This document shows positions 1-64,000 of a stretch of DNA of 64,000 nt, in pieces. Under the pieces are notes generated by a model that saw only the letters and a list, made by a program, of their open reading frames with translations, searched no databases and was not told the DNA's origin. Made by a program: the position numbers and the translations under genes. The stretch is from positions 992,001 through 1,056,000 of the forward strand of contig NZ_CP058215.1 in NCBI RefSeq assembly GCF_013388255.1, read 5' to 3'. The DNA is from Methanolobus zinderi (GTDB lineage: Archaea; Halobacteriota; Methanosarcinia; Methanosarcinales; Methanosarcinaceae). The number at the start of each line of letters is the position of its first letter. Position 1 is the stretch's first letter.

Positions 1-3000
1 TGCTTCCGCTGTATACGATATCTTCGTTAGCTGTCTTAACGACCGTTGTTCCTGCATCCTTTGAAACGCTGATGTCGTACGCTACGTCAACAACATCGTC
101 TGCTCCGTCGTCTTCAGGATTTGTGGTCGGTGGTGTTTCTGGTTCAGGTTCCGGTGACACTTCGTCCTGGACTGTCAGGTTTATAGCTCCGTTGGAGGTA
201 TAGAACTTTGACGTATCCTGTTCTGTCACACTAATTTCATAGACGTTCTCGTAATCGGAGTATGCGTAAGCATCGTAGTCAGCAGACCCATCAAAGGTAT
301 TGTTCTTAAGTGTCAGGCTGTAGTCCTTTGAGATCGGAAGCAGCTCTATACCCTTTGTAGAACCGGAAATTTTCCTGATATCCTTGATGTTGTTATTCTG
401 CATGATCACATTGTCTGCATTCTCCAGGTTGACAGCAGTTCCACCCACACCTGAGATCTCGTTGTTGTCAACGGATGCTTCATCCACATTCTGGAGAACG
501 ATAGCACCGTCGTCTGAGAATAACCAGTTGTTGACATCAACAATGGTATTCTCAGAAACTGTGATCTTCTTGTACGGCTGGAAGCTAGTCCAGGCACTGT
601 CGTGCCCGCCGAGTACGTATATACCTGAATCCTGTTTCTCAGCGGTGTAATCGCCTTCAATGTAGTTTCCGGTAATGCTTACATCATGCACTGGCACAGG
701 ATACTTTCCATCGGTATTGATCTGAGCGACTGAGATCGGTATTCTGCAGTCTATAATCTCATTGTCCTCGATGAAAAGATAGTTCGCACCAAGACTGTCG
801 ATACCTTCCCATACGGGATTGTTCTCGATAGTGTTGTTCGTGATGTAGATGTACTCGGAATACTGGTATTCACTGCTTCCCGGAGCAACTGCAACACCGT
901 ATGAGATACCATTGAGCTTTCCTGTATTGATTTCCTTGAACATGTTGTTCTCTACCACTACATTACTTGCCTGCTTTCCAATCATAACACCTGCATAACC
1001 ATAGTCCAGGAACTCGTTGTCCTGTATGGTTATCTCTTTGTTATAACTGGAAGTGGTGGGTGTCTCAAGGTAGACTCCGTAATCCCTGAAGTTGCTGAAC
1101 GTGTTATTCTCGATAAGAGCGTTCTCACTGTTCTCAACTTCAACAAGACCTGTGCTTCCTGCATGTTCCAGGTAGGACTGGTCCGGATCACTGAAGGTAA
1201 AACCTGTCACCTTTACGTCTGTTGCATCGCTGATGCCGAATATGCTATAACCTTTCATTACAGCATCATTTCCGAGCATTTCGATACCGGATTTCAGTGA
1301 AACCTGTGAGCTGACCGTATATGTTCCTGCATCAACCAGGATAATACCCTGATCGATAGCATCAACCGCAGCTCTTAAGGCTTCCGCATCGTTGTTCCCG
1401 CTGTGCAGAACCTCTCCTTCGCTTGTCTTGACGTATGTTGTGCCAGAGTACTTTGAAACACTGATATCATGTTCGATGTCAGTGACATTACCTGTATCTG
1501 TTCCTGCATCGGTTTCAGTATCTGTACTGCCATCTGTTCCAGTGTCGGTGTTAGTGTCTGTACCGTCATCTGTTCCAGTGTCAGTGTTGGTATCTGTACC
1601 GTTGTCAGAGTCGTTTGTCTCTTCAAGCGGACGTGGTTCTGGCGGGGTAAGTGGCGGATCTACTGTTGAAGTAGCCGGTGTATCCGTCTGGACACTGAGG
1701 CTCAGATAGCCTCCGAACTTTGACTGCACTTCATTGATCAGGGTTGTATAGTATGTATACCCCGAGTTAGCATATCCGTGGTAACCCACAGAACTGTCAA
1801 AGTCGTTGTCCCTGATGGTTGTGCTGAAGCTCTTTACAACAGCCTGCATCTCTATACCCTTGGTAGAGCCTGAGATCGGAATGAGGTTCTTAATTTCATT
1901 ATTTTGAATTACCAGCTTATCGGCGTTCTGCAAATTGATACCGGTTCCTCCGACACCGGTGATCAGGTTGTTGTCGATGATACCACCGTTAACATCTCTC
2001 AGTACTATAGCGCCGTCATCTGACACAAGCCAGCTGTTGACGTCCATAATTGTATTGCCTGAGACGTTTATGTTTGTATATGGCTGCGCATAGTTGCGCG
2101 CGCCCAGAACATGTATCCCTGAATGCTGTTTGTACGGGGAGTTCATGTTCCCTTTGACATAGTTGCCTGTAATGACTATATCATGGACTGGCAAGGGATA
2201 GCTTCCCTCGCTGGTCTGGTAGGAAACGGCAATCGGCACCTTACAGTTCAGAACTGTGTTATCCTGGATATAGACATGGTTTGCACCATGGCTGTCGATA
2301 CCTTCCCATATGGGACTGTTCTCTATCCAGTTGTGCCTGATATAGATATATTCAGAATGTTTGTAAGAGTTACTTCCTTTGGCAATAGCTATCCCATAGG
2401 CATTGCCATTCACGGCCCGGGTATTGATGTTCTTGAATGTGTTGTCCTCTACATATATGTAGTTGGACTGTTTCCATATCATCACACCACAGTAACCATA
2501 GTCAAGGAATTCATTGTGACTGATGGTTATGTTTTCATTGCTGTGGGATGTGGAACTTACAGCCACATTCACACCATAATCCCTGAAGTTGCGGAATGTG
2601 TTATCTTCTATGAGAATGTTCTTGCTGTTCACGATATTGATGAGACCGGAACTGCTTGCTACGGATCCGTACAGCGCATCAGGTCCTGTGAACTCAAGTC
2701 CACTGACCTTGACATTTGTCGCACTGCTTATGGAGAATATCTTGTAACCCTTAAGCACAGCATTATTTCCGACCACCTCTATGTTGGACTTCAATGACAC
2801 AGGTGAGCTGATCATATAGGTTCCTGAATCTATCAGGATAATGCCACTGTCAATGGCATTAACTGCTGCCTTAATGGCTCCCACATCGCTGGTTCCCTGG
2901 TATATTACCCCTCCTTCACCTGTCTGAACAAGTACTGTACCGGAGTCTTTAGAAACGCGCACTGTGTAGTTGATATCTTCAGAGCTGCCTGTTAGGGCTG

Positions 3001-3079
3001 CCGAAGACATCGCTGCTCCCAAACTTAAGTTCAGGAACATGAAAACCATTAATAGGCTTATCGTTTTTCTTGCATCCAT
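1..3079 (-). CDS. Giant tandem NosD-like right-handed beta-helix surface protein (3' end outside window)
   Basis: The minus frame is open from an ATG at 3079 to the left edge, so at least 1026 residues are present and the C-terminus is missing. An N-terminal signal peptide (MDARKTISLLMVFMF, ending near SSA) marks it as exported. Two complete units of about 465-510 residues follow and a third begins at the edge. Each unit opens with an ISVSKDAGT/VIYQG-type segment, continues with NosD-like beta-helix repeats carrying the motifs YGYCGVM and WEGIDSHG, and ends in a Pro/Thr linker. The linker between units 1 and 2 (about 1475-1690) is a run of TDTGTD repeats. Family knowledge: such parallel beta-helices are often carbohydrate-binding or -cleaving surface proteins; no catalytic residues can be assigned. 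AAGGT lies 6 bases before the ATG. The neighbouring beta-helix gene at 3497 is a single-unit paralogue. Confidence 0.85.
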   Translation of the reverse strand, partial: MDARKTISLLMVFMFLNLSLGAAMSSAALTGSSEDINYTVRVSKDSGTVLVQTGEGGVIYQGTSDVGAIKAAVNAIDSGIILIDSGTYMISSPVSLKSNIEVVGNNAVLKGYKIFSISSATNVKVSGLEFTGPDALYGSVASSSGLINIVNSKNILIEDNTFRNFRDYGVNVAVSSTSHSNENITISHNEFLDYGYCGVMIWKQSNYIYVEDNTFKNINTRAVNGNAYGIAIAKGSNSYKHSEYIYIRHNWIENSPIWEGIDSHGANHVYIQDNTVLNCKVPIAVSYQTSEGSYPLPVHDIVITGNYVKGNMNSPYKQHSGIHVLGARNYAQPYTNINVSGNTIMDVNSWLVSDDGAIVLRDVNGGIIDNNLITGVGGTGINLQNADKLVIQNNEIKNLIPISGSTKGIEMQAVVKSFSTTIRDNDFDSSVGYHGYANSGYTYYTTLINEVQSKFGGYLSLSVQTDTPATSTVDPPLTPPEPRPLEETNDSDNGTDTNTDTGTDDGTDTNTDTGTDGSTDTETDAGTDTGNVTDIEHDISVSKYSGTTYVKTSEGEVLHSGNNDAEALRAAVDAIDQGIILVDAGTYTVSSQVSLKSGIEMLGNDAVMKGYSIFGISDATDVKVTGFTFSDPDQSYLEHAGSTGLVEVENSENALIENNTFSNFRDYGVYLETPTTSSYNKEITIQDNEFLDYGYAGVMIGKQASNVVVENNMFKEINTGKLNGISYGVAVAPGSSEYQYSEYIYITNNTIENNPVWEGIDSLGANYLFIEDNEIIDCRIPISVAQINTDGKYPVPVHDVSITGNYIEGDYTAEKQDSGIYVLGGHDSAWTSFQPYKKITVSENTIVDVNNWLFSDDGAIVLQNVDEASVDNNEISGVGGTAVNLENADNVIMQNNNIKDIRKISGSTKGIELLPISKDYSLTLKNNTFDGSADYDAYAYSDYENVYEISVTEQDTSKFYTSNGAINLTVQDEVSPEPEPETPPTTNPEDDGADDVVDVAYDISVSKDAGTTVVKTANEDIVYSGS

Positions 3080-3496
3080 TTTTTGACCTTCTCAACTCGT
3101 GTTTTTCATTAAAAGTGTTTTTCGTAGTAATCCAGGTCAATCTGCCAGCAAATGCTCAGAAATTGCACAAAATTTTCTTCCAAAGAGTTGTAATGAAAAT
3201 ATTTTCATAAACTCTTATTATTATGAAGGATTTCGTGCAAATCATCACATATTGTGACAGACTTTTTTCAAATATACTTTAAACTATATATAAGCTATCA
3301 GAATTAAAAAAAGAATGAAGTTGGACTATAACAGATTCAAGAGCCTTTAGTTACTTGTGTTTTAATGTATGACTGTTGTTACAGTATTATATTTTTTACT
3401 CGGGACTATGTTTTAAATGATATTTTTCTAGGTCATCACTATTGCCTGATAAATAAAAAATAAAAGTTTTTGCGATCAGGGTACTGTACGATCTTT
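3080..3496. other. Intergenic region between two minus-strand beta-helix genes
   Basis: About 420 bases, very AT-rich, with no open frame I would support. On the minus strand a TATA-like stretch (CTTATATATAG, near 3283-3293) could drive the tandem beta-helix gene, leaving a leader of roughly 180 bases. Oligo-T runs just left of 3490 on the minus strand may end transcription of the gene that stops at 3497. Confidence 0.4.
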
Positions 3497-4927
3497 TTAG
3501 ATCAGGATATTCTGAGCGCCTGTGTCAATATCAGACAGGGAAAAATCAGACAGGTCAACAATACACACCTCTTTTTCGGAAACTTCAGGTGAAGCCTCGA
3601 AGTGTATTTTACAATCAGCGGAAAGGTCTACAAAATTATCCTCTATATCGATTTCATAGTCCTTTGTGACATGTGATACACTGATGGCGCTTCTTGGTTC
3701 GGATATCGTTACAAGGTCCTTGATCTGGTTCTTCTGTACAAGTACATTGTTGGCATTTTCAAGATTAATGCCTGTTCCGCCGACATCAGAGATGCTGTTA
3801 TTGTAGATCAGTGCCTTGTCAACATTCTGCAGCACTATTGCGCCGTCATCACCATACAGCCAGTTGTTCACTTCTTTTATGACATTGTCTTTCAGGGTAA
3901 CATTGATGTATGGTGTCTCGCCACCGTTGCGGCCTCCGATCACATAGATTCCTGAATCCTGTTTTGCAGCGTCCAGATTCCCATCTATGTAGTTGCCCGT
4001 AATACTGACATCGTGCAGTGACTCCGGATAGATGTTATCTTCCGTGATATGTGAAACAGAAATGGGTATCCTGCAATCAATGATCCTGTTATTTTCTATG
4101 TAGAGATGATTGGATCCGTGACTGTCTATACCTTCCCACATGGGATTGTTCTCAATAATGTTGTTCCGGATATAGATGTATTCAGAATATCTGTACTCGT
4201 TACTTCCCTTGGCAACGGCTGTTCCGTATGAATTGGTGTTAAGTTTCAGTGTATTGATGTCCCTGAAAAGATTATCTTCTATGTAGATCGAGCTGGCCTG
4301 TTTGCCAACCATCACTCCGCAATATCCGTAGTCAAGGAACTGGTTGTTCCTTATGCTTATTTCCTCGTTATAATCGGAAGTTGAACGCGTTGAAAGATAA
4401 ATACCATAATTACTGAATTTCGAGAATGTATTATCTTCAATAAGTAGGTTATTACTGTGTGCTACCTGCACCAGGCCGTAACTTCCCGTATGTCTTACAT
4501 ATTCCTCTCCAGGCCCCCGGAATTCAAAACCTGCTATCCTCACATTGGATGCATCATATACTCTGAAGATACGATGACCCGTAAGAATACTGTTATCACC
4601 GATCAGTTGTGTATTCGATCCTACTACTATGGGTGATGTGATGGTGTAAGTTCCCTCGCGGACAAGGATCGTACCCTGGCTTATGGATTTTACCGCAGCC
4701 CGGATAGCACTTGTGTCATCTCCCTGGTAAATGACAGCCTGAGTTTCGTTTTCAATGGCATATGTCTGAGCTCCCCTTTGCTCTATGATAATGTCGGGTA
4801 CCGTTTCGATCTCTTCTTCTATATCAATTTCCTTTTCTTCTTCCACTATGCCGTAAGTGTATGCAAAGTACAGCATAATGACAATTAATAAAACCAGTAG
4901 TGGTAGCCCTATCTTAGTTCGATTCAT
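3497..4927 (-). CDS. Membrane-anchored NosD-like beta-helix protein
   Basis: 476 residues. Residues about 8-26 form one strongly hydrophobic segment preceded by MNRTK, a signal anchor or uncleaved signal peptide, followed by a Glu-rich stretch. The rest is one parallel beta-helix unit with many N-x-I/N-N-x-I turns and the same YGYCGVM and WEGIDSHG motifs as the tandem protein downstream, so the two are paralogues. There is no second unit and no C-terminal anchor or sorting signal. Role: likely an extracellular carbohydrate-active or structural surface protein; the family name NosD refers to fold and does not imply copper-enzyme maturation. It diverges from the DUF354 gene at 5101 across a 170-base AT-rich region. 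Confidence 0.8.
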   Translation of the reverse strand: MNRTKIGLPLLVLLIVIMLYFAYTYGIVEEEKEIDIEEEIETVPDIIIEQRGAQTYAIENETQAVIYQGDDTSAIRAAVKSISQGTILVREGTYTITSPIVVGSNTQLIGDNSILTGHRIFRVYDASNVRIAGFEFRGPGEEYVRHTGSYGLVQVAHSNNLLIEDNTFSKFSNYGIYLSTRSTSDYNEEISIRNNQFLDYGYCGVMVGKQASSIYIEDNLFRDINTLKLNTNSYGTAVAKGSNEYRYSEYIYIRNNIIENNPMWEGIDSHGSNHLYIENNRIIDCRIPISVSHITEDNIYPESLHDVSITGNYIDGNLDAAKQDSGIYVIGGRNGGETPYINVTLKDNVIKEVNNWLYGDDGAIVLQNVDKALIYNNSISDVGGTGINLENANNVLVQKNQIKDLVTISEPRSAISVSHVTKDYEIDIEDNFVDLSADCKIHFEASPEVSEKEVCIVDLSDFSLSDIDTGAQNILI

Positions 4928-5100
4928 TTTTACCCCCGCGTCCCTGATATTATGAACAATCTACTATAGGTAACTTATTCGTTAAAAATGATTCTCAAGT
5001 TGACAGTGATTTGCCTGTCTAGTTTTAAAAATTAATACTCAATTTGTACTATTCAAAAATGATTAAATAGGAGTTAGTTGTAATAGTTAAAGGGGGTATA

Positions 5101-6183
5101 ATGAGAGTTCTCATTGATATAGGACATCCTGGGCATGTCCATTTCTTCAAGAACATAGTGTTGGGGTTGGAAGAAAATGGGCATCAGGTGCTTGTCACCG
5201 CCAGGGATAAAGATGTTACTGTAAGTCTGCTTGAATCATGCGGTATTCCGTATGAGATTCTGAGCAAGATCGGATCCGGAAAAGGCAGCTTAATTCGTGA
5301 ATGGGTTTCAAGGGATGTTAGGTTACTCAAGGTTGCGAAAAAGTTCGATCCGGATATCATGATAGGTGTCCTGAATCCATGTGTCGCTCATGTGGCATGG
5401 CTGATGGGAAAGGAATCATTCATATTTACGGATACCGAACATGCAAAACTGGCAAACTACGTAACGCTTCCTTTTGCAGACAGGGTATTCACACCTTCAT
5501 GCTATGCACAGGATCTGGGAAATAAGCAGATACGATACAAAGGTTATCATGAGCTTGCTTACCTTTCCCCGGAATACTTTGAGCCTGACCCGGACTTTTT
5601 GTCGGAATACGATCTGAGTGAGGATGACCGCATAATAGTGCTCAGGTTCGTTTCATGGGGTGCAAGTCATGATATCGGCCAGCACGGTATAACAAATAAG
5701 CTTGAACTGGTTCAGGAACTGGAAAAGTTTGGAAAGGTCTTTATCACGTCGGAGCAGGAGTTAAACGGTGGTCTGGAGAAATACAGAATCTCTGTAAGTC
5801 CTGAAAAGCTGCATGATCTTCTCTATCATGCGAGTCTGTACCTTGGTGATGGTGGAACCACTGCCGTGGAAAGTGCGCTACTCGGTACGCCTGCGGTTTA
5901 TGTTTCATCCCTTGTGGGGACCATGGGCAACTTTACTGAACTGGAGACGGAATACGAAATGCTCCATTGCTACAATGACTCAGACCTGGCTCTCCAAAAG
6001 GCGATCGATATTCTGAATGATCCTGATTCCAAACAGAAGTGGGGAAAAAAGCGGGATAAATTGCTGGCGGACAAGATTGATGTTAATGAATTCATAATGG
6101 GGCACATTATTGAATGTAGTTCAGAGCAAAAAAAAAGCTCATGGTACCTTAATTATTCAATCTTGAATTCGTCAGAAGAGTAA
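5101..6183 (+). CDS. DUF354 family protein, UDP-GlcNAc 2-epimerase-like fold
   Basis: 360 residues opening with MRVLIDIGHPGHVHFFKN, the characteristic start of DUF354 proteins, which have the GT-B fold of UDP-N-acetylglucosamine 2-epimerases and glycosyltransferases. A C-terminal nucleotide-sugar-site-like segment, DGGTTAVESALLGTPAVY, lies near residues 250-270. It probably acts in the cytoplasm on a nucleotide sugar, or transfers one, for surface glycan synthesis. The start is preceded by AAGGGGG. It begins a plus-strand run with the deacetylase at 6198 (14-base gap) and the two FemAB-like genes. The exact reaction is not known from the sequence. Confidence 0.8.
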   Translation: MRVLIDIGHPGHVHFFKNIVLGLEENGHQVLVTARDKDVTVSLLESCGIPYEILSKIGSGKGSLIREWVSRDVRLLKVAKKFDPDIMIGVLNPCVAHVAWLMGKESFIFTDTEHAKLANYVTLPFADRVFTPSCYAQDLGNKQIRYKGYHELAYLSPEYFEPDPDFLSEYDLSEDDRIIVLRFVSWGASHDIGQHGITNKLELVQELEKFGKVFITSEQELNGGLEKYRISVSPEKLHDLLYHASLYLGDGGTTAVESALLGTPAVYVSSLVGTMGNFTELETEYEMLHCYNDSDLALQKAIDILNDPDSKQKWGKKRDKLLADKIDVNEFIMGHIIECSSEQKKSSWYLNYSILNSSEE

Positions 6184-6197
6184 CTCCGGGTGTTGTC

Positions 6198-7250
6198 ATG
6201 TATGAATCAATAAGGCAGAATCCGGATATATGGTCGAAGTTCATCGGCAAGGACGAAGACTTCATGATGCACTCGAGTGTTGACAGTTTTTTCGATTATG
6301 ATCGTTGTCAGCTCAGTGATGTCCTGTGTCCTGAAGTATCCCGCTCTTTAATAGACAGCGGGTTTGAAGTGGTCCTGCCGGAGGAGAAGAAATTCGCCGT
6401 ATGTCTGACACATGATGTTGATGACATATATCCTCCCCTGCCGCATACTCTGCTCTCGGTATTGCATTCTGTTAAAGGTGCGAACCTGGGTCAGTTGAAA
6501 AAACATGCGTTATGGAGGCTCAATGGTAAGAATAGTTCGCCTTATCTTAACTTCAGGGAAATAATGGACATCGAGGAAAGTTACGGGGCAAAATCCTCGT
6601 TTTATTTCCTGACCGCTGAAAAGGACCCACGCAGGTTCAGATATAATATCGAGGATGCTGAAAGCTATATGGGGGAGATAGTAGACAGGGGATGTGAGGT
6701 AGGACTGCATGGTGGCTATTTTTCATACGCAAGTTATGATAAACTCGCGGAAGAAAAGCAAAAACTGGAAAACGTTCTTGGTAAGAAAGTGATAGGTTTC
6801 AGGAATCATTATCTGCGTTTTAAAATGACAGATTCCTGGGAGATCCTGTCAAAGGCAGGGTTCAGATATGACAGCACACTGGGATTCAACAATGCGGTGG
6901 GGTTCAGGAACGGCCTGTGTCATCCATTCAGGCCCTTTGATGTTGGGGGTAGCAAAGAACTGGACATCCTGGAGATTCCCCTTGTTGCTATGGACGCTGC
7001 CCTCTTTAATTGTACTGCGTCTTTTAAAGACGCATGGGAACTTATAAAGGGAATACTGGATACCGGAGAGCAGTATAACGGTATAATCACATTGTTATGG
7101 CATAATAGTTCCTTTAGTACACCTTTCAGGAAGGACTGGAAGAATCTTTACATTAAGATACTTGATTACTGCAATCAGAAGAATGCTTGGATAACAAGTG
7201 GTGAAGATATTTACAGGTGGTGGAACAATACATATATCAACTATCCATGA
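6198..7250 (+). CDS. Polysaccharide deacetylase family protein (NodB-like)
   Basis: 350 residues. The NodB-type metal site is visible: THDVDD near residue 75 supplies the Asp pair, GLHGGY near 174 is the HxxxH-type region, and GFRNHYLRF near 200 is the following conserved strand. Deacetylases of this family remove acetyl groups from N-acetylated sugars of polymers or lipid-linked glycans. There is no signal peptide, so it probably works on a cytoplasmic precursor. Similar deacetylases with an added N-terminal region occur beside FemAB-like and amidotransferase genes in exopolysaccharide loci, the same company as here. Its end overlaps the possible GTG start of the next gene by about 50 bases. 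Confidence 0.8.
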   Translation: MYESIRQNPDIWSKFIGKDEDFMMHSSVDSFFDYDRCQLSDVLCPEVSRSLIDSGFEVVLPEEKKFAVCLTHDVDDIYPPLPHTLLSVLHSVKGANLGQLKKHALWRLNGKNSSPYLNFREIMDIEESYGAKSSFYFLTAEKDPRRFRYNIEDAESYMGEIVDRGCEVGLHGGYFSYASYDKLAEEKQKLENVLGKKVIGFRNHYLRFKMTDSWEILSKAGFRYDSTLGFNNAVGFRNGLCHPFRPFDVGGSKELDILEIPLVAMDAALFNCTASFKDAWELIKGILDTGEQYNGIITLLWHNSSFSTPFRKDWKNLYIKILDYCNQKNAWITSGEDIYRWWNNTYINYP

Positions 7251-8229
7251 CCCACAGGAGTGGGATACATTTGTTGAAGAGAGCCCTTACGGAACTATTT
7301 TCCACAGGTGGGACTTTTTACATACGGTAGAAAAGCATACGGGATACACATTATATCCTCTTGGTATGTATATAACAGAAGAATTGATCTGTGTGATCCC
7401 TCTTTTCTTCAGGAGCATTCATGGGGTAAAGCTTGTCTTTTCTCCTCCTCCGCAGACCGGAATACCTTATCTCGGATTTGTGGTGAGTGGCCGGCTTGAT
7501 GCTATGAAACAGAGCAAAAGAGGCCAGAGAATGTATGAAATGGGGGAATTGTTCGCAGAGGAGATCGAGCGTCTGGGTGCTAACTACGTATCCATTCTAC
7601 TGACCCCTTCATTCAATGACATAAGACCTTTCAAGTGGAACGGCTTCATGATCGATCCGCTGTATACATTCGTGATCGATCTGGAAAAACCTCTTGAGGA
7701 TATACTCAACGATTTCAATGTTTCAAAGAGAAAGATCATCAAAAAGAAAAAGCATGATGGTATGTATCTCGTTGAAGACGACGACGTATCTCTGTTGTTC
7801 GATCTGTCAGTTGAGAGATATGAAGAGCAGGGTCTGAAGTTTCCGATTACCAGCAAAGAGTATGTCACTGAGCTGCGGCGATACTATCCTGACCAGATCA
7901 AGATATACTACATCAAGGATCAGGATGACAATACTGTGGGGGCGGTTATGACAACCGAGCACAGGCGTGTTACTTTGTGGATCGGCAGCGTGAAACCGGA
8001 AACAAAGGCTCCTGTAAACGAGTTCATGTACTGGGAGTTTATAAAGAAGGGTAAAGAGGAGAATTTCCCGCTTCTCGAACTTGGCGGAGCGGACATTCCA
8101 CGTCTCTGTGCTTTCAAATCCCAGTTCAATCCGGCTATCGAGACCAACTACAGGATATTCAAGAAAGATCTTGTGGGGAAAATGGCTGAATGGACTTACC
8201 TGAATGTCTGTAAGAAGAGCAAGTTCTGA
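7198..8229 (+). CDS. FemAB-like GNAT-fold acyl/aminoacyl transferase, copy 1
   Basis: About 343 residues. The protein ends in LELGGADIPRLCAFKSQFNP, the C-terminal signature of FemAB-type tandem-GNAT transferases, and carries the WIGSV and VNEFMYWE segments of that fold. FemAB relatives transfer amino acids or acyl groups onto cell-wall or glycan precursors; here a surface glycan is the likely acceptor. The start is uncertain: GTG at 7198 or 7201 would overlap the deacetylase gene by about 50 bases, while the homologous region begins at the HISTIHDP segment near 7231. It is a tandem duplicate of the gene at 8264, with close similarity along the whole length. Confidence 0.78.
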   Translation: MVKIFTGGGTIHISTIHDPQEWDTFVEESPYGTIFHRWDFLHTVEKHTGYTLYPLGMYITEELICVIPLFFRSIHGVKLVFSPPPQTGIPYLGFVVSGRLDAMKQSKRGQRMYEMGELFAEEIERLGANYVSILLTPSFNDIRPFKWNGFMIDPLYTFVIDLEKPLEDILNDFNVSKRKIIKKKKHDGMYLVEDDDVSLLFDLSVERYEEQGLKFPITSKEYVTELRRYYPDQIKIYYIKDQDDNTVGAVMTTEHRRVTLWIGSVKPETKAPVNEFMYWEFIKKGKEENFPLLELGGADIPRLCAFKSQFNPAIETNYRIFKKDLVGKMAEWTYLNVCKKSKF

Positions 8230-8263
8230 CTGTATCCGCTATATCAGGATATATATCTGATCT

Positions 8264-9283
8264 GTGGGAGGGGAGAGTATTCATATATCAGCTATCGATG
8301 ACCCGGAGCTCTGGGACCGGTTTATAGATGAGAGTCCTTACGGGACCATATTCCATAAATGGGATTTTCTGAGGACAGTGGAGAAGCATACCGGCAGTGA
8401 GCTGCATCCACTGGGCGTGTACATAACGGAAGAACTGATATGTATCATACCCCTTTTTTTGAAAAAGGTGAATGGGATAAGGATGATTCTTTCTCCTCCT
8501 CCCGGGACAGCTATTCCCTGTCTTGGTTTTGTTATAAGTCCCAGATGCGATGTCATGAATCTGAGTAAGAAAAGTCAGCGCATGTACGAGATGGGTAAGC
8601 TGTTTTCAGAGAAGATCGATAGCATGAATGTAAATTATGTCTCGATTGTGCTGACTCCCATGTTCTATGATGTGCGGCCGTTCAAGTGGCACGGCTTTGC
8701 CATTGATCCTATGACTATCTTTATGATCGATCTGGATAGACCTCTGGACGATATCCTGAAAAGCTTTAGTTCGTCCCGTAAAAGTGCAATCAAAAAACTT
8801 GACAGCTATAATCTGAAGCTTGTGGAGAGTGATGACGTCTCCATGTTCTATGGCAGTTCGGTTGAACGTTACAGGGAACAGGGGCTTAAATTCCCTGTTG
8901 CCGGCAAAGAGTATCTTGAAGAGGCACTTGACCTGTATCCTGAGGATATTAAGCTGTACTACATCAGGGACGGAGAAGATAATACACTGGGCGGCCTGAT
9001 GACTGCAGAGTACAAGAGAATGAGCATGTGGCTGGGCAATGTAAAACCGGATGTCAATGTTCCTGTTAATGAATTCCTATACTGGGAACTGATCAAAAAG
9101 GGACAGAACAAAAATTACAGTATACTTGAGCTTGGGGGAGCCGATGTTCCAAATATTGCGGCATTCAAGGCCAAGTTCAACCCTTCACTGCATGTAAAAT
9201 ACAGGCTGGTGAAAAAAGATATGATCGGTAAAGCGGCAGAATGGGCATTCTTCAACATCTATAAGAAAAACAAAAGTATCTGA
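8264..9283 (+). CDS. FemAB-like GNAT-fold acyl/aminoacyl transferase, copy 2
   Basis: 339 residues from a GTG start (MGGESIHISAIDDP). It aligns end to end with the preceding gene: shared landmarks are ESPYGTIFHKWDFL, FKWHGFAIDP, SVERYREQGLKFPV and the C-terminal LELGGADVPNIAAFK. The pair most likely arose by tandem duplication and could add two different groups to the same glycan. No membrane segment is evident. The gene converges on the asparagine-synthase gene ending at 9321, only 37 bases away, so the glycan locus is bidirectional. Confidence 0.78.
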   Translation: MGGESIHISAIDDPELWDRFIDESPYGTIFHKWDFLRTVEKHTGSELHPLGVYITEELICIIPLFLKKVNGIRMILSPPPGTAIPCLGFVISPRCDVMNLSKKSQRMYEMGKLFSEKIDSMNVNYVSIVLTPMFYDVRPFKWHGFAIDPMTIFMIDLDRPLDDILKSFSSSRKSAIKKLDSYNLKLVESDDVSMFYGSSVERYREQGLKFPVAGKEYLEEALDLYPEDIKLYYIRDGEDNTLGGLMTAEYKRMSMWLGNVKPDVNVPVNEFLYWELIKKGQNKNYSILELGGADVPNIAAFKAKFNPSLHVKYRLVKKDMIGKAAEWAFFNIYKKNKSI

Positions 9284-9320
9284 TCTTCTGATCTAAAAAA
9301 TGCTAAGGGTCTAAGAACCC

Positions 9321-11165
9321 TTATTCTGCAGTAATATTCTCTCTGTCAATAAACAGACGCATCCACAATTCCATGGATATGCATCGCCAGATATCCGTAC
9401 CTACGAAAATGCTGGATGACTTGCCTTCCAGTAATTTTTCGTACATTGATTTTACCATCTTCCAGTCCCAGAATTCTCTTTCGCGGAAACTCTCCGAGTC
9501 GATGATCTCCTGTATCATTTCCCTTACAGTTTCATCCTTCATCCATTTCTCTTCAGGCGTTGCAAAACCTATTTTATCGTGCCTGGAAAGTATGCTTGAA
9601 GGTACTTCACCTTCCATTGCCTTCCTGAAAGCATATTTTGTCGTCCCGTCATGTATCTTCTGCCCGGGCGGCATGGAGAACATATATTCAACGAACCTGT
9701 AATCAAGGAAAGGCACCCTTGATTCTATTGAGAATCGCATGGAGTTCTTATCCTCGAATCTGAGCAGATGAGGCAGCGAGTATGTATCGAGACTGCTGTA
9801 AAGTGCTTCATTTAACGTATAAATATCCCACCTCTTGTCTTTTCTTCCTTCATTCTCAGAAATGAAATCCGGGGTCAGGAACGGAACCTTACGATTCTTG
9901 TAAATAAGTCTCTTGATGCCTGAAGGTGTCATGCGCAGCAAGAGATAGATCATTGGTGCAAAGGATCTGGATTTATCATAACAACCGTTTGCTTCCTTCA
10001 GTAAAAGGGAAAGGTTAAGCCTTTTTAGCAGCTCATAGTAATAGTATCCGTGAAAATAGTGATAACCTGCAAGTACTTCATCAGCCCCCTGGCCGTCCAG
10101 AAGTACTTTCATCCCGTTATCACGGGCAAGTTTCATTACACGATATTGGCCGTAGACACTTGTTCCGCTGAACGGCTCTTCCTGGGTCAGGAACAGTTCC
10201 TGAAGATCGTTCATAAGATCTGATGTATCGGGTGTGACACAAAAATTCATCGAGTTGACCATTTCATTTATCTGCTGCTGGTACTCTCCTTCATCGATGG
10301 AATCGCCCGGAAAGCGCAGGGAAAATGTTTTGATCTGAGCATCGGGATCTACTTTTCTCATTGTAACGACCACTGATGAGGAATCGATACCTCCACTCAG
10401 GCAACTTCCGACCGGAACATCGGCAATAAGTCGCTTTCTGACAGAATCGGTGAAGAGCTCCTTTACCTTCTGGTGATCCTCCTCCTCTTTTACAAATCTG
10501 GACTGCACATCATAATATTTCTCGATTTCCATTTTTCCGGAGGAGAGGTCGAATATCATGTTATGGCCCGGCATAAGCCTTTTAATTCCCTTGAAAAAAG
10601 TGTCCTCACAGTGATCTGTAAGATTGAAGTACAGGTAATCGAAAACTATACTTCGATTCTCTTCTCTGGGCAAGTCGTGCTCAAGCAGTGCCTTGATCTC
10701 TGATGAGAATATGAACCTTTCTCCGTCAAAATGGTAATACAGGGGTTTTATTCCGAACCTGTCCCTGCTCAAAAAAAGGATATTCTTTGTCTTATCATAG
10801 ATACAGAATGCCCACATGCCGTTAAAGTGCTGCACACAGTCTGTCCCGTATTCCTCATAGGCATGAAGTACGACCTCAGTGTCCGTATCACTCTTAAATT
10901 TCCGGCCTTTTTTTATGAACTCCTCTCTGAGCTCAAGAAAATTGTATATCTCCCCGTTATATATCAGGACTATTGTCCCGTCTTCATTGAACATTGGCTG
11001 GTGGCCCTTTTCAGACAGGTCAAGTATGGACAGTCTCCTGTGTCCCAGGGAAACTTTATCATCTATATACGTCCCCCCATCATCAGGTCCCCTGTGCTTT
11101 ATAGCCTCACACATCCTTCCAAGCAGCTGTTCATCCTTCCAGTTAAACCCTGTAATCCCACACAT
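9321..11165 (-). CDS. asnB: Asparagine synthase (glutamine-hydrolysing)-type amidotransferase, copy 1
   Basis: 614 residues. The class II glutamine amidotransferase domain begins with the nucleophile at Cys2 (MCGITGF) and runs to about residue 205; the ATP-pyrophosphatase domain follows with the PP-loop SGGIDSS at 257-263. Canonical AsnB makes asparagine from aspartate, but two copies inside a glycan locus suggest amidation of a uronic acid or another carboxylated sugar, as proposed for WbpS-like amidotransferases and exosortase-associated AsnB proteins. All core motifs look intact. The paralogue at 11226 is the same length, and the two coding regions are separated by 60 bases. Confidence 0.88.
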   Translation of the reverse strand: MCGITGFNWKDEQLLGRMCEAIKHRGPDDGGTYIDDKVSLGHRRLSILDLSEKGHQPMFNEDGTIVLIYNGEIYNFLELREEFIKKGRKFKSDTDTEVVLHAYEEYGTDCVQHFNGMWAFCIYDKTKNILFLSRDRFGIKPLYYHFDGERFIFSSEIKALLEHDLPREENRSIVFDYLYFNLTDHCEDTFFKGIKRLMPGHNMIFDLSSGKMEIEKYYDVQSRFVKEEEDHQKVKELFTDSVRKRLIADVPVGSCLSGGIDSSSVVVTMRKVDPDAQIKTFSLRFPGDSIDEGEYQQQINEMVNSMNFCVTPDTSDLMNDLQELFLTQEEPFSGTSVYGQYRVMKLARDNGMKVLLDGQGADEVLAGYHYFHGYYYYELLKRLNLSLLLKEANGCYDKSRSFAPMIYLLLRMTPSGIKRLIYKNRKVPFLTPDFISENEGRKDKRWDIYTLNEALYSSLDTYSLPHLLRFEDKNSMRFSIESRVPFLDYRFVEYMFSMPPGQKIHDGTTKYAFRKAMEGEVPSSILSRHDKIGFATPEEKWMKDETVREMIQEIIDSESFREREFWDWKMVKSMYEKLLEGKSSSIFVGTDIWRCISMELWMRLFIDRENITAE

Positions 11166-11225
11166 GCAATCACTCTCCCTTTTGTAATTTCTGACAAAAC
11201 CCCTTTTGCCGGGAACTGAGAAGTT

Positions 11226-13070
11226 TTATTCACCCATAAATTCCTGTCTTTCGATGAACAGTCTCATCCACAATTCAATTGATATGCACCGCCATATTTC
11301 CGTCCCCACGAATATAGCAGACGATTCACCTTTTAACAGTTTCTCATACATGTTCTGGACTCTTTCCCAGTTCCAGAAATCCCTTGACATAAAGCTTTTT
11401 GACCCTATTATACTTTTAACGATGGGAACAACTGACTCGTCTTTTAACCATTTCTCTTCAGGGGTTTCAAAACCTATCTTATCGTGCCTTGCAAGTACAC
11501 TTTCCGGCAACTCATCCTGCATTGCAAGTCTGAATGCGTATTTGGATGTACCGTCGGATACCCTTAGCTCATTCGGCATGGACAGGAGATATTCTGCAAG
11601 TGTGTGATCCAGGAAGGGTACCCTGGATTCAATGGAGAATCGCATTGAGTTCTTGTCAACGAACCTGAGAAGATGCGGAAGGGCATAGAACAGTATACTG
11701 CTGTAGGCGGCTTCCTGCAATGATGATATATGCCACCTCATGTCTTCGCGATCAGCATTCTCTTCGAGGAACCTGCGGCTTAAGTAAGGTGCTTTCTGAT
11801 GATTGTACAGATATCTCTTAAGCTCACCTGGTGTCATACGCAGTCCGAGGTAAACAAGAGGTATCAGTGATTTTGATTTTGAATAGTACTGGCTTGCCTC
11901 CCTGAACAACTGTGCCACGTCAAACTGTTTGAGCATCTCATAATAATAGTAGCCATTGAAGTAGCTACTTCCTGAAAGCACCTGGTCGGCACCCTGTCCG
12001 TCCATGAGCACTTTTATTCCTGTTTCATTTGCTAGTTTCATTATTCTGTACTGGCCGTAAACGCTTGTACCGCTGAAAGGCTCTTCCTGGGTCATGAACA
12101 GTTCATGCAGGTCTTCTATGAGTTCAGAGGGTTGAGGTGTCACGCCGTAATTGACGGAATTGACTTTCTCATACACTGCTCTCTGGTACAGGCTCTCATC
12201 CATAGCCTCACCGGGGAATTTCATGGAAAAGGTTTTGATCTGCACATCAGGATCTATGTTTCTCATCGTCACGACAATGGATGATGAATCAATGCCTCCG
12301 CTAAGACAGCTTCCCATTGCCACGTCGCTTACAAGCGCTCGGTTGACGGCATCTGTAAACAGGTCTTTTATCTTTCCCGGATCGTTGGCGCTTTCCACTG
12401 TATTTTTAGTAATGTCATAATAGCGGCTGATCTTGAGCTTCCTGTCTGAAAGATCGAATATCATGTTATGGCTTGGCATAAGCCTTTTAATATCCTTGAA
12501 AAATGTTTCCTCGCTGTGGTCTGTCAGATTGAAGTAAAGATAGTCGAAAATTACCCCTCTGTTCTCTTTCCGGGGCACATCATGCTCAAGGATTGCCTTG
12601 ATCTCGGATGAGAATATGAACCTTTCTCCGTCAAAGTAATAGTACAGGGGTTTAATTCCGAACCTGTCCCTGCTCAAAAAAAGCATATTCTTTGTCTTAT
12701 CATAGATGCAGAATGCCCACATGCCATTAAAGTGCTGCACACAGTCTGTGCCGTATTCCTCATAGGCATGCAATATAACCTCTGCATCGGACCGGCTTTT
12801 GAACTTATATCCCTTTGCGATGAGTTCTTCCCTGATCTGCGGGAAATTGTATACCCTTCCGTTATATGTCAGAACTATCGCATTATTCTCATCTGACATG
12901 GGCTGTTTATCAGTGCCTGATTTATCCAGAATGTCAAGCCTGTTGTGTCCCAGGGATACCTTATCGTCCAGGTATATTCCTTTCCCATCGGGTCCCCTAT
13001 GCTTTATAGCTTTACACATTTGATTGAGTAGTAACTCATCCTTCCAGTTGAAACCTATAACCCCACACAT
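11226..13070 (-). CDS. asnB: Asparagine synthase (glutamine-hydrolysing)-type amidotransferase, copy 2
   Basis: 614 residues, identical in length to copy 1 and very similar through both domains. Cys2 is present (MCGVIGF) and the PP-loop SGGIDSSS is intact, so it should be an active glutamine-dependent amidotransferase. Some segments have diverged, including the helical part after the PP-loop (SVNYGVTPQPSEL against SMNFCVTPDTSDL), which fits separate acceptors. It lies upstream of copy 1 on the same strand. The 134-base gap before it, toward 13205, is AT-rich and may carry its promoter. Confidence 0.88.
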   Translation of the reverse strand: MCGVIGFNWKDELLLNQMCKAIKHRGPDGKGIYLDDKVSLGHNRLDILDKSGTDKQPMSDENNAIVLTYNGRVYNFPQIREELIAKGYKFKSRSDAEVILHAYEEYGTDCVQHFNGMWAFCIYDKTKNMLFLSRDRFGIKPLYYYFDGERFIFSSEIKAILEHDVPRKENRGVIFDYLYFNLTDHSEETFFKDIKRLMPSHNMIFDLSDRKLKISRYYDITKNTVESANDPGKIKDLFTDAVNRALVSDVAMGSCLSGGIDSSSIVVTMRNIDPDVQIKTFSMKFPGEAMDESLYQRAVYEKVNSVNYGVTPQPSELIEDLHELFMTQEEPFSGTSVYGQYRIMKLANETGIKVLMDGQGADQVLSGSSYFNGYYYYEMLKQFDVAQLFREASQYYSKSKSLIPLVYLGLRMTPGELKRYLYNHQKAPYLSRRFLEENADREDMRWHISSLQEAAYSSILFYALPHLLRFVDKNSMRFSIESRVPFLDHTLAEYLLSMPNELRVSDGTSKYAFRLAMQDELPESVLARHDKIGFETPEEKWLKDESVVPIVKSIIGSKSFMSRDFWNWERVQNMYEKLLKGESSAIFVGTEIWRCISIELWMRLFIERQEFMGE

Positions 13071-13204
13071 TTTACCACACTATATTACTCTGTTTATTAC
13101 CTTATAAAAATTCCTGATTAATCATCCTATTTTTTATAAGTATGATTAATTTTTATTTCTCCACAGTCTACGCTCCTGTTAACTATTTCCAGAGACAGTA
13201 ATGA

Positions 13205-15091
13205 TCATGTATAGGTTGCCACGCTGCTGGACTCATATACTTTATTGTAATCCTCCAGGGAGGACCACAGTTGCGTGTCATCTGCATAGTAATAGTCCAG
13301 TAACGATTCCATTGTAGGCTTGGCGACGAATTCTCCCTCTTCGATCGTAGCCAGTTTAAGCGGTCTTTTATTCAGCTCGCCTGTCCTGACCAGTATCAGC
13401 TCCGAACTATTAGATCGCAGGAACTCGTTTTCGGAAGGGTCCACTTCCAGTATGTTGATCTTTTCCTGATATGGTGCAATTTCCATGTATCTGTGGGTAA
13501 CAAAATCCACCATCACCCTTCCTTCCGCGAGGTTTCCAGCATGGTCAAAACCATTGGTTTCTTCTTCTGTCAGATAGAATGTATAGAAAGGCCTTTTGAC
13601 AAGAGGGTTGTCAGACGCTACAAAGTCATTTGAAACGGATAGGAGCGCCAGCGCCAGGAACAGGATGATCAGCACTTTTTTGGCATTTTTCTTTGACCTT
13701 AAGTAACTTGTGTAAAAGCCAAAGGCTGCTACAATAACTATGAACAGGAATGTATATTCCCCGAACCTTTCTATGTTAAGGTGCTCTCCGAGTTTGCTGA
13801 TGAGAAAACCGGGTCCAGGAAAAGATACCGCTGTCGCAAGTAGTCCTGTCAGACATAAGACTTTTGCAGACTCTGATATATTTTCTCTTTTCATGGCTTC
13901 CAGTGTTCCTATCAGTACAAAGAAAAGAATCGGTGAATATTGCAGGTAATTGAACAGTTCCTGGGCCGGAGCCAGCATTACCGATTCGGTTGAGATGCTA
14001 CTCGGAGCGGTGGCCAATGCGTTTCTGATAACGGTACCAAAAAGATCGAGCGATATGTATATCCAGTATCCAAAAGTCGCAGCCACGGCAAATGCCATAT
14101 AGTCGATATCTGCTATCCTCTGGTCCTTACTTATACTGTATATCCTCTGCAGTATGAACAGTACCAGCAATATTGCAAGCACAAAGGGTATGGATACTGT
14201 ATGATAAGCGATTATGGCAACTGTGAGTATAAGCGCCAGGAATGTTTTTTCGGTGTTTCTGTTATATAAGAGGGCAAGTATTAACAACACCTCAATGAAG
14301 GAGACGCTGCTTCTTGCAATTGCGGCAAGGCCGTATTTCAGTATCTCCGGATATAAGGCTACAAAGAGAGCAGTGACAAGTGCCAGCTTTTCTTCGTTGA
14401 ATATCTTCTTTGACAGCAGGTAAGTGGCCAGCGGAATGAATGCAAAAATTATACCATTTGTCAGATACAGTATCTTGTATGTAGTTATGTCAAGTGCCGT
14501 GACAAGGTATACAGAAGCACCCAGTATATGCCATAGCGGGAAGGATGAATAGAGTTCAAAGGCATCTGTTATCCGCCCGCCTTCAACCAGTATCTGCATC
14601 ATCCATGAATGGAAGAAAATATCCGTTCGCTCAATGAAGTAGAAGTAGTTCAGATTTACTCCCCAGATAATATCAAGAAGCAATATCATTATCTGAAAGA
14701 GGATGATCCAGGACCTTTTCTGCGAACTCCTGAAGAAAAGTATCTGGCTCATTATAAGCAGGGCCATAACAGCAATGACACCGTAATAACTGTATGGTCT
14801 GATCAGACTATCATGTAATAATATAAGGGATATGCTGAATAATATGAAAAAAGCAGAAAGGAATAACTTGAAATATTCGTCTTTTATCTCCGGCATGTAT
14901 CCCGTATTCTTGCTCTGCAGAGCATAAACAAGAGGTGCCAGGAACATTGGTACTGCCAGATATGTACCCAGTAGTGTCAGGTTTGACTGCCCCGTCAGAA
15001 CGGGTATGGCCAGACCTATAAACGCCATCACATAGCTTCCGAACAAGACCAACCCGAAGGTGGTCCTATACTTACTTTTAGAACCCCACAA
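13205..15091 (-). CDS. Multi-spanning membrane protein, GT-C glycosyltransferase-like
   Basis: 628 residues with about 12-14 hydrophobic segments through residue 480, then a soluble C-terminal domain of about 145 residues. A first large loop contains IERTDIFFHSWMMQ, an acidic/His motif placed as in GT-C transferases that use lipid-linked sugars. Architecture and position beside a Wzx-like flippase suggest a polymerase or lipid-linked glycosyltransferase. I cannot assign a named family with certainty; an archaeal membrane protein of unknown function is the alternative. It runs behind the flippase gene on the minus strand, with 43 bases between them. Confidence 0.6.
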   Translation of the reverse strand: MWGSKSKYRTTFGLVLFGSYVMAFIGLAIPVLTGQSNLTLLGTYLAVPMFLAPLVYALQSKNTGYMPEIKDEYFKLFLSAFFILFSISLILLHDSLIRPYSYYGVIAVMALLIMSQILFFRSSQKRSWIILFQIMILLLDIIWGVNLNYFYFIERTDIFFHSWMMQILVEGGRITDAFELYSSFPLWHILGASVYLVTALDITTYKILYLTNGIIFAFIPLATYLLSKKIFNEEKLALVTALFVALYPEILKYGLAAIARSSVSFIEVLLILALLYNRNTEKTFLALILTVAIIAYHTVSIPFVLAILLVLFILQRIYSISKDQRIADIDYMAFAVAATFGYWIYISLDLFGTVIRNALATAPSSISTESVMLAPAQELFNYLQYSPILFFVLIGTLEAMKRENISESAKVLCLTGLLATAVSFPGPGFLISKLGEHLNIERFGEYTFLFIVIVAAFGFYTSYLRSKKNAKKVLIILFLALALLSVSNDFVASDNPLVKRPFYTFYLTEEETNGFDHAGNLAEGRVMVDFVTHRYMEIAPYQEKINILEVDPSENEFLRSNSSELILVRTGELNKRPLKLATIEEGEFVAKPTMESLLDYYYADDTQLWSSLEDYNKVYESSSVATYT

Positions 15092-15134
15092 ATTAACAAC
15101 CCCTTAACCACTATTAAATTTTTAGTTATATGAT

Positions 15135-16406
15135 TTAAATCCATCCCTCTTTCCTGGATATCCTTAATGTGATCACTGTCAGGATCACGTAGGTGATCAT
15201 CCATGCATAACCGAATCCCAGTATATCATATGGTGTCAGCAGTATATATGAAAGTCCGATCAACAGTGAGAACCTGATAAAATTGAGTTTGATAAGCTCT
15301 TTTACCTTCATCTGCAGATTCAATATGGGCACGAAGAAATTGTGCAAAGCTACAAAGAAACTTGACAGCGCCAGGACATGAAGCAGGGACAGAGACTCTA
15401 CATAGTCCTTTCCGAACAATTGCAATATAGTATTACCAAAGAAGTATATTATGATAATACTGGGTATCAGCAGTATGAGCACTGCACCGCCGGATCTTAT
15501 AAGATTTCTTTTTAATCCCTCTCCGTAGCTCCCTTCTATAAACAGTGATGTACTCATTGACATGGGTGCTATCCAGATCAGATTGCTTATTGAGAATGCA
15601 ATATAATACAGAGCAGCCTCTTCTTTTCCAAGAAGGCTCAGTATTATGGTCGGCATTATCAGTGAAGGGCTTTCATACAGCAGGTTTGAGATATAGTTGC
15701 CAGATGAGAAGGTAAATGAATCTTTAAGGTATCCTTTGTCTATCTTTGCAGTTATGTTTGTTCTTCTATTCAGGAGATAGATGCTGAAAATTGTCGAAAC
15801 GATGTATGTGACGCCAATTGCCCCGAATATCCCGAAGTTTCCCAGAAACACGAGAGGCAAGAGCAGAGGAACCCTGACAGAAAGCACAAGGTTCTGCATG
15901 AAAAAATCCTTTGTATCCCTCAGGGCCTTGAAGGCTTCTCCGCTCATGAAGAACATGGAGTTAGTCACCACAGTTATGAAAAAGAACAGTGCATAACCTG
16001 ATTTCTGCAGCAGGGAAATGCTGTGAAGCACATCGTTTACTATCACCAGGTATATTGTTGCCATAAAGGCGGATGCTATGGTCGTAATTACGATAGAGGT
16101 GCTCAGGACATTCTCTTTTATATTCATGTTTATAAAGCGAATAAGAGAGAAGTTAAATCCCAGGCTGGAAATGAAAACTATCAATCCGAGGGATGATATC
16201 AGTGCAGTGGCAACACCCACTTCTTCGGTAGGATATAGCCTTGCCGCCATCAGCCAGAATAAGAACCCTACACCTACGTTGAGCAATCTTCCAAGTAGCA
16301 GGAAAACCGAGTTTCTGTAAAGTGGGTCCTTAAGGCTTGTAAAAAGATGATCTGTGCTGAATACAGATTTTTCTTTTATGCAATCGAGTATATGCAATAT
16401 TTTCAT
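15135..16406 (-). CDS. Polysaccharide flippase, MOP superfamily (Wzx-like)
   Basis: About 423 residues from ATG 16406 (MKILHILDCIKEK); a TTG at 16439 would add 11 residues but has weaker support. After a short amphipathic head there are about 12 membrane segments, with the conserved MOP opening LLGRLLNVGVGFLFWLMAAR followed by YPTEEVGVATALIS. Such proteins flip lipid-linked oligosaccharides across the membrane for assembly outside. It fits as the export step of this locus. The reading direction suggests it is upstream of the GT-C-like gene in one transcript. Confidence 0.85.
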   Translation of the reverse strand: MKILHILDCIKEKSVFSTDHLFTSLKDPLYRNSVFLLLGRLLNVGVGFLFWLMAARLYPTEEVGVATALISSLGLIVFISSLGFNFSLIRFINMNIKENVLSTSIVITTIASAFMATIYLVIVNDVLHSISLLQKSGYALFFFITVVTNSMFFMSGEAFKALRDTKDFFMQNLVLSVRVPLLLPLVFLGNFGIFGAIGVTYIVSTIFSIYLLNRRTNITAKIDKGYLKDSFTFSSGNYISNLLYESPSLIMPTIILSLLGKEEAALYYIAFSISNLIWIAPMSMSTSLFIEGSYGEGLKRNLIRSGGAVLILLIPSIIIIYFFGNTILQLFGKDYVESLSLLHVLALSSFFVALHNFFVPILNLQMKVKELIKLNFIRFSLLIGLSYILLTPYDILGFGYAWMITYVILTVITLRISRKEGWI

Positions 16407-16505
16407 ATATGTATCACTTATGAGATAGACCCGGTCCAAAGAATTCTCTAATAAACCGTTATTTGCTAACGGAAACGGCTCTACAATTTCTAGTAAATAA
16501 TCCCA

Positions 16506-16868
16506 TTATTGGCTCATCAGCTGCATTATATAGAAGATTATCACTGCTAAGAATGCTATTGTCAATGGTACAATGCTCATCTCGAAGAATGAACTGAGAT
16601 TCTTGTTCCATTCATCGGACGCCTTTAGCATCTTTTTAGACGCAAGCAGGATGATCAAGGCAAGAGCTCCGAATACACTGTAATCGGATATGCCGTTGTT
16701 TATGCTCATATTAATTGCTTCTGTCGCGGCATTCTCCGCTGAGCCCAGATTTATTAAAATACTTGGATGTATAAGCACCGCTAACATTAAACCCACTCCA
16801 ACTCGCCCTTCAATAAGGACAGATAACATTACTCTTTTAATGAACTTAACTCTTACTATCCGAATCAA
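16506..16868 (-). CDS. Small hypothetical membrane protein
   Basis: 120 residues with about three hydrophobic segments (near 17-37, 62-77 and 95-117) and a basic N-terminus (MIRIVRVKFIKR). I do not recognise the family. It is on the same strand as the flippase, about 100 bases upstream, and may be part of the same transcript. The 160 bases before it, toward 17032, are non-coding and include the promoter of the divergent DUF1616 gene. Confidence 0.5.
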   Translation of the reverse strand: MIRIVRVKFIKRVMLSVLIEGRVGVGLMLAVLIHPSILINLGSAENAATEAINMSINNGISDYSVFGALALIILLASKKMLKASDEWNKNLSSFFEMSIVPLTIAFLAVIIFYIMQLMSQ

Positions 16869-17031
16869 TTCTTAAATAAAAAGGTTGAACAACTACGGTG
16901 GTGAGTGAACCACTTCTTATGACTTCGATTTTGCTTGTAGGTCTGCCGGCCGGTTAGAGCTTATCAAATAAGTGCAAATGTATAATATTTATAAACCTTT
17001 AACTCTTATAGGATTTTGGAGTGGAAATTTA

Positions 17032-17913
17032 ATGGGTGTCAAAGAACAGATACCTGTAGACATATTATTAGTGGCTGCAATGGTATTATTTCTGGATATT
17101 TTAATACTTGTTTTGTCTCCGGGCGCTGTCTTCCTGCGCACGGTAATAGGTCTTCCTGTGTTACTTTTCGTACCGGGATATGTACTTGTAAGCGCACTGT
17201 TTCCCGGAAAGGATGATCTGGAAGGACTGGAACGTCTTGTTTTGAGCCTGGGATTGAGCATAGTTATAGTACCTGTGTTTGGTTTTGCTCTTAACTTCAG
17301 TCCATGGGGCATAACACTTGGTCCGATAATGGCCACACTTTCATTGTATATTATGTTTATGTGTATCATCACGATCATAAGAAGACACCAGCTACCCAGG
17401 GGAGCAGCCTTTTCCATAAACATTGGTTTTGTTTTAAAGTCCTTAAAAGCCGATATCACATCAAGAAGGACCGGACTTGACCGGGCTTTGACAATGCTTC
17501 TTTTGTTCTCTATTATCCTTGCGACGGTAACACTTGCCTATGCACTTGTTACTCCCAGGGAAGGAGAGCAGTATACTGAATTCTATATACTGGGTATAAA
17601 CGGTACAGCAGCCGATTACCCTGGTGAGCTGAGTGCCGGTGAGAGCGGCAGTGTGATAGTCGGAGTAAAGAACCACGAGGGTGAAGCTGCAAATTACAAA
17701 CTGGAAATGCGGCTTGATAATAGATCGCTACCCCTTTCGGATGAATACGAGAATATTGACCTTGAAGATGACGGCAGGTGGGAAGAGCGCATCACTTTCA
17801 CTCCGGAGGATGCGGGTGAGAACAGGAAGTTGCAGTTCTTACTTTACAGGGAAGATGATCTCACAGTTCCTTACAGGGAGCTGCATTTATGGATTGATGT
17901 GACGGAGGATTAA
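17032..17913 (+). CDS. DUF1616 family membrane protein
   Basis: 293 residues from ATG 17032, chosen over an upstream GTG at 16972 because GGAGTGG lies just before it and a TATA-like stretch (near 16979-16994) sits about 40 bases upstream. Four hydrophobic segments in the first 125 residues, including the family hallmark LPVLLFVPGYVLVSALFP, are followed by another segment near 165-185 and a C-terminal extracellular beta domain (VGVKNHEGEAANYKLEMRL). DUF1616 proteins are widespread in archaeal surface-glycan loci; their reaction is not established. It is one base from the CPBP gene, so they are surely cotranscribed. Confidence 0.8.
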   Translation: MGVKEQIPVDILLVAAMVLFLDILILVLSPGAVFLRTVIGLPVLLFVPGYVLVSALFPGKDDLEGLERLVLSLGLSIVIVPVFGFALNFSPWGITLGPIMATLSLYIMFMCIITIIRRHQLPRGAAFSINIGFVLKSLKADITSRRTGLDRALTMLLLFSIILATVTLAYALVTPREGEQYTEFYILGINGTAADYPGELSAGESGSVIVGVKNHEGEAANYKLEMRLDNRSLPLSDEYENIDLEDDGRWEERITFTPEDAGENRKLQFLLYREDDLTVPYRELHLWIDVTED

Positions 17914-17914
17914 A

Positions 17915-18745
17915 ATGGAATTTGACGATAACAGTTCCGGTAAACGTACTTCTTATGGCACAATGACAGATTTCGAGCTGACTTCAGAAAAAGTGGTTGT
18001 GGCTTTCATCATATCCATAGTGCTTGCAGAAATCCTGCTTTTTGCAGGTATGCTGCAGATAAGTCTCACACTTCATTTCCTGACACTTATAGGAATAGCG
18101 TTTTCGACGATATGGATAAGGGATACAGATATACTCTGTTCCCTGCAGGCACTGATACTTCTGCCTCTTGTAAGGATTATCAATGTTTCAATGCCTCTTT
18201 CAGATGTTCCTATCTTTATGTATGTCAACATCTATGCTCCCATGCTGATTCCCCTCTTCTTTCTGATCAGGCATCAGAACCTGTCGGCATCCGATCTTGG
18301 TGTTACTTTCAGACACATAGTTCGCTATATTCCTCTCTCGATAGTAGTTGGTTTTCTTATTGCAGAGGGTGAATATATTGCCATAGGTCCGGGTTATCTT
18401 GCTGCAGGAATGTCAATGGAGGATATGATAGGTATTGCTGTGATCGTATTCTTTTTTGTGGGCCTGGTTGAAGAGCTTATCTTCAGATCGATCCTCCAGT
18501 TCAGACTGGAAAACCTTTTCGGTCTGAATGCAGGATTGATATTTGCCAGTGTACTGTTCGGTATCATGCACTCAGGGTATGGTGAGCCTGCCGAGATCCT
18601 TGTTACAACACTGGCAGGCTTTGTTCTGGGTTATATGTACCAGAAGACACGCAGCCTTCCTCTTGTTGTGCTTGCACACAGTTTTGCCAATATATTCCTT
18701 TTTGTTTTGATACCCATTACGGGGGCAGGACTGGGGCTGTTGTGA
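17915..18745 (+). CDS. CPBP family intramembrane metalloprotease
   Basis: 276 residues with about eight membrane segments. The CPBP (Rce1/Abi) motifs are present: EELIFR near residue 188 (motif 1, glutamate pair and arginine), the FGIMHSGYG histidine segment (motif 2) and LVVLAHSFANI near the C-terminus (motif 3). These proteases cleave within membranes; in archaeal surface loci they may process anchored proteins, but the substrate is unknown. It follows the DUF1616 gene with a single base between stop and start. Confidence 0.85.
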   Translation: MEFDDNSSGKRTSYGTMTDFELTSEKVVVAFIISIVLAEILLFAGMLQISLTLHFLTLIGIAFSTIWIRDTDILCSLQALILLPLVRIINVSMPLSDVPIFMYVNIYAPMLIPLFFLIRHQNLSASDLGVTFRHIVRYIPLSIVVGFLIAEGEYIAIGPGYLAAGMSMEDMIGIAVIVFFFVGLVEELIFRSILQFRLENLFGLNAGLIFASVLFGIMHSGYGEPAEILVTTLAGFVLGYMYQKTRSLPLVVLAHSFANIFLFVLIPITGAGLGLL

Positions 18746-18801
18746 CATCAAAATAGTAGTATACAAAAAGTAATTATAAATTTAAGAGTATATTCTCATA
18801 T

Positions 18802-19158
18802 ATGCTGAATCACAAGGATCGTACGAAGGCCAATCTGTACGGCATCAAGGGCATGCATAATGTTTACTCATGGCAGGGCCTTGCGATCCATTTCAAGAAC
18901 AGTTCCAGGGTTAGCAGGTGTGAAAGCTATGATCCCTGCACGTCGGATAAGAAAACCCGGGCATGTAACTATTCTATCAGGAGGCAGGATGCTGTTTACA
19001 TGCTTCAGTCCGAGTTCAATGTAAGTATAAGTCTTGCGGAAAAACTCATAGACACTCTTATAGACATGGGCATTGCCAAAACCCTGCGCTGCTACAAAAG
19101 CGGCAGTGCACTTTTTGACGAAGGCATGCGCATGATAGTTTTTGATGAGGACCTCTGA
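18802..19158 (+). CDS. Conserved hypothetical protein, possible winged-helix
   Basis: 118 residues. I do not recognise it by name. The C-terminal two-thirds (SIRRQDAVYMLQSEFNVSI, then SLAEKLIDTLIDMGIAKTL) looks like a helix-turn-helix region, and the N-terminal part has three cysteines. A TATA-like box at about 18772-18783 lies some 26 bases before the ATG, so the transcript may be leaderless. It precedes purA by 44 bases in the same direction. Confidence 0.55.
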   Translation: MLNHKDRTKANLYGIKGMHNVYSWQGLAIHFKNSSRVSRCESYDPCTSDKKTRACNYSIRRQDAVYMLQSEFNVSISLAEKLIDTLIDMGIAKTLRCYKSGSALFDEGMRMIVFDEDL

Positions 19159-19202
19159 GTGCAATCAAAACTTTATTAAGCCAACAGAATAATCCTGCAC
19201 CC

Positions 19203-20486
19203 ATGTTCACGATTATCACAGGTGCTCAATTTGGTGATGAAGGTAAGGGAAAAGTAGTTGACCTCATGTCCGGCGAATATGACCTGGTTGTACGTTTCCA
19301 GGGAGGAGACAATGCAGGTCATACAGTAAAGGTCGGAGATGATGTCTACAAGCTTCATCTTATTCCTTCAGGTTTCCTTCTTGATTCCAGGGTCCTGATC
19401 GGTCCGGGTACCGTAATGAACCCGGAGGTGCTGCTAAGGGAGATCGAGATGCTTGCGGAGGGTGGCATCGAGATAAGTCCTGAAAAACTCGGTATAGATG
19501 CCAAGACCAGCATCATTATGCCTTATCATATTGAACTGGATGGTCTGAGGGAATCAAAGAGAACTGAAAAGATAGGCACTACCAAACGTGGTATCGGTTT
19601 TGCCTATATTGATAAGGTTGCCAGGGATGAGATACAGATGGCTGACGTTGCAGATGAGACACGTCTTCTACGCAGGCTGGCAGAACTTGCTCCGTCAAAG
19701 GCATCGGCCATACAGGAGCTTGACGGTGATCCTGCGATTGTTACAGATGAGAGCCTTGTGGGGAAGTATATAGAACTTGGCAAACGCCTTGCTCCGTATA
19801 TCACCGATGTATCCTATGAGATCAACCGTTCTCTGGAAAAAGGTAAGAATGTACTTGCCGAAGGTGCACAGGGCAGCCACCTCGATGTGATCCATGGTAC
19901 CCAGAAGTTTGTGACATCTTCATGTACTATCGCAGGTTCTGCATGCGCAAATCTGGGTGTCGGTCCAACTAAGGTCGATAACGTTCTTGGAATAGTCAAG
20001 GCTTATATTACACGCGTAGGAGAAGGACCGCTGCCAACCGAACTGCATGATGAGGCAGGAAGGCAGATACAGGAGGTCGGCAAAGAGTTTGGTACCACAA
20101 CCGGGAGATCCAGGCGCTGCGGATGGTTCGATCTTCCTCTTCTGAAAAAGGCGGTATATCTGAACGGGTATACTTCTATTGCACTGACTAAACTGGATGT
20201 CCTGTCAGATCTGGATCCCATCAGGGTATGTGTTTCCTATGAACTCAACGGGCAGGTACTGGACTATCCTCCGGAGGATACCGAAGAACTTGCAGAATGC
20301 AAACCTGTATATGAGGATCTGCCGGGATGGAAAGGAGATCTCACAGGTGTTAAGAGCTTTGATGAACTGCCGGAAGCTGCCCGGAGCTATGTTCTTTACC
20401 TTGAAGAAAAGATGGGAGTGCCTGTTGAGTATGTGTCCGTAGGTCCCGCAAGGGAGCAGACATTCAGAAAGGAAACGGGTAACTGA
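19203..20486 (+). CDS. purA: Adenylosuccinate synthetase
   Basis: 427 residues, the usual length for PurA. It couples IMP and aspartate with GTP hydrolysis to form adenylosuccinate in AMP synthesis. The N-terminal GDEGKGKVVD loop (residues 11-20) and the NAGHTVKVG segment are diagnostic, as is FGTTTGRSRRCGWFDLP further on. A TATA-like CTTTATTAAG at about 19170 lies 25-30 bases before the ATG and there is no Shine-Dalgarno sequence, so a leaderless transcript is likely. Confidence 0.97.
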   Translation: MFTIITGAQFGDEGKGKVVDLMSGEYDLVVRFQGGDNAGHTVKVGDDVYKLHLIPSGFLLDSRVLIGPGTVMNPEVLLREIEMLAEGGIEISPEKLGIDAKTSIIMPYHIELDGLRESKRTEKIGTTKRGIGFAYIDKVARDEIQMADVADETRLLRRLAELAPSKASAIQELDGDPAIVTDESLVGKYIELGKRLAPYITDVSYEINRSLEKGKNVLAEGAQGSHLDVIHGTQKFVTSSCTIAGSACANLGVGPTKVDNVLGIVKAYITRVGEGPLPTELHDEAGRQIQEVGKEFGTTTGRSRRCGWFDLPLLKKAVYLNGYTSIALTKLDVLSDLDPIRVCVSYELNGQVLDYPPEDTEELAECKPVYEDLPGWKGDLTGVKSFDELPEAARSYVLYLEEKMGVPVEYVSVGPAREQTFRKETGN

Positions 20487-20607
20487 TATTCTGCCGAAAA
20501 ACGTATATACTTCTCAAGAGTTTACAGAACAAACTCCAGCACGAACGAAACCAGATATTTCATTGAGTCCATGAAATTGATAATATCTAAGTTACAAGGA
20601 GAATAAG

Positions 20608-21057
20608 ATGACAACTGCATATGATGTTCCTGCAGCCGAACTGATCGGCAATGTCGCAGGGAAACTTAAAGGTAACGAAAATGTTAACCCCCCTGAGTGG
20701 GCAGCATTTGTAAAGACCGGTGCACACAAGGAAATGCCGCCTATAGATGAAGAATGGTGGTATACACGTTGTGCTGCGGTCCTCAGGACAGTATATAAAG
20801 AAGGTCCCATAGGCGTTGAAAGGCTACGCTCTGTTTATGGCGGCAAGAAGGACATGGGTTCCAGCCCCTATCATAAGGCAAAGGGAAGCGGTTCCATCGC
20901 AAGGCTTGTGCTTCAACAGCTTGAGAACGCAGGTTTTGTACGCACTCTGAAAAGAGGTCGTGTCGTGTCACCTCAGGGACAGAAGCTGCTTGATAACAGC
21001 GCACACGAGGTAAAAGAGGAACTAGTAGAGAAGATACCCGGGCTTGCAAAATACTAA
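20608..21057 (+). CDS. rps19e: 30S ribosomal protein S19e
   Basis: 149 residues, full length for archaeal S19e. Landmarks are [11 protein letters not shown] at the start, [17 protein letters not shown] in the middle and [15 protein letters not shown] near the C-terminus. It is an archaeal/eukaryotic small-subunit protein needed for 30S maturation. AAGGAG precedes the ATG. It is followed by the PDCD5 gene, the standard archaeal arrangement. Confidence 0.96.
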
Positions 21058-21125
21058 GCCCCGTTATCTGTTCAATAACACTAATAAGGATGTACCACTA
21101 ACATCTCTTTAAGCTAGGTGATTAC

Positions 21126-21485
21126 ATGGCGGATGATCTTGAAGAAATAAGAAGAAAAAGACTTGAGCAGCTTCAGCAACAGCAGGCTTCCGAGCAGCAG
21201 ATGGGTGCAGGCGACATGCAGGCAGCAATGCAGCAGGAGCAGGCAAAGGCTGAAATGGAAGCGAAAAAACAGGCAATTCTTCGCCAGATTCTGACACCTG
21301 AAGCACGTGAACGTCTGAGCACATTGAAGATGTCCCGTAAAGAGATGGTAGAGCAGCTTGAATCTCAGTTGATAATGCTTGCCCAGAACGGCAGGCTTCA
21401 GTCCAAGATAGATGACGAGAAGCTCAAGCAGCTTCTGCTTCAGATGCAGCCGAAAAAGCGCGAACCAACCATTAAGCGTATGTGA
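21126..21485 (+). CDS. DNA-binding protein of the PDCD5/TFAR19 family
   Basis: 119 residues. The N-terminus is a Gln-rich helix (RLEQLQQQQASEQQ) and the core has LTPEARERLSTLKMSR followed by VEQLESQLIMLAQNG, typical of the PDCD5 helical bundle. Archaeal members bind nucleic acid weakly; the cellular role is not settled. Its stop overlaps the GTG start of the PP-loop gene by four bases, so the two are coupled. Confidence 0.92.
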   Translation: MADDLEEIRRKRLEQLQQQQASEQQMGAGDMQAAMQQEQAKAEMEAKKQAILRQILTPEARERLSTLKMSRKEMVEQLESQLIMLAQNGRLQSKIDDEKLKQLLLQMQPKKREPTIKRM

Positions 21486-22093
21486 GCTGGCCTTTGATGC
21501 AGGTCTCTGTTCTTTTCAGCGGAGGAAAGGACAGCTCCCTTGCAGCTATTCTGCTGGAGCCGTTCTTTGATGTCGAACTTGTGACATGCAGCTTTTCGCT
21601 GCTTCCTGTCGGGGACATTGCCCGTGAAACTGCTGAAAATCTGGGATTTGCACACAGGGTTGTCCGGCTTGATATGCCGGTGCTTGAAAAGGCATATGCT
21701 ATGGTCATAAAAGATGGTTTCCCGAAAAATGCTATAAATTACATCCACAGTGCTGCAGTTGAAAGACTTGCAAAGGATGCGGATGTGAATTTCATTGCGG
21801 ACGGTATCAGACGGGATGACCGTGTTCCGGTGCTTGACATTTCCCGTATAAGGAGCATTGAGGATCGCAACGGCGTACACTATATGTCTCCGCTTAAGGG
21901 ATACGGACGCGCGGCTGTGAATGAACTGGTAGACAGATATCTGGTGATCGAGGAAGATCAGAGTGATAATGTCATCAAAGCCGATTATGAGACTGAGCTT
22001 CGTGAGATGATCAGGCAGAAGGATGGGCCGGAAAAGATAAATGATGTTTTTCCTGCACATGTCCAGTCTCATGTTATTGAACGAAAGAGCTAG
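21482..22093 (+). CDS. PP-loop ATPase of the asparagine-synthase/alpha-hydrolase type
   Basis: 203 residues from GTG 21482. SGGKDSSLAA near residue 13 is an N-type ATP-pyrophosphatase loop, and NFIADGIRRDDRVP further on is typical of this archaeal family. PP-loop enzymes adenylate a substrate, often a tRNA base or a carboxylate; this subfamily's substrate is unknown. It sits in the conserved S19e-PDCD5-PP loop-L39e order, which hints at a translation-related task. Confidence 0.8.
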   Translation: MSWPLMQVSVLFSGGKDSSLAAILLEPFFDVELVTCSFSLLPVGDIARETAENLGFAHRVVRLDMPVLEKAYAMVIKDGFPKNAINYIHSAAVERLAKDADVNFIADGIRRDDRVPVLDISRIRSIEDRNGVHYMSPLKGYGRAAVNELVDRYLVIEEDQSDNVIKADYETELREMIRQKDGPEKINDVFPAHVQSHVIERKS

Positions 22094-22214
22094 GACCGAA
22101 TAAGGATGCAGTCTGGCAAACATGATTAAAGATTTATACAATGGTTATGTTATAGATTCAGACCTTGATCGGAACTTTATATATTAATTATAATCCATAA
22201 TACAGGTGAGACAA

Positions 22215-22370
22215 GTGAGTCACAATACCAAAGGACAGAAAATGAGGCTGGCTAAAGCTCACAGGCAGAACCACAGGGTGCCTGTCTGGGCAATTGTCAA
22301 GACCAACAGGAAGGTCGTCGGCCACCCCAAGAGAAGACACTGGAGAAGAAGCAGTCTTAAAGTGAAATGA
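22215..22370 (+). CDS. rpl39e: 50S ribosomal protein L39e
   Basis: 51 residues, too short for many gene finders. It reads [19 protein letters not shown] from a GTG start and ends [13 protein letters not shown], the invariant basic pattern of L39e, which lines the peptide exit tunnel. A TATA box (CTTTATATATTAA, near 22173-22186) and GGTGA before the start mark the head of a new operon. L31e follows after 13 bases. Confidence 0.96.
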
Positions 22371-22383
22371 GTAGGTGAAGATT

Positions 22384-22650
22384 ATGGCAGATGACGCAGT
22401 AACAGAACAGATATACACAATTCCTCTTCGCTCTGTAAAAGAGGCTCCAAGATGGAAGAGGTCTACCAGAGCTGTTAAAGTTGTAAGGGACTACCTTACA
22501 AGACACATGAAGGTCGACCCGGAGATGATCAAAATGGACAAGACCCTGAACGAAAAACTCTGGGAACGTGGTTCTGAGAAGCCACCATTGTCCATTCGTG
22601 TAAGGGCTGCAAAGTTCGAGGACGGAGAAGTCCAGGCCGAACTTGCATAA
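22384..22650 (+). CDS. rpl31e: 50S ribosomal protein L31e
   Basis: 88 residues from ATG 22384, chosen over the GTG at 22375 because TAGGTGA is correctly spaced before it. [18 protein letters not shown] and the C-terminal [17 protein letters not shown] are typical of L31e, which lies at the rim of the exit tunnel. It is the second gene of the L39e-L31e-aIF6-LX run. Confidence 0.96.
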
Positions 22651-22695
22651 GCTTAGCAAACCTATCATCTACGACAAGATCATACGCGGTAGATA

Positions 22696-23346
22696 ATGAT
22701 ACATACACTGAACATCAACGAAAGCCCCATTATCGGGGCTTTTGCAACATGTACGGAAAAATTCGCTCTGGTTCCACTGGGTACAAAACCGGATGTCTGT
22801 AAATCGCTTGAGGAAAGACTTGACGTACCGGTCATCCTGACGCTTGTCAGTGGCAGCACCGTTGTAGGCTCTCTTTGCAGAGGTAACTCCAATGGCCTGC
22901 TTGTTTCCAGGAATTCAAGTGTGAGAGGTATGGATGAACTTGACATCCCGGTACATGAACTGCCGGGAAAGCTGAATGCGGTAGGTAACGTGGTCCTTGC
23001 CAATGATTCGGCAGCTCTGGTACATCCCGAACTTAGTGATTCTTCTGTAGAAAAGATTGCAAAGGCTCTGAACGTAGATGTAAAAAGGGGCACCATCGGT
23101 GGTATCAGGACTGTAGGTATGGCAGGGGTCGCAACTAACAGGGGACTTCTTGTACATCCCAGGGCAAGCAACGATGAATTAGCAAATCTGGAAGAGTTAT
23201 TTGACCTGCCAGTAGATGTCGGTACCAGTAACTTTGGTACCCAAATGGTGGGTTCCGGTGTACTTGCCAATTCAAAGGGTTATGTTGCAGGCTCCCAGAC
23301 TACAGGGCATGAACTTGGAAGGATCGAGGATGCGCTGGGTTTCTAA
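22696..23346 (+). CDS. eif6: Translation initiation factor aIF6
   Basis: 216 residues, full length for this pentein-fold anti-association factor. It binds the large subunit and prevents premature joining with the small one. Recognisable segments are [18 protein letters not shown] at the N-terminus, the repeated (N)SSxxVRG and [18 protein letters not shown] in the middle, and [19 protein letters not shown] toward the end. It is in the usual place between L31e and LX. Confidence 0.96.
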
Positions 23347-23384
23347 GTTATGTTTATTCTAAACAGTTTTACAGGTGATTTCAT

Positions 23385-23561
23385 ATGAAGACATTCCAGG
23401 TTAAAGGTACTTTCAAAGCAGGAATTGCGTGGGAAAAATTCACGAAGGAAGTTGAAAGTCAGAATGAGAAAAACGCTCTTGATAAGGTTTACTCTTTGTT
23501 CGGAAGCAAGCACGGTATAAAAAGGAACTATGTCCGTATCGAAAGTATAACAGAGGCATAA
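23385..23561 (+). CDS. rpl18a: 50S ribosomal protein LX (L18Ae/L20A)
   Basis: 58 residues, the normal length of archaeal LX. It reads [13 protein letters not shown], then [17 protein letters not shown] and ends [21 protein letters not shown] precedes the start. It lies between aIF6 and prefoldin alpha as in most euryarchaea, with 3 bases before the prefoldin gene. Confidence 0.95.
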
Positions 23562-23564
23562 TCC

Positions 23565-24011
23565 ATGGCAGGTATGAATGAACAGGATCCCCGGGCACTT
23601 GCAATGCAGTACCAGGAGCTCAAAAAACGTGCAGAGGCGATTCAACAGCAGTTGACCATGGTTAAATTCTCTGTAGATGATTGTACTAAGGTCCTGAAAA
23701 CAATCGAAGAGCTTGTAAATGTTGAAGAGGGCACGGAGATGATGTTCCCGATAGGTTCCGGTTCATTTGTATATGCCAATATCACCTCCGCTGATAAGGT
23801 TGTAGTGGATATCGGCTCAGGTGTTTCCGTTGAGCGTCCTCTCGATGATGCAAAACAGATAATGGAAAAGCGTAAAGCAGAACTCGAGAAGGCATACGAG
23901 AACATGAATGCCTCTCTGGCCCAGCTATCCCAGCAGATGCAGGCGATTGAATCTTTTATTTCCAGACAGCAGCAACAGGCGCAGGGGCAACAGGGACAGA
24001 CTCAACAGTAA
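23565..24011 (+). CDS. pfdA: Prefoldin subunit alpha
   Basis: 148 residues: an N-terminal coiled-coil helix (ALAMQYQELKKRAEAIQQQL), a central beta hairpin (MMFPIGSGSFVYANITSADK) and a C-terminal helix ending in a Gln-rich tail. This is the prefoldin alpha arrangement. The alpha2-beta4 hexamer hands unfolded proteins to the group II chaperonin. The last 15 residues are nearly all Gln and Gly. It is followed by ftsY. Confidence 0.94.
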   Translation: MAGMNEQDPRALAMQYQELKKRAEAIQQQLTMVKFSVDDCTKVLKTIEELVNVEEGTEMMFPIGSGSFVYANITSADKVVVDIGSGVSVERPLDDAKQIMEKRKAELEKAYENMNASLAQLSQQMQAIESFISRQQQQAQGQQGQTQQ

Positions 24012-24049
24012 TCCCTTCTATTTTTTTTATTCATTGCAGGTTTGATCAA

Positions 24050-25327
24050 GTGTTCAATAAACTCAAATCAAAACTCAGTGGCTTTACAGAAAAGCTCGGA
24101 AGCAAGATAGATGAGAAGGCTGTAGAGGTAGAATCCGAAAAGCCGGAAACTGAGGTAGCTGATGAAAGTACGGAATCCGGCTTACAGGAAACTGTATCAC
24201 AGGCTCCGATAGAGTCTGAAGTAGCTGAAACAGATTCTGATGACCTTCAACAGACTCAGGTGGAAACTCCGGTAACTACTGTATCTGAAGAGGAAGAAGC
24301 AGAAGAGCCAACTGAATCAAAAGGCGAAAAAAAATCTTTCTGGAAAAGAGGATTTAAAAAGGCTGAGGAGCCGGAGATACCGGAAGAAAAAGAAGAAATT
24401 GAAGCTGAAACAGAGGCCGAAGCTGAGAAGCCTAAAAAGACGGGTTTTGCCCAGAAAGCCAAGGCTCTTATGTTCGAGCGTGAGTTCATCCTCGAAGAAG
24501 ATGACCTCGAAGAACCTCTCTGGGAGCTTGAAATGGCACTTCTTGAAAGCGATATTGCTCTGTCGGTCTCCGAAGCCATTGTTGAATCTGTCAAGGAACA
24601 GCTTGTGGGCACAAGGCGTCGCATAGGCAAGAACACAGGTGATATCGTTGAAGGTGCGCTCAAAAAGGCTATTTTTGATGTGATGAGCGCAAACGTATTC
24701 GATCTCGATGAATACATAAAAGATGCTGAAAAGCCTGTACATATCGTTTTTGTAGGGATAAACGGTACCGGTAAAACAACCTCAATTGCAAAACTTGCAA
24801 AGCGTCTGAAAGATCAGGGCTATTCTGTGGTTGTTGCGGCAGGTGATACTTTCAGGGCAGGGGCAATAGACCAGCTTGCAATACATGCGGAAAAGGTCGG
24901 CGTGAAAATAATAAAACACCAGGAGCAGGGTGACCCGGCTGCTGTTGTCTATGATGCCGTACAGCATGCAAAGGCAAACAATGTGGACGTTGTGCTCTCG
25001 GATACAGCCGGGCGTATGCACACCAATGTTAATCTCATGGAACAGTTAAAGAAGGTCTGCCGTGTAAGCACACCTGACCTTATGATATTTGTTGATGAGG
25101 CCGTGGCAGGTAACGATGCCGTGGAACGTGCTGCCCAGTTCAATGATGCGGTTCCGGTTGATGGTTCGATCCTGACCAAGACGGATGCCGACGCCAAGGG
25201 CGGAGCAGCGATCTCAATAGCCTACATTACAGGAAAACCCATCCTCTTTCTGGGAATGGGTCAGGGATATGATGATCTCCAAAAGTTCGATCCGCAATGG
25301 TTTGTGGACCAGCTCTTTGCAGAATGA
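24050..25327 (+). CDS. ftsY: Signal recognition particle receptor FtsY
   Basis: 425 residues from GTG 24050. Residues 1 to about 135 form a highly acidic A domain rich in Glu, and the NG GTPase domain follows. G-motifs are visible: GINGTGKTTSIAKLAKRL (G1), DTAGRMHTNVNLMEQL (G3) and TKTDADAKGG (G4). It docks ribosome-SRP complexes at the membrane. The acidic domain is longer than in many archaea. A T-rich tract ends the operon. Confidence 0.96.
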   Translation: MFNKLKSKLSGFTEKLGSKIDEKAVEVESEKPETEVADESTESGLQETVSQAPIESEVAETDSDDLQQTQVETPVTTVSEEEEAEEPTESKGEKKSFWKRGFKKAEEPEIPEEKEEIEAETEAEAEKPKKTGFAQKAKALMFEREFILEEDDLEEPLWELEMALLESDIALSVSEAIVESVKEQLVGTRRRIGKNTGDIVEGALKKAIFDVMSANVFDLDEYIKDAEKPVHIVFVGINGTGKTTSIAKLAKRLKDQGYSVVVAAGDTFRAGAIDQLAIHAEKVGVKIIKHQEQGDPAAVVYDAVQHAKANNVDVVLSDTAGRMHTNVNLMEQLKKVCRVSTPDLMIFVDEAVAGNDAVERAAQFNDAVPVDGSILTKTDADAKGGAAISIAYITGKPILFLGMGQGYDDLQKFDPQWFVDQLFAE

Positions 25328-25356
25328 TCCCACTCCCTTTTTCATTCTTTTTTTGA
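25328..25356 (+). terminator. T-tract terminator after ftsY
   Basis: Directly after the ftsY stop there are two T-runs (25337-25342 and 25347-25354) and no strong hairpin, the usual archaeal intrinsic terminator form. It lies in the 29-base gap between convergent ftsY and trpA. Confidence 0.55.
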
Positions 25357-26133
25357 TTAAGTCCTGCAACCCTGTTTTAGTTCGGATGCAAGTTTTTCTA
25401 TCCTTTCATTGACATCATTACCTGAGGCAATGATATTCACAAACGCAGAACCGACGATAACTGCATCTGCCCCGGCTTTGATAACTTCAGCAGCCTGCTT
25501 CTTGTTGGAAATGCCAAAACCCACTGCTTTTGGGACCTCGGTATGGATACGCCCGAGTATCTCCTTTGTGGATTCTGCCACATCCACTCTTTCACCTGTT
25601 ACTCCAAGACGTGATACGATGTAAACAAAGCCGGAAGTCCTCTCAAGCGTATTCTTCATCCTTGATTTGGTTGTCACCGGTGTGATGAGGAATATCAGAT
25701 CAACACCATGCTTCTTACAGGCCTCATGCAGCTCATCGGCTTCCTCTGCCGGAAGGTCAGGTACGATTATTCCTGTTATTCCTGAATTTGCGCAATCTCT
25801 GGCAAATTTCTCAGTTCCTCTCTTGTAGATCAGGTTATAGTACGTCATACAGACCAGAGGGACATTCACATCCATCGATGCTGCCATTTCAAAATACAGG
25901 TCCGGGTTCATGCCGGCTTCCAGTGCGCGGGTGGATGCAGCCTGGATAGTCGGGCCGTCTGCAACCGGGTCAGAGAATGGAAGCCCCAATTCCACGATAT
26001 CAGCACCACCTTTTACAAGGGAATGCACAATTTCCCTGGTAGCTTCGGCAGAAGGATCACCCGCACAGACATAGGCGATAAGGGCTTTCTCTCCCTTTTG
26101 TTTAAGTTCGTTAAATCTATCTTCTATTTTCAC
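25357..26133 (-). CDS. trpA: Tryptophan synthase alpha subunit
   Basis: 258 residues, TIM barrel. It cleaves indole-3-glycerol phosphate and channels indole to TrpB. The catalytic Glu is in [10 protein letters not shown] and the catalytic Asp in [22 protein letters not shown] and [11 protein letters not shown] form the phosphate-binding end. Its start overlaps the trpB stop by four bases, so the two are translationally coupled. Confidence 0.97.
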
Positions 26134-27347
26134 TTGCAGGCCTCCTTTTCCTCTTTTTCTTTACCTTCTTCCATTATCCTGAACACCGATTCAAGGTCCT
26201 TGTCTCCTCGTCCTGACAGATTGATGACAACAAGGTCTCCCAGTTCGCCTGTCTTTGCCATCTTCATCACATATGCCACGGCATGGGATGACTCCAGTGC
26301 GGGGATTATACCTTCCAGTCTGCTCAGCTCGTAAAATGCTTCCAATGCCTCATCGTCACTCACATTACATGGTGTGATTCTGCCAATATCCGCAAGGTGG
26401 GCAAGTTCCGGCCCCACTCCGGAGTAGTCGAGCCCAGCGGAAACTGAACTTGATTCAAGGATCTGTCCGTACTTGTCCTGAAGTATCAGTGTGTGTGCTC
26501 CCTGGAGTATTCCTTCTTCTCCGACACAAAGCGACGATGAATGCAAAGCTTCTTTCTCAGTGATCTTCATTTCTTTTCCTCCTGCTTCCACCGGGAAAAG
26601 TTTGACTTCAGTGTCTTCAACAAACGGATGGAATATGCCCATTGCATTACTTCCGCCTCCGGCGCAGGCAACTATGGAGTCAGGATAACGACCTTCCTTT
26701 TCCATTATCTGCTCTTTTACTTCCTTACCTATGACACTCTGGAAATCTCTGACGATCATAGGATAGGGATGTGATCCGACAACTGAGCCAATGAGATAAT
26801 GTGTGTTTTCCACATTGGTGACCCAGTCTCGAAAAGCTTCGTTGATGGCATCTTTGAGCGTTCTGGAACCGGATTCCACAGAGTTTACTTTGGTGCCCAT
26901 AAGTTCCATTCTATAGACATTCATATGTTGCCGCACAATGTCTTTAGCACCCATATAAACTTCACATTCAAATCCCATATTAGCCGCTGCCATGGCAGTT
27001 GCAGTACCGTGCTGTCCGGCTCCGGTCTCGGCAATGAGACGTTTTTTTCCCATGTATTTAGCCAGAAGAGCCTGTCCAAGGGTGTTATTCAGTTTATGGG
27101 CACCACCGTGAACAAGATCCTCTCTTTTAAGATAAATCTTGATTCCATACTTTTTGCTGAGATTTTTTGCAAAATACAGGGGAGTCTCCCTTCCAGCAAA
27201 ATCTTTCATGTAATAATCAAGTTCTGCAAGGAACTTGGGATCATCCTTGTATTTTTCATACGCTTCTTCAAGCTCTGTAAGTGCTGGCATCAGTACTTCG
27301 GGAACAAATTGTCCTCCGAATTTACCATACATTGATTTTTTCATCAT
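26130..27347 (-). CDS. trpB: Tryptophan synthase beta subunit
   Basis: 405 residues of the TrpB1 type. [10 protein letters not shown] near residue 84 holds the PLP lysine, and [12 protein letters not shown] is the phosphate-binding loop. It condenses indole with serine. GGAGG lies before two consecutive ATGs; the second (27344) has the better spacing. It follows trpC after 17 bases and overlaps trpA. Confidence 0.97.
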
Positions 27348-27364
27348 CTTCCTCCATCTCGTAA

Positions 27365-28165
27365 TTAATCAAGTGCATTAACAAGTTCCCGGGTTTTGGC
27401 ATATATTTCGCCGCTTTTTATTATCGAAGTCCCCACAAGTACCGCGTCGGCCCCGGCATCAATTACTTTTCTAATATCGTCAGCATTATGCATTCCACTT
27501 TCACTGATTATGATATGATGTGAACCATTGATCCTGTCAAATTCTTTTATGACCGGGATCAGTTTGAGGGTGGTATCGAGGTCAATTTCAAGCGTGCTAA
27601 GATTGCGATTATTGATACCAATGATCCTTGCCTTTGTTTTAAGTGCTTTTTCAAGTTCATTTTCATTATGGACTTCAACGAGTGGCTCAAAGCCTTTTTC
27701 AATGGCAATGTCAACCATTTCTTCAAGGTGATCTTCAAGAATACCTGCTATTAGTAATATAAGATCACTTCTGACTTCCTCAAACTGGAGCTTATTGATT
27801 ATAAAGTCCTTGCGAAGTACGGGAAGCATTACTTTTTTCCTGACAGCTTCCAGGTTACCGATGGACCCATGGAAAAATTGAGGCTCTGTAAGTGCGGATA
27901 TTGCCACTGCGCCTGCCCTCTCCATTTCACTGGCAATAAAAGCTGCATCCTCCGGATTGATGTCTCTTAATTTCTTTCCAGGCGATGCCGGTTTTACCTC
28001 AGCTATGACAGCAACTTTGTTCTGGGATTTTTTTTCGTTGATTTTACTGACTATATCTCGCTTATCCGTATCTATGTATTCGTTTTTTTTAGCTTCTTCT
28101 TCTTCCTTTATTTGCGATATCCTCTGTTCAGTAGACTGGATGATATTGTTTATTACGGAATGCAT
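27365..28165 (-). CDS. trpC: Indole-3-glycerol phosphate synthase
   Basis: 266 residues, TIM barrel. [14 protein letters not shown] carries the catalytic lysine, VLRKDFIIN the second lysine and [14 protein letters not shown] plus [10 protein letters not shown] the phosphate site. It closes the indole ring from CdRP. It is the first gene of a trpC-trpB-trpA run; trpE, G, D and F are not in the window. The promoter region upstream carries a TGTAC palindrome. Confidence 0.95.
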
Positions 28166-28189
28166 TGAATAACCACTTTTGACCTATAA

Positions 28190-28227
28190 TGTACAACTTC
28201 GTACATAGGACGCAAGGTATTTAAGAA
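28190..28227 (-). promoter_or_regulatory. trpCBA promoter with TGTAC-N6-GTACA operator candidate
   Basis: Seen: TGTAC at 28190-28194 and GTACA at 28201-28205, an exact inverted repeat with a 6-base spacer, and on the minus strand a TATA-like CTTAAATACC at about 28216-28225. The palindrome then falls near the expected transcription start. Known: TrpY of Methanothermobacter represses trp genes through TGTACA boxes. Inference: a TrpY-type repressor acts here; no such gene is in the window. Confidence 0.5.
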
Positions 28228-28276
28228 TAGCGGTTTTGCTTTATTATTTAGTTACTTAAAGATAAACTGGTTCTGT

Positions 28277-29083
28277 TTAGTGATTCCCACTTTTATCCTT
28301 CGAAAAGAACTCCATGTTGGAATCTACCAGTTCAGCATATTGGATGTCCTCTATTTGCTCCTGTATTCCTAGCTTTTCCTGGACTGTTACTGGCGGGAAA
28401 TATGCAAGGTATGCAAGTACGGTACCGATAAGAACAAAGACCCTGGCAAATATTTGCATCACATCCAGTATAGCTATCATGTCCGTGAGCATGAAATCGA
28501 ATACAAAGGAAATCGCTACCAAGGGTAGAGCTGTTCTGTAGCGTATTCTTTTTGGCATTCTCTGAAGCAGTATCAACAAAAGCAGACCAAGTATCATAGA
28601 TGTGGGAATCACAAAAAGTCCCATCATGTACAGATTTATGGCAGCATCACTGTTGATCATAAAAATGGATCCCCATTCGGTGACAATTGGTCCTACTATG
28701 CCACTATTATATAAGAAGGCAAGATAGGCTGCTCCTATTAGTGTGAATACGAATGCAATATACTCTCCGATTCTCTCACTACCGGTTATTACATAGATTA
28801 TAAAAAAAACAAGTGGGACCGATACAAATGCAAAAGGGACCGCTGCTATGAAATAAAAAATAGCATCAAGTTCCTGGTTATTCAGGTATGCACAAAACAT
28901 CCTTGCGGCTGTAGGCAAGTATGTCAGCCCCACTATCGACCAGAAGACAATCAGTGAAAAAAGTGCAGGTTTGCTACTTTCATTATACTGGTCCTTGTTT
29001 CTGGACAGTACCCATGCGAATGCAAGGGATGAGAGCATGATTGCAAAAGATATTGTGCCGCTTAGCAGTAGTCCTGAATTCAT
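28277..29083 (-). CDS. Seven-transmembrane hypothetical protein, archaellin-linked, copy 1
   Basis: 268 residues with seven hydrophobic segments and a charged cytoplasmic tail of about 35 residues (VQEKLGIQEQIEDIQ onward). I do not recognise a named family. It contains MPKRIRYRTALPLVAISFVF and SDAAINLYMMGLFVIP, both also in the copy at 31593. The layout resembles archaeal 7TM sensor input modules, but no signalling domain is attached. It diverges from an archaellin gene across a 160-base promoter region that is conserved in the second module. Confidence 0.6.
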   Translation of the reverse strand: MNSGLLLSGTISFAIMLSSLAFAWVLSRNKDQYNESSKPALFSLIVFWSIVGLTYLPTAARMFCAYLNNQELDAIFYFIAAVPFAFVSVPLVFFIIYVITGSERIGEYIAFVFTLIGAAYLAFLYNSGIVGPIVTEWGSIFMINSDAAINLYMMGLFVIPTSMILGLLLLILLQRMPKRIRYRTALPLVAISFVFDFMLTDMIAILDVMQIFARVFVLIGTVLAYLAYFPPVTVQEKLGIQEQIEDIQYAELVDSNMEFFSKDKSGNH

Positions 29084-29148
29084 ATCTGTCTACTATTTTA
29101 TTATATTTATTTTATTTATATATTATCATTGTGTGTAAATGTTACTAG

Positions 29149-29190
29149 TTTGTTGTTTGAGATTTCCAACCAAATGCTTATATATTAATT
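29149..29190 (+). promoter_or_regulatory. Archaellin promoter 1: conserved 27-base element plus TATA box
   Basis: Positions 29149-29175 (starting TTTGTTGTTTGAGATTTCC and ending CAACCAAAT) are repeated without change at 32464-32490. In both places a TATA box follows at once (here TTATATATTAA, from about 29178), and GAGGAGGATC precedes the archaellin ATG. The position just upstream of TATA fits an activator site or extended BRE. Confidence 0.65.
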
Positions 29191-29245
29191 AAATATATAA
29201 TAGTAATATATCCAAAAATATACGGATATAAGAGGAGGATCGTAC

Positions 29246-30061
29246 ATGAAAGCAAACAAAACATTTAATTTAAAAAAAGATAACCGGGCCCAGGTGGGAA
29301 TTGGTACTCTTATCATATTCATCGCCATGGTGCTCGTAGCAGCAGTAGCGGCTGCTGTTCTTATCCAGACATCCGGTGTACTGCAGCAAAAGGCTCAGTC
29401 AACCGGAAAACAGGCAACACAGGAAGTATCATCCAACCTGATGGTCAAGAATATCGAAGGTATACGTGCCAAGACTAACAGCACAAATATGTCTGATACA
29501 ATTGACCTTCTCAGACTCAAGGTAGGTCTGAATGTCGGAAGTGCTCCTGTGGACGTCAACCAGGTAGTTATCTCTATAACTGACGGTACAACTGCAAACA
29601 CACTGGTATATGCAGGAAACGAGAAATCATATGCAAGTGCTGGAAGCTCTAATGGTGCCATGGGTAACTTTACTGATACTGCATCAACCAATCTGAAAAC
29701 TCTTCTCACAAATGAAACGACAATTGATAGTACCCTGACAAATTCTCAAAAGTACTACACAGTTGAAAAGATACGTGATGAAGACGCATCATTCTCTCAG
29801 GCCAATCCTGTGATGAATACTGGTGATCTGATCACAGTCTATATTGCTACAACTTCTGATGAAGCGGTCAAAGGAAACTATAGTCAAGTGGGAACAGCTG
29901 ATGGTCTTGCTGCGTCAGGTCTCAAGTCTTCAAACCTTACTCTTGTTCCAAGGACAACCGTGAACATCGTCCTTACACCAGAATCCGGTGCTGCAACGAC
30001 TGCTGACTTTGTTGCTCCTTCATCATACGGTGTAAAGGAGACTGTACAGCTGTATCCATAA
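29246..30061 (+). CDS. arlB: Archaellin (flagellin), module 1 first gene
   Basis: 271 residues. The class III signal peptide ends KKDNRA before [20 protein letters not shown], the hydrophobic assembly helix; the prepilin peptidase ArlK should cut between Ala and Gln. A coiled N-terminal segment ([20 protein letters not shown]) precedes the beta-rich outer domain, and the protein ends [13 protein letters not shown], shared by all four copies. It builds the archaellum filament. The first ~130 codons are nearly identical to the gene at 32552. AGAGGAGGATC lies before the ATG. Confidence 0.95.
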   Translation: MKANKTFNLKKDNRAQVGIGTLIIFIAMVLVAAVAAAVLIQTSGVLQQKAQSTGKQATQEVSSNLMVKNIEGIRAKTNSTNMSDTIDLLRLKVGLNVGSAPVDVNQVVISITDGTTANTLVYAGNEKSYASAGSSNGAMGNFTDTASTNLKTLLTNETTIDSTLTNSQKYYTVEKIRDEDASFSQANPVMNTGDLITVYIATTSDEAVKGNYSQVGTADGLAASGLKSSNLTLVPRTTVNIVLTPESGAATTADFVAPSSYGVKETVQLYP

Positions 30062-30065
30062 ACAG

Positions 30066-30085
30066 AGTGTGATTAATTTCACACT
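30066..30085 (+). other. Intercistronic hairpin between archaellins of module 1
   Basis: AGTGTGA (30066-30072), loop TTAATT, TCACACT (30079-30085), followed by TTTT and then the next gene's GAGGTGAT. A perfect 7-base stem. It could attenuate read-through or stabilise the first archaellin's mRNA 3' end. Confidence 0.5.
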
Positions 30086-30103
30086 TTTAATGAGGTGATT
30101 ATA

Positions 30104-30883
30104 ATGAAAGCAAATCATAAAATATTCAATATGGATAACAGAGCTCAGGTAGGTATAGGTACTCTTATCATCTTCATTGCCATGGTACTTGTTGCCGCAG
30201 TGGCTGCAGCGGTTCTGATTCAAACATCTGGAACTCTTCAGCAAAAGGCTCAGTCAACCGGAAAGGAAGCAACTCAGGAAGTATCTTCCAACCTGATGGT
30301 AAAGAACATTGAAGGTGTCAGGGCTAAAAACAATTCAACCAGCATGGCAAACAATATTTCCCTGCTCAGGATGAAGGTCGGTCTGAACGTAGGCAGTTCT
30401 CCTGTAGATCTTAATCAGGTTGTAATTTCCATTACTGATGGTACAACTACAAACAATCTGATATATGCAAACAACGAACAGACATATGATGCGAAGATGG
30501 CAAACTTCTCTAGCACTGTAACTGCGTCAACAAACCTGAATGCACTGTTGAATAAGACCCAGACCCCTCCTGGTGATAATGCAAAATTCTTCTTCACGGT
30601 TGAAAAGATACGTGATGAAGACGGTTCATTTACTCAGGAGAAACCTGTGATGAATACCGGGGATCTGGTTACACTGTATATTTCGACAGTATCATCAGGC
30701 GACACAGGTTATTCAAAGATTGGTTCCATGAGTGTCAGTGGATTACTGGATAGTGGTCTTGTAATAAGTCCAAGGACATCTGTCAGTATAGTGCTAACAC
30801 CAGAATCTGGTGCAGCAACTACTGCAGACTTTGTAACACCGTCTTCCTACGGTACCAAAGAAACAGTACAACTCTATCCATAA
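30104..30883 (+). CDS. arlB: Archaellin (flagellin), module 1 second gene
   Basis: 259 residues from ATG 30104; a GTG at 30095 would overlap the Shine-Dalgarno sequence GAGGTGAT, so the ATG is preferred. Signal peptide MDNRA before [20 protein letters not shown], then the same coiled segment and C-terminus [13 protein letters not shown]. The outer domain differs from the first gene (a 12-residue shorter variable region), so it is probably a distinct minor or major filament subunit. A clear hairpin terminator overlaps its stop codon. Confidence 0.94.
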
Positions 30884-30909
30884 GGTGAGTAATCACCTTA
30901 TTTTTTTGT
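30881..30909 (+). terminator. Hairpin terminator after module 1 archaellins
   Basis: TAAGGTGA (30881-30888), loop GTAA, TCACCTTA (30893-30900), then seven T. The 8-base perfect stem includes the archaellin stop codon. It ends the module 1 transcript. Confidence 0.75.
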
Positions 30910-31237
30910 TTTTATTCATTCAACAGTTCACTATAATCTGTTTTTGCAGATTACAAAATAAACGATTTTCTTACATTTATGAAATTTATTTATGGTTTCT
31001 AATTCAAACAAAAATAGGAAACTAATTCTATGAAATTTATGTCTGCTGACTTAATACTTGAAATCAGACTTATGTTTAGCCTATATGTGTAAAATTTGAG
31101 TTTTAAGTATTGGTTGGATCTATTAGCTATTATATTACAGTCCAAATTGTGTACTAATCAGGTGTTCGTATTCAATTTAAAAGTAAAATAAAATGATGAT
31201 GCCAGCAATAATATTTTTTATATAGTTGAAATGGTAC
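30910..31237. other. Intergenic region between archaellin modules
   Basis: About 330 AT-rich bases with no credible gene. It lies between convergent units (archaellin terminator on the left, winged-helix gene end on the right). I see no repeat ends or tRNA-like structure that would explain the module duplication. Confidence 0.4.
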
Positions 31238-31600
31238 TTACGGCATCCTTTCGATAATTTCGCCCATTCTCTTATTCTTTTTGTAGAATGCAGTGCTGTC
31301 TTTGAGGAAATTTGATGCAGTAATTCCTTTGTCAGTAATGACATAGCCGCCTCTTTTTACCTTTTCAGCAAGTCCCTCAAGCTGAAATACTGTTTTCATT
31401 TTACTGCCGATGCTTCCTTTGTCTGCAAACTGATCAGTATACTTTCTGATTTCAGCGAACTCGGTAATTTTGCCTTCATTCTTCCCGAGTACTCGCAGAA
31501 TTATCCTGTACTGGATGTCGCCCGGACCCTGATGTATTCCAAGGGACTGATAGAATACCGCAACTTCCTGTTCCAGCTTGACATCTATATCTTCAGACAT
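31238..31600 (-). CDS. Winged-helix protein coupled to the 7TM gene
   Basis: 120 residues from ATG 31600. This start overlaps the 7TM stop (ATGTCTGA) and has GGAGAGG before it; an ATG at 31624 is possible but less fitting. A helical core (YRIILRVLGKNEGKITEFAEI) and the hairpin GGYVITDKGI suggest a winged helix, followed by a basic tail. It may be a DNA-binding output of the 7TM protein or a transcription factor for archaellins. Module 1 has no such gene. I do not recognise a named family. Confidence 0.55.
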   Translation of the reverse strand: MSEDIDVKLEQEVAVFYQSLGIHQGPGDIQYRIILRVLGKNEGKITEFAEIRKYTDQFADKGSIGSKMKTVFQLEGLAEKVKRGGYVITDKGITASNFLKDSTAFYKKNKRMGEIIERMP

Positions 31601-32396
31601 CGATATCCTCTCCGTCTTCACCATTCATATCATCGATGTCTTTCGGACTCTCATAAAGCTCATATGAGTACCTTTTTATTCCGAGTTTTTCCTGGAGTGT
31701 CATTGGTGGGAAGTAGGCCAGGAAGGCCTGTACTGTTCCAATCAGCACGAATATTCTGGCAGCAAGCTGCATTGCATCTATCAGTGTGATCATGTCCGTC
31801 AGCATAAAATCAAAAACAAAAGAAATTGCTACGAGTGGTAACGCTGTTCTGTAACGCAGGCGTTTTGGCATACGCTGAAGGAAGATCAGGAATAGAAGTC
31901 CAAGTATCATTGCGGTGGGGATGACAAAAAGTCCCATGAGATATATGCTTATTGCAATATCGCTATTGATCATGAACAGAGATGAAAAATCAGAAACTTC
32001 AGGTCCTATAACTCCTCTGGTATATAAAAAGGTCAAATATGAAACTCCGAAGAATACAAAAAGCAGTGAAGTATATGCGCTGATCCTTTTATCTCCAACG
32101 ATTACATACATTATGAAAAAGACAAGAGGTACACTGACAAATGAGAACGGTATGGCCGCCAGATTATACATCATGAAATCCAGTGTCGGATTTCCCATGT
32201 ATGCAGCAATCATCCTTACTGTTGTGGGCAGGTATGTCAGACCCACAAGTGACCACAAAACAACCAGTGACCATAATGCAGGCTTGCTCTTTTCAGAATG
32301 CTCTTCTTCACTGCGTGCAAGTACCCATGCAAAGGCAAATGATGATATAGTTATTGCAAAACAAATTGTCGCATTCAATAAAAGGCCTGCACTCAT
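31593..32396 (-). CDS. Seven-transmembrane hypothetical protein, archaellin-linked, copy 2
   Basis: 267 residues, a full-length paralogue of the protein at 28277: seven hydrophobic segments and the shared segments MPKRLRYRTALPLVAISFVF, YLMGLFVIPTAMILGLL and FPPMTLQEKLGI. The C-terminal tail is acidic (DDMNGEDGEDIDV). The stop overlaps the start of the winged-helix gene. It diverges from the archaellin at 32552, as copy 1 does from its archaellin, so the gene pair was duplicated as a unit. Confidence 0.6.
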   Translation of the reverse strand: MSAGLLLNATICFAITISSFAFAWVLARSEEEHSEKSKPALWSLVVLWSLVGLTYLPTTVRMIAAYMGNPTLDFMMYNLAAIPFSFVSVPLVFFIMYVIVGDKRISAYTSLLFVFFGVSYLTFLYTRGVIGPEVSDFSSLFMINSDIAISIYLMGLFVIPTAMILGLLFLIFLQRMPKRLRYRTALPLVAISFVFDFMLTDMITLIDAMQLAARIFVLIGTVQAFLAYFPPMTLQEKLGIKRYSYELYESPKDIDDMNGEDGEDIDV

Positions 32397-32463
32397 CTCA
32401 TCCCTCTTATTTTTATTTATACATTGTTAATATATAATATTTGCTAGGCTTTTATTCTTTGTG

Positions 32464-32505
32464 TTTGTTGTTTGAGATTTCCAACCAAATCGTATATATA
32501 TTATT
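32464..32505 (+). promoter_or_regulatory. Archaellin promoter 2: conserved 27-base element plus TATA box
   Basis: Positions 32464-32490 repeat the element at 29149-29175 exactly, followed by CGTATATATATTA as TATA box. The ATG at 32552 is preceded by GGAGATC. The flanks on both sides of the element are far less similar, which argues for selection on the element. Confidence 0.65.
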
Positions 32506-32551
32506 GTAGAATATATAAATACATCCATATATTTGGAATAGGAGATCGTAC

Positions 32552-33364
32552 ATGAAAGCAAACAAAACATTTAATTTAAAAAAAGATAACCGGGCCCAGG
32601 TGGGAATTGGTACTCTTATCATATTCATCGCCATGGTGCTCGTAGCAGCAGTAGCGGCTGCTGTTCTTATCCAGACATCCGGTGTACTGCAGCAAAAGGC
32701 TCAGTCAACCGGAAAACAGGCAACACAGGAAGTATCATCCAACCTGATGGTCAAGAATATCGAAGGTATACGTGCCAAGACAAACAGCACGAATATGTCT
32801 GATACAATTGACCTTCTCAGACTCAAGGTAGGTCTGAATGTCGGAAGTGCTCCTGTGGACGTCAACCAGGTAGTTATCTCTATAACTGACGGTACAACTG
32901 CAAACACACTGGTATATGCAGGAAACGAGAAATCATATGCAAGTGCTGGAAGCTCTAATGGAAAAATGAATCCTTTTGGTGGTGTAGCAGCAACTAACCT
33001 GGAAACACTTTTGACAGGTGAGACTTTGATAGATAGTACAAACCTGACAAATTCTCAGAAGTATTACACAGTTGAAAAGATACGTGATGAAGATGCATCA
33101 TTCTCCCAGGCCAATCCTGTAATGAACACTGGTGATCTGATCACGGTCTATATCGCCACTACATCTGATGCAGCAGTTTCTGGAAACTATAGTACAGTAG
33201 GAACTGCTGACGGTCTGTCCGGACTTAAGTCCTCAGAGCTTAATCTTGTTCCAAGGACTACCGTGAATATCGTTCTTACACCGGAATCTGGTGCTGCAAC
33301 AACTGCTGACTTTGTTGCTCCGTCTTCATACGGTGTAAAGGAAACAGTGCAACTGTATCCATAA
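32552..33364 (+). CDS. arlB: Archaellin (flagellin), module 2 first gene
   Basis: 270 residues. From the start through about residue 130 the DNA is nearly identical to the gene at 29246, including the signal peptide KKDNRA and the helix [21 protein letters not shown] variable stretch (near 32960-33050) then differs, and the C-terminal third is again close ([13 protein letters not shown]). This pattern points to recent duplication or gene conversion with a diversifying surface segment. It is followed by a hairpin and another archaellin. Confidence 0.95.
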   Translation: MKANKTFNLKKDNRAQVGIGTLIIFIAMVLVAAVAAAVLIQTSGVLQQKAQSTGKQATQEVSSNLMVKNIEGIRAKTNSTNMSDTIDLLRLKVGLNVGSAPVDVNQVVISITDGTTANTLVYAGNEKSYASAGSSNGKMNPFGGVAATNLETLLTGETLIDSTNLTNSQKYYTVEKIRDEDASFSQANPVMNTGDLITVYIATTSDAAVSGNYSTVGTADGLSGLKSSELNLVPRTTVNIVLTPESGAATTADFVAPSSYGVKETVQLYP

Positions 33365-33366
33365 GC

Positions 33367-33402
33367 AAATCATTGATGTGCGTACTGCACATCATTTGAT
33401 TT
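33367..33402 (+). other. Intercistronic hairpin between archaellins of module 2
   Basis: TGATGTGC (33374-33381), loop GTACT, GCACATCA (33387-33394), extended by AAATCA/TGATTT beyond a small internal loop. It sits at the same place as the module 1 hairpin but the sequence is unrelated, which supports a conserved structural role. Confidence 0.5.
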
Positions 33403-33416
33403 CTTGAGGAGGATCT

Positions 33417-34196
33417 ATGATATCTGTTCATAAATTGCTTAGTAAGGATAACAGTGCTCAGATCGGTATTGGTACTCTGATTATATTCATTGCCATGGTA
33501 CTCATTGCGGCAGTGGCTGCTTCGGTCCTGATACAGACATCAGGTATGCTTCAACAACAGGCACAGTCCACTGGTAAACAGGCTACTCAGGAAGTATCGT
33601 CGAATCTCATTGTCAAAAGTATAGAGGGGATCCGTGCAAACGATAATTCAAGCAGTATCGCAGGTAACGTTTCTTTGCTGAAGATCAGGGTGGGACTTAA
33701 TGTCGGTAGTTCTCCTGTTGATCTTAACCAGCTTATACTTACCATCTCTGACGGGACCAACACCAACGATCTGATATATGCTAACAATGACAAGACCTAT
33801 GGTTCTGTTATGGCTGATTTCTCTGTTGATGCCAATGCAAGTACCAATCTGGAAAAACTGCTGACTGCATCAGGAACTCCGGGTGATAATGCAAAATACT
33901 TCTTTACCGTGCAGAAAATACGTGACGAAGATAAATCATTTTCACAGGAAAACCCGATCATGAATAAGGGTGATCTGGTGACGATTTATGTATCTGCGGT
34001 TTCTGACGGGGATCTGTCTTATTCCACTATAGACAGTATATCAGTAAGTGGATCACAAAAAGATTCAAATCTGGACATAGGGCCGCGTACCACAGTAAGT
34101 ATGGTGCTCACTCCTGAAGCAGGAGCAACCACAGTCGCTGAATTCCTGACTCCGTCATCTTACGGAACAAAGGAAACCATACAGCTATATCCATAA
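33417..34196 (+). CDS. arlB: Archaellin (flagellin), module 2 second gene
   Basis: 259 residues, matching the second gene of module 1 in length. Signal peptide SKDNSA before [20 protein letters not shown]; Ser replaces the usual Arg at -2, which may slow ArlK cleavage. The rest follows the family to [24 protein letters not shown] precedes the ATG. It is the most diverged of the four copies. The EF-hand secreted protein gene follows closely. Confidence 0.93.
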   Translation: MISVHKLLSKDNSAQIGIGTLIIFIAMVLIAAVAASVLIQTSGMLQQQAQSTGKQATQEVSSNLIVKSIEGIRANDNSSSIAGNVSLLKIRVGLNVGSSPVDLNQLILTISDGTNTNDLIYANNDKTYGSVMADFSVDANASTNLEKLLTASGTPGDNAKYFFTVQKIRDEDKSFSQENPIMNKGDLVTIYVSAVSDGDLSYSTIDSISVSGSQKDSNLDIGPRTTVSMVLTPEAGATTVAEFLTPSSYGTKETIQLYP

Positions 34197-34220
34197 ATGC
34201 AGTTTAATGGAGATATCAGT

Positions 34221-34895
34221 ATGCTGGTAAAACGAGTGATCATGTTCGTTATGTGCTTGAGTCTATGCCTGATGCTCACTGCATCAGGTGAATCTTCATT
34301 TACAAATGATATAAGAATATCCGGGCAAACGATTGATTTTGCCATACATGAGTACTACTCCGGTAATGATTCCCGAGAATTCAAGGAATCCCTTGATATC
34401 AATGAAGACGGATTTGTAAACTCATCGGAAACTGAATTCTTCTTTAGTTCATTCCAGGGTAAAAAACTGGATCAATACAGAGGATATGTCATAGCAGACG
34501 ACGGAAATACGGACTTGTCTATGGACTCATTCGATATAGAGCTGAATGGCGAAGTCGGTGAAGTGGATACGTCTGATATGAGCGTAACAGTTTCTATTAA
34601 CTATAGAACAAATTCTTCATTTTCCAGAGGTAACCACAATATATGGATACTGGGTCATCCTTCTATAAACCATATGAGTATCACTCTCCCGGAGGATGCA
34701 CAACTGCATTCTTATGATGGGCTTGATAACTCTTCGGTATCGGTAGAGAATGACAGAATTATACTGGAAGGTGTGAGTGGTATTCGTTCATTTAATGTGG
34801 ATGACCGACTCACATATGAGTATGCAGTTTCAATGGATATCAGGAATGGGTTTTTCCTTGCAGATATGTCTGTATTTAGTTTTCTGTATTCCTGA
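34221..34895 (+). CDS. Secreted protein with one EF-hand/dockerin-like loop
   Basis: About 224 residues from ATG 34221 (GGAGAT seven bases before; an ATG at 34197 is also in frame). Signal peptide MLVKRVIMFVMCLSLCLML. DINEDGFVNSSE near residue 60 is a textbook 12-residue calcium loop with acidic or oxygen ligands at 1, 3, 5, 9 and 12. The remainder is beta-rich (SMSVTVSINYRTNSSF). No membrane anchor, so it may be free or attached to the cell surface or archaellum. It follows the last archaellin by 24 bases and is likely cotranscribed. I do not know a named family. Confidence 0.6.
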   Translation: MLVKRVIMFVMCLSLCLMLTASGESSFTNDIRISGQTIDFAIHEYYSGNDSREFKESLDINEDGFVNSSETEFFFSSFQGKKLDQYRGYVIADDGNTDLSMDSFDIELNGEVGEVDTSDMSVTVSINYRTNSSFSRGNHNIWILGHPSINHMSITLPEDAQLHSYDGLDNSSVSVENDRIILEGVSGIRSFNVDDRLTYEYAVSMDIRNGFFLADMSVFSFLYS

Positions 34896-35019
34896 TTCTG
34901 ACTTTTATTAATTTTTATATTTTTATTTTATATGTATGAATATAATTAAGTACTAGTTCTACATAGTATATTATTATTAATATTAAATATGCTTAAAATA
35001 TAATCCTTCAGGTGCTTAC

Positions 35020-35967
35020 ATGAATTCCAGATATCCTTCAATATTGCTAATCATATTTCTTCTTGTAGCGTCAAGCGGTTGTGCAAGCCAGCCTCCGGAA
35101 GAAGCTGTGTCGGATACAGTAACAGGTTTTTTAGAGGCTATTAATGAAGGTGACTTCAATTCGGCATATAATATGTATGAAGGGAAGGACTTTCTGGCTG
35201 TTGCAAGTGTAGAGATGATCTTTGCAAACAAGGGAATCGAACCGGGAAGTATTAACAATATAGAAATCGTCTCTCTGGAGGTTGTTGATAAGCTGGCTTT
35301 TGTAACTGCAGAATGCAGTGTTTCCTCGGTTGACCTGACAGGTAATCAGCTAGATGAAGCAAAGACGATGCCTATTTATTTCGGTTTACAGAATACCGAT
35401 CTGGGCTGGATTATAACCCGGGTTACGTTCAATGCTCCCCTTACAGTTGAGGACGCCGAGGTTGTTGACATCGAGGTTGAGTCCACGCCCGTTGATACGA
35501 TCGCAGATAATGCTCCTGTGATCTCTGCATTTGCTTTCGTTATGCTAGGTATGGGAGTTTACCTTGACAGGAAAGACAAATCAAAGAAAAAGGAGAGTAG
35601 CAGGACCATAGATGTTTCCGGAGCAACTGCTATGCAAAAAGAGGTGATTGCCCAGTATGTCAGGATAATACCTGCTCAGGGAGTTACCGCCGGTAAGAAT
35701 ACAACCGTGGATGTCTGGGTAAAGAACTTTGCCCAGCAGCCATATGAGAATTTTGCGGTCAAAGCCAAGTTCGGGAACACTGTGGAAGTTGAAAATATAA
35801 ATCTCTTCTTTGATAATATCGCTCCGGGACAAACCGTAAAGAAGACATGGGTAATCAAACCCAAGGTCGCAGGCTGGACGTCCATAGAAGAACCTACTGC
35901 GGTTTTCGAGTATATGGGTACGAAATACATAGGTGTACTGGACCCTGTATGGATACAGGTTCAATAA
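35020..35967 (+). CDS. Lipoprotein with NTF2-like, membrane and CARDB-like domains
   Basis: 315 residues. Signal peptide ends in the lipobox-like VASSGCAS near residue 20. Residues 28-140 resemble the NTF2/DUF4878 fold (VTGFLEAINEGDFNSAYNMY). A membrane segment near 165-182 (VISAFAFVMLGMGVYLD) is followed by lysines, then a C-terminal domain (TTVDVWVKNFAQQPYENFAV) of the Ig-like CARDB/archaellum-stalk type. The two-sided topology is unusual: lipid-anchored outside domain, then a C-terminal domain predicted inside unless the orientation flips. A TATA-like stretch is near 34985-35003. It starts the long plus-strand run. Confidence 0.6.
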   Translation: MNSRYPSILLIIFLLVASSGCASQPPEEAVSDTVTGFLEAINEGDFNSAYNMYEGKDFLAVASVEMIFANKGIEPGSINNIEIVSLEVVDKLAFVTAECSVSSVDLTGNQLDEAKTMPIYFGLQNTDLGWIITRVTFNAPLTVEDAEVVDIEVESTPVDTIADNAPVISAFAFVMLGMGVYLDRKDKSKKKESSRTIDVSGATAMQKEVIAQYVRIIPAQGVTAGKNTTVDVWVKNFAQQPYENFAVKAKFGNTVEVENINLFFDNIAPGQTVKKTWVIKPKVAGWTSIEEPTAVFEYMGTKYIGVLDPVWIQVQ

Positions 35968-35991
35968 TACCTTTTGCGGGGTGACAATTCT

Positions 35992-38004
35992 TTGACCGAA
36001 AAACAGGGAGAAAAGGGTGTAGGGGAATCACAGAAGAATGATCCGGATGCTCTCAGGCAAAAGTTAAATGAGGCAATATCGTCTCATTTTTCAGGTGGCT
36101 CTCCAAAAGGTTCTGCTCAGGACAGCGTGCAGAATGGATCACTGATTGATATTGTAAAAGATGAACTGGATGAGTCTAACAGTTCAACATTTAACGAAGG
36201 GCAAATTGATGAGGATACAGGTGCGGAATCCGAAGCATCGGTAGTAGAAATATCTGTAGTTGAAAAAGTTAAAACAAAAGTTGAAACTTTTAATGGAGAA
36301 CCAGAAGACCTGAATGTTCATGATTCTGAAGCAGAGGTTAATTTTGACACCAATCTGTTTTCAGATGCATTTGAAGAAATTGAATACCAGTCGGTTGACA
36401 TTGAAATTGATGAGGAAAAAGGCTCACCAGTGGATGAAGATGATTCCAGATATGCGCAGATAGTTCAGAAAGCTTTGAAATCCTCTACGAAATCAAGGGT
36501 GGAAACGGTTCTTGATCCTGAAATAATGGATGAAGAAACTGAGGTCATGCGAAATGTCACCGAAAATAAAGAAAACAAAACTGAGGTTTTGGAAAAAGAA
36601 ACAGTTTCTGATGTCAATGTGGAAATTAAAAATCCGTTTTCCAGTGAAAAGGATATTTCTTTTGGTACTGTTTCAAAAAAGGACTCGATATCAGATTCAG
36701 TTTCACCTGACCGGGATATTTTGCTTAAAGAATCTATTGTAAAGAAGTATGGCAGCAAAGACACAAAAGCGGAGATTCTGGAGGAGCTAAAGAGAAAACA
36801 GGCGATTAGTTCAAAGGCCAGAAACCCGATTGGTAAAAACCAGAATATCTTTAGAAAAACTGAAGTTATAAATGAAAGAGAAAAGCAAACTCCTGCGGAC
36901 ATTTCTTTGAAGAAAAGCACAACAGATGATTCTGATCCTGAAATTGTATTTCTGTACAGTGAAAAACATCTGGAACATGATCCGTCTTCTCTTTCTATCA
37001 AGGCACATGAGAATCCGGAACGTCTGATCAAAGCTATGTGGTATCTTGAAAAAAGCGGTATTTTCAAACGTGAACAGTGTACTCTGACCAGTGATTTTGA
37101 GATGGCTACAGAAGAAGATCTTTTAAGGGCTCATGATGACTCATATGTTGAATTTGTGAGGTCTTATTCATCTGCAGGAGGTGGTTTCCTTGGTGATAGC
37201 ACTTACATGACACCCGGATCATATGATGTTGCGAAGACATCTGCCGGAGCTGCCATTAAGGCAGGTTCTCTTGTGGCTGAAGGTAAATACCCTTATGCAT
37301 TTGTGATGACCCGGCCTCCGGGACACCATGCAAGCAGAAGCAAATACGGTGGATTCTGTCTCTTTAACAACGTAGCAATCCTTGCCAGATACCTGCAGAA
37401 AAAGAAGGGTGTGGGAAAGGTTATGGTCATAGACTGGGACGCACATGCAGGGGATGGGACCATGGATATATTCTATGAGGATCCCACGGTCATGCTTGTA
37501 TCCCTGCATCGCGACCCGCATGGATTCTATCCCAGAAAAGGTTTCTCAAAAGAAACCGGGGAAGGAGCAGGCAAGGGTTATACGGTAAATGTGGAAATGC
37601 CTGTAGGAGCAGGAGATGAGGATTATGAACTTGCTTTTGGAGAAGTTGTTATGCCTCTGATTAAGAGCTTTGCTCCGGAATTTGTTATCTGTTCCTGTGG
37701 TTTCGATGCATATTATAAAGAAAAGAACATAGGCCTGAGCCTCACATCAGAGGGCTTTTACAAAATGACATCTATGCTCAGGTCCCTTTATAAGAAAAAC
37801 TTTGTTCTCATGATGGAAGGGGGCTATCATGACTTTAACGGGCAGTTGTGTCATAGCGTGTTGAGTGCATTGCTTGGTGAAGAAAACCCCGTGAAGGATA
37901 AGCCGGAGATTTCCAGTTTCAAAAGAAATCAGCAAAAGCAGATTCTTGCTGAAACAAAAAAGAAGCTCGAAGAACTGAAAGAGATAATATCTTTGCCGGC
38001 ATGA
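35992..38004 (+). CDS. HDAC-family deacetylase with long acidic N-terminal extension
   Basis: About 670 residues from TTG 35992 (GGGGTGA just upstream; a TTG at 35974 is less likely). Residues 1 to ~310 are low-complexity, acidic and probably disordered (VNFDTNLFSDAFEEIEYQSV is typical). The HDAC domain spans ~315-640 with RPPGHHA (catalytic His pair), DWDAHAGDGT (zinc Asp and His), GFDAYY (third zinc ligand) and EGGYH (transition-state Tyr). All catalytic residues are present. Family members remove acetyl groups from lysines or polyamines. The extension is not found in ordinary archaeal HDAC-like proteins. The next gene is a second HDAC. Confidence 0.88.
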   Translation: MTEKQGEKGVGESQKNDPDALRQKLNEAISSHFSGGSPKGSAQDSVQNGSLIDIVKDELDESNSSTFNEGQIDEDTGAESEASVVEISVVEKVKTKVETFNGEPEDLNVHDSEAEVNFDTNLFSDAFEEIEYQSVDIEIDEEKGSPVDEDDSRYAQIVQKALKSSTKSRVETVLDPEIMDEETEVMRNVTENKENKTEVLEKETVSDVNVEIKNPFSSEKDISFGTVSKKDSISDSVSPDRDILLKESIVKKYGSKDTKAEILEELKRKQAISSKARNPIGKNQNIFRKTEVINEREKQTPADISLKKSTTDDSDPEIVFLYSEKHLEHDPSSLSIKAHENPERLIKAMWYLEKSGIFKREQCTLTSDFEMATEEDLLRAHDDSYVEFVRSYSSAGGGFLGDSTYMTPGSYDVAKTSAGAAIKAGSLVAEGKYPYAFVMTRPPGHHASRSKYGGFCLFNNVAILARYLQKKKGVGKVMVIDWDAHAGDGTMDIFYEDPTVMLVSLHRDPHGFYPRKGFSKETGEGAGKGYTVNVEMPVGAGDEDYELAFGEVVMPLIKSFAPEFVICSCGFDAYYKEKNIGLSLTSEGFYKMTSMLRSLYKKNFVLMMEGGYHDFNGQLCHSVLSALLGEENPVKDKPEISSFKRNQQKQILAETKKKLEELKEIISLPA

Positions 38005-38012
38005 GGTGTCTG

Positions 38013-39095
38013 ATGGTACACATTGGTCTTACCTATAACGAAAATCATGATCTGCACGATCCAGTTCTAAACGGTTTTCCGGGTCCTGAGAATCCGGACC
38101 GCTTGAATCAAATTCTTGATTATCTTGCTAAAAAAGATATTTTTAACAATGAAACCTGCTCTGTGTATAATTCCGACCCTGCTCTGCTAGAAGATATCCT
38201 GAGGGTCCATGTCAGAGAATATGTGGATCTTGTACGGTCAAGTACAAAAAAGTCTGCCAGACAGCTTGGCACGGATACATATCTTTGTGATGCTTCCTTT
38301 GATGTATTGCTGCAGGCTATAGGTTGTGTTCTCAAAGCAGGTTCACTTGTTGCAAAGGGAAATTGTGATCACTCATTCGCACTAATAAGGCCGCCCGGTC
38401 ATCATGCCGGGATCTCAAATTCGAGTGGGTTCTGTGTCTTCAATAATTCGGCCATTCTGGCAAGATACCTGCAGGCAGAACACGGGCTGGAAAAGATTGT
38501 TATAATCAATATTGATGCGCATGCCTCTGACGGGACATACAGTATTTTTTCTGACGACTCTGATGTACTCTGTATTTCAGTTCATCAGGACCCTTCAACA
38601 TTGTATCCATATAAATGTTTCACAAAGGATATTGGTGTTTATCCAGCACTTGGTTTTTGTATTAACATGGAAATGCCTCCGCGGTCTGGGAATTCTGAAT
38701 ATGCAATATTCTTTGATGAATTTGTAATTGAAGTACTGGAACAGTTCGATCCTGATATAGTTATCCTTGAATGTGGTTTTGACTCATATTACAAGGAATC
38801 ACTTGCACAGCTTGATCTTACAGTCGATGGTTACTATCACATTGTTTCAAAGCTGGCAAAAAGGTGGAATACTGTCTGTCTTCTGGAAGGGGGCTATCAT
38901 GATGATCTGGGCCTGCTTGTATTTGCAGTTATCGAAGGGCTTATGGGCAGGAAGACCGTAGTTGATGAGGTGGACCAGGTTGATCTTCTGGCAAGCAGGG
39001 ATACCAGCACTAGAAAAATTTTTATAAAAAAGCTTTCTAAATTAAGAATGATACTTGATCCCTACTGGGAATTCAGTGTCAACTCCAGGGTGTGA
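38013..39095 (+). CDS. HDAC-family deacetylase, second copy
   Basis: 360 residues from ATG 38013, with GAGGTG just before it; the earlier ATG at 38001 overlaps the preceding stop. Catalytic and zinc motifs are intact: RPPGHHA, NIDAHASDGT, GFDSYY and EGGYH. It resembles the catalytic domain of the preceding gene but lacks the acidic N-terminal half. Two deacetylases side by side may have different substrates or act as a heterodimer. The GNAT gene follows after four bases. Confidence 0.88.
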   Translation: MVHIGLTYNENHDLHDPVLNGFPGPENPDRLNQILDYLAKKDIFNNETCSVYNSDPALLEDILRVHVREYVDLVRSSTKKSARQLGTDTYLCDASFDVLLQAIGCVLKAGSLVAKGNCDHSFALIRPPGHHAGISNSSGFCVFNNSAILARYLQAEHGLEKIVIINIDAHASDGTYSIFSDDSDVLCISVHQDPSTLYPYKCFTKDIGVYPALGFCINMEMPPRSGNSEYAIFFDEFVIEVLEQFDPDIVILECGFDSYYKESLAQLDLTVDGYYHIVSKLAKRWNTVCLLEGGYHDDLGLLVFAVIEGLMGRKTVVDEVDQVDLLASRDTSTRKIFIKKLSKLRMILDPYWEFSVNSRV

Positions 39096-39099
39096 TAAG

Positions 39100-39990
39100 A
39101 TGATCGAGATTGCAAGAACTGACGATGGCTTAACTTTCTGCATTCTGGAATACTCTTCTGAACTTGACAAGTTGAGGATCGGTGATTTTGAATATTTTAA
39201 GAAACATCTTGGAATGGCGGACTATACAGCAAATTTCAGGAGCTGGCTTAAAAGACCTTCTGTTTTCTTAATGCTAATCATCTTTCATGGAAAAATCGTA
39301 GGCTGGACCATGAACGAGAAATGGAACAAACCATCTGCCGATGGCAGACCTGTCTTTGTACTAAGAGCCATCGAGATCTCCCCCGGACTTTCCCGAAAGG
39401 GTCATGGAAAAGATCTCTTTGTTATGGTTTCCCGCTTCCTTCCCGGCCATATGATTACAAAACCGGTCAATGCAAGTGCTCGTGCATTCTTTGAATCCCT
39501 TGGCTTTATTCTGCCTGATATCCATAGTCCGGTAAACCTGAATGATCATCCCGGTTACCTGATACTGTCCGAAGAGAGGAAGCCTTCTCTTAAATCAATT
39601 ATTATGGACAGATTCAACGCAAATATCCTCTCTGCCAGGCAGAAGAAGTTCCCAAAAGAGCTCATTGTTGAAAACCCGGGCGAACAACAGGATGGATCTG
39701 CTGATATGGAGGGATCACCGGATGATGGAGTTACTCAGGAAAGGGCTGACTCTGAAGCAGAGGACAGTTCTGAAGATAATGATTCTCAGGCTGCTGAAGA
39801 TCTCCCTGTACAGGATCGGATAGTAAACGATACGGAAGGAGAGTTCAAAGGTGATCAGAAAATGATGACTCCATGCAAATGCGGTGCTTATTCTGCAGGA
39901 AAGTTCCTTCAGGAAGGTTCCAGGTGCGGAACCGCCTTTGTCTGCCTGCAGTGTGGTACTGAGCGCTATTTCCTTCCGTTGAAGAAATAA
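39100..39990 (+). CDS. GNAT acetyltransferase with C-terminal zinc ribbon
   Basis: 296 residues from ATG 39100 (GGGTGTGATAAG before it; an upstream start at 39055 would overlap the HDAC). The GNAT acetyl-CoA motif A is LRAIEISPGLSRKGHGKDL, and the later ASARAFFESLGF is motif B. Residues ~195-255 are acidic linker, then CKCGAYSAGKF and CLQCGTERYF supply a CxC...C...CxxC zinc ribbon. It pairs with the two deacetylases upstream, and it is distantly similar to the GNAT at 44919. The acceptor is unknown. Confidence 0.75.
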   Translation: MIEIARTDDGLTFCILEYSSELDKLRIGDFEYFKKHLGMADYTANFRSWLKRPSVFLMLIIFHGKIVGWTMNEKWNKPSADGRPVFVLRAIEISPGLSRKGHGKDLFVMVSRFLPGHMITKPVNASARAFFESLGFILPDIHSPVNLNDHPGYLILSEERKPSLKSIIMDRFNANILSARQKKFPKELIVENPGEQQDGSADMEGSPDDGVTQERADSEAEDSSEDNDSQAAEDLPVQDRIVNDTEGEFKGDQKMMTPCKCGAYSAGKFLQEGSRCGTAFVCLQCGTERYFLPLKK

Positions 39991-40062
39991 GCTCCTGTTT
40001 ATTGCTTTTTAAGTACTTTTCTGCTTACCCCTAATTTTATATTTGTTTATCAATGGAAGGGT

Positions 40063-40893
40063 ATTTTTGGCACACTTCTCAAGGTTCAGCAGAATATAAG
40101 CGAAAGATTCCCAAAATCAAAGGTTCCCTGGAATGAGACTCGCAAGTTCCTGAAATGCTTTACAATCGATGCTATCAGATCAAATTCACTGCATAAGTTC
40201 CATATGAAGCTGTTCAATGAGAGCGGACTCGGGTCAATGCAACTTATTTCGTATGCGCCCATGAATTATATTTTCGCTGTTCCGAATAACCCCATATGCA
40301 ACTGTTATCCTGCTTTGAACAACCAGAAAGTATGTGTTGCCACCACCGATGCACTGCACAGGTTCTTTACCGAGGAACTTGAACTTGAATGTTCCGTGGA
40401 AGAGACCGAGTGTATAAAGAACGGTGATCCTGTATGCAAGTTCAAGGTAGCCCTGCAGCCTATATCAGCCTACCAGATAATGCTGGATGAGCAGGACAAG
40501 ATGATCTTATCGGGAGTCCGACCTCCAGTGGACCAGAACGAGCTTATTGAAAGGGTCAAGGCGCTGACAGTGTACAAATTGCTGGATAACGGTAAGCTCT
40601 CTGAGATCGGTAATGCTTACATGCAGTTTGCAGGCAACATGAAAGTCCAGGAAAAGATATTCGATCCGCCCTGGAAAAAGGAAGAGGAAATTGCTGCTGT
40701 TGCCTCAAAGCACAGTACCTTCGGATCGGCCTTTGGTGAGATGGCTCAGAAGATCCAGGATACTCCGGCGGAAAAGGCTCCGCCTGCAACAAGTACAGCA
40801 AAAGAGGAAAATCCCAAATTACAGGAAGAGGCCAAAAAAACGGATAGCTTTGCCGAACTTATGGCTAAAATGAAGAAAAACCAAGAGGCTTGA
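40063..40893 (+). CDS. V4R-like cysteine-containing protein; start region irregular
   Basis: The conserved-looking frame runs at least from 40063 (IFGTLLKVQQNISERFPKSK) to the stop at 40893, about 276 residues. The domain ends with CSVEETECIKNGDPVCKFKV, the Cys pattern of V4R (4-vinyl reductase) small-molecule or metal-binding domains. A Pro/Lys/Gln-rich tail follows. The only nearby ATG is 40053, one base out of frame: dropping one G of GGG at 40059-40061 would give MEGIFGTLL. So an indel, sequencing error or ATT start is implied; ATG 40204 would cut the domain. Gap of 3 bases to the Sm-like gene. Confidence 0.65.
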   Translation: MFGTLLKVQQNISERFPKSKVPWNETRKFLKCFTIDAIRSNSLHKFHMKLFNESGLGSMQLISYAPMNYIFAVPNNPICNCYPALNNQKVCVATTDALHRFFTEELELECSVEETECIKNGDPVCKFKVALQPISAYQIMLDEQDKMILSGVRPPVDQNELIERVKALTVYKLLDNGKLSEIGNAYMQFAGNMKVQEKIFDPPWKKEEEIAAVASKHSTFGSAFGEMAQKIQDTPAEKAPPATSTAKEENPKLQEEAKKTDSFAELMAKMKKNQEA

Positions 40894-40896
40894 AAA

Positions 40897-41232
40897 ATGC
40901 CGGGTATCAGAAAAGATCCGTTTGACGATCATCTGTCAGACTTTATCGGAGAAAACGTTCGTGTGATTACACGAAAATCACATTACAGGGGAATATGTGT
41001 GAAAATAGATCATGATAACAATAACGTATTACTGAATAACGTGCTGCAGAAAAGCGAAGCCGGATGGATTGACATAAGTGATAAAATGCTTGTGATGGGC
41101 TCCTCGGTCGAATCCATATATCTCGAGAAAAGTTTCCCTTTTGACAGCAACGAGTCTCTGATCCTGGCGATCGAGAAGGGTGATATGCTGGAGTTCGAAG
41201 GTGAGACCATGGGTCTGGAGGAATTGGAATGA
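40897..41232 (+). CDS. Sm-like (LSm-fold) small protein
   Basis: 111 residues. FIGENVRVITRKSHYRGICV, then IDHDNNNVLLNNV, matches the Sm1 motif (V-x-V... Y-x-G... D... N-x-x-L), and LVMGSSVESIYLEK matches Sm2 (G-x-x-V-x-x-I). A 30-residue C-terminal acidic tail follows. Classical archaeal LSm proteins form RNA-binding rings; this one is divergent and sits in a signalling run, so it may be a protein-binding adaptor. Its stop overlaps the ATG of the KaiC gene. Confidence 0.65.
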   Translation: MPGIRKDPFDDHLSDFIGENVRVITRKSHYRGICVKIDHDNNNVLLNNVLQKSEAGWIDISDKMLVMGSSVESIYLEKSFPFDSNESLILAIEKGDMLEFEGETMGLEELE

Positions 41233-42283
41233 ATCAGGAAGAAAGAATACCCACGGGAATACTACACTGCTCGTTGTTGGTTCAAGTGGTACGGGAAAAT
41301 CCACGTTCGCAATGCAGTATCTCACCTACGGTCTGGAACATGGCGAGAATGCACTGTACATCAGTATGGAAGAACCACCTGAGCAGATCCTGCGTGAAGC
41401 AAGGATGCTTGGTTTCAATCTGGATAAGTTCTATGAAAAAGAGCTTTTCTTCTTCCATTCTAAGGGTAAGGATTTCGTAAAGCTTGTAGATGAACAGTTG
41501 CCTGCCCTGGTCGAGGCTAACAAGAACTTCTCGGTAAAGACCCGTGTTGTCATAGACCCTTTGACTCCTCTAATATGGGCGGTTGATGATAAGCAGGAAC
41601 AGCGTGAGATCATCACCAAACTCTTCTACACCATGAAACAGCTCGGACCGGTCCTGATCACAACTGAGGAACACGCAGCACCCGGTGAGACCATCGGTGA
41701 GGATGTGCTTATTCCCATATACATGTCAGACGGCGCAGTGCACCTTACATACCGTCCCATTGGCGGGGCTTTTAACAGGGCGCTTGAGATCGTGAAGATG
41801 CGTGCAACAAGACACGGTGAGGAAGTGTATCCATATATCTTTGTGCGTGGCATAGGAGTTGTTGTAAGGACAACGCCTCTCGTATCTGCGGAGGATATGC
41901 GCAAGTATGACGATCTATTCGATAAGGCCATCAGAACAGCAGCAGATCTGGGAGCAAGTGAAACGGTGCTGGAACGCCTTGCATATGTAAAGGAGAACTG
42001 GTCATATCCTTTCTCCCCGAAGGAAACACTGCAGATATTCTTTGAATCCCAGGGACTTACCGATGCACTCACAAGAGAGGAGATTGCCCGCAGAAAGGAG
42101 GAGAGCGCACCATCGGATGTGCAACTTAACGTAGATGATCTATCCTCTACGGAGACAACGGAATCTGCTGAAGCCGTTCCTGATGAACCTGTGGAAGCGG
42201 CTGAAGATGGTGAAGCCGGGGACGATGACGAGGATCTGATAGAGATCAACGATCTGCGTGAGCTGGAAGAAATGTTACAGTGA
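41229..42283 (+). CDS. KaiC/RAD55-type ATPase; frame broken before Walker A
   Basis: ATG 41229 gives MNQEERIPTG, the usual KaiC-domain opening, but about 14 codons that normally hold GLDELxGGG are missing and the frame changes near 41256. From there a second frame gives NTTLLVVGSSGTGKSTFAMQ (Walker A), SMEEPPEQIL (catalytic Glu pair) and VVIDPLTPLIW (Walker B) to the stop at 42283, ending in a ~50-residue acidic tail. Upstream codons of that frame at 41180 are the shadow of the Sm-like gene. Either the gene is a recent pseudogene or the assembly lost about 46 bases at an ACGGGAA microhomology. I list it as CDS because the remaining ~340 codons are intact. Confidence 0.75.
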
Positions 42284-42294
42284 TTTAAGGTGCG

Positions 42295-43071
42295 GTGAAG
42301 CTGGTGGCCAAAAAGACAAAGGATGATCTGGAAGATGTATCTCTTCTGAAGTTTGCCCTGGTCTCTCAGTTAAAGAGGACCTATAAGGCCAGTGAGGTAG
42401 ACGTACTTCTGTTTGCAGGTGCAGATGGCAGGATCTATGCTTCGTATATCCCGGAAAGCATAGGTGCAAAGATTTTCGAGCTGACCAATCTGATAAGCCA
42501 TAATCTGCTTCATGTAAGCCAGCAGCTTGCGATGGGACTTCGCCAGTCGGTCATCGAATATGATTTCGGGACGGTGATATTCTCTTCTGTGGGAAAAGGA
42601 GCACTCCTGATATCACTTTTTACTGGCAAGGCAGACCTTTCGGAAGATATGGCCAAGATCGAGGTGGCAAGACAGGTAGTTCAGCATATATTTGAACAAC
42701 GTCCCATGACCTCTGATGAGCTTTCCAACTATTCGGATGAGGTCGCAGCCGAGCTACGTGAGCTTTCAAAAATAGTGTTCAATGAGATGTATACCCAGTC
42801 TTCCGAGTACAAAAAGAATATGGAAATTCTTGCCGATATTAAGGAGAAGATCACAGGCGTTATGGGAAGAGGTGAAGTAGAGCAGGTACTTGCCATGGCC
42901 TTCAATGAAATAGCCTCTACTCCCAAGTGGATGACTGAAGATTTGTGGCCTCTGCTTGTCGAGATGATCATAAGGGATCAGATAAGACCCCTTCACGGTG
43001 ATTATGTTGCAGATATGTGTGAAGCTGAATGGATACCTGATATCAAACACAAACTGGAGTCATTCGTATGA
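42295..43071 (+). CDS. Roadblock/LC7-like domain protein
   Basis: About 258 residues from GTG 42295 (AAGGTGC upstream; GTG 42304 is possible). The N-terminal ~130 residues (EVDVLLFAGADGRIYASYIP, then SVGKGALLISLFTGK) show the Roadblock/LC7 beta-alpha pattern of MglB-like regulators of small GTPases. The C-terminal half is helical and ends in a conserved-looking MTEDLWPLLVEMIIRDQIRP. Archaeal Roadblock proteins often neighbour signalling ATPases. It lies 11 bases after the KaiC gene. Confidence 0.6.
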   Translation: MKLVAKKTKDDLEDVSLLKFALVSQLKRTYKASEVDVLLFAGADGRIYASYIPESIGAKIFELTNLISHNLLHVSQQLAMGLRQSVIEYDFGTVIFSSVGKGALLISLFTGKADLSEDMAKIEVARQVVQHIFEQRPMTSDELSNYSDEVAAELRELSKIVFNEMYTQSSEYKKNMEILADIKEKITGVMGRGEVEQVLAMAFNEIASTPKWMTEDLWPLLVEMIIRDQIRPLHGDYVADMCEAEWIPDIKHKLESFV

Positions 43072-43080
43072 GGTGCCATC

Positions 43081-44898
43081 GTGAGTAGTGATACTGACAT
43101 AGTTCCCGAATGCTGTCATGGAGAGGATCTTATGCTAGCAGAATCCGGGGAAACTGATGTTCGATCCGAAGACAGTGAGGATATCTCGCCTGAGGATGAT
43201 TCAGAGTTAATGGAAGCTGCTTATAATTATTCCACAGACGGTCCTAACAATATTGAAGGATCTCCGGAAGCATCTGTCACGGAGTATCAGAAAAATGCCA
43301 GTCCTGGCACAGATCAGGAATTATCCGAGGGTGATGCTGATATTCAGCCTGCACAAACCGACGGATTCGATACTCACGAAGAAAATGATGCTAGTTCTTT
43401 CCAGGATGAAAATATGATTGATCCGGATTCTGATCCCGATGAGTGTTATATGGCAGAAGGTCCCAGGGTGGAACAGGTATCATCGGAAGATCTGCCCTAT
43501 TCCGAGCTGGAAGAAAAATATCTGGACCTTGAAGCAAGGTTTGCAGAACTTCAGGAAAAGGTCAATACCAGTTTCAATGAGCAATCTGAGAATATGCAAC
43601 ATATCAGGGAAGAGCTTTCATCAAGATCCGATCGGAATGAGTTTAAGCAGTTGAGAAAGGACTTTGATCTTTTTTCTAAACGTTTGAGAAGGGTAGCAAA
43701 GGCGGAGGATTCTGTCAACGCAGAAGCACTTGATGCGGCAAAGGTCCCGCCGGAAGTACTTGAGATCACCTATGCAAAAACCCTGAACGATCTTTATGAC
43801 GCGATGTTCAATATCTTCGGCGATAAGGAATCCGCGGAAATTATTGAAGATGCCAGGGACAAGGTACGTAATTTCAGTGCAGGTGTGGACTTTTTCAGGT
43901 TCGAGAACGGAACCTTCCGTGTGGAGGGGCTTTCAAAAGCCACTTCATCAAAACTTGTTTCTGTAAAACAGATACATTCAACATATATTGAATTATTCAA
44001 ATTATTATCCCAGCATATTCCGAATTACAATTCACAGGACTTCCGGTCCTTTGTGGAAACAGGAAGCCGTGAATATACAGTTGAGAAAGTGGTTGTCCAT
44101 GAGGAATCCATAGAAAGCCTGTGGTCAGAGATCAATAACGCCAGTGAAGAGCTTTCCAATCTCACAGAGAATATGACCTTCATAGCCGAACTTCAGAACA
44201 CTCAACTTGATGATATCAAATCAAATTCTGAAGGTATCGAAGAGATCAACGGCAAGATCCAGGATATAGCAAAGGCTGTCAATCTGCATACAAAAGCCCT
44301 GAAGAAACTCAATAATAACCTTGCATCACTTATGTCTTCAGAGGGCTTAGAAGGAATTCCCTCTTCAGGTTCAGTCGAGGTGGACATCTCAAAGTTCGAG
44401 CAGCATCTAGAATCCAAAGCAGATCGCTCTGAAATCCTTGATATTTCAGCTTCCATCAATGAGTTCAGGGAAGAACTGAAGGGTTCACTTGTGTCGATGA
44501 AGGAGCAGCAGGAATCAATGGTAAGTGTTGAAATGCTGGAAAGCATCCGTTCTGAGGTCATACAACTGCGCGAACAGATGGAAACTCTGCAGAATACCAC
44601 TCCGGCAGTACCAGATGTAACAGATATATCCGATACTCCGGCTGTTGAGGAGGATCCGGTAGATACCGGCCCACAGTCAAACATTGGAGCTTATGAACAG
44701 TTAATCATTGAGGAGCTGGCAAGCCTTGGTCCCGTAACCCTGAAACAGCTTGAGAATCAGGTGAACTCAAGGGGATGCGAGATCGGCTTTGATGAGCTCT
44801 CTTCTATTGTGGATACCATGGAACAGGCACAGTTGCTGACATCTTTCAAGAAGGGCAGGTATACGTATCTCTCCCTGAAAGAGCTGGCGAATGTCTGA
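43081..44898 (+). CDS. Coiled-coil protein with C-terminal winged helix
   Basis: 605 residues from GTG 43081 (GAGGTG seven bases upstream). Residues 1-135 are acidic and likely disordered; ~140-215 a coiled coil (LEEKYLDLEARFAELQEKV); ~220-345 a globular helical domain (FRFENGTFRVEGLSKATSSK); ~350-510 more coiled coil; ~535-605 a winged helix (IEELASLGPVTLKQLENQV). Length and coiled coils suggest a scaffold with a DNA- or protein-binding end. It is not the ArlD/E domain. I do not know the family. Confidence 0.6.
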   Translation: MSSDTDIVPECCHGEDLMLAESGETDVRSEDSEDISPEDDSELMEAAYNYSTDGPNNIEGSPEASVTEYQKNASPGTDQELSEGDADIQPAQTDGFDTHEENDASSFQDENMIDPDSDPDECYMAEGPRVEQVSSEDLPYSELEEKYLDLEARFAELQEKVNTSFNEQSENMQHIREELSSRSDRNEFKQLRKDFDLFSKRLRRVAKAEDSVNAEALDAAKVPPEVLEITYAKTLNDLYDAMFNIFGDKESAEIIEDARDKVRNFSAGVDFFRFENGTFRVEGLSKATSSKLVSVKQIHSTYIELFKLLSQHIPNYNSQDFRSFVETGSREYTVEKVVVHEESIESLWSEINNASEELSNLTENMTFIAELQNTQLDDIKSNSEGIEEINGKIQDIAKAVNLHTKALKKLNNNLASLMSSEGLEGIPSSGSVEVDISKFEQHLESKADRSEILDISASINEFREELKGSLVSMKEQQESMVSVEMLESIRSEVIQLREQMETLQNTTPAVPDVTDISDTPAVEEDPVDTGPQSNIGAYEQLIIEELASLGPVTLKQLENQVNSRGCEIGFDELSSIVDTMEQAQLLTSFKKGRYTYLSLKELANV

Positions 44899-44918
44899 AT
44901 GTAGCGTGGAATTCTAAA

Positions 44919-45686
44919 ATGTCTGTTAAAAATATGTCTGTGTTACACCGGGCTGGCAATGTTTCCTACGGATTGCTGGGTTCTGAATCAGCAGTTGATG
45001 ATCTTGTCATTGAAGTTGGCAGGACAGGTCTATCCGGTTTCAATTATTTCCATAAGAAATTCGGTATGCCTTATGAGTTCCTTCTTAAAAGGTCTATCAG
45101 CTCGGGCCATGCCCTCTTTGCAGCCACAGATGACAATGCAAGGCTTTTAGGTTTTGCACGATTCGAAAAGATAGCCGATGAAGTAGAGAGGATACACAGG
45201 GGAAAGAAAAATGTTGTGAAGCGCCCTGTATATTTGCTCAGGAGTATAGAGGTCCATCCTTCTTTCAGGCATATAGGAATAGGCAGGTTGCTTTTTGCAA
45301 TTGCCGTGGAAAGTCTGAAATCCAGTGTAATAACATTGCCGGATAATTTCCAGGCTGCCCGTTTCTTCAGAGAGAAACTCATGTTTATAACGATCAGTGA
45401 GAACGACTGCACGGTTTCTGCGCGCTATAAGGATTACCTGCTTCTGTCATATCCCAAAGCAAGGGTTCTTCTGAAAACCATTGCAGAGAACTATCCTCGC
45501 ATGGTAATGCCTGAGCTTATAGATTCCTATGAGTCACTGATGTTCAAGTCGAATATGGGAAAAAGCATAAGCAGAAGAGATCTTAACAGGTTTAAAGAAC
45601 TGCTGGAAAGCTCAACTCATCTTGTCGATGGAAAGCTCTTGAAGGAAATGAATTCATTTTTAAATAAATTTACTGTAAAATCCTAG
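44919..45686 (+). CDS. GNAT acetyltransferase
   Basis: 255 residues. Motif A is RSIEVHPSFRHIGIGRLLFA, and NFQAARFFREKLMF is the following motif. The C-terminal ~80 residues are helical and unlike a GNAT domain (IENYPRMVMPELIDSYESL region). It resembles the zinc-ribbon GNAT at 39100 in the first 150 residues. It follows the coiled-coil gene by 20 bases. Substrate unknown; with the HDACs upstream it suggests reversible acylation. Confidence 0.75.
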   Translation: MSVKNMSVLHRAGNVSYGLLGSESAVDDLVIEVGRTGLSGFNYFHKKFGMPYEFLLKRSISSGHALFAATDDNARLLGFARFEKIADEVERIHRGKKNVVKRPVYLLRSIEVHPSFRHIGIGRLLFAIAVESLKSSVITLPDNFQAARFFREKLMFITISENDCTVSARYKDYLLLSYPKARVLLKTIAENYPRMVMPELIDSYESLMFKSNMGKSISRRDLNRFKELLESSTHLVDGKLLKEMNSFLNKFTVKS

Positions 45687-45706
45687 ATATATTGTCGAGG
45701 TGTTTT

Positions 45707-46276
45707 ATGAACCTGGATGTTCTGAGACTGCGTAAAGGATTGTTGAAATATTATGGTAAGTACAATGTTCAGGTCAAAAATTCTCATTCCGTATCTTCAA
45801 AGACCACTGTGGATGAGTGTTCGCAGTTTATTGATGAAATAGTCGGTGAGCTTGTGGCACCTATTGAAAATAATATCCGCCGGGAGCTATCCCAGCTTTT
45901 CAAGGAATGTGAGAATCCTGAGATTCCCTATTTTGAAGTTGTCATGGATATAATGCAGTTCATGAACGATTTTGTGGGTGATCCGCATGTGGTTGAGCTG
46001 ATCTTTGTAAGGGTAAACAACAGTGTTGCAAGGAAAAAGCTGGAAGTAGAGGATAAGGTCTACTACAGTGATGAGGAGTGGACAGAAGAAGTGTCGGAAG
46101 CCGCACTACAAAGGCTCAGGGATTCGGGTACGGAACGTGATTACCACTTCATGATCGATCAGATCGTCGATATACTCTCATATGCAACTACAGAGGAGAA
46201 ATTAAAAACCGTACGTATGCGGCTCAACAATATAATAAAGCAGCACAGTCACCGGGAATTAAAGGACCTTAACTGA
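45707..46276 (+). CDS. Helical protein of unknown function
   Basis: 189 residues from ATG 45707, preceded by GAGGTG; an upstream ATG at 45692 adds five residues. No recognised domain. Predicted all-helical, with TTVDECSQFIDEIVGELVAP early and DQIVDILSYATTEEKLKTVR near the end. It is the last gene of the plus-strand run before the convergent KaiC-like gene at 46303, 26 bases away. Confidence 0.55.
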   Translation: MNLDVLRLRKGLLKYYGKYNVQVKNSHSVSSKTTVDECSQFIDEIVGELVAPIENNIRRELSQLFKECENPEIPYFEVVMDIMQFMNDFVGDPHVVELIFVRVNNSVARKKLEVEDKVYYSDEEWTEEVSEAALQRLRDSGTERDYHFMIDQIVDILSYATTEEKLKTVRMRLNNIIKQHSHRELKDLN

Positions 46277-46302
46277 CAGCTAATTGTCTGTAACGTGTGA
46301 TT

Positions 46303-46986
46303 TTATATCATATTAATTCCACAAGACTCGATCCGGAATGAGTGCTCTCCTGCAACAAAGTCGCTTCCCCTTGTTTTGATCACTTCGAGATAGCGGTGTA
46401 TGTTCGTATTTTCCTTTTTTCTCTTTAGCTCAAGGATAGTGTCAACCATGTAAGACCATGTACTGGAAGCGATGGACTCTTCAGGGATCTCTCCTGTTAC
46501 AAGCAGGAGTATATCTCTTTCTTCGAATTCGTAGAACAGATTGTTGACAAAGGTACGAAGTTCACAACTTCTCAGCTGTTTTTCTTCAAAGGTGCTGTCA
46601 ATCTCGGAAAGTATCGTTATCGGATCAATGACAACCCTTGAAGGGGAATAGTTGAGTACGTGCTCCCGTATGTATTCAAATATTGAAAAATCGCCTTCTG
46701 CGATGGTATCCGCACTGATGGAACAGATTCGGAGTTTTCCTGTATTTATAACATCCTCACTGAAAAAATCAAAGGATGAGAGTGAACGTATGATCTTTGA
46801 TCTGGATTCTGAAAGCAGGGATACGTATACGCAGTTCTCTCCACGCTTTGCAGCTTCGAAAAGTGACTGGAAACAGATATTTGTCTTCCCGCACCCTGCA
46901 CTTCCTGCAACAAGGGTCACGGAAGGACGAATAAACCCTCCGCAGAGAACCTCATCAAGTCCCTGTATAAAAGATGAACTTCTCAT
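46303..46986 (-). CDS. Single-domain KaiC/FlaH-like RecA-fold ATPase
   Basis: 227 residues. The KaiC opening GLDEVLCGGF (residues 9-18) and Walker A GSAGCGKTN are intact, and SRVVIDPITILSEI is Walker B. The place of the catalytic Glu pair reads LLSESRSK, with only one Glu, so hydrolysis may be weak. ArlH, the archaellum ATPase-like subunit, has this fold and also binds ATP with little hydrolysis; single-domain KaiC relatives are the alternative. It diverges from the winged-helix gene at 47166 across ~180 bases containing TATA boxes for both. Confidence 0.7.
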   Translation of the reverse strand: MRSSSFIQGLDEVLCGGFIRPSVTLVAGSAGCGKTNICFQSLFEAAKRGENCVYVSLLSESRSKIIRSLSSFDFFSEDVINTGKLRICSISADTIAEGDFSIFEYIREHVLNYSPSRVVIDPITILSEIDSTFEEKQLRSCELRTFVNNLFYEFEERDILLLVTGEIPEESIASSTWSYMVDTILELKRKKENTNIHRYLEVIKTRGSDFVAGEHSFRIESCGINMI

Positions 46987-47165
46987 GTAAATCTCCCGAC
47001 CAAGGTATGGCGTGATTATTTATATATTTGTCGAACTAAAAAAAAATTCGAATATTGTTTTATTACCTTTGTAAAACGGATAAGACAAACTAAGTAGACT
47101 TATATATTATCACATCTATTAAATTTGATAAAGAGTAGAAATTTCACTTTATCGTGTTGATAACT

Positions 47166-47573
47166 ATGTCTGATCCACAAAGTAATACTGATATTCTGGA
47201 GTATCTGTATGATATTGACAGGCGTTTAAAATTACTGGAGTCACGTCTTTCTAAACTTGAAACATACTCTTCTCCGCCAATTGAAGACAAGATGGCAGTT
47301 TTTCTTACGGTTCCCGATTCGATCCGCAAGTCACTGTTTGCCGTCTCAAAACTGGAATCCTGTACCGCCGATGAAGTAAGTGATGTCACAGGAAGGCACA
47401 GGTCCATTGAGAACAAGTACCTGAATGAGCTGTACAGGGGAGGCTGGCTTGAGAGAGAGAGGAAGGGGAAGAAGATATACTACTCTATGAAGAAGAAGGC
47501 TGTGCAGGATAAGGATAAGCACTGGTCTGCAGTAGAGGAAGTAGAGGATAAACTTGATCAGTTACTGGGGTGA
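47166..47573 (+). CDS. Winged-helix transcriptional regulator
   Basis: 135 residues from ATG 47166 (a TTG at 47154 is less likely). A short coiled coil (LYDIDRRLKLLESRLSKLE) leads into a helix-turn-helix with ESCTADEVSDVTGRHRS and the wing LERERKGKKIYYSMK, an ArsR/MarR-like pattern. TATA box near 47098-47112. Its stop and the next gene's Shine-Dalgarno GGGGTGAG overlap, so it is cotranscribed with the MinD-like gene. Confidence 0.7.
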   Translation: MSDPQSNTDILEYLYDIDRRLKLLESRLSKLETYSSPPIEDKMAVFLTVPDSIRKSLFAVSKLESCTADEVSDVTGRHRSIENKYLNELYRGGWLERERKGKKIYYSMKKKAVQDKDKHWSAVEEVEDKLDQLLG

Positions 47574-47577
47574 GAGG

Positions 47578-48306
47578 ATGCTGTTGAGTTTCCATTCATA
47601 TAAAGGCGGTACTGGAAAGACCACTCTCGTGGGAAACCTGGGAGTGCTGCTTGCCAGAGATGGCAGCAAGGTATGTATTGTGGACACTGATGTAAACGGT
47701 CCGGGTCTTCACTCCCTTTTTGATATCAAATATGACCTGACGCTGATCGATTTTCTGCAGGGCAGATGCAGGGCACAGGATGTAGTCTACAAACACGATC
47801 ATGAGGGTATTGAGCTCTATATAGTGCCCACAAGGGCCTGCGAAGAAGATATCTCTTCATTGTTCAACACACCCGGTGAGGCAAGGGAAAAGATGTCCGA
47901 GCTTATCAAAGTTCTCCAGAGGGATCTCAGTATTGAGCACTTACTGTTTGACTGCAGTCCGGGTATTAATCGCTCAAGCCTTCTGACCATGAACCTTGTT
48001 GACAAGGCTACTATCATCTGCACCGTTGATGTGCAGGATATCAGAGGGACATACATACTTTCCAGCATGGCTGAAAAACTGGGTACAAGGGCCAATTTGC
48101 TCTTTAACAGAACGCCCGGGGATAAGCAAAAGGAAATAGATGAAGTGATAAAGGACTTCAGCAACAAACTTGGGACTGACCTGCTTGGTTCAATAGCCTT
48201 CGATGACTACGTTGCACGTGCCTGGTCGAGAAAGCTTGTAATGGAAGAAGATCCCGAATGTGATTACTGCTTACAGTTAAGATCAATTGCTGAAAAGCTC
48301 GTATGA
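47578..48306 (+). CDS. MinD/ParA-like P-loop ATPase
   Basis: 242 residues from ATG 47578 with GGGGTGAG upstream. The deviant Walker A KGGTGKTTL (residues 9-17), DTDVNGPGLHS (A') and HLLFDCSPGI (Walker B) mark it as a MinD/ParA superfamily ATPase. Known: MinD paralogues in haloarchaea position archaella and chemosensory arrays. Inference: it may place the archaellum or the signalling complex of the upstream run. No amphipathic MinD membrane helix is obvious at the C-terminus. Confidence 0.82.
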   Translation: MLLSFHSYKGGTGKTTLVGNLGVLLARDGSKVCIVDTDVNGPGLHSLFDIKYDLTLIDFLQGRCRAQDVVYKHDHEGIELYIVPTRACEEDISSLFNTPGEAREKMSELIKVLQRDLSIEHLLFDCSPGINRSSLLTMNLVDKATIICTVDVQDIRGTYILSSMAEKLGTRANLLFNRTPGDKQKEIDEVIKDFSNKLGTDLLGSIAFDDYVARAWSRKLVMEEDPECDYCLQLRSIAEKLV

Positions 48307-48370
48307 ATTAAAGGCTTTTCGCTTCTCAATTTTTACGATAGATATTTTTTGTTTTTTGTATCCGGTAACA

Positions 48371-49045
48371 TCAAATACTGTATTCACGAACCCTGTCACC
48401 GGCTATTTTATCCAGTTCTTCTTTTTCTTCAGGTGTGAGTCTGAATATATCTTTTATTTTTTCCATTTCAGTATTCATATCCTCTTTTGATGAGTTTTCC
48501 CGGGACAATGACATTTCAGGATCTTGAAGATTCTTGTCCTGGCTATATATGCTGCTATCGCTTATCCTGAAGACCTCATCGAATGACCGGGTGATGTATT
48601 GTTCTGAATCATGGTCCAATGTGTTCAGGTCTTCTCTGTAAAATGAAATGATCGTCCTGTTCTGCTCACGTCCTTTGCGGAGAAGTACTGAAAGGAACCT
48701 GGAACATGTCTTCCTACCAAGTTCAAGTGAAAGCTCATCAAGACTGTCAAAAATTATCAGACTGCTTTTGTCTGCAAGCAGCCTTTCCAGCTTTATCATT
48801 GAACTTGTAAGGTTCCGGGAAATACTGAATTGTGTTATCTGACAATCAACCGGCCCTGTAATCATATCGGGGGATTCGCTCCAGTACAGATGTAGTACTG
48901 ATCCGTCAAAAAAGTTGCAATAGTCAGTGATCAAATCACCCATACTTGCAGGTATTTCCGCTTTTCCATACAGGAAAAGGGAGCTTTTACCTTCAAGTGT
49001 TCTCAGGAAATCTCTGGATAGCTGAACTTCTTTCCCCGCATTCAT
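48371..49045 (-). CDS. KaiC-like protein without a P-loop
   Basis: 224 residues. The first strand FLYGKAEIPASM sits where Walker A would be but lacks GxxxxGKT. SSLIIFDSLDELSLELG reads as a Walker B segment, and SRFLSVLLRKGREQNRTIIS as the next helix-strand. It therefore looks like a RecA/KaiC-fold pseudo-ATPase. The C-terminal ~65 residues are charged. It converges on the MinD-like gene, 64 bases away. The fold assignment is tentative. Confidence 0.5.
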   Translation of the reverse strand: MNAGKEVQLSRDFLRTLEGKSSLFLYGKAEIPASMGDLITDYCNFFDGSVLHLYWSESPDMITGPVDCQITQFSISRNLTSSMIKLERLLADKSSLIIFDSLDELSLELGRKTCSRFLSVLLRKGREQNRTIISFYREDLNTLDHDSEQYITRSFDEVFRISDSSIYSQDKNLQDPEMSLSRENSSKEDMNTEMEKIKDIFRLTPEEKEELDKIAGDRVREYSI

Positions 49046-49246
49046 ATATATGACTCAGCTGCTGTTTCTGTTTTTAATTAACGTCTAATATAATATTAAT
49101 ATACTGGTGGTCTGCAGAATCTTCTATGAAAAGACTGCGAACCTTATATTCGGATAATCAAGTATACTTGTGTGGAGTACACTTTTGCTTTTGGGTCCGA
49201 AAGGATTAAAGCCTATCGAAACAGATGATATTTGAGGTGCTTTAGT

Positions 49247-49372
49247 ATGTCAAAGTTCCAGAAAAGAGGTTATGAACGTAAAGGTGAAAAGAAAAACATT
49301 GAATTTGAAGAAAAACTGATTCAAGAAAACCTCGATGACCTTAAATCTGAAGGCGGTGAAAGCACAGATTGA
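49247..49372 (+). CDS. 41-residue charged protein upstream of the beta-grasp gene
   Basis: MSKFQKRGYERKGEKKN followed by an acidic half ending GGESTD; 41 residues. GAGGTGC precedes the ATG at 49247, and a TATA-like box (ACCTTATATTCGG) lies near 49139-49152. Its stop TGA overlaps the TTG start of the next gene, so it is translated with the ThiS-like gene. No known family. Confidence 0.6.
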   Translation: MSKFQKRGYERKGEKKNIEFEEKLIQENLDDLKSEGGESTD

Positions 49373-49581
49373 ACATACAATTAGATATTGAAATTCTCAA
49401 TTCCGATGCTTCCGGCAGAGAGCTGGAAGTGTCGGAAGGCACCACCTATGAAAAAGTACTGGAAATCCTTGATATCAATCAGGAAACAGTTCTCATTTTA
49501 AAAGAAGGGCAGGCCGTTCCATTAGATGGAATGGCCGTGTCCGGCAATTTAACCGTAATGTACATAGCATCCCAGGGTTAA
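49369..49581 (+). CDS. ThiS/MoaD-like beta-grasp small protein
   Basis: 70 residues from TTG 49369. The order beta-beta-alpha-beta-beta (LDIEILNSDASGRELEV, then TTYEKVLEILDINQE, then VLILKEGQAVPLD and GNLTVMYIASQG) is the ubiquitin-like sulfur-carrier fold. The C-terminus is ...SQG rather than the GG of SAMP, ThiS and MoaD, so activation by an E1-like enzyme is doubtful. It could be a Urm1-like or degenerate carrier. Confidence 0.7.
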   Translation: MNIQLDIEILNSDASGRELEVSEGTTYEKVLEILDINQETVLILKEGQAVPLDGMAVSGNLTVMYIASQG

Positions 49582-49606
49582 ATAAAACCGGGCACAAAAG
49601 AAGGAA

Positions 49607-49987
49607 TCACATCTTGCGTGTGATGTTCTTCAGTTTTGTGATGGCATCCATCGTTGTTTTTGTGTCTTCTATGATCTTGCGCTCATAGTGCTTGATTATG
49701 TCTTCAACAGGTGCAGACAACTTGTAGATCTTTGTAGGTCTGCCCTTGCCAACGGCTTTCTTGTTGTGGACATCAATCCAGTTCCTTTCGCGCATCTGTC
49801 TCATAGCAACACTTACTTCCGGCTGTCTGAGGCCGGTACTCATCTCAATTTCCTGTGAGGATGCTTCCTCCACATTTGAGAGATAGGTGAGTGTTGTTGC
49901 GACGTTCCTTGACATGCCCAGACTCTTCAAAGCTTCAATGAACTTGTAGTCTGTGTCATCCAGTATTTTGACTTCATAGTCTTTCAT
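49607..49987 (-). CDS. Winged-helix transcriptional regulator, TrmB/MarR-like
   Basis: 126 residues. SRNVATTLTYLSNVEEASSQ and IEMSTGLRQPEVSVAMRQ form the helix-turn-helix, and GKGRPTKIYKLSAPVEDI the wing, a pattern shared with archaeal TrmB-like and DUF-type regulators. The C-terminal helix probably mediates dimerisation. The promoter to its right holds the palindrome TAGAGCTCTA at the expected transcription start, a candidate autoregulatory site. Confidence 0.75.
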   Translation of the reverse strand: MKDYEVKILDDTDYKFIEALKSLGMSRNVATTLTYLSNVEEASSQEIEMSTGLRQPEVSVAMRQMRERNWIDVHNKKAVGKGRPTKIYKLSAPVEDIIKHYERKIIEDTKTTMDAITKLKNITRKM

Positions 49988-50017
49988 AATAACCCCTTTA
50001 TTATATCTTGCTCATAA

Positions 50018-50027
50018 TAGAGCTCTA
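50018..50027 (-). promoter_or_regulatory. Palindrome at the regulator promoter
   Basis: TAGAGCTCTA, a perfect 10-base palindrome 31 bases upstream of the regulator's ATG. A minus-strand TATA-like ACTTTAAATATAA lies near 50047-50058, so the palindrome covers the likely transcription start. Confidence 0.35.
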
Positions 50028-50089
50028 GTAGATAATATGCAATTATTATATTTAAAGTTATATATGCTCAGATTTAAACAGAAAAAAAA

Positions 50090-51256
50090 TTAATAATTTG
50101 TACTGAATTTTATATAACTGTTAATTAATTCCCTGACAAGGTACTTGATCTGTGTGATTGAATCAAAGTCAGCGTTGTTCTTCCCTTGGAACAGCTCTGA
50201 TCCTATCATCCTTCCCACAACATCATCATACCCTTCCTTGACCCTGAAAACAACAGATCCGGGATAGATGTGTTTTCTATGGGAAAATCCATCAAGATCC
50301 CCGTCGGTTATCCCTATGATCGGTATCTTCAACCTGTAGAGAATATCTCCGGCAATTTCAGTGGTATCATCTCCCACGGTAATTGCAACCTGCGCGCCAC
50401 TTGCAAGCTCGAAGCAACTTTCAGCCTCATGGTCGATGATCACAGCTTTAATTCCGGATACAGGCGTTTCTGAAGAAATCCGGTCTATGGTTGAAGACTC
50501 ACCTTTTTCCATCAGGGCAGATGTGTGCCTTCGGACAAGGAAGTTGTTACTTCGTATGGGCCCGCTTTTTATCCAGCATTTTCTGATGTCTATGGGCTTT
50601 TTTTCATCATATCTGTGGAGCTTTTCCAGGCCATGTTCCTTAACACGTGCTCCTTTTATGTCGGTTATAAAACCGTCTTCTGTGATTATGCGTATATCCT
50701 CTGATATTGCCTGTCCGACGATAATACCGTTAACCAGTATTTTCTCACCATTATGAACTCCAAATATCTTTCTGGTTATCCTGTGGCCATGATCCTCTAT
50801 GCTGATGGGCGTAACAATCTCGGGAATATCCGAGAGTCGGCTTCCAAGCAGGTCAGACATTTTTCCTGCAAGGTCAAAAGATGCAGTATTCCAGGGAATG
50901 ATCTCTCCACCAGATCTAGAAGGGCTTTCTATCTGGATAAGAGGTTTTCTGTTTCTGTCTTTAAGGTTTGAAACCACAATACTGCCAAATATACGGCCGT
51001 TATCGACTGTTTTTCCCTGATTGAGCAAAAAGACGGCATCCTTTGTGTGAAAGAACTCTTCAATACATTCGCTTGGTTTGAGTGAAGCGTTTATATCGAT
51101 AATCTTTTCCATATGGGCATCAAGAACTGCAGTCTTACCAATGGTACCTGCCATTCTGGCTTCGACATTCCCCAGATCATGAAGCAATCCGATGATCCTG
51201 TGAGCCATACCGGAATCTACTATATCCGGCCCGTGAACAACAACTCCGATTTCCAT
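50090..51256 (-). CDS. DUF2117 domain protein
   Basis: 388 residues, full length for the DUF2117 family of methanogens. It starts MEIGVVVHGPDIVDSGMAHR and ends with the segment HRKHIYPGSVVFRVKEGYDD. A conserved acidic IGITDGDLDGF lies in the C-terminal third, which may bind metal or nucleotide. Function unknown; the family is largely restricted to methanogenic archaea, which supports the organism assignment. It diverges from the UPF0173 gene. Confidence 0.85.
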   Translation of the reverse strand: MEIGVVVHGPDIVDSGMAHRIIGLLHDLGNVEARMAGTIGKTAVLDAHMEKIIDINASLKPSECIEEFFHTKDAVFLLNQGKTVDNGRIFGSIVVSNLKDRNRKPLIQIESPSRSGGEIIPWNTASFDLAGKMSDLLGSRLSDIPEIVTPISIEDHGHRITRKIFGVHNGEKILVNGIIVGQAISEDIRIITEDGFITDIKGARVKEHGLEKLHRYDEKKPIDIRKCWIKSGPIRSNNFLVRRHTSALMEKGESSTIDRISSETPVSGIKAVIIDHEAESCFELASGAQVAITVGDDTTEIAGDILYRLKIPIIGITDGDLDGFSHRKHIYPGSVVFRVKEGYDDVVGRMIGSELFQGKNNADFDSITQIKYLVRELINSYIKFSTNY

Positions 51257-51337
51257 AAATTCAATTTGTATATTTTATCGTGTGGATATAACTATTCTGA
51301 CACAAAATTATTATTTATACAGGGATTATTGTCTAGC

Positions 51338-52036
51338 ATGAGTGAAGTACGGCTCACCTGGCTGGGTCATTCCTGTTTTGAAATCGCGTCTGAAAAGAAG
51401 CTGCTTATCGACCCGTTCATCAATGAAAATCCTGCGGCAACCGTTTCAGCTTCGGATCTTGAACCTGATCTCATTGCTGTAACTCACGGGCACCGTGATC
51501 ATTTAGGTGATACGGTGGAAATTGCATTGAGTACCGGATGCAGGGTTGTATGTATCCATGAGCTTTCACAGTATCTCAAATCAAAGGGTGTAAGCACTGA
51601 AGGAATGAATATAGGCGGCACAATTGACCTGGATGGCTTTTCAATTTCCATGACGGACGCATGTCATTCTTCATCTATAGATGAATCAGGGCATAGCTTT
51701 GATGGAGGAAAAGCAGCAGGTTTTATAATTCGTGCGGGAGATGTTACAGTTTATCACGCAGGGGATACTGGACTTTTCAGGGACATGGAACTGATCTGTG
51801 AATTATATAATCCCGATGTTGCTTTGCTTCCCATTGGGGGACGTTATACCATGGATGCCCGCGATGCCGCACATGCGGTCGGGGTTTTACGTCCCAAAAT
51901 AGCAATTCCCATGCATTACAATACTTATGAAAAAATAAAACAGGATCCTGAGATTTTCATATCATGTGTAAAATCAATATCTGATACCGATGTAGTGCTG
52001 ATGGGAATAAATGAAAGCATATCTATTAAGGTATAA
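51338..52036 (+). CDS. UPF0173 metal-dependent hydrolase
   Basis: 232 residues from ATG 51338, which fits the family start MSEVRLTWLGHSCFEI; longer upstream frames are not needed. THGHRDHLGD is the metallo-beta-lactamase HxHxDH motif, YHAGDTGLFRDM supplies the next Asp and IPMHYNTY the last His. The substrate is not known. A TATA-like box near 51308-51320 suggests a leaderless transcript. Confidence 0.9.
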   Translation: MSEVRLTWLGHSCFEIASEKKLLIDPFINENPAATVSASDLEPDLIAVTHGHRDHLGDTVEIALSTGCRVVCIHELSQYLKSKGVSTEGMNIGGTIDLDGFSISMTDACHSSSIDESGHSFDGGKAAGFIIRAGDVTVYHAGDTGLFRDMELICELYNPDVALLPIGGRYTMDARDAAHAVGVLRPKIAIPMHYNTYEKIKQDPEIFISCVKSISDTDVVLMGINESISIKV

Positions 52037-52109
52037 AAATACGTAACAGAGTTTGCTTTTCAGAGCGTCCGATGGTTAGGTTTATATTTTATCATGTCGA
52101 AAGTAGATT

Positions 52110-52176
52110 AGGCAAAAGTCGATTATAATTATAAAAACATATATCCCCTCTAGTTCTCGTCATATGACTTTTGCCT
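52110..52176. repeat. Inverted repeat in convergent intergenic region
   Basis: AGGCAAAAGTC (52110-52120) and its exact complement GACTTTTGCCT (52166-52176) flank 45 AT-rich bases that include TATA-like sequence. The region lies between the converging UPF0173 and symporter genes. Confidence 0.5.
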
Positions 52177-52282
52177 TCTATAAAATCAGTAATATTCAGA
52201 CTATACTGTAGTCTTGCGTATGTTTACTCATGATCAGTAAGAATAAAAAAGATAGGGGCTTTTGAGGCCCTCTTGAAGTTAT

Positions 52283-53869
52283 CTAGTTTTCAAAGCATTT
52301 TTCAATATGGTCCATTGGGGCAGGTTTTGTTGCAAGACTCACAACTATCCCGGCAATGAATGCCAGAGGTGTGGCAACAAGGATCGGATCAACTACGGTC
52401 CATGTACCGGTGAGTACTGTATCAACACCGAACAGGGCCTGGCTGATGCCCAGGGGGACAGCTTCTGAAGCATGCACGAAACCAAGCCAGAACAGACTTG
52501 CAAAGGTACCCACAAGCAGGCTTGCGATCGCACCCTCCCTTGTCATGCGTTTCCAGAAAAGTGCTCCTACATACATCGGCAGGAAAGCCGCTGCACAGAG
52601 TCCGAAGAATATTGCCGTGGCCCTTGCGATTATGCTTATTGGCAGTATGTATGCAAGTACGACACTTGCAAGAATAGTAAGTGCTATGGCAATCTTGGTT
52701 ATGTTTATGGTCTGCCCGATATCTCCCTTTTTAAGGAACTCACGATAGAAGTCATGTCCGATAGCTGTTCCCATTGTATGGAACTGTGAACTAAGTGTTG
52801 ACATGGCTGCTGCAAGCAATGCGAGCATAAAAAGAACCACAAAAATGTCAGGCATGGCGCTGTTGATATATTCGGGCATGATCAGGTCAGTGTTCCCACC
52901 GGCCACAGCAACTGAGATCTGTCCGAGATTATCAAAGAAATAAACATTGGAAAGTGCACCGACTGTAAAAGCCACACCGGTCATCATAAGAATGAAGGGT
53001 CCTCCGACAAGTACGGCCCTGTTAAGCGCACGATCGTTCTTGACGGTCATGAAACGTACTGCAAGCTGGGGCTGTGCAAGCACGCCAATACCTACTCCCA
53101 ACACCAGGGTCGATACAAGTGTCCACCATATCGGTGATCCGAAGGCCGGCATGGAGGTCCATCCAAGGTGTCCGCCACCTGCAAGACTATCGGGTACCAT
53201 TCCGCTCATTGAAGTAAGCGCCGTATGTGCCGCACTTATGCCGCCAAGCTTGATATATGTAAATACCATCAGGAATGCCATTCCGATGAACATGAGACTT
53301 CCCTGAAGGGCATCGGTATACATAACTGCGATAAGTCCACCTGTTATTACATAGGCTGCGACGATAACAGTAAGAATAAGCACTGCGACATCATAATCTA
53401 TATTCAGTGTCGCTTCAACAAACCTTGCACCACCTATCAGGACAATACCTGCATACAGTGGCATAAAAATTCCTATAAGCGCCCCGGAGAATCCCTGTAT
53501 GAAACGGGACTGGAACCTTTTTCCAAGCAGTTCCGGGAATGTGACGGCATTGAGTTTCAGACCAAGGCGGCGTGTTCTCTTGCCAAATACTACAAAAGCG
53601 ATAAAGATACCTACAAGGATGTTCATAAATGCCAGCCAGAGAAGGCCCATACCAAGAGCACCTGCAGCTCCGCCGAATCCGATTATTGCGGAAGTACTGA
53701 TAAAGGTGGCTCCGTATGAGATCGCAAGAATGTAGGGGTGAATCTTTCTTCCAGCTACCATGTAGTCATCGGTCTGTTTTGTCTTTTTGTAACCAAGCCA
53801 TCCCAGATAGAAAATAATCATCATATAGATAAGGACAACAAGCCCGAGGACAGGTGTGCTTACTGCCAT
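52283..53869 (-). CDS. Sodium:solute symporter (SSS family), copy 1
   Basis: 528 residues with about 13 membrane segments. Family landmarks are AISYGATFISTSAIIGFGG near residue 50 and FSGALIGIFMPLYAGIVLIG near 130, the sodium-site helix pair of the PutP/SSS fold. Substrate cannot be read from sequence; relatives carry proline, pantothenate, acetate or osmolytes. It is preceded by a 40-residue membrane protein whose stop overlaps its start. The second symporter at 58799 is a full-length paralogue. Confidence 0.9.
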   Translation of the reverse strand: MAVSTPVLGLVVLIYMMIIFYLGWLGYKKTKQTDDYMVAGRKIHPYILAISYGATFISTSAIIGFGGAAGALGMGLLWLAFMNILVGIFIAFVVFGKRTRRLGLKLNAVTFPELLGKRFQSRFIQGFSGALIGIFMPLYAGIVLIGGARFVEATLNIDYDVAVLILTVIVAAYVITGGLIAVMYTDALQGSLMFIGMAFLMVFTYIKLGGISAAHTALTSMSGMVPDSLAGGGHLGWTSMPAFGSPIWWTLVSTLVLGVGIGVLAQPQLAVRFMTVKNDRALNRAVLVGGPFILMMTGVAFTVGALSNVYFFDNLGQISVAVAGGNTDLIMPEYINSAMPDIFVVLFMLALLAAAMSTLSSQFHTMGTAIGHDFYREFLKKGDIGQTINITKIAIALTILASVVLAYILPISIIARATAIFFGLCAAAFLPMYVGALFWKRMTREGAIASLLVGTFASLFWLGFVHASEAVPLGISQALFGVDTVLTGTWTVVDPILVATPLAFIAGIVVSLATKPAPMDHIEKCFEN

Positions 53870-53991
53870 CAGCAGACCTCCTCATCCTGTCCTTTATTCC
53901 AGTTTATTACGCCGTATATTATACAGCCAATCGCACTCAGGAAGCATAATATATATGCAATCCATATCTGCGGGTCATCAATTCCAAGCAT
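53869..53991 (-). CDS. Symporter small accessory protein, copy 1
   Basis: 40 residues: MLGIDDPQIWIAYILCFLSA, then a second half of the single membrane helix and the tail INWNKGQDEEVC. Its TGA overlaps the symporter ATG (TGATG), so the two are translationally coupled. Small single-helix partners are annotated beside archaeal SSS transporters; here both symporters have one, and the two small proteins differ at only a couple of positions. Confidence 0.85.
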   Translation of the reverse strand: MLGIDDPQIWIAYILCFLSAIGCIIYGVINWNKGQDEEVC

Positions 53992-54127
53992 TTTTCATCT
54001 CCATTTACTTAATTAAAAATCGTGATGTTCTACTGTGTTATGTGTTATCACGCACCAGTATTTAAATTTATGGAAATGAAATCAACCTTTAATCACAACG
54101 GGAGAAGGCCGAATTATAAAACCAAAG

Positions 54128-54250
54128 TAACAATGTTTCTTACCTGTTTTATAAAACAAAGTTTTACTACTATTAGGTAAAAAATCAGAGTATGAGGTTG
54201 AAAGGTGTGGGAATATGAAAAGTCAGGGCAGTGTAGTGGTCATTGCATTA
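54128..54250 (+). repeat. Duplicated leader of a surface-protein gene, copy A
   Basis: 123 bases that match 56570-56692 at all but about five positions. It includes the leader (CAATGTTTCTTACCTGTTTT...) and the first 12 codons of the surface-protein gene. After CATTGCATTA the two copies part. Confidence 0.8.
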
Positions 54251-54313
54251 GAGCAGAGAGTGTACACTTATGGCATATGTTATGCGAAAACCAGACTTAG
54301 AAATTCAAACTAA
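54215..54313 (+). pseudogene. Truncated surface-protein gene start (signal peptide remnant)
   Basis: ATG 54215 gives MKSQGSVVVIAL, the same signal-peptide start as the gene at 56657 (MKRQGSVVVIAL), and then runs into unrelated codons, stopping at 54311-54313 after 32 residues. It is the broken 5' end of a former or duplicated surface-protein gene. It could still drive transcription of the membrane-protein gene that follows. Confidence 0.65.
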
Positions 54314-54851
54314 AATCTCAAAAATAGATTTAGTGTATACCATTTGTGATTTTTACTGGACAAAGGATCACCGAACAATAAAACTTGTTAGAGAGACAGA
54401 AGATGATATAAGTTACGAAGATTACGAGCCATCAAAGAGAATTGATAACATAGATGGAATTACGGAAATTAGTGTGCATACTCATAATAAAAAAGAAAAC
54501 AAGTATGTGTTTTTTGATTCAGTTAATATAGCTTTTTCAAAAGCAGGAATTGAAACTAAATTAGTATGGTATTTAAGCCTTGGTTTAAAGAAATGGCATC
54601 TGTTTGGACTTCCATATTTCTTGATAGTTTTTATTGCTGCAACACATTTCGCATGGATCATATGTCCATCAGATTCTCCATGGCATCGATATTGTTTTAT
54701 GGTAGCTTTTCCAAGTTTTCTATTCATATTTATTTGGCCAGTATATTATATTGTTTTAAAGCGCAAAGCCAATAAACTCGACTCACATCCGGACACGCTG
54801 AAATACAGGAAAGAATTCGAGGAACTTATCCACAGAGAGGAGAAGGAATAA
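54270..54851 (+). CDS. Membrane protein of unknown function, paralogue pair member 1
   Basis: About 193 residues; ATG 54270 and 54282 are both possible. An N-terminal soluble half (IDLVYTICDFYWTKDHRTIK) is followed by two hydrophobic segments near 112-135 and 142-162 and a charged tail. The paralogue next door (54874) has a longer N-terminus, so this copy may have lost its beginning at the duplication junction. No known family. Confidence 0.55.
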   Translation: MAYVMRKPDLEIQTKISKIDLVYTICDFYWTKDHRTIKLVRETEDDISYEDYEPSKRIDNIDGITEISVHTHNKKENKYVFFDSVNIAFSKAGIETKLVWYLSLGLKKWHLFGLPYFLIVFIAATHFAWIICPSDSPWHRYCFMVAFPSFLFIFIWPVYYIVLKRKANKLDSHPDTLKYRKEFEELIHREEKE

Positions 54852-54873
54852 CGTTCTGAGAGTTTATCCTTCA

Positions 54874-55506
54874 GTGCAGCAACCTGAGGATTCAGTAACA
54901 AACCTAGATCCACAATTGAGTATCACCAACCAAATTATGGATAGAATCATTGCTGATCCCCAATCATTTGGATTTGAAACTATAATCAGAATTCCAAAAG
55001 AGAAGCTCATTTACATTATATGTGATTTCTATTGGAATAAAAACTACAGAACAATATATATCATGAAAGACCCAAAAGACTATGGAAATTTTATACATTA
55101 TTATCCATCGTTAAATATTGAAGGTACAAGTGAAATCAAGCAGATCTCTGTTACAACATATAAAAAGGATGAAAACAAGCAAGTCTTTGATTCTGTAAAT
55201 GTGATATTTAAGGAAGAGTGGCTAGATAAAACTCAAATGGAATGGTATGCCGATTTCGGCTTTAAAAACTGGCAAATACTTTACGCTATTGTTGCATTTT
55301 TTATTGGGCTTTATCATGCCGGGAAAACAGAAATAAGTGGGTCAATGGCAGGTCTTATTTTGATAGCTTTGCTTGTTCCAATATTATTCTTGGCGTTTCT
55401 CCGTGCTAAAAAGTTTGAAGGACATCCAAGTATCGAAAATTTCAGGGCAGAGTTTGAAAACCACATTCGTGAAAAGGAAAATGAGTTATATTATGAAAGA
55501 TATTGA
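54874..55506 (+). CDS. Membrane protein of unknown function, paralogue pair member 2
   Basis: 210 residues from GTG 54874. It shares the pattern KLIYIICDFYWNKNYRTIYI, the VFDSVNVIF segment, two membrane helices (near 130-150 and 158-175) and a final HPSIENFRAEFENHIREKE with the preceding protein. Base use is more AT-rich than the neighbours, as expected of acquired accessory genes. Function unknown. Confidence 0.55.
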   Translation: MQQPEDSVTNLDPQLSITNQIMDRIIADPQSFGFETIIRIPKEKLIYIICDFYWNKNYRTIYIMKDPKDYGNFIHYYPSLNIEGTSEIKQISVTTYKKDENKQVFDSVNVIFKEEWLDKTQMEWYADFGFKNWQILYAIVAFFIGLYHAGKTEISGSMAGLILIALLVPILFLAFLRAKKFEGHPSIENFRAEFENHIREKENELYYERY

Positions 55507-55574
55507 ATGGATAATTTGAAACTATGAAATTGTAGATGTTGAAATTAAGAGAAGGCTGGTAGGAAGGACATGAA

Positions 55575-55835
55575 TCAATACGCTTTATCGTGGTGAGTGA
55601 AACTTACAAGAGTAATTATGTTGTTGTCGCCATCGATCTCATAGATCAGAACAAAATGGCCAACATGAACCCTGCGATATCCTTTGAGAACATTACGTAA
55701 AGGTTTTCCGCATTCTGGATTATCACGAATACTAGTAGCAGCTTTCTTAAAACGGTTGAAGAGAACAGGATCCTTTTTGAAGAGAACTTTAGTCTCTTTC
55801 TCAAAACGAGGTGTTGTAACTACTCGATATGTCAT
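55575..55835 (-). CDS. RelE/ParE-superfamily toxin
   Basis: 86 residues. TYRVVTTPRFEKETKVLFKK, then RVHVGHFVLIYEIDGDNNII and VSFTHHDKAY form the RelE/YafQ-type mRNA interferase fold, with the basic and His-rich end in place. Its start overlaps the stop of the antitoxin gene by four bases. Active as a ribosome-dependent endonuclease in relatives. Confidence 0.82.
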   Translation of the reverse strand: MTYRVVTTPRFEKETKVLFKKDPVLFNRFKKAATSIRDNPECGKPLRNVLKGYRRVHVGHFVLIYEIDGDNNIITLVSFTHHDKAY

Positions 55836-56098
55836 TTTTCATAACTGGCAAACAAGTCTTCAAGTGAATCGTACTTGGTACCTTTTCCATCTTTAACGTC
55901 TTGTATGCTTTGCTCAATTTCTTTGATGAACTCAGAATTAAAACATTCTTCAGGAGGATAGGATGCTTTCTTACTTCGAGCTATCTTTCTACTGCTAAAC
56001 TTTCGAATAGAAGTGTGAGCGTTTCTCATAGGGGATATTCTTGCTTGTAGGTATATAAGAGTGTTGATGACCTTGTGAACTACTCTGTACTTAGGCAT
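55832..56098 (-). CDS. Antitoxin of the RelE-type pair
   Basis: Up to 88 residues; the true start may be an internal ATG (56029). The C-terminal EIEQSIQDVKDGKGTKYDSL and LEDLFASYEK match RelB/antitoxin tails that wrap the toxin. The N-terminal part is basic (SSRKIARSKKA) and probably binds DNA. Located upstream of the toxin, as expected. Confidence 0.65.
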   Translation of the reverse strand: MPKYRVVHKVINTLIYLQARISPMRNAHTSIRKFSSRKIARSKKASYPPEECFNSEFIKEIEQSIQDVKDGKGTKYDSLEDLFASYEK

Positions 56099-56160
56099 GG
56101 GGTTCCTACGAGTAATTACAATATGTAGTTTTGACTGTGGATTACCAACGAATTTTTTAA

Positions 56161-56437
56161 GATGTCATTGATAACCTTGACTACAGTGCAAGGGATAAAG
56201 TCACCACCACCAAAAACTATCCAATGGCGTGCTTACTTCATATACTTACAATACAGAAAAACTTCTGCTGGACAAAATACACACCGCAAGTCTCAGGACC
56301 TTAACTACGAGTTCGATAATGTCGACAATATTCTTGAGGTTGAGGACAATGTCCTCAATTCTGTGAGAATATAAGGATACGATGACTTGGACAGGCTGAC
56401 CAGTGTAGACATGTCGGTCAACAGCGTTCCGATTTAG
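56161..56437 (+). pseudogene. RHS/YD-repeat remnant with frameshifts and a stop
   Basis: Pieces of a YD-repeat protein can be read in successive frames: VIDNLDYSARDKVTTTKNYP near 56164, GVLTSYTYNTEKLLLDKI near 56235-56290, LNYEFDNVDNILEVEDN from 56300, then an in-frame TAA at 56372-56374 followed directly by GYDDLDRLTSVDM. A short tail ends at 56437. This is the decayed 3' part of a large RHS surface or polymorphic-toxin gene; nothing of the rest is found here. Confidence 0.7.
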
Positions 56438-56569
56438 CAGATAAGTTTCATCAACGACTGGTCGATATCAGCACAAGCAAATGATAGTTGTCCATATTTA
56501 TAATAATGATAGAATAAACTCCTTTTTTTCTTTATTATTCTGCTATAAAAAATATCTACTCTTCTTAGA

Positions 56570-56692
56570 TAACAATGTTTCTTACCTGTTTTATAGAACA
56601 AAGTTTTACTATTATTAGGTAAAAATTCAGAGTATGAGGTTGAAAGGTGTGGGAGTATGAAAAGACAGGGCAGTGTAGTGGTCATTGCATTA
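56570..56692 (+). repeat. Duplicated leader of a surface-protein gene, copy B
   Basis: Matches 54128-54250 at all but about five positions over 123 bases. It is the native leader and first codons of the PGF-CTERM gene. A further ~20-base match (ATTGTTTCTTACCTGTTT) occurs at 58593-58610. Confidence 0.8.
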
Positions 56693-57529
56693 GTATTAGT
56701 GCTATGCGTTTCGATTACGGGTGCAGAAGAGAACAATTCAGACAAGTATACTTTTGAGCGTTATGGCGGAGAAGAATTCACTCCTCAACCGATGAAGTTT
56801 GGTGAGAATCTGAAGAATCAGGAAAAAGATGAGTCACTGTCCATCAGTACGAAGGAAAGGAAGCATGTATTACTCCAGTTCTATGCCAATCCAAATAAAG
56901 AGCAGAGGCAATTGCTGCAGGACCGTGGTGTTCAATTTTTAGAAGGTGTTGCTCCATACACAGTTCTGGTTTCAATGCCTGCGGATATGACACCCGCAGA
57001 TCTTCCGGCCGAAAGCGGTTTGCGATGGATGGGACCAATACCTGTTGAGAATAAGTATGATCGAACATATGGTCTGGATGTTCCTGCCTGGGCAAGGACA
57101 GAAAATGGAGAGGTAAAACTAGCAGTTTTATTTTATGAAGATGTCGATTCTCAAGATGCAATAAATATACTCAAGAAATATTCTCATAGTTATTCAGCTA
57201 CTTCAAATTTAAGGCCATGGTACTATGAAACAATAATTAATGAGACAAATATCACTTCAATCGTTAGTGAAGATGCTGTTTATAATAGTGGATACTATGG
57301 TTTTGAAACCATACCTACAGAAGGAAGTGATTTTGTAGATTATGTAGAAAATACCGAAGAAGATATTGGTGATTCAATGTTAGTTGATGAACAAGAAACG
57401 AGTCTAGATACAGAAAAAGACTCAGATAAGGATGTCGAAAAAGCTCCTGGTTTCCAATCTGTTTTTGCTTTTCTGTTTTTGATAATTGCTTTTTTATTCT
57501 TAGCGGGGAGGAAGTCTTATGATAGGTAA
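56657..57529 (+). CDS. PGF-CTERM-type surface protein with protease-propeptide-like domain
   Basis: 290 residues. Signal peptide MKRQGSVVVIALVLVLCVS. Residues ~70-125 (HVLLQFYANPNKEQRQLLQD, then GVAPYTVLVSMPADM) resemble the propeptide-like region found before archaeal S8-type catalytic domains, but no catalytic domain follows. After an acidic stretch the C-terminus is APGFQSVFAFLFLIIAFLFL and then AGRKSYDR, the tripartite PGF-CTERM archaeosortase signal. It should be lipid-anchored at the surface after ArtA cleavage. May be a truncated relative of a larger protease. Confidence 0.72.
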   Translation: MKRQGSVVVIALVLVLCVSITGAEENNSDKYTFERYGGEEFTPQPMKFGENLKNQEKDESLSISTKERKHVLLQFYANPNKEQRQLLQDRGVQFLEGVAPYTVLVSMPADMTPADLPAESGLRWMGPIPVENKYDRTYGLDVPAWARTENGEVKLAVLFYEDVDSQDAINILKKYSHSYSATSNLRPWYYETIINETNITSIVSEDAVYNSGYYGFETIPTEGSDFVDYVENTEEDIGDSMLVDEQETSLDTEKDSDKDVEKAPGFQSVFAFLFLIIAFLFLAGRKSYDR

Positions 57530-57601
57530 AATTGTCGAAAAATAAAGTCATAGATTCAAAAGCAGAATTTATATTTAGGGTGACTACATTCTATACATTA
57601 G

Positions 57602-57961
57602 ATGTCAGGAACTGTTGCAGACGTAAATATCGGTGAATATCTGGCTCGCAGGGTAGATTCAAGAGTCAGAGACGGCTATGCGCATTCAAGGGAAGAGCTT
57701 GTGAAAAAAGCAATAGTTCACTACCTTGAAGATCTTGACCTAGGCAAGAGAAGGGCAGAACTGTTCAGGGAAGCAAGCCATTCTGCTGATATTATGCGCT
57801 GTGCCTGGAAGGAGCCAATATCGGCAGATAGGGCATTGGAAATGCTTACATCCGTGGGAGAGAGTGTTTCAAAAGAAGAACTGAATATTTCCATTGAGAG
57901 TACAGGTGACTCCGTTGACAGGAAGTATGCACAGGCTCACAAGGATCTTAAGGAGCAGTAA
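57602..57961 (+). CDS. VapB-type antitoxin
   Basis: 119 residues. NIGEYLARRVDSRVRDGYAH and REELVKKAIVHYLEDLDLG form a ribbon-helix-helix-like N-terminus. The C-terminal half is acidic. A TATA-like box near 57567-57580 places the transcription start close to the ATG. Its stop overlaps the ATG of the PIN toxin gene (TAATG), the usual VapBC coupling. Confidence 0.68.
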   Translation: MSGTVADVNIGEYLARRVDSRVRDGYAHSREELVKKAIVHYLEDLDLGKRRAELFREASHSADIMRCAWKEPISADRALEMLTSVGESVSKEELNISIESTGDSVDRKYAQAHKDLKEQ

Positions 57962-58438
57962 TGATAGTTCTGGATTCCTGTGTATGGATCCACGCTTTTC
58001 TTGGTACTGATGAGAAATGTATTTTGCTTATAAATAAAGTCCTGTCGGGTGATCTGAAACCTGTAGTTTCTCCATACATTGCAATAGAAGTTGTAAATAA
58101 TGTATTGAGAGGGGCTAACAATGAAAAAGCATGACCTGGATCAACTTCAAACAGCGATATGGTCTATTTTCAGAGAACCTTTTGTTAAAACTACATTTAC
58201 ACCTATTGATTTTGAAATGATGGTTTTGGAAGAAGTACGTAACCGTCCTGAATATTGTGCTCTGGCAACTGCTCTGGGTATAGAACCAAAAGATGCTCCG
58301 ATAGTTGTGCTTGCATATCAGTATGCTAGTCCTCTTGCAACAGTGGATGAACGATCATTGTTAAGCATCAAAGAGAAGGTCAACCAGTTAATAGGAATAG
58401 AGATAATCAGTGCCGATGAGGCACTTTCAATCTACTGA
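57961..58438 (+). pseudogene. VapC PIN-domain toxin, frameshifted
   Basis: MIVLDSCVWIHAFLG from ATG 57961 runs to a TGA at 58132-58134. The PIN domain continues in another frame from about 58128 (KHDLDQLQTAIWSIFREP) to the stop at 58438. Removing one A of AAAAA at 58124-58128 restores one frame of about 158 residues. Acidic PIN residues are present in both parts (LDSCVWI, IAIEVVNN, PKDAPIVVL, TVDERSL). So one gene is broken by a one-base homopolymer change, natural or sequencing. Confidence 0.8.
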
Positions 58439-58798
58439 AAATAATTTAGATTCAAAAATTTAATCATATGGGTTTTTTAAAGATATATAATGTTGTAGTA
58501 TGTGACCGTTACAATCGTGCTGTGTATACTTAGTCTAGTCCTTTTCTTCAATAAAACTTTTCAGTAGAATCTTCAATGCATTTCTACGAAACATTGTTTC
58601 TTACCTGTTTGATTCTAATACAAAGTCAGTAAACTAGATAATAGAAAGGAGAATGAATCGCTCAAAAAATAAAGAGGGAAGAGGCTGATCCATCACGCCC
58701 AGAAGCGTGTAGGGCGTGTGCATCATGCCCGCACTTATATACTGATTTATGTTCTGAATATAAAGTGCTGATCCAAGTGGGGTGAAAGTATTAACCGC
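58439..58798. other. Intergenic region between VapC and symporter 2
   Basis: 360 bases without a credible gene. It holds a TATA-like AAAGATATATAATG near 58477-58491, a partial copy of the surface-gene leader at 58593-58610, and a GC-richer inverted repeat CACGCCC (58694-58700) / GGGCGTG (58712-58718) that could mark the 3' end of the symporter 2 transcript. Confidence 0.4.
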
Positions 58799-60397
58799 TT
58801 ATTCACTGTTTTTCCGGTTGTAGCACTTTTCCAGATGCTCCTGTGAATCAGGCTCTGTTGCCAGGCTCACGATTATTGCCGTAAGGAATGCAAGTGGTGT
58901 GGCAACCAGTATCGGATCAACTACTGTCCATGTTCCTGTGAGTATTGTATCAACACCGAAAAGAGCCTGACTTATACCCAGTGCGGTAGCTTCCTTGGCA
59001 TGCACGAATGTAAGCCAGAAAAGACTTGCAAAGGTTCCCACGAGCAGACTTGCCGTTGCTCCCTGCCTGTTCATGCGTTTCCAGAAAAGGGCTCCGGTGT
59101 ACATCGGCAGGAAGGCCGCTGCACAGAGTCCGAAGAAAATTGCTGTTGCCCTTGCGATTATTCCGATCGGGAGTATATAAGCAAGCACCACGCTGATAAG
59201 TATTGTTGTAGCAATTCCTGCCCTTGTGATGGTTATTGTCTTTCCGATCTTTCCCCTCATGATAAATTCCCGGTAGAAATCATGTCCGATGGCCGTTCCC
59301 ATGGTATGGAACTGGGAACTCAGTGTAGACATGGCAGCGGCAAGCAGGGTCAGCAGGAAGAAGATAACAAAATAGTCCGGCATTGCACTATTGATATATT
59401 CCGGCATGATAACATCGATGTTGCCACCTGCAGCTTCCAGTGAGATCATACCTCTGGTATCCAGGAAATACACATTTGAAAGCGCACCCACGATATAAGC
59501 GACTCCTGCCATCATTAAGATGAAGGGTCCTCCTGAGAGTACGGCCCTGTTAAGCGAGCGTGTATTCCTAACAGTCATGAAACGTACTGCAAGCTGTGGC
59601 TGTGCAAGTACTCCGATTCCCACACCAAGTATTATTGTAGAGAACAGTGTCCACCATACAGGTGATCCGAATGCAGGCATTGAAGTCCAGCCAGTATGTC
59701 CTACGGCAGCCAGGTTCTCAGGCACAAGATGAGCCATGTTTGTGAGTGACTGGTGGGCTTCCACAATTCCTCCCAGCCTGGCATAAGTAAGCACGAAAAG
59801 GATGGCCATTCCGATGAACATCAGTCCGCCCTGAAGTGCATCGGTATACATGACTGCGATAAGTCCGCCTGTAATCACATATGCGGCTACGATAACTGCG
59901 AGGATAAGTACTGCACTGTTATATTCTATATTGAGGGCTGTTTCCATGAAACGTGCTCCGCCGATCAGCACACTGCCTGCATAAAGAGGCATGAACATGG
60001 TGATCAGTGCACCGGAAAAACCCTGTATGAAACGGGACTGGAACCTTCTTCCCACAAGCTCCGGGAAGGTAACTGCTCCGAGATTTACTCCCATACGTCT
60101 GGTCCTAGATCCAAAGAGAACAAATGCTATGAATATACCTACGAAGATGTTCATGAACACAAGCCAGAGCACACCCATGCCGAATGCTCCTGCATATCCT
60201 CCGAAACCGATTATAGCTGATGTACTGATAAACGCTGCACCATAGGACAGTGCCAGTACAAGCGGATTGATCTTTCTGCCTGCCAGCATGTAGTCGTCAG
60301 TGTCTTTGGTCTGCTTATATCCCAGCCATCCCAGGTAGAACACTACCATCATGTAGATGAGTACGGCAATACCCAGGATCGGTGTGCTGACTGCCAT
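58799..60397 (-). CDS. Sodium:solute symporter (SSS family), copy 2
   Basis: 532 residues from ATG 60397 (TTG 60403 would start inside the small gene's end). It aligns along its full length with the symporter at 52283: same ALSYGAAFISTSAIIGFGG, FSGALITMFMPLYAGSVLIG and MRFMTVRNTRSLNRAVL regions. Loops and the C-terminus (EPDSQEHLEKCYNRKNSE) differ, so substrate could differ too. It is coupled to its own 40-residue accessory gene. Confidence 0.9.
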   Translation of the reverse strand: MAVSTPILGIAVLIYMMVVFYLGWLGYKQTKDTDDYMLAGRKINPLVLALSYGAAFISTSAIIGFGGYAGAFGMGVLWLVFMNIFVGIFIAFVLFGSRTRRMGVNLGAVTFPELVGRRFQSRFIQGFSGALITMFMPLYAGSVLIGGARFMETALNIEYNSAVLILAVIVAAYVITGGLIAVMYTDALQGGLMFIGMAILFVLTYARLGGIVEAHQSLTNMAHLVPENLAAVGHTGWTSMPAFGSPVWWTLFSTIILGVGIGVLAQPQLAVRFMTVRNTRSLNRAVLSGGPFILMMAGVAYIVGALSNVYFLDTRGMISLEAAGGNIDVIMPEYINSAMPDYFVIFFLLTLLAAAMSTLSSQFHTMGTAIGHDFYREFIMRGKIGKTITITRAGIATTILISVVLAYILPIGIIARATAIFFGLCAAAFLPMYTGALFWKRMNRQGATASLLVGTFASLFWLTFVHAKEATALGISQALFGVDTILTGTWTVVDPILVATPLAFLTAIIVSLATEPDSQEHLEKCYNRKNSE

Positions 60398-60519
60398 CAG
60401 CAAACCTCCTCGTCCTGGCCTTTATTCCAGTTAAATACACCGTATATTATGCATCCTATCGCGCTCAGGAAGCATAATATGTATGCGATCCATATTTGGG
60501 GGTCCTCTATTCCTAACAT
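60397..60519 (-). CDS. Symporter small accessory protein, copy 2
   Basis: 40 residues, MLGIEDPQIWIAYILCFLSA and onward to FNWNKGQDEEVC, almost the same as copy 1 at 53869. One membrane helix, acidic end. The TGA overlaps the symporter 2 ATG exactly as in copy 1, so the two-gene unit was duplicated as a whole. Confidence 0.85.
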   Translation of the reverse strand: MLGIEDPQIWIAYILCFLSAIGCIIYGVFNWNKGQDEEVC

Positions 60520-60767
60520 TTTTCTAACTCCTGAAAAGTAGTAATGTTACTGGTTAACACGGGGCATATTTTAAGCTTTCGACCATGGTTTTGTTGTCTT
60601 GTTACTTTGAAACTTAGAAAAAGCATCCATAATCTATTTATCTAAGAAAATTCAAGTAGAAATAGTGTTACAAAGCTGGTAGTTTGTAACATCAGTGCAC
60701 ATTCAATTATAATATGAATGTACGCAGTTTACCTCGTTGTCTTGAGTGTGCACGCAGGCTCTAGATT

Positions 60768-60788
60768 ATCGGGTGCCATGCACCCGAT
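60768..60788. other. Perfect 9-base hairpin in intergenic region
   Basis: ATCGGGTGC (60768-60776), loop CAT, GCACCCGAT (60780-60788). It lies about 30 bases past the methyltransferase stop and within a 298-base gap that otherwise holds nothing I recognise. A terminator stem without T-tract, or an operator. Confidence 0.45.
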
Positions 60789-60817
60789 TCCTCCCTGAGC
60801 ACTTATTTCAGGATCGC

Positions 60818-61687
60818 CTATTTTTCAATTGTTGCCTGTATAAAGGCCGCTCTGCTTATATTTCTTGATTCAGCGGAGAATTCTGCATCTTCAAAGAGTC
60901 TGACCCAGTCCTTACCTTCTCTTTTTTCACCATGGTGGTGGTTCAGGGGTTCGGCTGCAAAGACTTTTCCTCCATCTGCAAGTACCCTTTTAATTTCCTC
61001 AAGTGCCTCCGGGATATCATCCAGATGGTGCAGCATAAAGAAGCAGGTAACTGTATCGAATTTATCATGTTCATATGGCAGCTCATAGACATTTGCTGTT
61101 TCAAAGCTGGCATTGTCTATGTTGTAGATCTCCGCATTGAAACTGCATTGTCTGATCATTCCTTCATGAAGATCTACTCCGAGAACACTGGACGCGTGGT
61201 GCTGGCGTGCTATCTCAAGACTTCCCGCTCCCAGCCCGCAACCGACGTCAAGGATGTTCTTTCCTTTGATAAACGGCACAACCTCGGAAAGCACTGTCTT
61301 TTTTAGTTTCCCCATTCCCTGACTGGGGTAACTTGCTTCCGGATGGTCGAACTCCGTGTAAGGAAGTATTCCATAGACAGATGAGTTGTTCGCGGCAAAC
61401 AGACCTTCGAAATAGAGCTTGTTATTGTCATGTTTTACAAGTTTAACGACCGAGACTCCTGTTTCCCGGCAGAACCTCTTATTCCATTCATCCCTCTTTG
61501 GTGAAAACTCCATTTCAAGGGGGTCATGGACCACAATGTAATGAGTGTAGTCCTCAAAAATGTAAGATGATGCTTTATTGTGCTTGTTAAGTTCGACCTC
61601 ACTTACAGCCTCTTTCCACAAAGCGAGCAGTTCCATTGTCTCTTCATCTGCAAAGTTGACTACTTTTCCTATAGGTTTGAATGACAT
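60818..61687 (-). CDS. Class I SAM-dependent methyltransferase
   Basis: 289 residues from ATG 61687, preferred to ATG 61747 because TTGGAG stands just before it and the only TATA box (61752-61759) would leave no room for the longer form. An N-terminal region of about 130 residues without known domain leads to the SAM site NILDVGCGLGAGSLEIAR and the DLHEGM and FDTVTCFFMLHHLDD motifs of Methyltransf_11. The substrate is not evident. Confidence 0.85.
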   Translation of the reverse strand: MSFKPIGKVVNFADEETMELLALWKEAVSEVELNKHNKASSYIFEDYTHYIVVHDPLEMEFSPKRDEWNKRFCRETGVSVVKLVKHDNNKLYFEGLFAANNSSVYGILPYTEFDHPEASYPSQGMGKLKKTVLSEVVPFIKGKNILDVGCGLGAGSLEIARQHHASSVLGVDLHEGMIRQCSFNAEIYNIDNASFETANVYELPYEHDKFDTVTCFFMLHHLDDIPEALEEIKRVLADGGKVFAAEPLNHHHGEKREGKDWVRLFEDAEFSAESRNISRAAFIQATIEK

Positions 61688-61751
61688 GTTCTCCAATTTG
61701 TTTTGGAGGATAAAATCATTTTGTATTTCAAAAAGATTTGAAACCATAATC

Positions 61752-61759
61752 TATATATA
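61752..61759. promoter_or_regulatory. Shared TATA box of divergent genes
   Basis: TATATATA, self-complementary, lies 24-31 bases before the permease ATG at 61783, which fits a leaderless start, and about 65 bases before the methyltransferase ATG at 61687 on the other strand. Confidence 0.5.
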
Positions 61760-61782
61760 CAGTTTCAACATTATTTGAAATA

Positions 61783-62835
61783 ATGGACCCCTACATAACT
61801 CATCTTATATCGGTTGGCTTTGCATCATTGCAGGAATACCTTGCCCTGCATGTGCTTCTATGTCTGATACCCGCCTTTTTCCTGGCAGGTGCTATAGCAT
61901 CCCTGTTCTCGAAAGAGTCGGTGCTTACATTCTTCGGAGCTGATGCACCAAAGCACGTCTCATACTCCGTGGCAGCGGTTTCCGGGTGTCTGCTTGCTGT
62001 ATGTAGTTGTACGGTCCTGCCGCTGTTTGCAGGCATATACAAGAGAGGTGCGGGTATTGGTCCCGCCACAACCTTCCTGTTCTCGGCGCCTGCAATCAAC
62101 ATACTCGCAATAGTCTATACAGCGAAGATACTTGGCTATGATCTGGGTATCGCAAGAGCACTTGCTGCCATAACCCTTTCTGTAGTTATAGGATTGTCAA
62201 TGGCGCTCATATTTGAACGAAACAACGGCGAGCGGAAATCAATCAAAACCTTCGGTGAGGAAAAGCATGCTCACAGTGCATGGCTCTTCGTACTGTTGCT
62301 TGCAATTCTTGTGGTGCCGGAAATACTCACTGCATGGTCAACCATGCTGCTTGTTGAGATTCCTCTTATACTTATCACAGTGTATGTATCTTTCAAATGG
62401 TTCACCGCAGAAGAAAGGCAGAGCTGGATGAGCGAGACATGGTTCCTTGTCAAAATGATAACTCCCCTGTTGCTTGTGGGTGTCTTCTTTGCGGGAATCA
62501 TCGTAGAACTTATCCCTGCGGAATATGTGGTAGAATATGTTGGCGGAGCGAATGCAGGCTCTTACATAATAGCATCTGTCTCTGCTGCTCTTATGTATTT
62601 CTCAACCCTGACAGAGGTACCCATAATCAGCGCCCTTACGGTTCTTGGAATGGGCAAGGGTCCGGCTCTTGCAATGTTGCTTGCAGGCCCTGCCCTGAGC
62701 CTCCCTAACATGATCGTAATAAGCCGGATAATGGGTCTGAAAAAAGGCATGACATACATTTTGCTTGTAGTGATAGTTGCAGCCTTCTCGGGAATAATGT
62801 TTGCCTCCTATCTTGCTAACGGTATACAGGTGTAA
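61783..62835 (+). CDS. Permease of the DUF318/ArsP-like family
   Basis: 350 residues with about ten membrane segments. CLLAVCSCTVLPLFAGIYKR near residue 70 is the Cys-rich signature of this permease family, and FLFSAPAINILAIVYTAKIL follows it. The repeat half has STLTEVPIISALTVLGMGKG. Relatives are linked to metal or organoarsenical efflux. The following genes (phosphoesterase, thioredoxin-like, DGC protein) suggest a metal or redox role. No Shine-Dalgarno; leaderless start likely. Confidence 0.83.
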   Translation: MDPYITHLISVGFASLQEYLALHVLLCLIPAFFLAGAIASLFSKESVLTFFGADAPKHVSYSVAAVSGCLLAVCSCTVLPLFAGIYKRGAGIGPATTFLFSAPAINILAIVYTAKILGYDLGIARALAAITLSVVIGLSMALIFERNNGERKSIKTFGEEKHAHSAWLFVLLLAILVVPEILTAWSTMLLVEIPLILITVYVSFKWFTAEERQSWMSETWFLVKMITPLLLVGVFFAGIIVELIPAEYVVEYVGGANAGSYIIASVSAALMYFSTLTEVPIISALTVLGMGKGPALAMLLAGPALSLPNMIVISRIMGLKKGMTYILLVVIVAAFSGIMFASYLANGIQV

Positions 62836-62838
62836 AAA

Positions 62839-63528
62839 ATGAAATTATTACTGATATCTGATATCCATGGTAACAAAGAGGCACTTGATGCAGTGCTGAA
62901 AGTGCCGCATGATGAAGTAATCTGCCTCGGGGATATTGCGGATTATGGACCATCACCTGCGGAATGTATTGACATCATCAGGAGCAGGAATATGGAAACA
63001 GTACTCGGTAACCACGATGCTGCAGTAGGAACAGGAATCGACTGTGGTTGCGGCTACAAATATAAGCATCTTTCTACATCCACCCGGGAGTATACATGGT
63101 CATGCCTGAAAGAAGACCATCTGACATTTCTGCGACAGCTTCCCTTCAAGGTTGAAAAGGTAGTTGACGGACACAGGCTATATTTTACACACGGGAGCCC
63201 GCGGTCCAATTTTGAGTATATATTGCCCGAGACATCTGATAAGGAAATACTTGAGATGCTTGAGGGGGTCAATGCGGATATTCTGTTTACCGGACACTCT
63301 CATAAAGCTATGATTCGGGAAGTAAACGATGTAATGCTCATCAATCCGGGCTCGGTAGGCCAGCCAAGGGATGGGAATCCTCTTGCCAGTTGTGCTGTTT
63401 TTGATACAGAAACCCTTGAAGCTAAGATCATAAGGTGTGAGTATGATCTTGAAAGTACGTGCAGATGTATAAGTGAAAAGATGTCTAATTCCGAAGAATT
63501 GGTTTCTATACTAAAGAGAGGATACTGA
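62839..63528 (+). CDS. Metallophosphoesterase (YfcE/MJ0936-like)
   Basis: 229 residues. LLISDIHGNKEALDAVL, VICLGDIADYGPSP, VLGNHDAAV and FTGHSHKAM are the complete dinuclear-metal motifs of calcineurin-like phosphoesterases. The loop TGIDCGCGYKYK holds two extra cysteines. The relatives act as phosphodiesterases on small substrates. It follows the permease after 3 bases. Confidence 0.9.
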   Translation: MKLLLISDIHGNKEALDAVLKVPHDEVICLGDIADYGPSPAECIDIIRSRNMETVLGNHDAAVGTGIDCGCGYKYKHLSTSTREYTWSCLKEDHLTFLRQLPFKVEKVVDGHRLYFTHGSPRSNFEYILPETSDKEILEMLEGVNADILFTGHSHKAMIREVNDVMLINPGSVGQPRDGNPLASCAVFDTETLEAKIIRCEYDLESTCRCISEKMSNSEELVSILKRGY

Positions 63529-63575
63529 TTATAATAGAGAACAAATACGGGAAATAAATGATTGGAGGCATAAAT

Positions 63576-63806
63576 ATGAAAATAGAAATTCTTGGATCAG
63601 GTTGTGCAAAGTGTAAGAAGACAAAGGAAATTGTTGAGCAGGCTGTTAATGAGGCCGGAGTGGATGCCGAGGTAGTTAAAGTCGAGGACATGGATACGAT
63701 CCTCTCCTATGGTGTGATGCTCACTCCCGGTGTTGTTGTGGATGGCGATGTCAAGATAGCCGGTAAGGTTCCCAGTATGGACAATGTCAAAAAATGGATT
63801 GCCTGA
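63576..63806 (+). CDS. Thioredoxin-family protein (thioredoxin_3)
   Basis: 76 residues from ATG 63576 with GGAGG eight bases before it; an in-frame ATG at 63558 is less likely. GCAKCKKTK gives the CxxC site, and GVMLTPGVVVDGDVKIAGKV the cis-Pro region. Such small redox proteins often accompany DUF318 permeases. No signal peptide. Confidence 0.9.
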   Translation: MKIEILGSGCAKCKKTKEIVEQAVNEAGVDAEVVKVEDMDTILSYGVMLTPGVVVDGDVKIAGKVPSMDNVKKWIA

Positions 63807-63818
63807 GGAGATACCAGA

Positions 63819-64000
63819 ATGGCTGAAAAAATAAAATGTTCCTGTGAATCCGACAATGTGGGTATTTTCCCATGCGCCGGTGCATCGAATGTAGGCCAAC
63901 TGAGTAATGTCATAGCTGTGGAGTTACACAAAGCGGGTGTTGGCAATATGATGTGCACTGTTGGTATCGGTGGTCGCAGATCAGGGCTGCTGAAGTCAGC
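63819..64000 (+). CDS. DGC-domain putative zinc-binding protein (partial)
   Basis: At least 60 residues, cut by the window edge. MAEKIKCSCESDNVGIFPCA, then GASNVGQLSNVIAVELHK, matches DGC-domain proteins with conserved cysteines. It follows the thioredoxin gene after 12 bases. Probably a metal- or sulfur-handling protein. Confidence 0.8.
   Translation, partial: MAEKIKCSCESDNVGIFPCAGASNVGQLSNVIAVELHKAGVGNMMCTVGIGGRRSGLLKS

Follow-up and report, generated by a model that had tools for sequence, protein, structure and literature searches.

Gene content and arrangement of the locus

The window, i.e., the whole 64-kb stretch of Methanolobus zinderi DNA analysed here, contains four archaellin genes (29246-30061, 30095-30883, 32552-33364 and 33417-34196). 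The last of them is on the plus strand and is directly followed by 12 co-directional plus-strand ORFs (34197-46276). The 11-12-gene run beside archaellins described in the original prediction is confirmed, and relatives keep the same gene order. The two HDAC, two GNAT, KaiC and V4R domains named there are supported by Pfam, in the case of V4R on the intact copy of a relative (locus L004).

The run opens with a secreted, weakly dockerin-like protein (34197..34895, alternative start 34221; Dockerin_1 E 0.01, below the cut-off), whose gene keeps its position in relatives at 35-51% identity. A predicted lipoprotein (35020..35967) follows, with one membrane span recognised by eye, no Pfam domain and a conserved position. 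The intergenic gaps are, in order, 124, 6, -4, 4, 213 (to the first V4R start codon), 3, -4, 11, 9, 20 and 5 bases. The range of 3-73 bases given earlier does not hold, since 73 presumes a V4R start near 40064, where ATG, GTG and TTG are all absent. The claim of repeated GAGGTG ribosome-binding sites stands in part: the hexamer occurs 9 times in the run, and by position only three copies lie at ribosome-binding distance, one each ahead of HDAC2, the coiled-coil gene and the terminal gene. Nor is it supported that all genes act as one unit. Relatives possess a 160-230-base spacer upstream of a CheF-like gene that is missing here, and two transcription units therefore appear likelier than one. 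No non-coding RNA was found in the window, and a search for a phage or defence link gave marginal PHROGs and PADLOC matches only.

HDAC1 (35974..38004) carries an HDAC6-type deacetylase domain (PF00850 E 2.5e-87; HDAC6 E 1.6e-99) after an acidic N-terminal extension of ~340 aa, with the active-site motifs RPPGHH, DWDAHAGDGT, CGFDA and EGGY. HDAC2 (38001..39095; true start probably ATG 38013 after GAGGTG) is a second HDAC-fold deacetylase (PF00850 E 2e-75), not present in some other genera. In both, the zinc-binding residues, histidine dyad and catalytic tyrosine of PF00850 are in place (RPPGHH, GFD and EGGY, with DWDAHAGDGT and NIDAHASDGT, respectively). GNAT1 (39100..39990) is an acetyltransferase-fold protein with a C-terminal zinc ribbon (CxC...CxxC) and a non-canonical acetyl-CoA loop (PF00583 23.4 bits against a cut-off of 20.7, E 7.9e-5). 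GNAT2 (44919..45686) scores 33 bits against the same cut-off of 20.7 (E 8e-8), and its loop, RHIGIG, is the canonical acetyl-CoA motif RxxGxG. AcuA and AcuC are an acetylation-deacetylation pair controlling acetyl-CoA synthetase. The run shares with them a GNAT encoded together with an HDAC-fold deacetylase (AcuA: PMC11255334), but carries each enzyme in duplicate, together with a KaiC/Roadblock/V4R module.

The V4R protein is truncated in the window (40204..40893; the frame is open from 39991 and its first start codon is at 40204), with the domain and its cysteines kept. In L004 the intact protein matches PF02830 with 31.7 bits against a cut-off of 31 (E 1.6e-7). Cysteines 123, 149 and 157 are spaced by 26 and 8 residues, exactly as C206, C232 and C240 of MsvR, a redox-sensing V4R regulator of methanogens, although V4R domains at large may share it. 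Redox sensing, one of the inputs originally suggested, thus gains some support. Unlike MsvR, the run protein does not match the DNA-binding part, and its score against the MsvR model NF053755 (28.6 bits, E 1e-6, V4R part only) is far below the cut-off of 220. Next comes a small protein (40897..41232), whose earlier Sm-like label has tentative support from a profile match to Sm D3 (E 0.003), LSM14 being below the cut-off (E 3e-4).

The KaiC-like ATPase gene (41229..42283; PF06745 E 4e-38) is frameshifted, the remainder of its frame being 41258-42283. In every relative examined the KaiC domain and Walker A are in one frame with a start; this is not so in the window. Its assignment as ArlH was rejected (NF052589 54.7 bits against a cut-off of 215), and an ArlH-like gene sits in the arl operon at ~2.155 Mb; none of the NCBIfam KaiC families was reached at its cut-off. 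Archaeal KaiC-like ATPases, including CirA and ArlH, share the KaiC domain and Walker A with the intact copies and offer a precedent for effects on motility, CirA influencing motility in Haloferax (PMC13286277). The run KaiC differs from them in having fixed V4R, Roadblock, HDAC and GNAT partners.

The product of 42295..43071 has no Pfam match, yet a PDB profile match (9jue, E 8e-4) and the AlphaFold model (AF2 pLDDT 85), which Foldseek matches to MglB/Roadblock (E ~1e-6; TM ~0.7, normalised to the target), confirm the earlier Roadblock assignment. The modelled protein is a Roadblock/LC7 protein whose predicted fold matches MglB and Asgard Roadblock. It differs from MglB in an extra C-terminal helical domain, and no MglA-type GTPase was recognised in the run. 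A broader Roadblock profile adds only two weak single-domain matches in Halobacteriota. The coiled-coil protein (43081..44898) has a conserved central domain (residues ~205-340) and a winged-helix-like C-terminus. The winged helix claimed for it is read from an alignment across two phyla, and no winged-helix assignment is above the Pfam cut-off. The protein was also considered as ArlC/D/E and rejected, as it has no Pfam match and the only two PF04659 loci of the genome lie elsewhere. The run ends with a protein of unknown family (45692..46276; true start probably ATG 45707 after GAGGTG) that is missing in part of the Methanolobus group.

Lesions in the Methanolobus zinderi copy

The earlier view of the run in the window as an intact working unit is not supported: a CheF-like gene is lost, the V4R start is lost and KaiC is frameshifted. 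About 0.8 kb is missing relative to relatives (compare L004:7040-7669 and L001:455-1180), which takes in the CheF-like gene and some 30 codons from the beginning of V4R. At the junction (39991..40070, plus strand) a TATA-like stretch is fused to the body of V4R. An unusual V4R start codon was rejected as an explanation, because V4R of the relatives begins ~30 codons further upstream, within the stretch that M. zinderi has lost. The second lesion, a 43-bp deletion at 41257/41258, shifts the KaiC frame before Walker A and removes the segment (S/A)GLDRVIEGGVRD upstream of that motif; an ORF that takes a GTG within the Sm gene as its start masks the frameshift. Sequencing slips are unlikely, since deletions of 43 bp and ~0.8 kb are not homopolymer errors.

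KaiC substitutions on the window branch are 40 synonymous to 1 non-synonymous, which indicates that the damage is recent. The archaellins and the arl operon are intact in this genome, the remaining ORFs of the run are open, and no orthologous replacement for the damaged genes was found elsewhere in the genome. With the CheF-like gene gone, V4R without its start and KaiC frameshifted, the output of the run is probably impaired here.

In relatives the deleted gene lies between GNAT1 and V4R and encodes a 195-aa protein with a PH-like fold and CheF-type features; it was overlooked from the window alone because it is deleted there. CheF joins chemotaxis to the archaellum motor. The L004 protein shares with CheF (DUF439, PF04283; the CheY-to-archaellum adaptor) a PH-like domain, a CheF-type C-terminal region (match to CheF structure 7ovp, E 0.038) and the company of archaellum genes. 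It falls outside the CheF family, having one PH-like domain rather than two by structure comparison, a PF04283 score of 18.2 bits against a cut-off of 25, and a place with KaiC, V4R and Roadblock instead of a che region. The sequence resemblance to CheF is weak. As far as sequence can tell, the gene is the most direct link of the run to the motor. CheF is believed to bind the archaellar C-ring through its PH-like domains (PMC9126983). No strong match to canonical CheF was obtained in the run-bearing genomes of the family (26 tested). Relocation of the CheF-like gene within the M. zinderi genome was rejected, the search giving just a distant 424-aa protein and no orthologue.

Conservation and association with the archaellum

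The order of the run beside archaellins is kept in four Methanosarcinaceae genera, in 27 of 393 Halobacteriota genomes, with the archaellin adjacency retained at loci L004-L014, L017, L053, L054 and L058-L061. A V4R-KaiC-Roadblock core is also found in 5 of 293 Thermoplasmatota genomes, where the coiled-coil gene goes with it in four, a CheF-like gene can be recognised in three, a GNAT is present in three and an HDAC in two (in both of which HDAC precedes the core), with no archaellin adjacency. Homologues scattered singly, which would have refuted the original prediction, and a chance neighbourhood are both ruled out by this shared order.

Within the family, the run and archaellum genes go together without exception: ArlCDE is present in all 26 run-bearing genomes tested vs. 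17 of 35 without the run (Fisher p 3e-6, not corrected for ancestry and drawn from few lineages). Among Thermoplasmatota, ArlCDE is matched in four of the five core-bearing genomes, the fifth giving no match, vs. 78 of 293 overall (p 0.02). The run is absent from many archaellate relatives (groups g3 and g5). In genome G002 a single 30-kb stretch carries the run together with archaellins and ArlCDE paralogues, and in relatives a MarR-like/membrane-protein gene pair adjoins the run/archaellin region. In Methanosalsum natronophilum the run core lies away from archaellins, and the CheF-like and Sm genes sit together between ArlCDE and an archaellin, which independently supports an archaellum output. 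The archaellum link is fairly supported, and the original suggestion of archaellum-linked signalling was well judged in view of gene order, ArlCDE co-occurrence and the two run members among archaellum genes in one species.

A candidate signalling operon and its alternatives

KaiC-like ATPases have been proposed as signalling hubs of archaea, with partners and outputs mostly unknown. We consider it about an even chance that the run is a signal-transduction operon, with the archaellum as its likely output, in which a KaiC/Roadblock switch and an acetylation cycle act via the CheF-like adaptor. In intact copies, the V4R protein would read thiol/redox state or a small ligand via its conserved cysteines, and its state would be read by the KaiC-type ATPase, held with the Roadblock (MglB-fold) protein and the coiled-coil scaffold. 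The CheF-like PH-domain adaptor would relay the outcome to ArlCDE, the archaellar switch, replacing the CheY-CheF route or running beside it, while the HDAC and GNAT enzymes may reversibly acetylate at least one run protein and so couple the switch to acetyl-CoA supply. We infer the complex, the sensing, the control of the ATPase, the acetylation targets and the effect on swimming.

More tentatively, the run could be a CheY-independent second control of the archaellum, with a KaiC-Roadblock-V4R switch, its own acetylation and deacetylation enzymes and a CheF-like adaptor. Methanosarcinaceae and Thermoplasmatota would have it in common, in several methanogen genera it would stand in for canonical CheF, and the present genome would be just losing it. 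The run as a described system was not found in the papers searched, a scope outside which the main KaiC-hub survey falls. The operon offers a well-delimited group of partners, namely a sensor, the ATPase, a Roadblock protein, enzymes of acetylation and a CheF-like adaptor, and with the archaellum as candidate output the hub idea becomes open to gene-deletion testing in a motile methanogen. If true, it would link reversible protein acetylation to archaeal motility.

It is also conceivable, if rather doubtful, that the operon governs archaellin/archaellum transcription and not motor switching, the coiled-coil or CheF-like protein receiving the KaiC/V4R state at its winged-helix-like tail and so regulating archaellum promoters. 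Those tails, the adjoining archaellins and MarR-like/membrane-protein pair, and the fact that the closest V4R family with a name, MsvR, regulates transcription fit this reading, as do the common regulons of CirA and the archaellum regulator CsmR (PMC13286277). However, the tails stay under the Pfam threshold, the Thermoplasmatota core lies away from archaellins, and the PH-like fold suggests protein docking.

An AcuA/AcuC-like general regulator of acetylation or energy status, with metabolic targets and a place beside archaellins by ancestry, is unlikely. Two HDACs with complete active sites, a canonical GNAT, the Thermoplasmatota core without archaellin neighbours and the GNAT-dependent acetylation of metabolic enzymes in haloarchaea (PMC12607858) would agree with it, but the presence of ArlCDE in every run-bearing family genome tested does not, nor does the CheF-like gene of M. 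natronophilum, which stays with ArlCDE and not with HDAC.

Least probable is a recently broken remnant without function in the window, the run working in relatives only: the three lost or frameshifted genes and the lack of a replacement in the genome speak for it, whereas the open ORFs, the intact arl operon and archaellins, and the 40:1 ratio, which would make any decay very recent, speak against it, and as applied to relatives it agrees with the signal-transduction reading. The damaged copy offers a natural experiment, in which the archaellum operon is intact and the adaptor and ATPase have been recently lost.

Composition and distribution of the run

The gene run of the original prediction is real: at 34197-46276, twelve ORFs, all in one direction, are preceded by four archaellins. 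Domain searches support two HDAC and two GNAT proteins, V4R, and KaiC. The Roadblock protein gave no Pfam detection; its identity was confirmed by a profile search and by structure, since its AlphaFold model (pLDDT 85) hits known folds of MglB and Asgard Roadblock proteins (E about 1e-6). The claimed Sm-like domain is seen by profile only. Each part of the run is a member of, or similar to, a known family, and together they form a new variation on the proposed KaiC-centred signalling of archaea; the run's KaiC is not ArlH, the archaellum KaiC-type ATPase, nor is its V4R protein MsvR, the redox regulator of methanogens. No description of this gene neighbourhood was found in the literature searched, the 2017 KaiC survey left out.

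Conserved order in relatives and co-occurrence with archaellins had been named as signs of a system, and both were found. A whole-collection search with the Roadblock query returned 18 loci from Methanolobus, unnamed Methanosarcinaceae, Methanosalsum, and one Thermoplasmata MAG. When all neighbours were traced by tblastn, the order was unchanged, and archaellins adjoin wherever the contig extends that far, M. natronophilum excepted. Among 393 Halobacteriota genomes the Roadblock protein is present in 27, including 20/20 of the window's genus, and is confined to four genera of one family; a broader profile agrees. The regions fetched from the three other genera (probably Methanosalsum, Methanohalobium, and Methanomethylovorans, firm only for genome G222) share the order archaellins, secreted pair (weakly dockerin-like protein and predicted lipoprotein), HDAC, GNAT1, CheF-like, V4R, Sm, KaiC, Roadblock, and coiled-coil; most of them also carry GNAT2 or the last gene.

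In Thermoplasmatota, 5 of 293 genomes carry the Roadblock protein, each with V4R, KaiC, and Roadblock together. The coiled-coil gene comes next in four loci, the contig ending in the fifth. A recognisable CheF-like gene lies ahead of this core in three loci and a short ORF (about 95 aa) at its position in the other two; GNAT is downstream in three and HDAC upstream in two. Across the conserved-order loci the proteins are 17-60% identical to those of the window; that the order persists at such distance would be unlikely unless selection kept it or the genes moved together. Upstream of the CheF-like gene, L076:10550-11296, L079:9604-10374, and L080 hold a small pair, a weak TumE-like toxin match with an HVO_A0114-type winged-helix partner. 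Between the coiled-coil and GNAT genes (L076:16296-17542, L079:14546-15804) are two more conserved proteins of ~207 aa and no known family, neither seen in the methanogen run.

The CheF-like gene and the archaellum

In relatives, a 195-aa gene sits between GNAT1 and V4R. Its product matches PF04283 (CheF) weakly, at 18.2 bits, below the cut-off of 25, and its C-terminus weakly matches CheF structures (E 0.038 and 0.26). The predicted fold (pLDDT 74) is a PH domain with helices behind it. The N-terminal PH-like domains of CheF are thought to touch the archaellar switch, while its tail binds CheY-P (PMC9126983); CheF occurrence tracks che genes almost strictly (PMC2666748). No strong canonical CheF match was found in run-bearing genomes, and a CheF search of the window's genome gave zero matches. 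That genome does encode a stand-alone 424-aa protein (L020:1405-2679, about 1.177 Mb) that is longer than the CheF-like protein and distantly similar to it, with similar frames of 400-420 aa in relatives.

The M. natronophilum run is without CheF-like and Sm genes. They stand side by side on a separate contig (L101:10604-14326), flanked by an 887-aa protein of ArlCDE type and by an archaellin, with 60% and 38% identity to the usual copies. The locus is split, these two genes having remained with archaellum genes.

ArlCDE, the archaellum switch proteins, occur in 26/26 run-bearing Methanosarcinaceae against 17/35 run-less ones (genomes covered by both searches), and in 4/5 Thermoplasmatota with the core against 78/293 overall; the p values for both phyla ignore shared ancestry. 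Genome G002 has ArlCDE paralogues and archaellins just upstream of the run. Many archaellate relatives have no run, so it is an accessory rather than a requirement. In the window's genus, most genomes carry ArlCDE at two loci; here a 960-aa ArlCDE-domain protein (L083:8332-11214, about 2.116 Mb) lies apart from the arl operon. Two archaellins of the window (29246-30061, 32552-33364) have identical N-terminal halves and nearly the same C-terminus, which suggests recent duplication or gene conversion. Paralogous multi-pass membrane proteins (28277-29083, 31238-32396) flank the archaellins; the latter has a MarR-like neighbour, and that pair is kept beside archaellins in other genera.

Damage in the window's copy and a proposed mechanism

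Compared with relatives, the window lacks ~0.8 kb between GNAT1 and V4R: the whole CheF-like gene is gone, together with about 30 codons of V4R. Its KaiC lacks 43 bp, so that a conserved segment before Walker A, intact in all other copies examined, is gone and the frame is shifted. The rest of the genome (single contig, 2.70 Mb, 99.96% complete) holds no orthologue of the CheF-like protein and no second close KaiC. Substitutions on the window's branch, counted against M. halotolerans (a close relative by protein identity) with L003 as outgroup, gave synonymous to non-synonymous counts of 40:1 for KaiC, 30:3 for V4R, and 29:3 for Roadblock, which indicates that all three remained strongly constrained until very recently. 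Near 2.155 Mb the genome has an intact archaellum operon, whose genes (arlCDE, F, G, H, I, J) were named by sequence and order. Both deletions may be strain-specific or laboratory-acquired; assembly faults are less likely. At the site of the larger one, a single Methanolobus locus (L057) is longer by ~1.9 kb, the addition lying between GNAT1 and the CheF-like gene.

We propose that a V4R-KaiC-Roadblock-coiled-coil assembly would take its state from a redox or ligand signal, that the HDAC and GNAT enzymes, whose catalytic motifs are mostly intact, would tune it via acetylation, and that the CheF-like adaptor would pass the output to ArlCDE. The V4R cysteine spacing (26 and 8) is that of the MsvR redox cysteines, which may be general to V4R. 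Haloferax CirA, a KaiC homologue, affects motility (PMC13286277). Alternatively, the run may control archaellins transcriptionally or be a metabolic acetylation module.

Behind the run, a second conserved block (46303-49045) comprises a KaiC/RecA-like ATPase (minus strand), a coiled-coil winged-helix protein, a MinD/ParA-like ATPase, and another RecA-like protein (minus strand); most Methanolobus loci keep this order, as does L061. Farther on, a paralogous pair of sodium/solute symporter-like transporters lies ~5 kb apart (52283-53869, 58799-60403).
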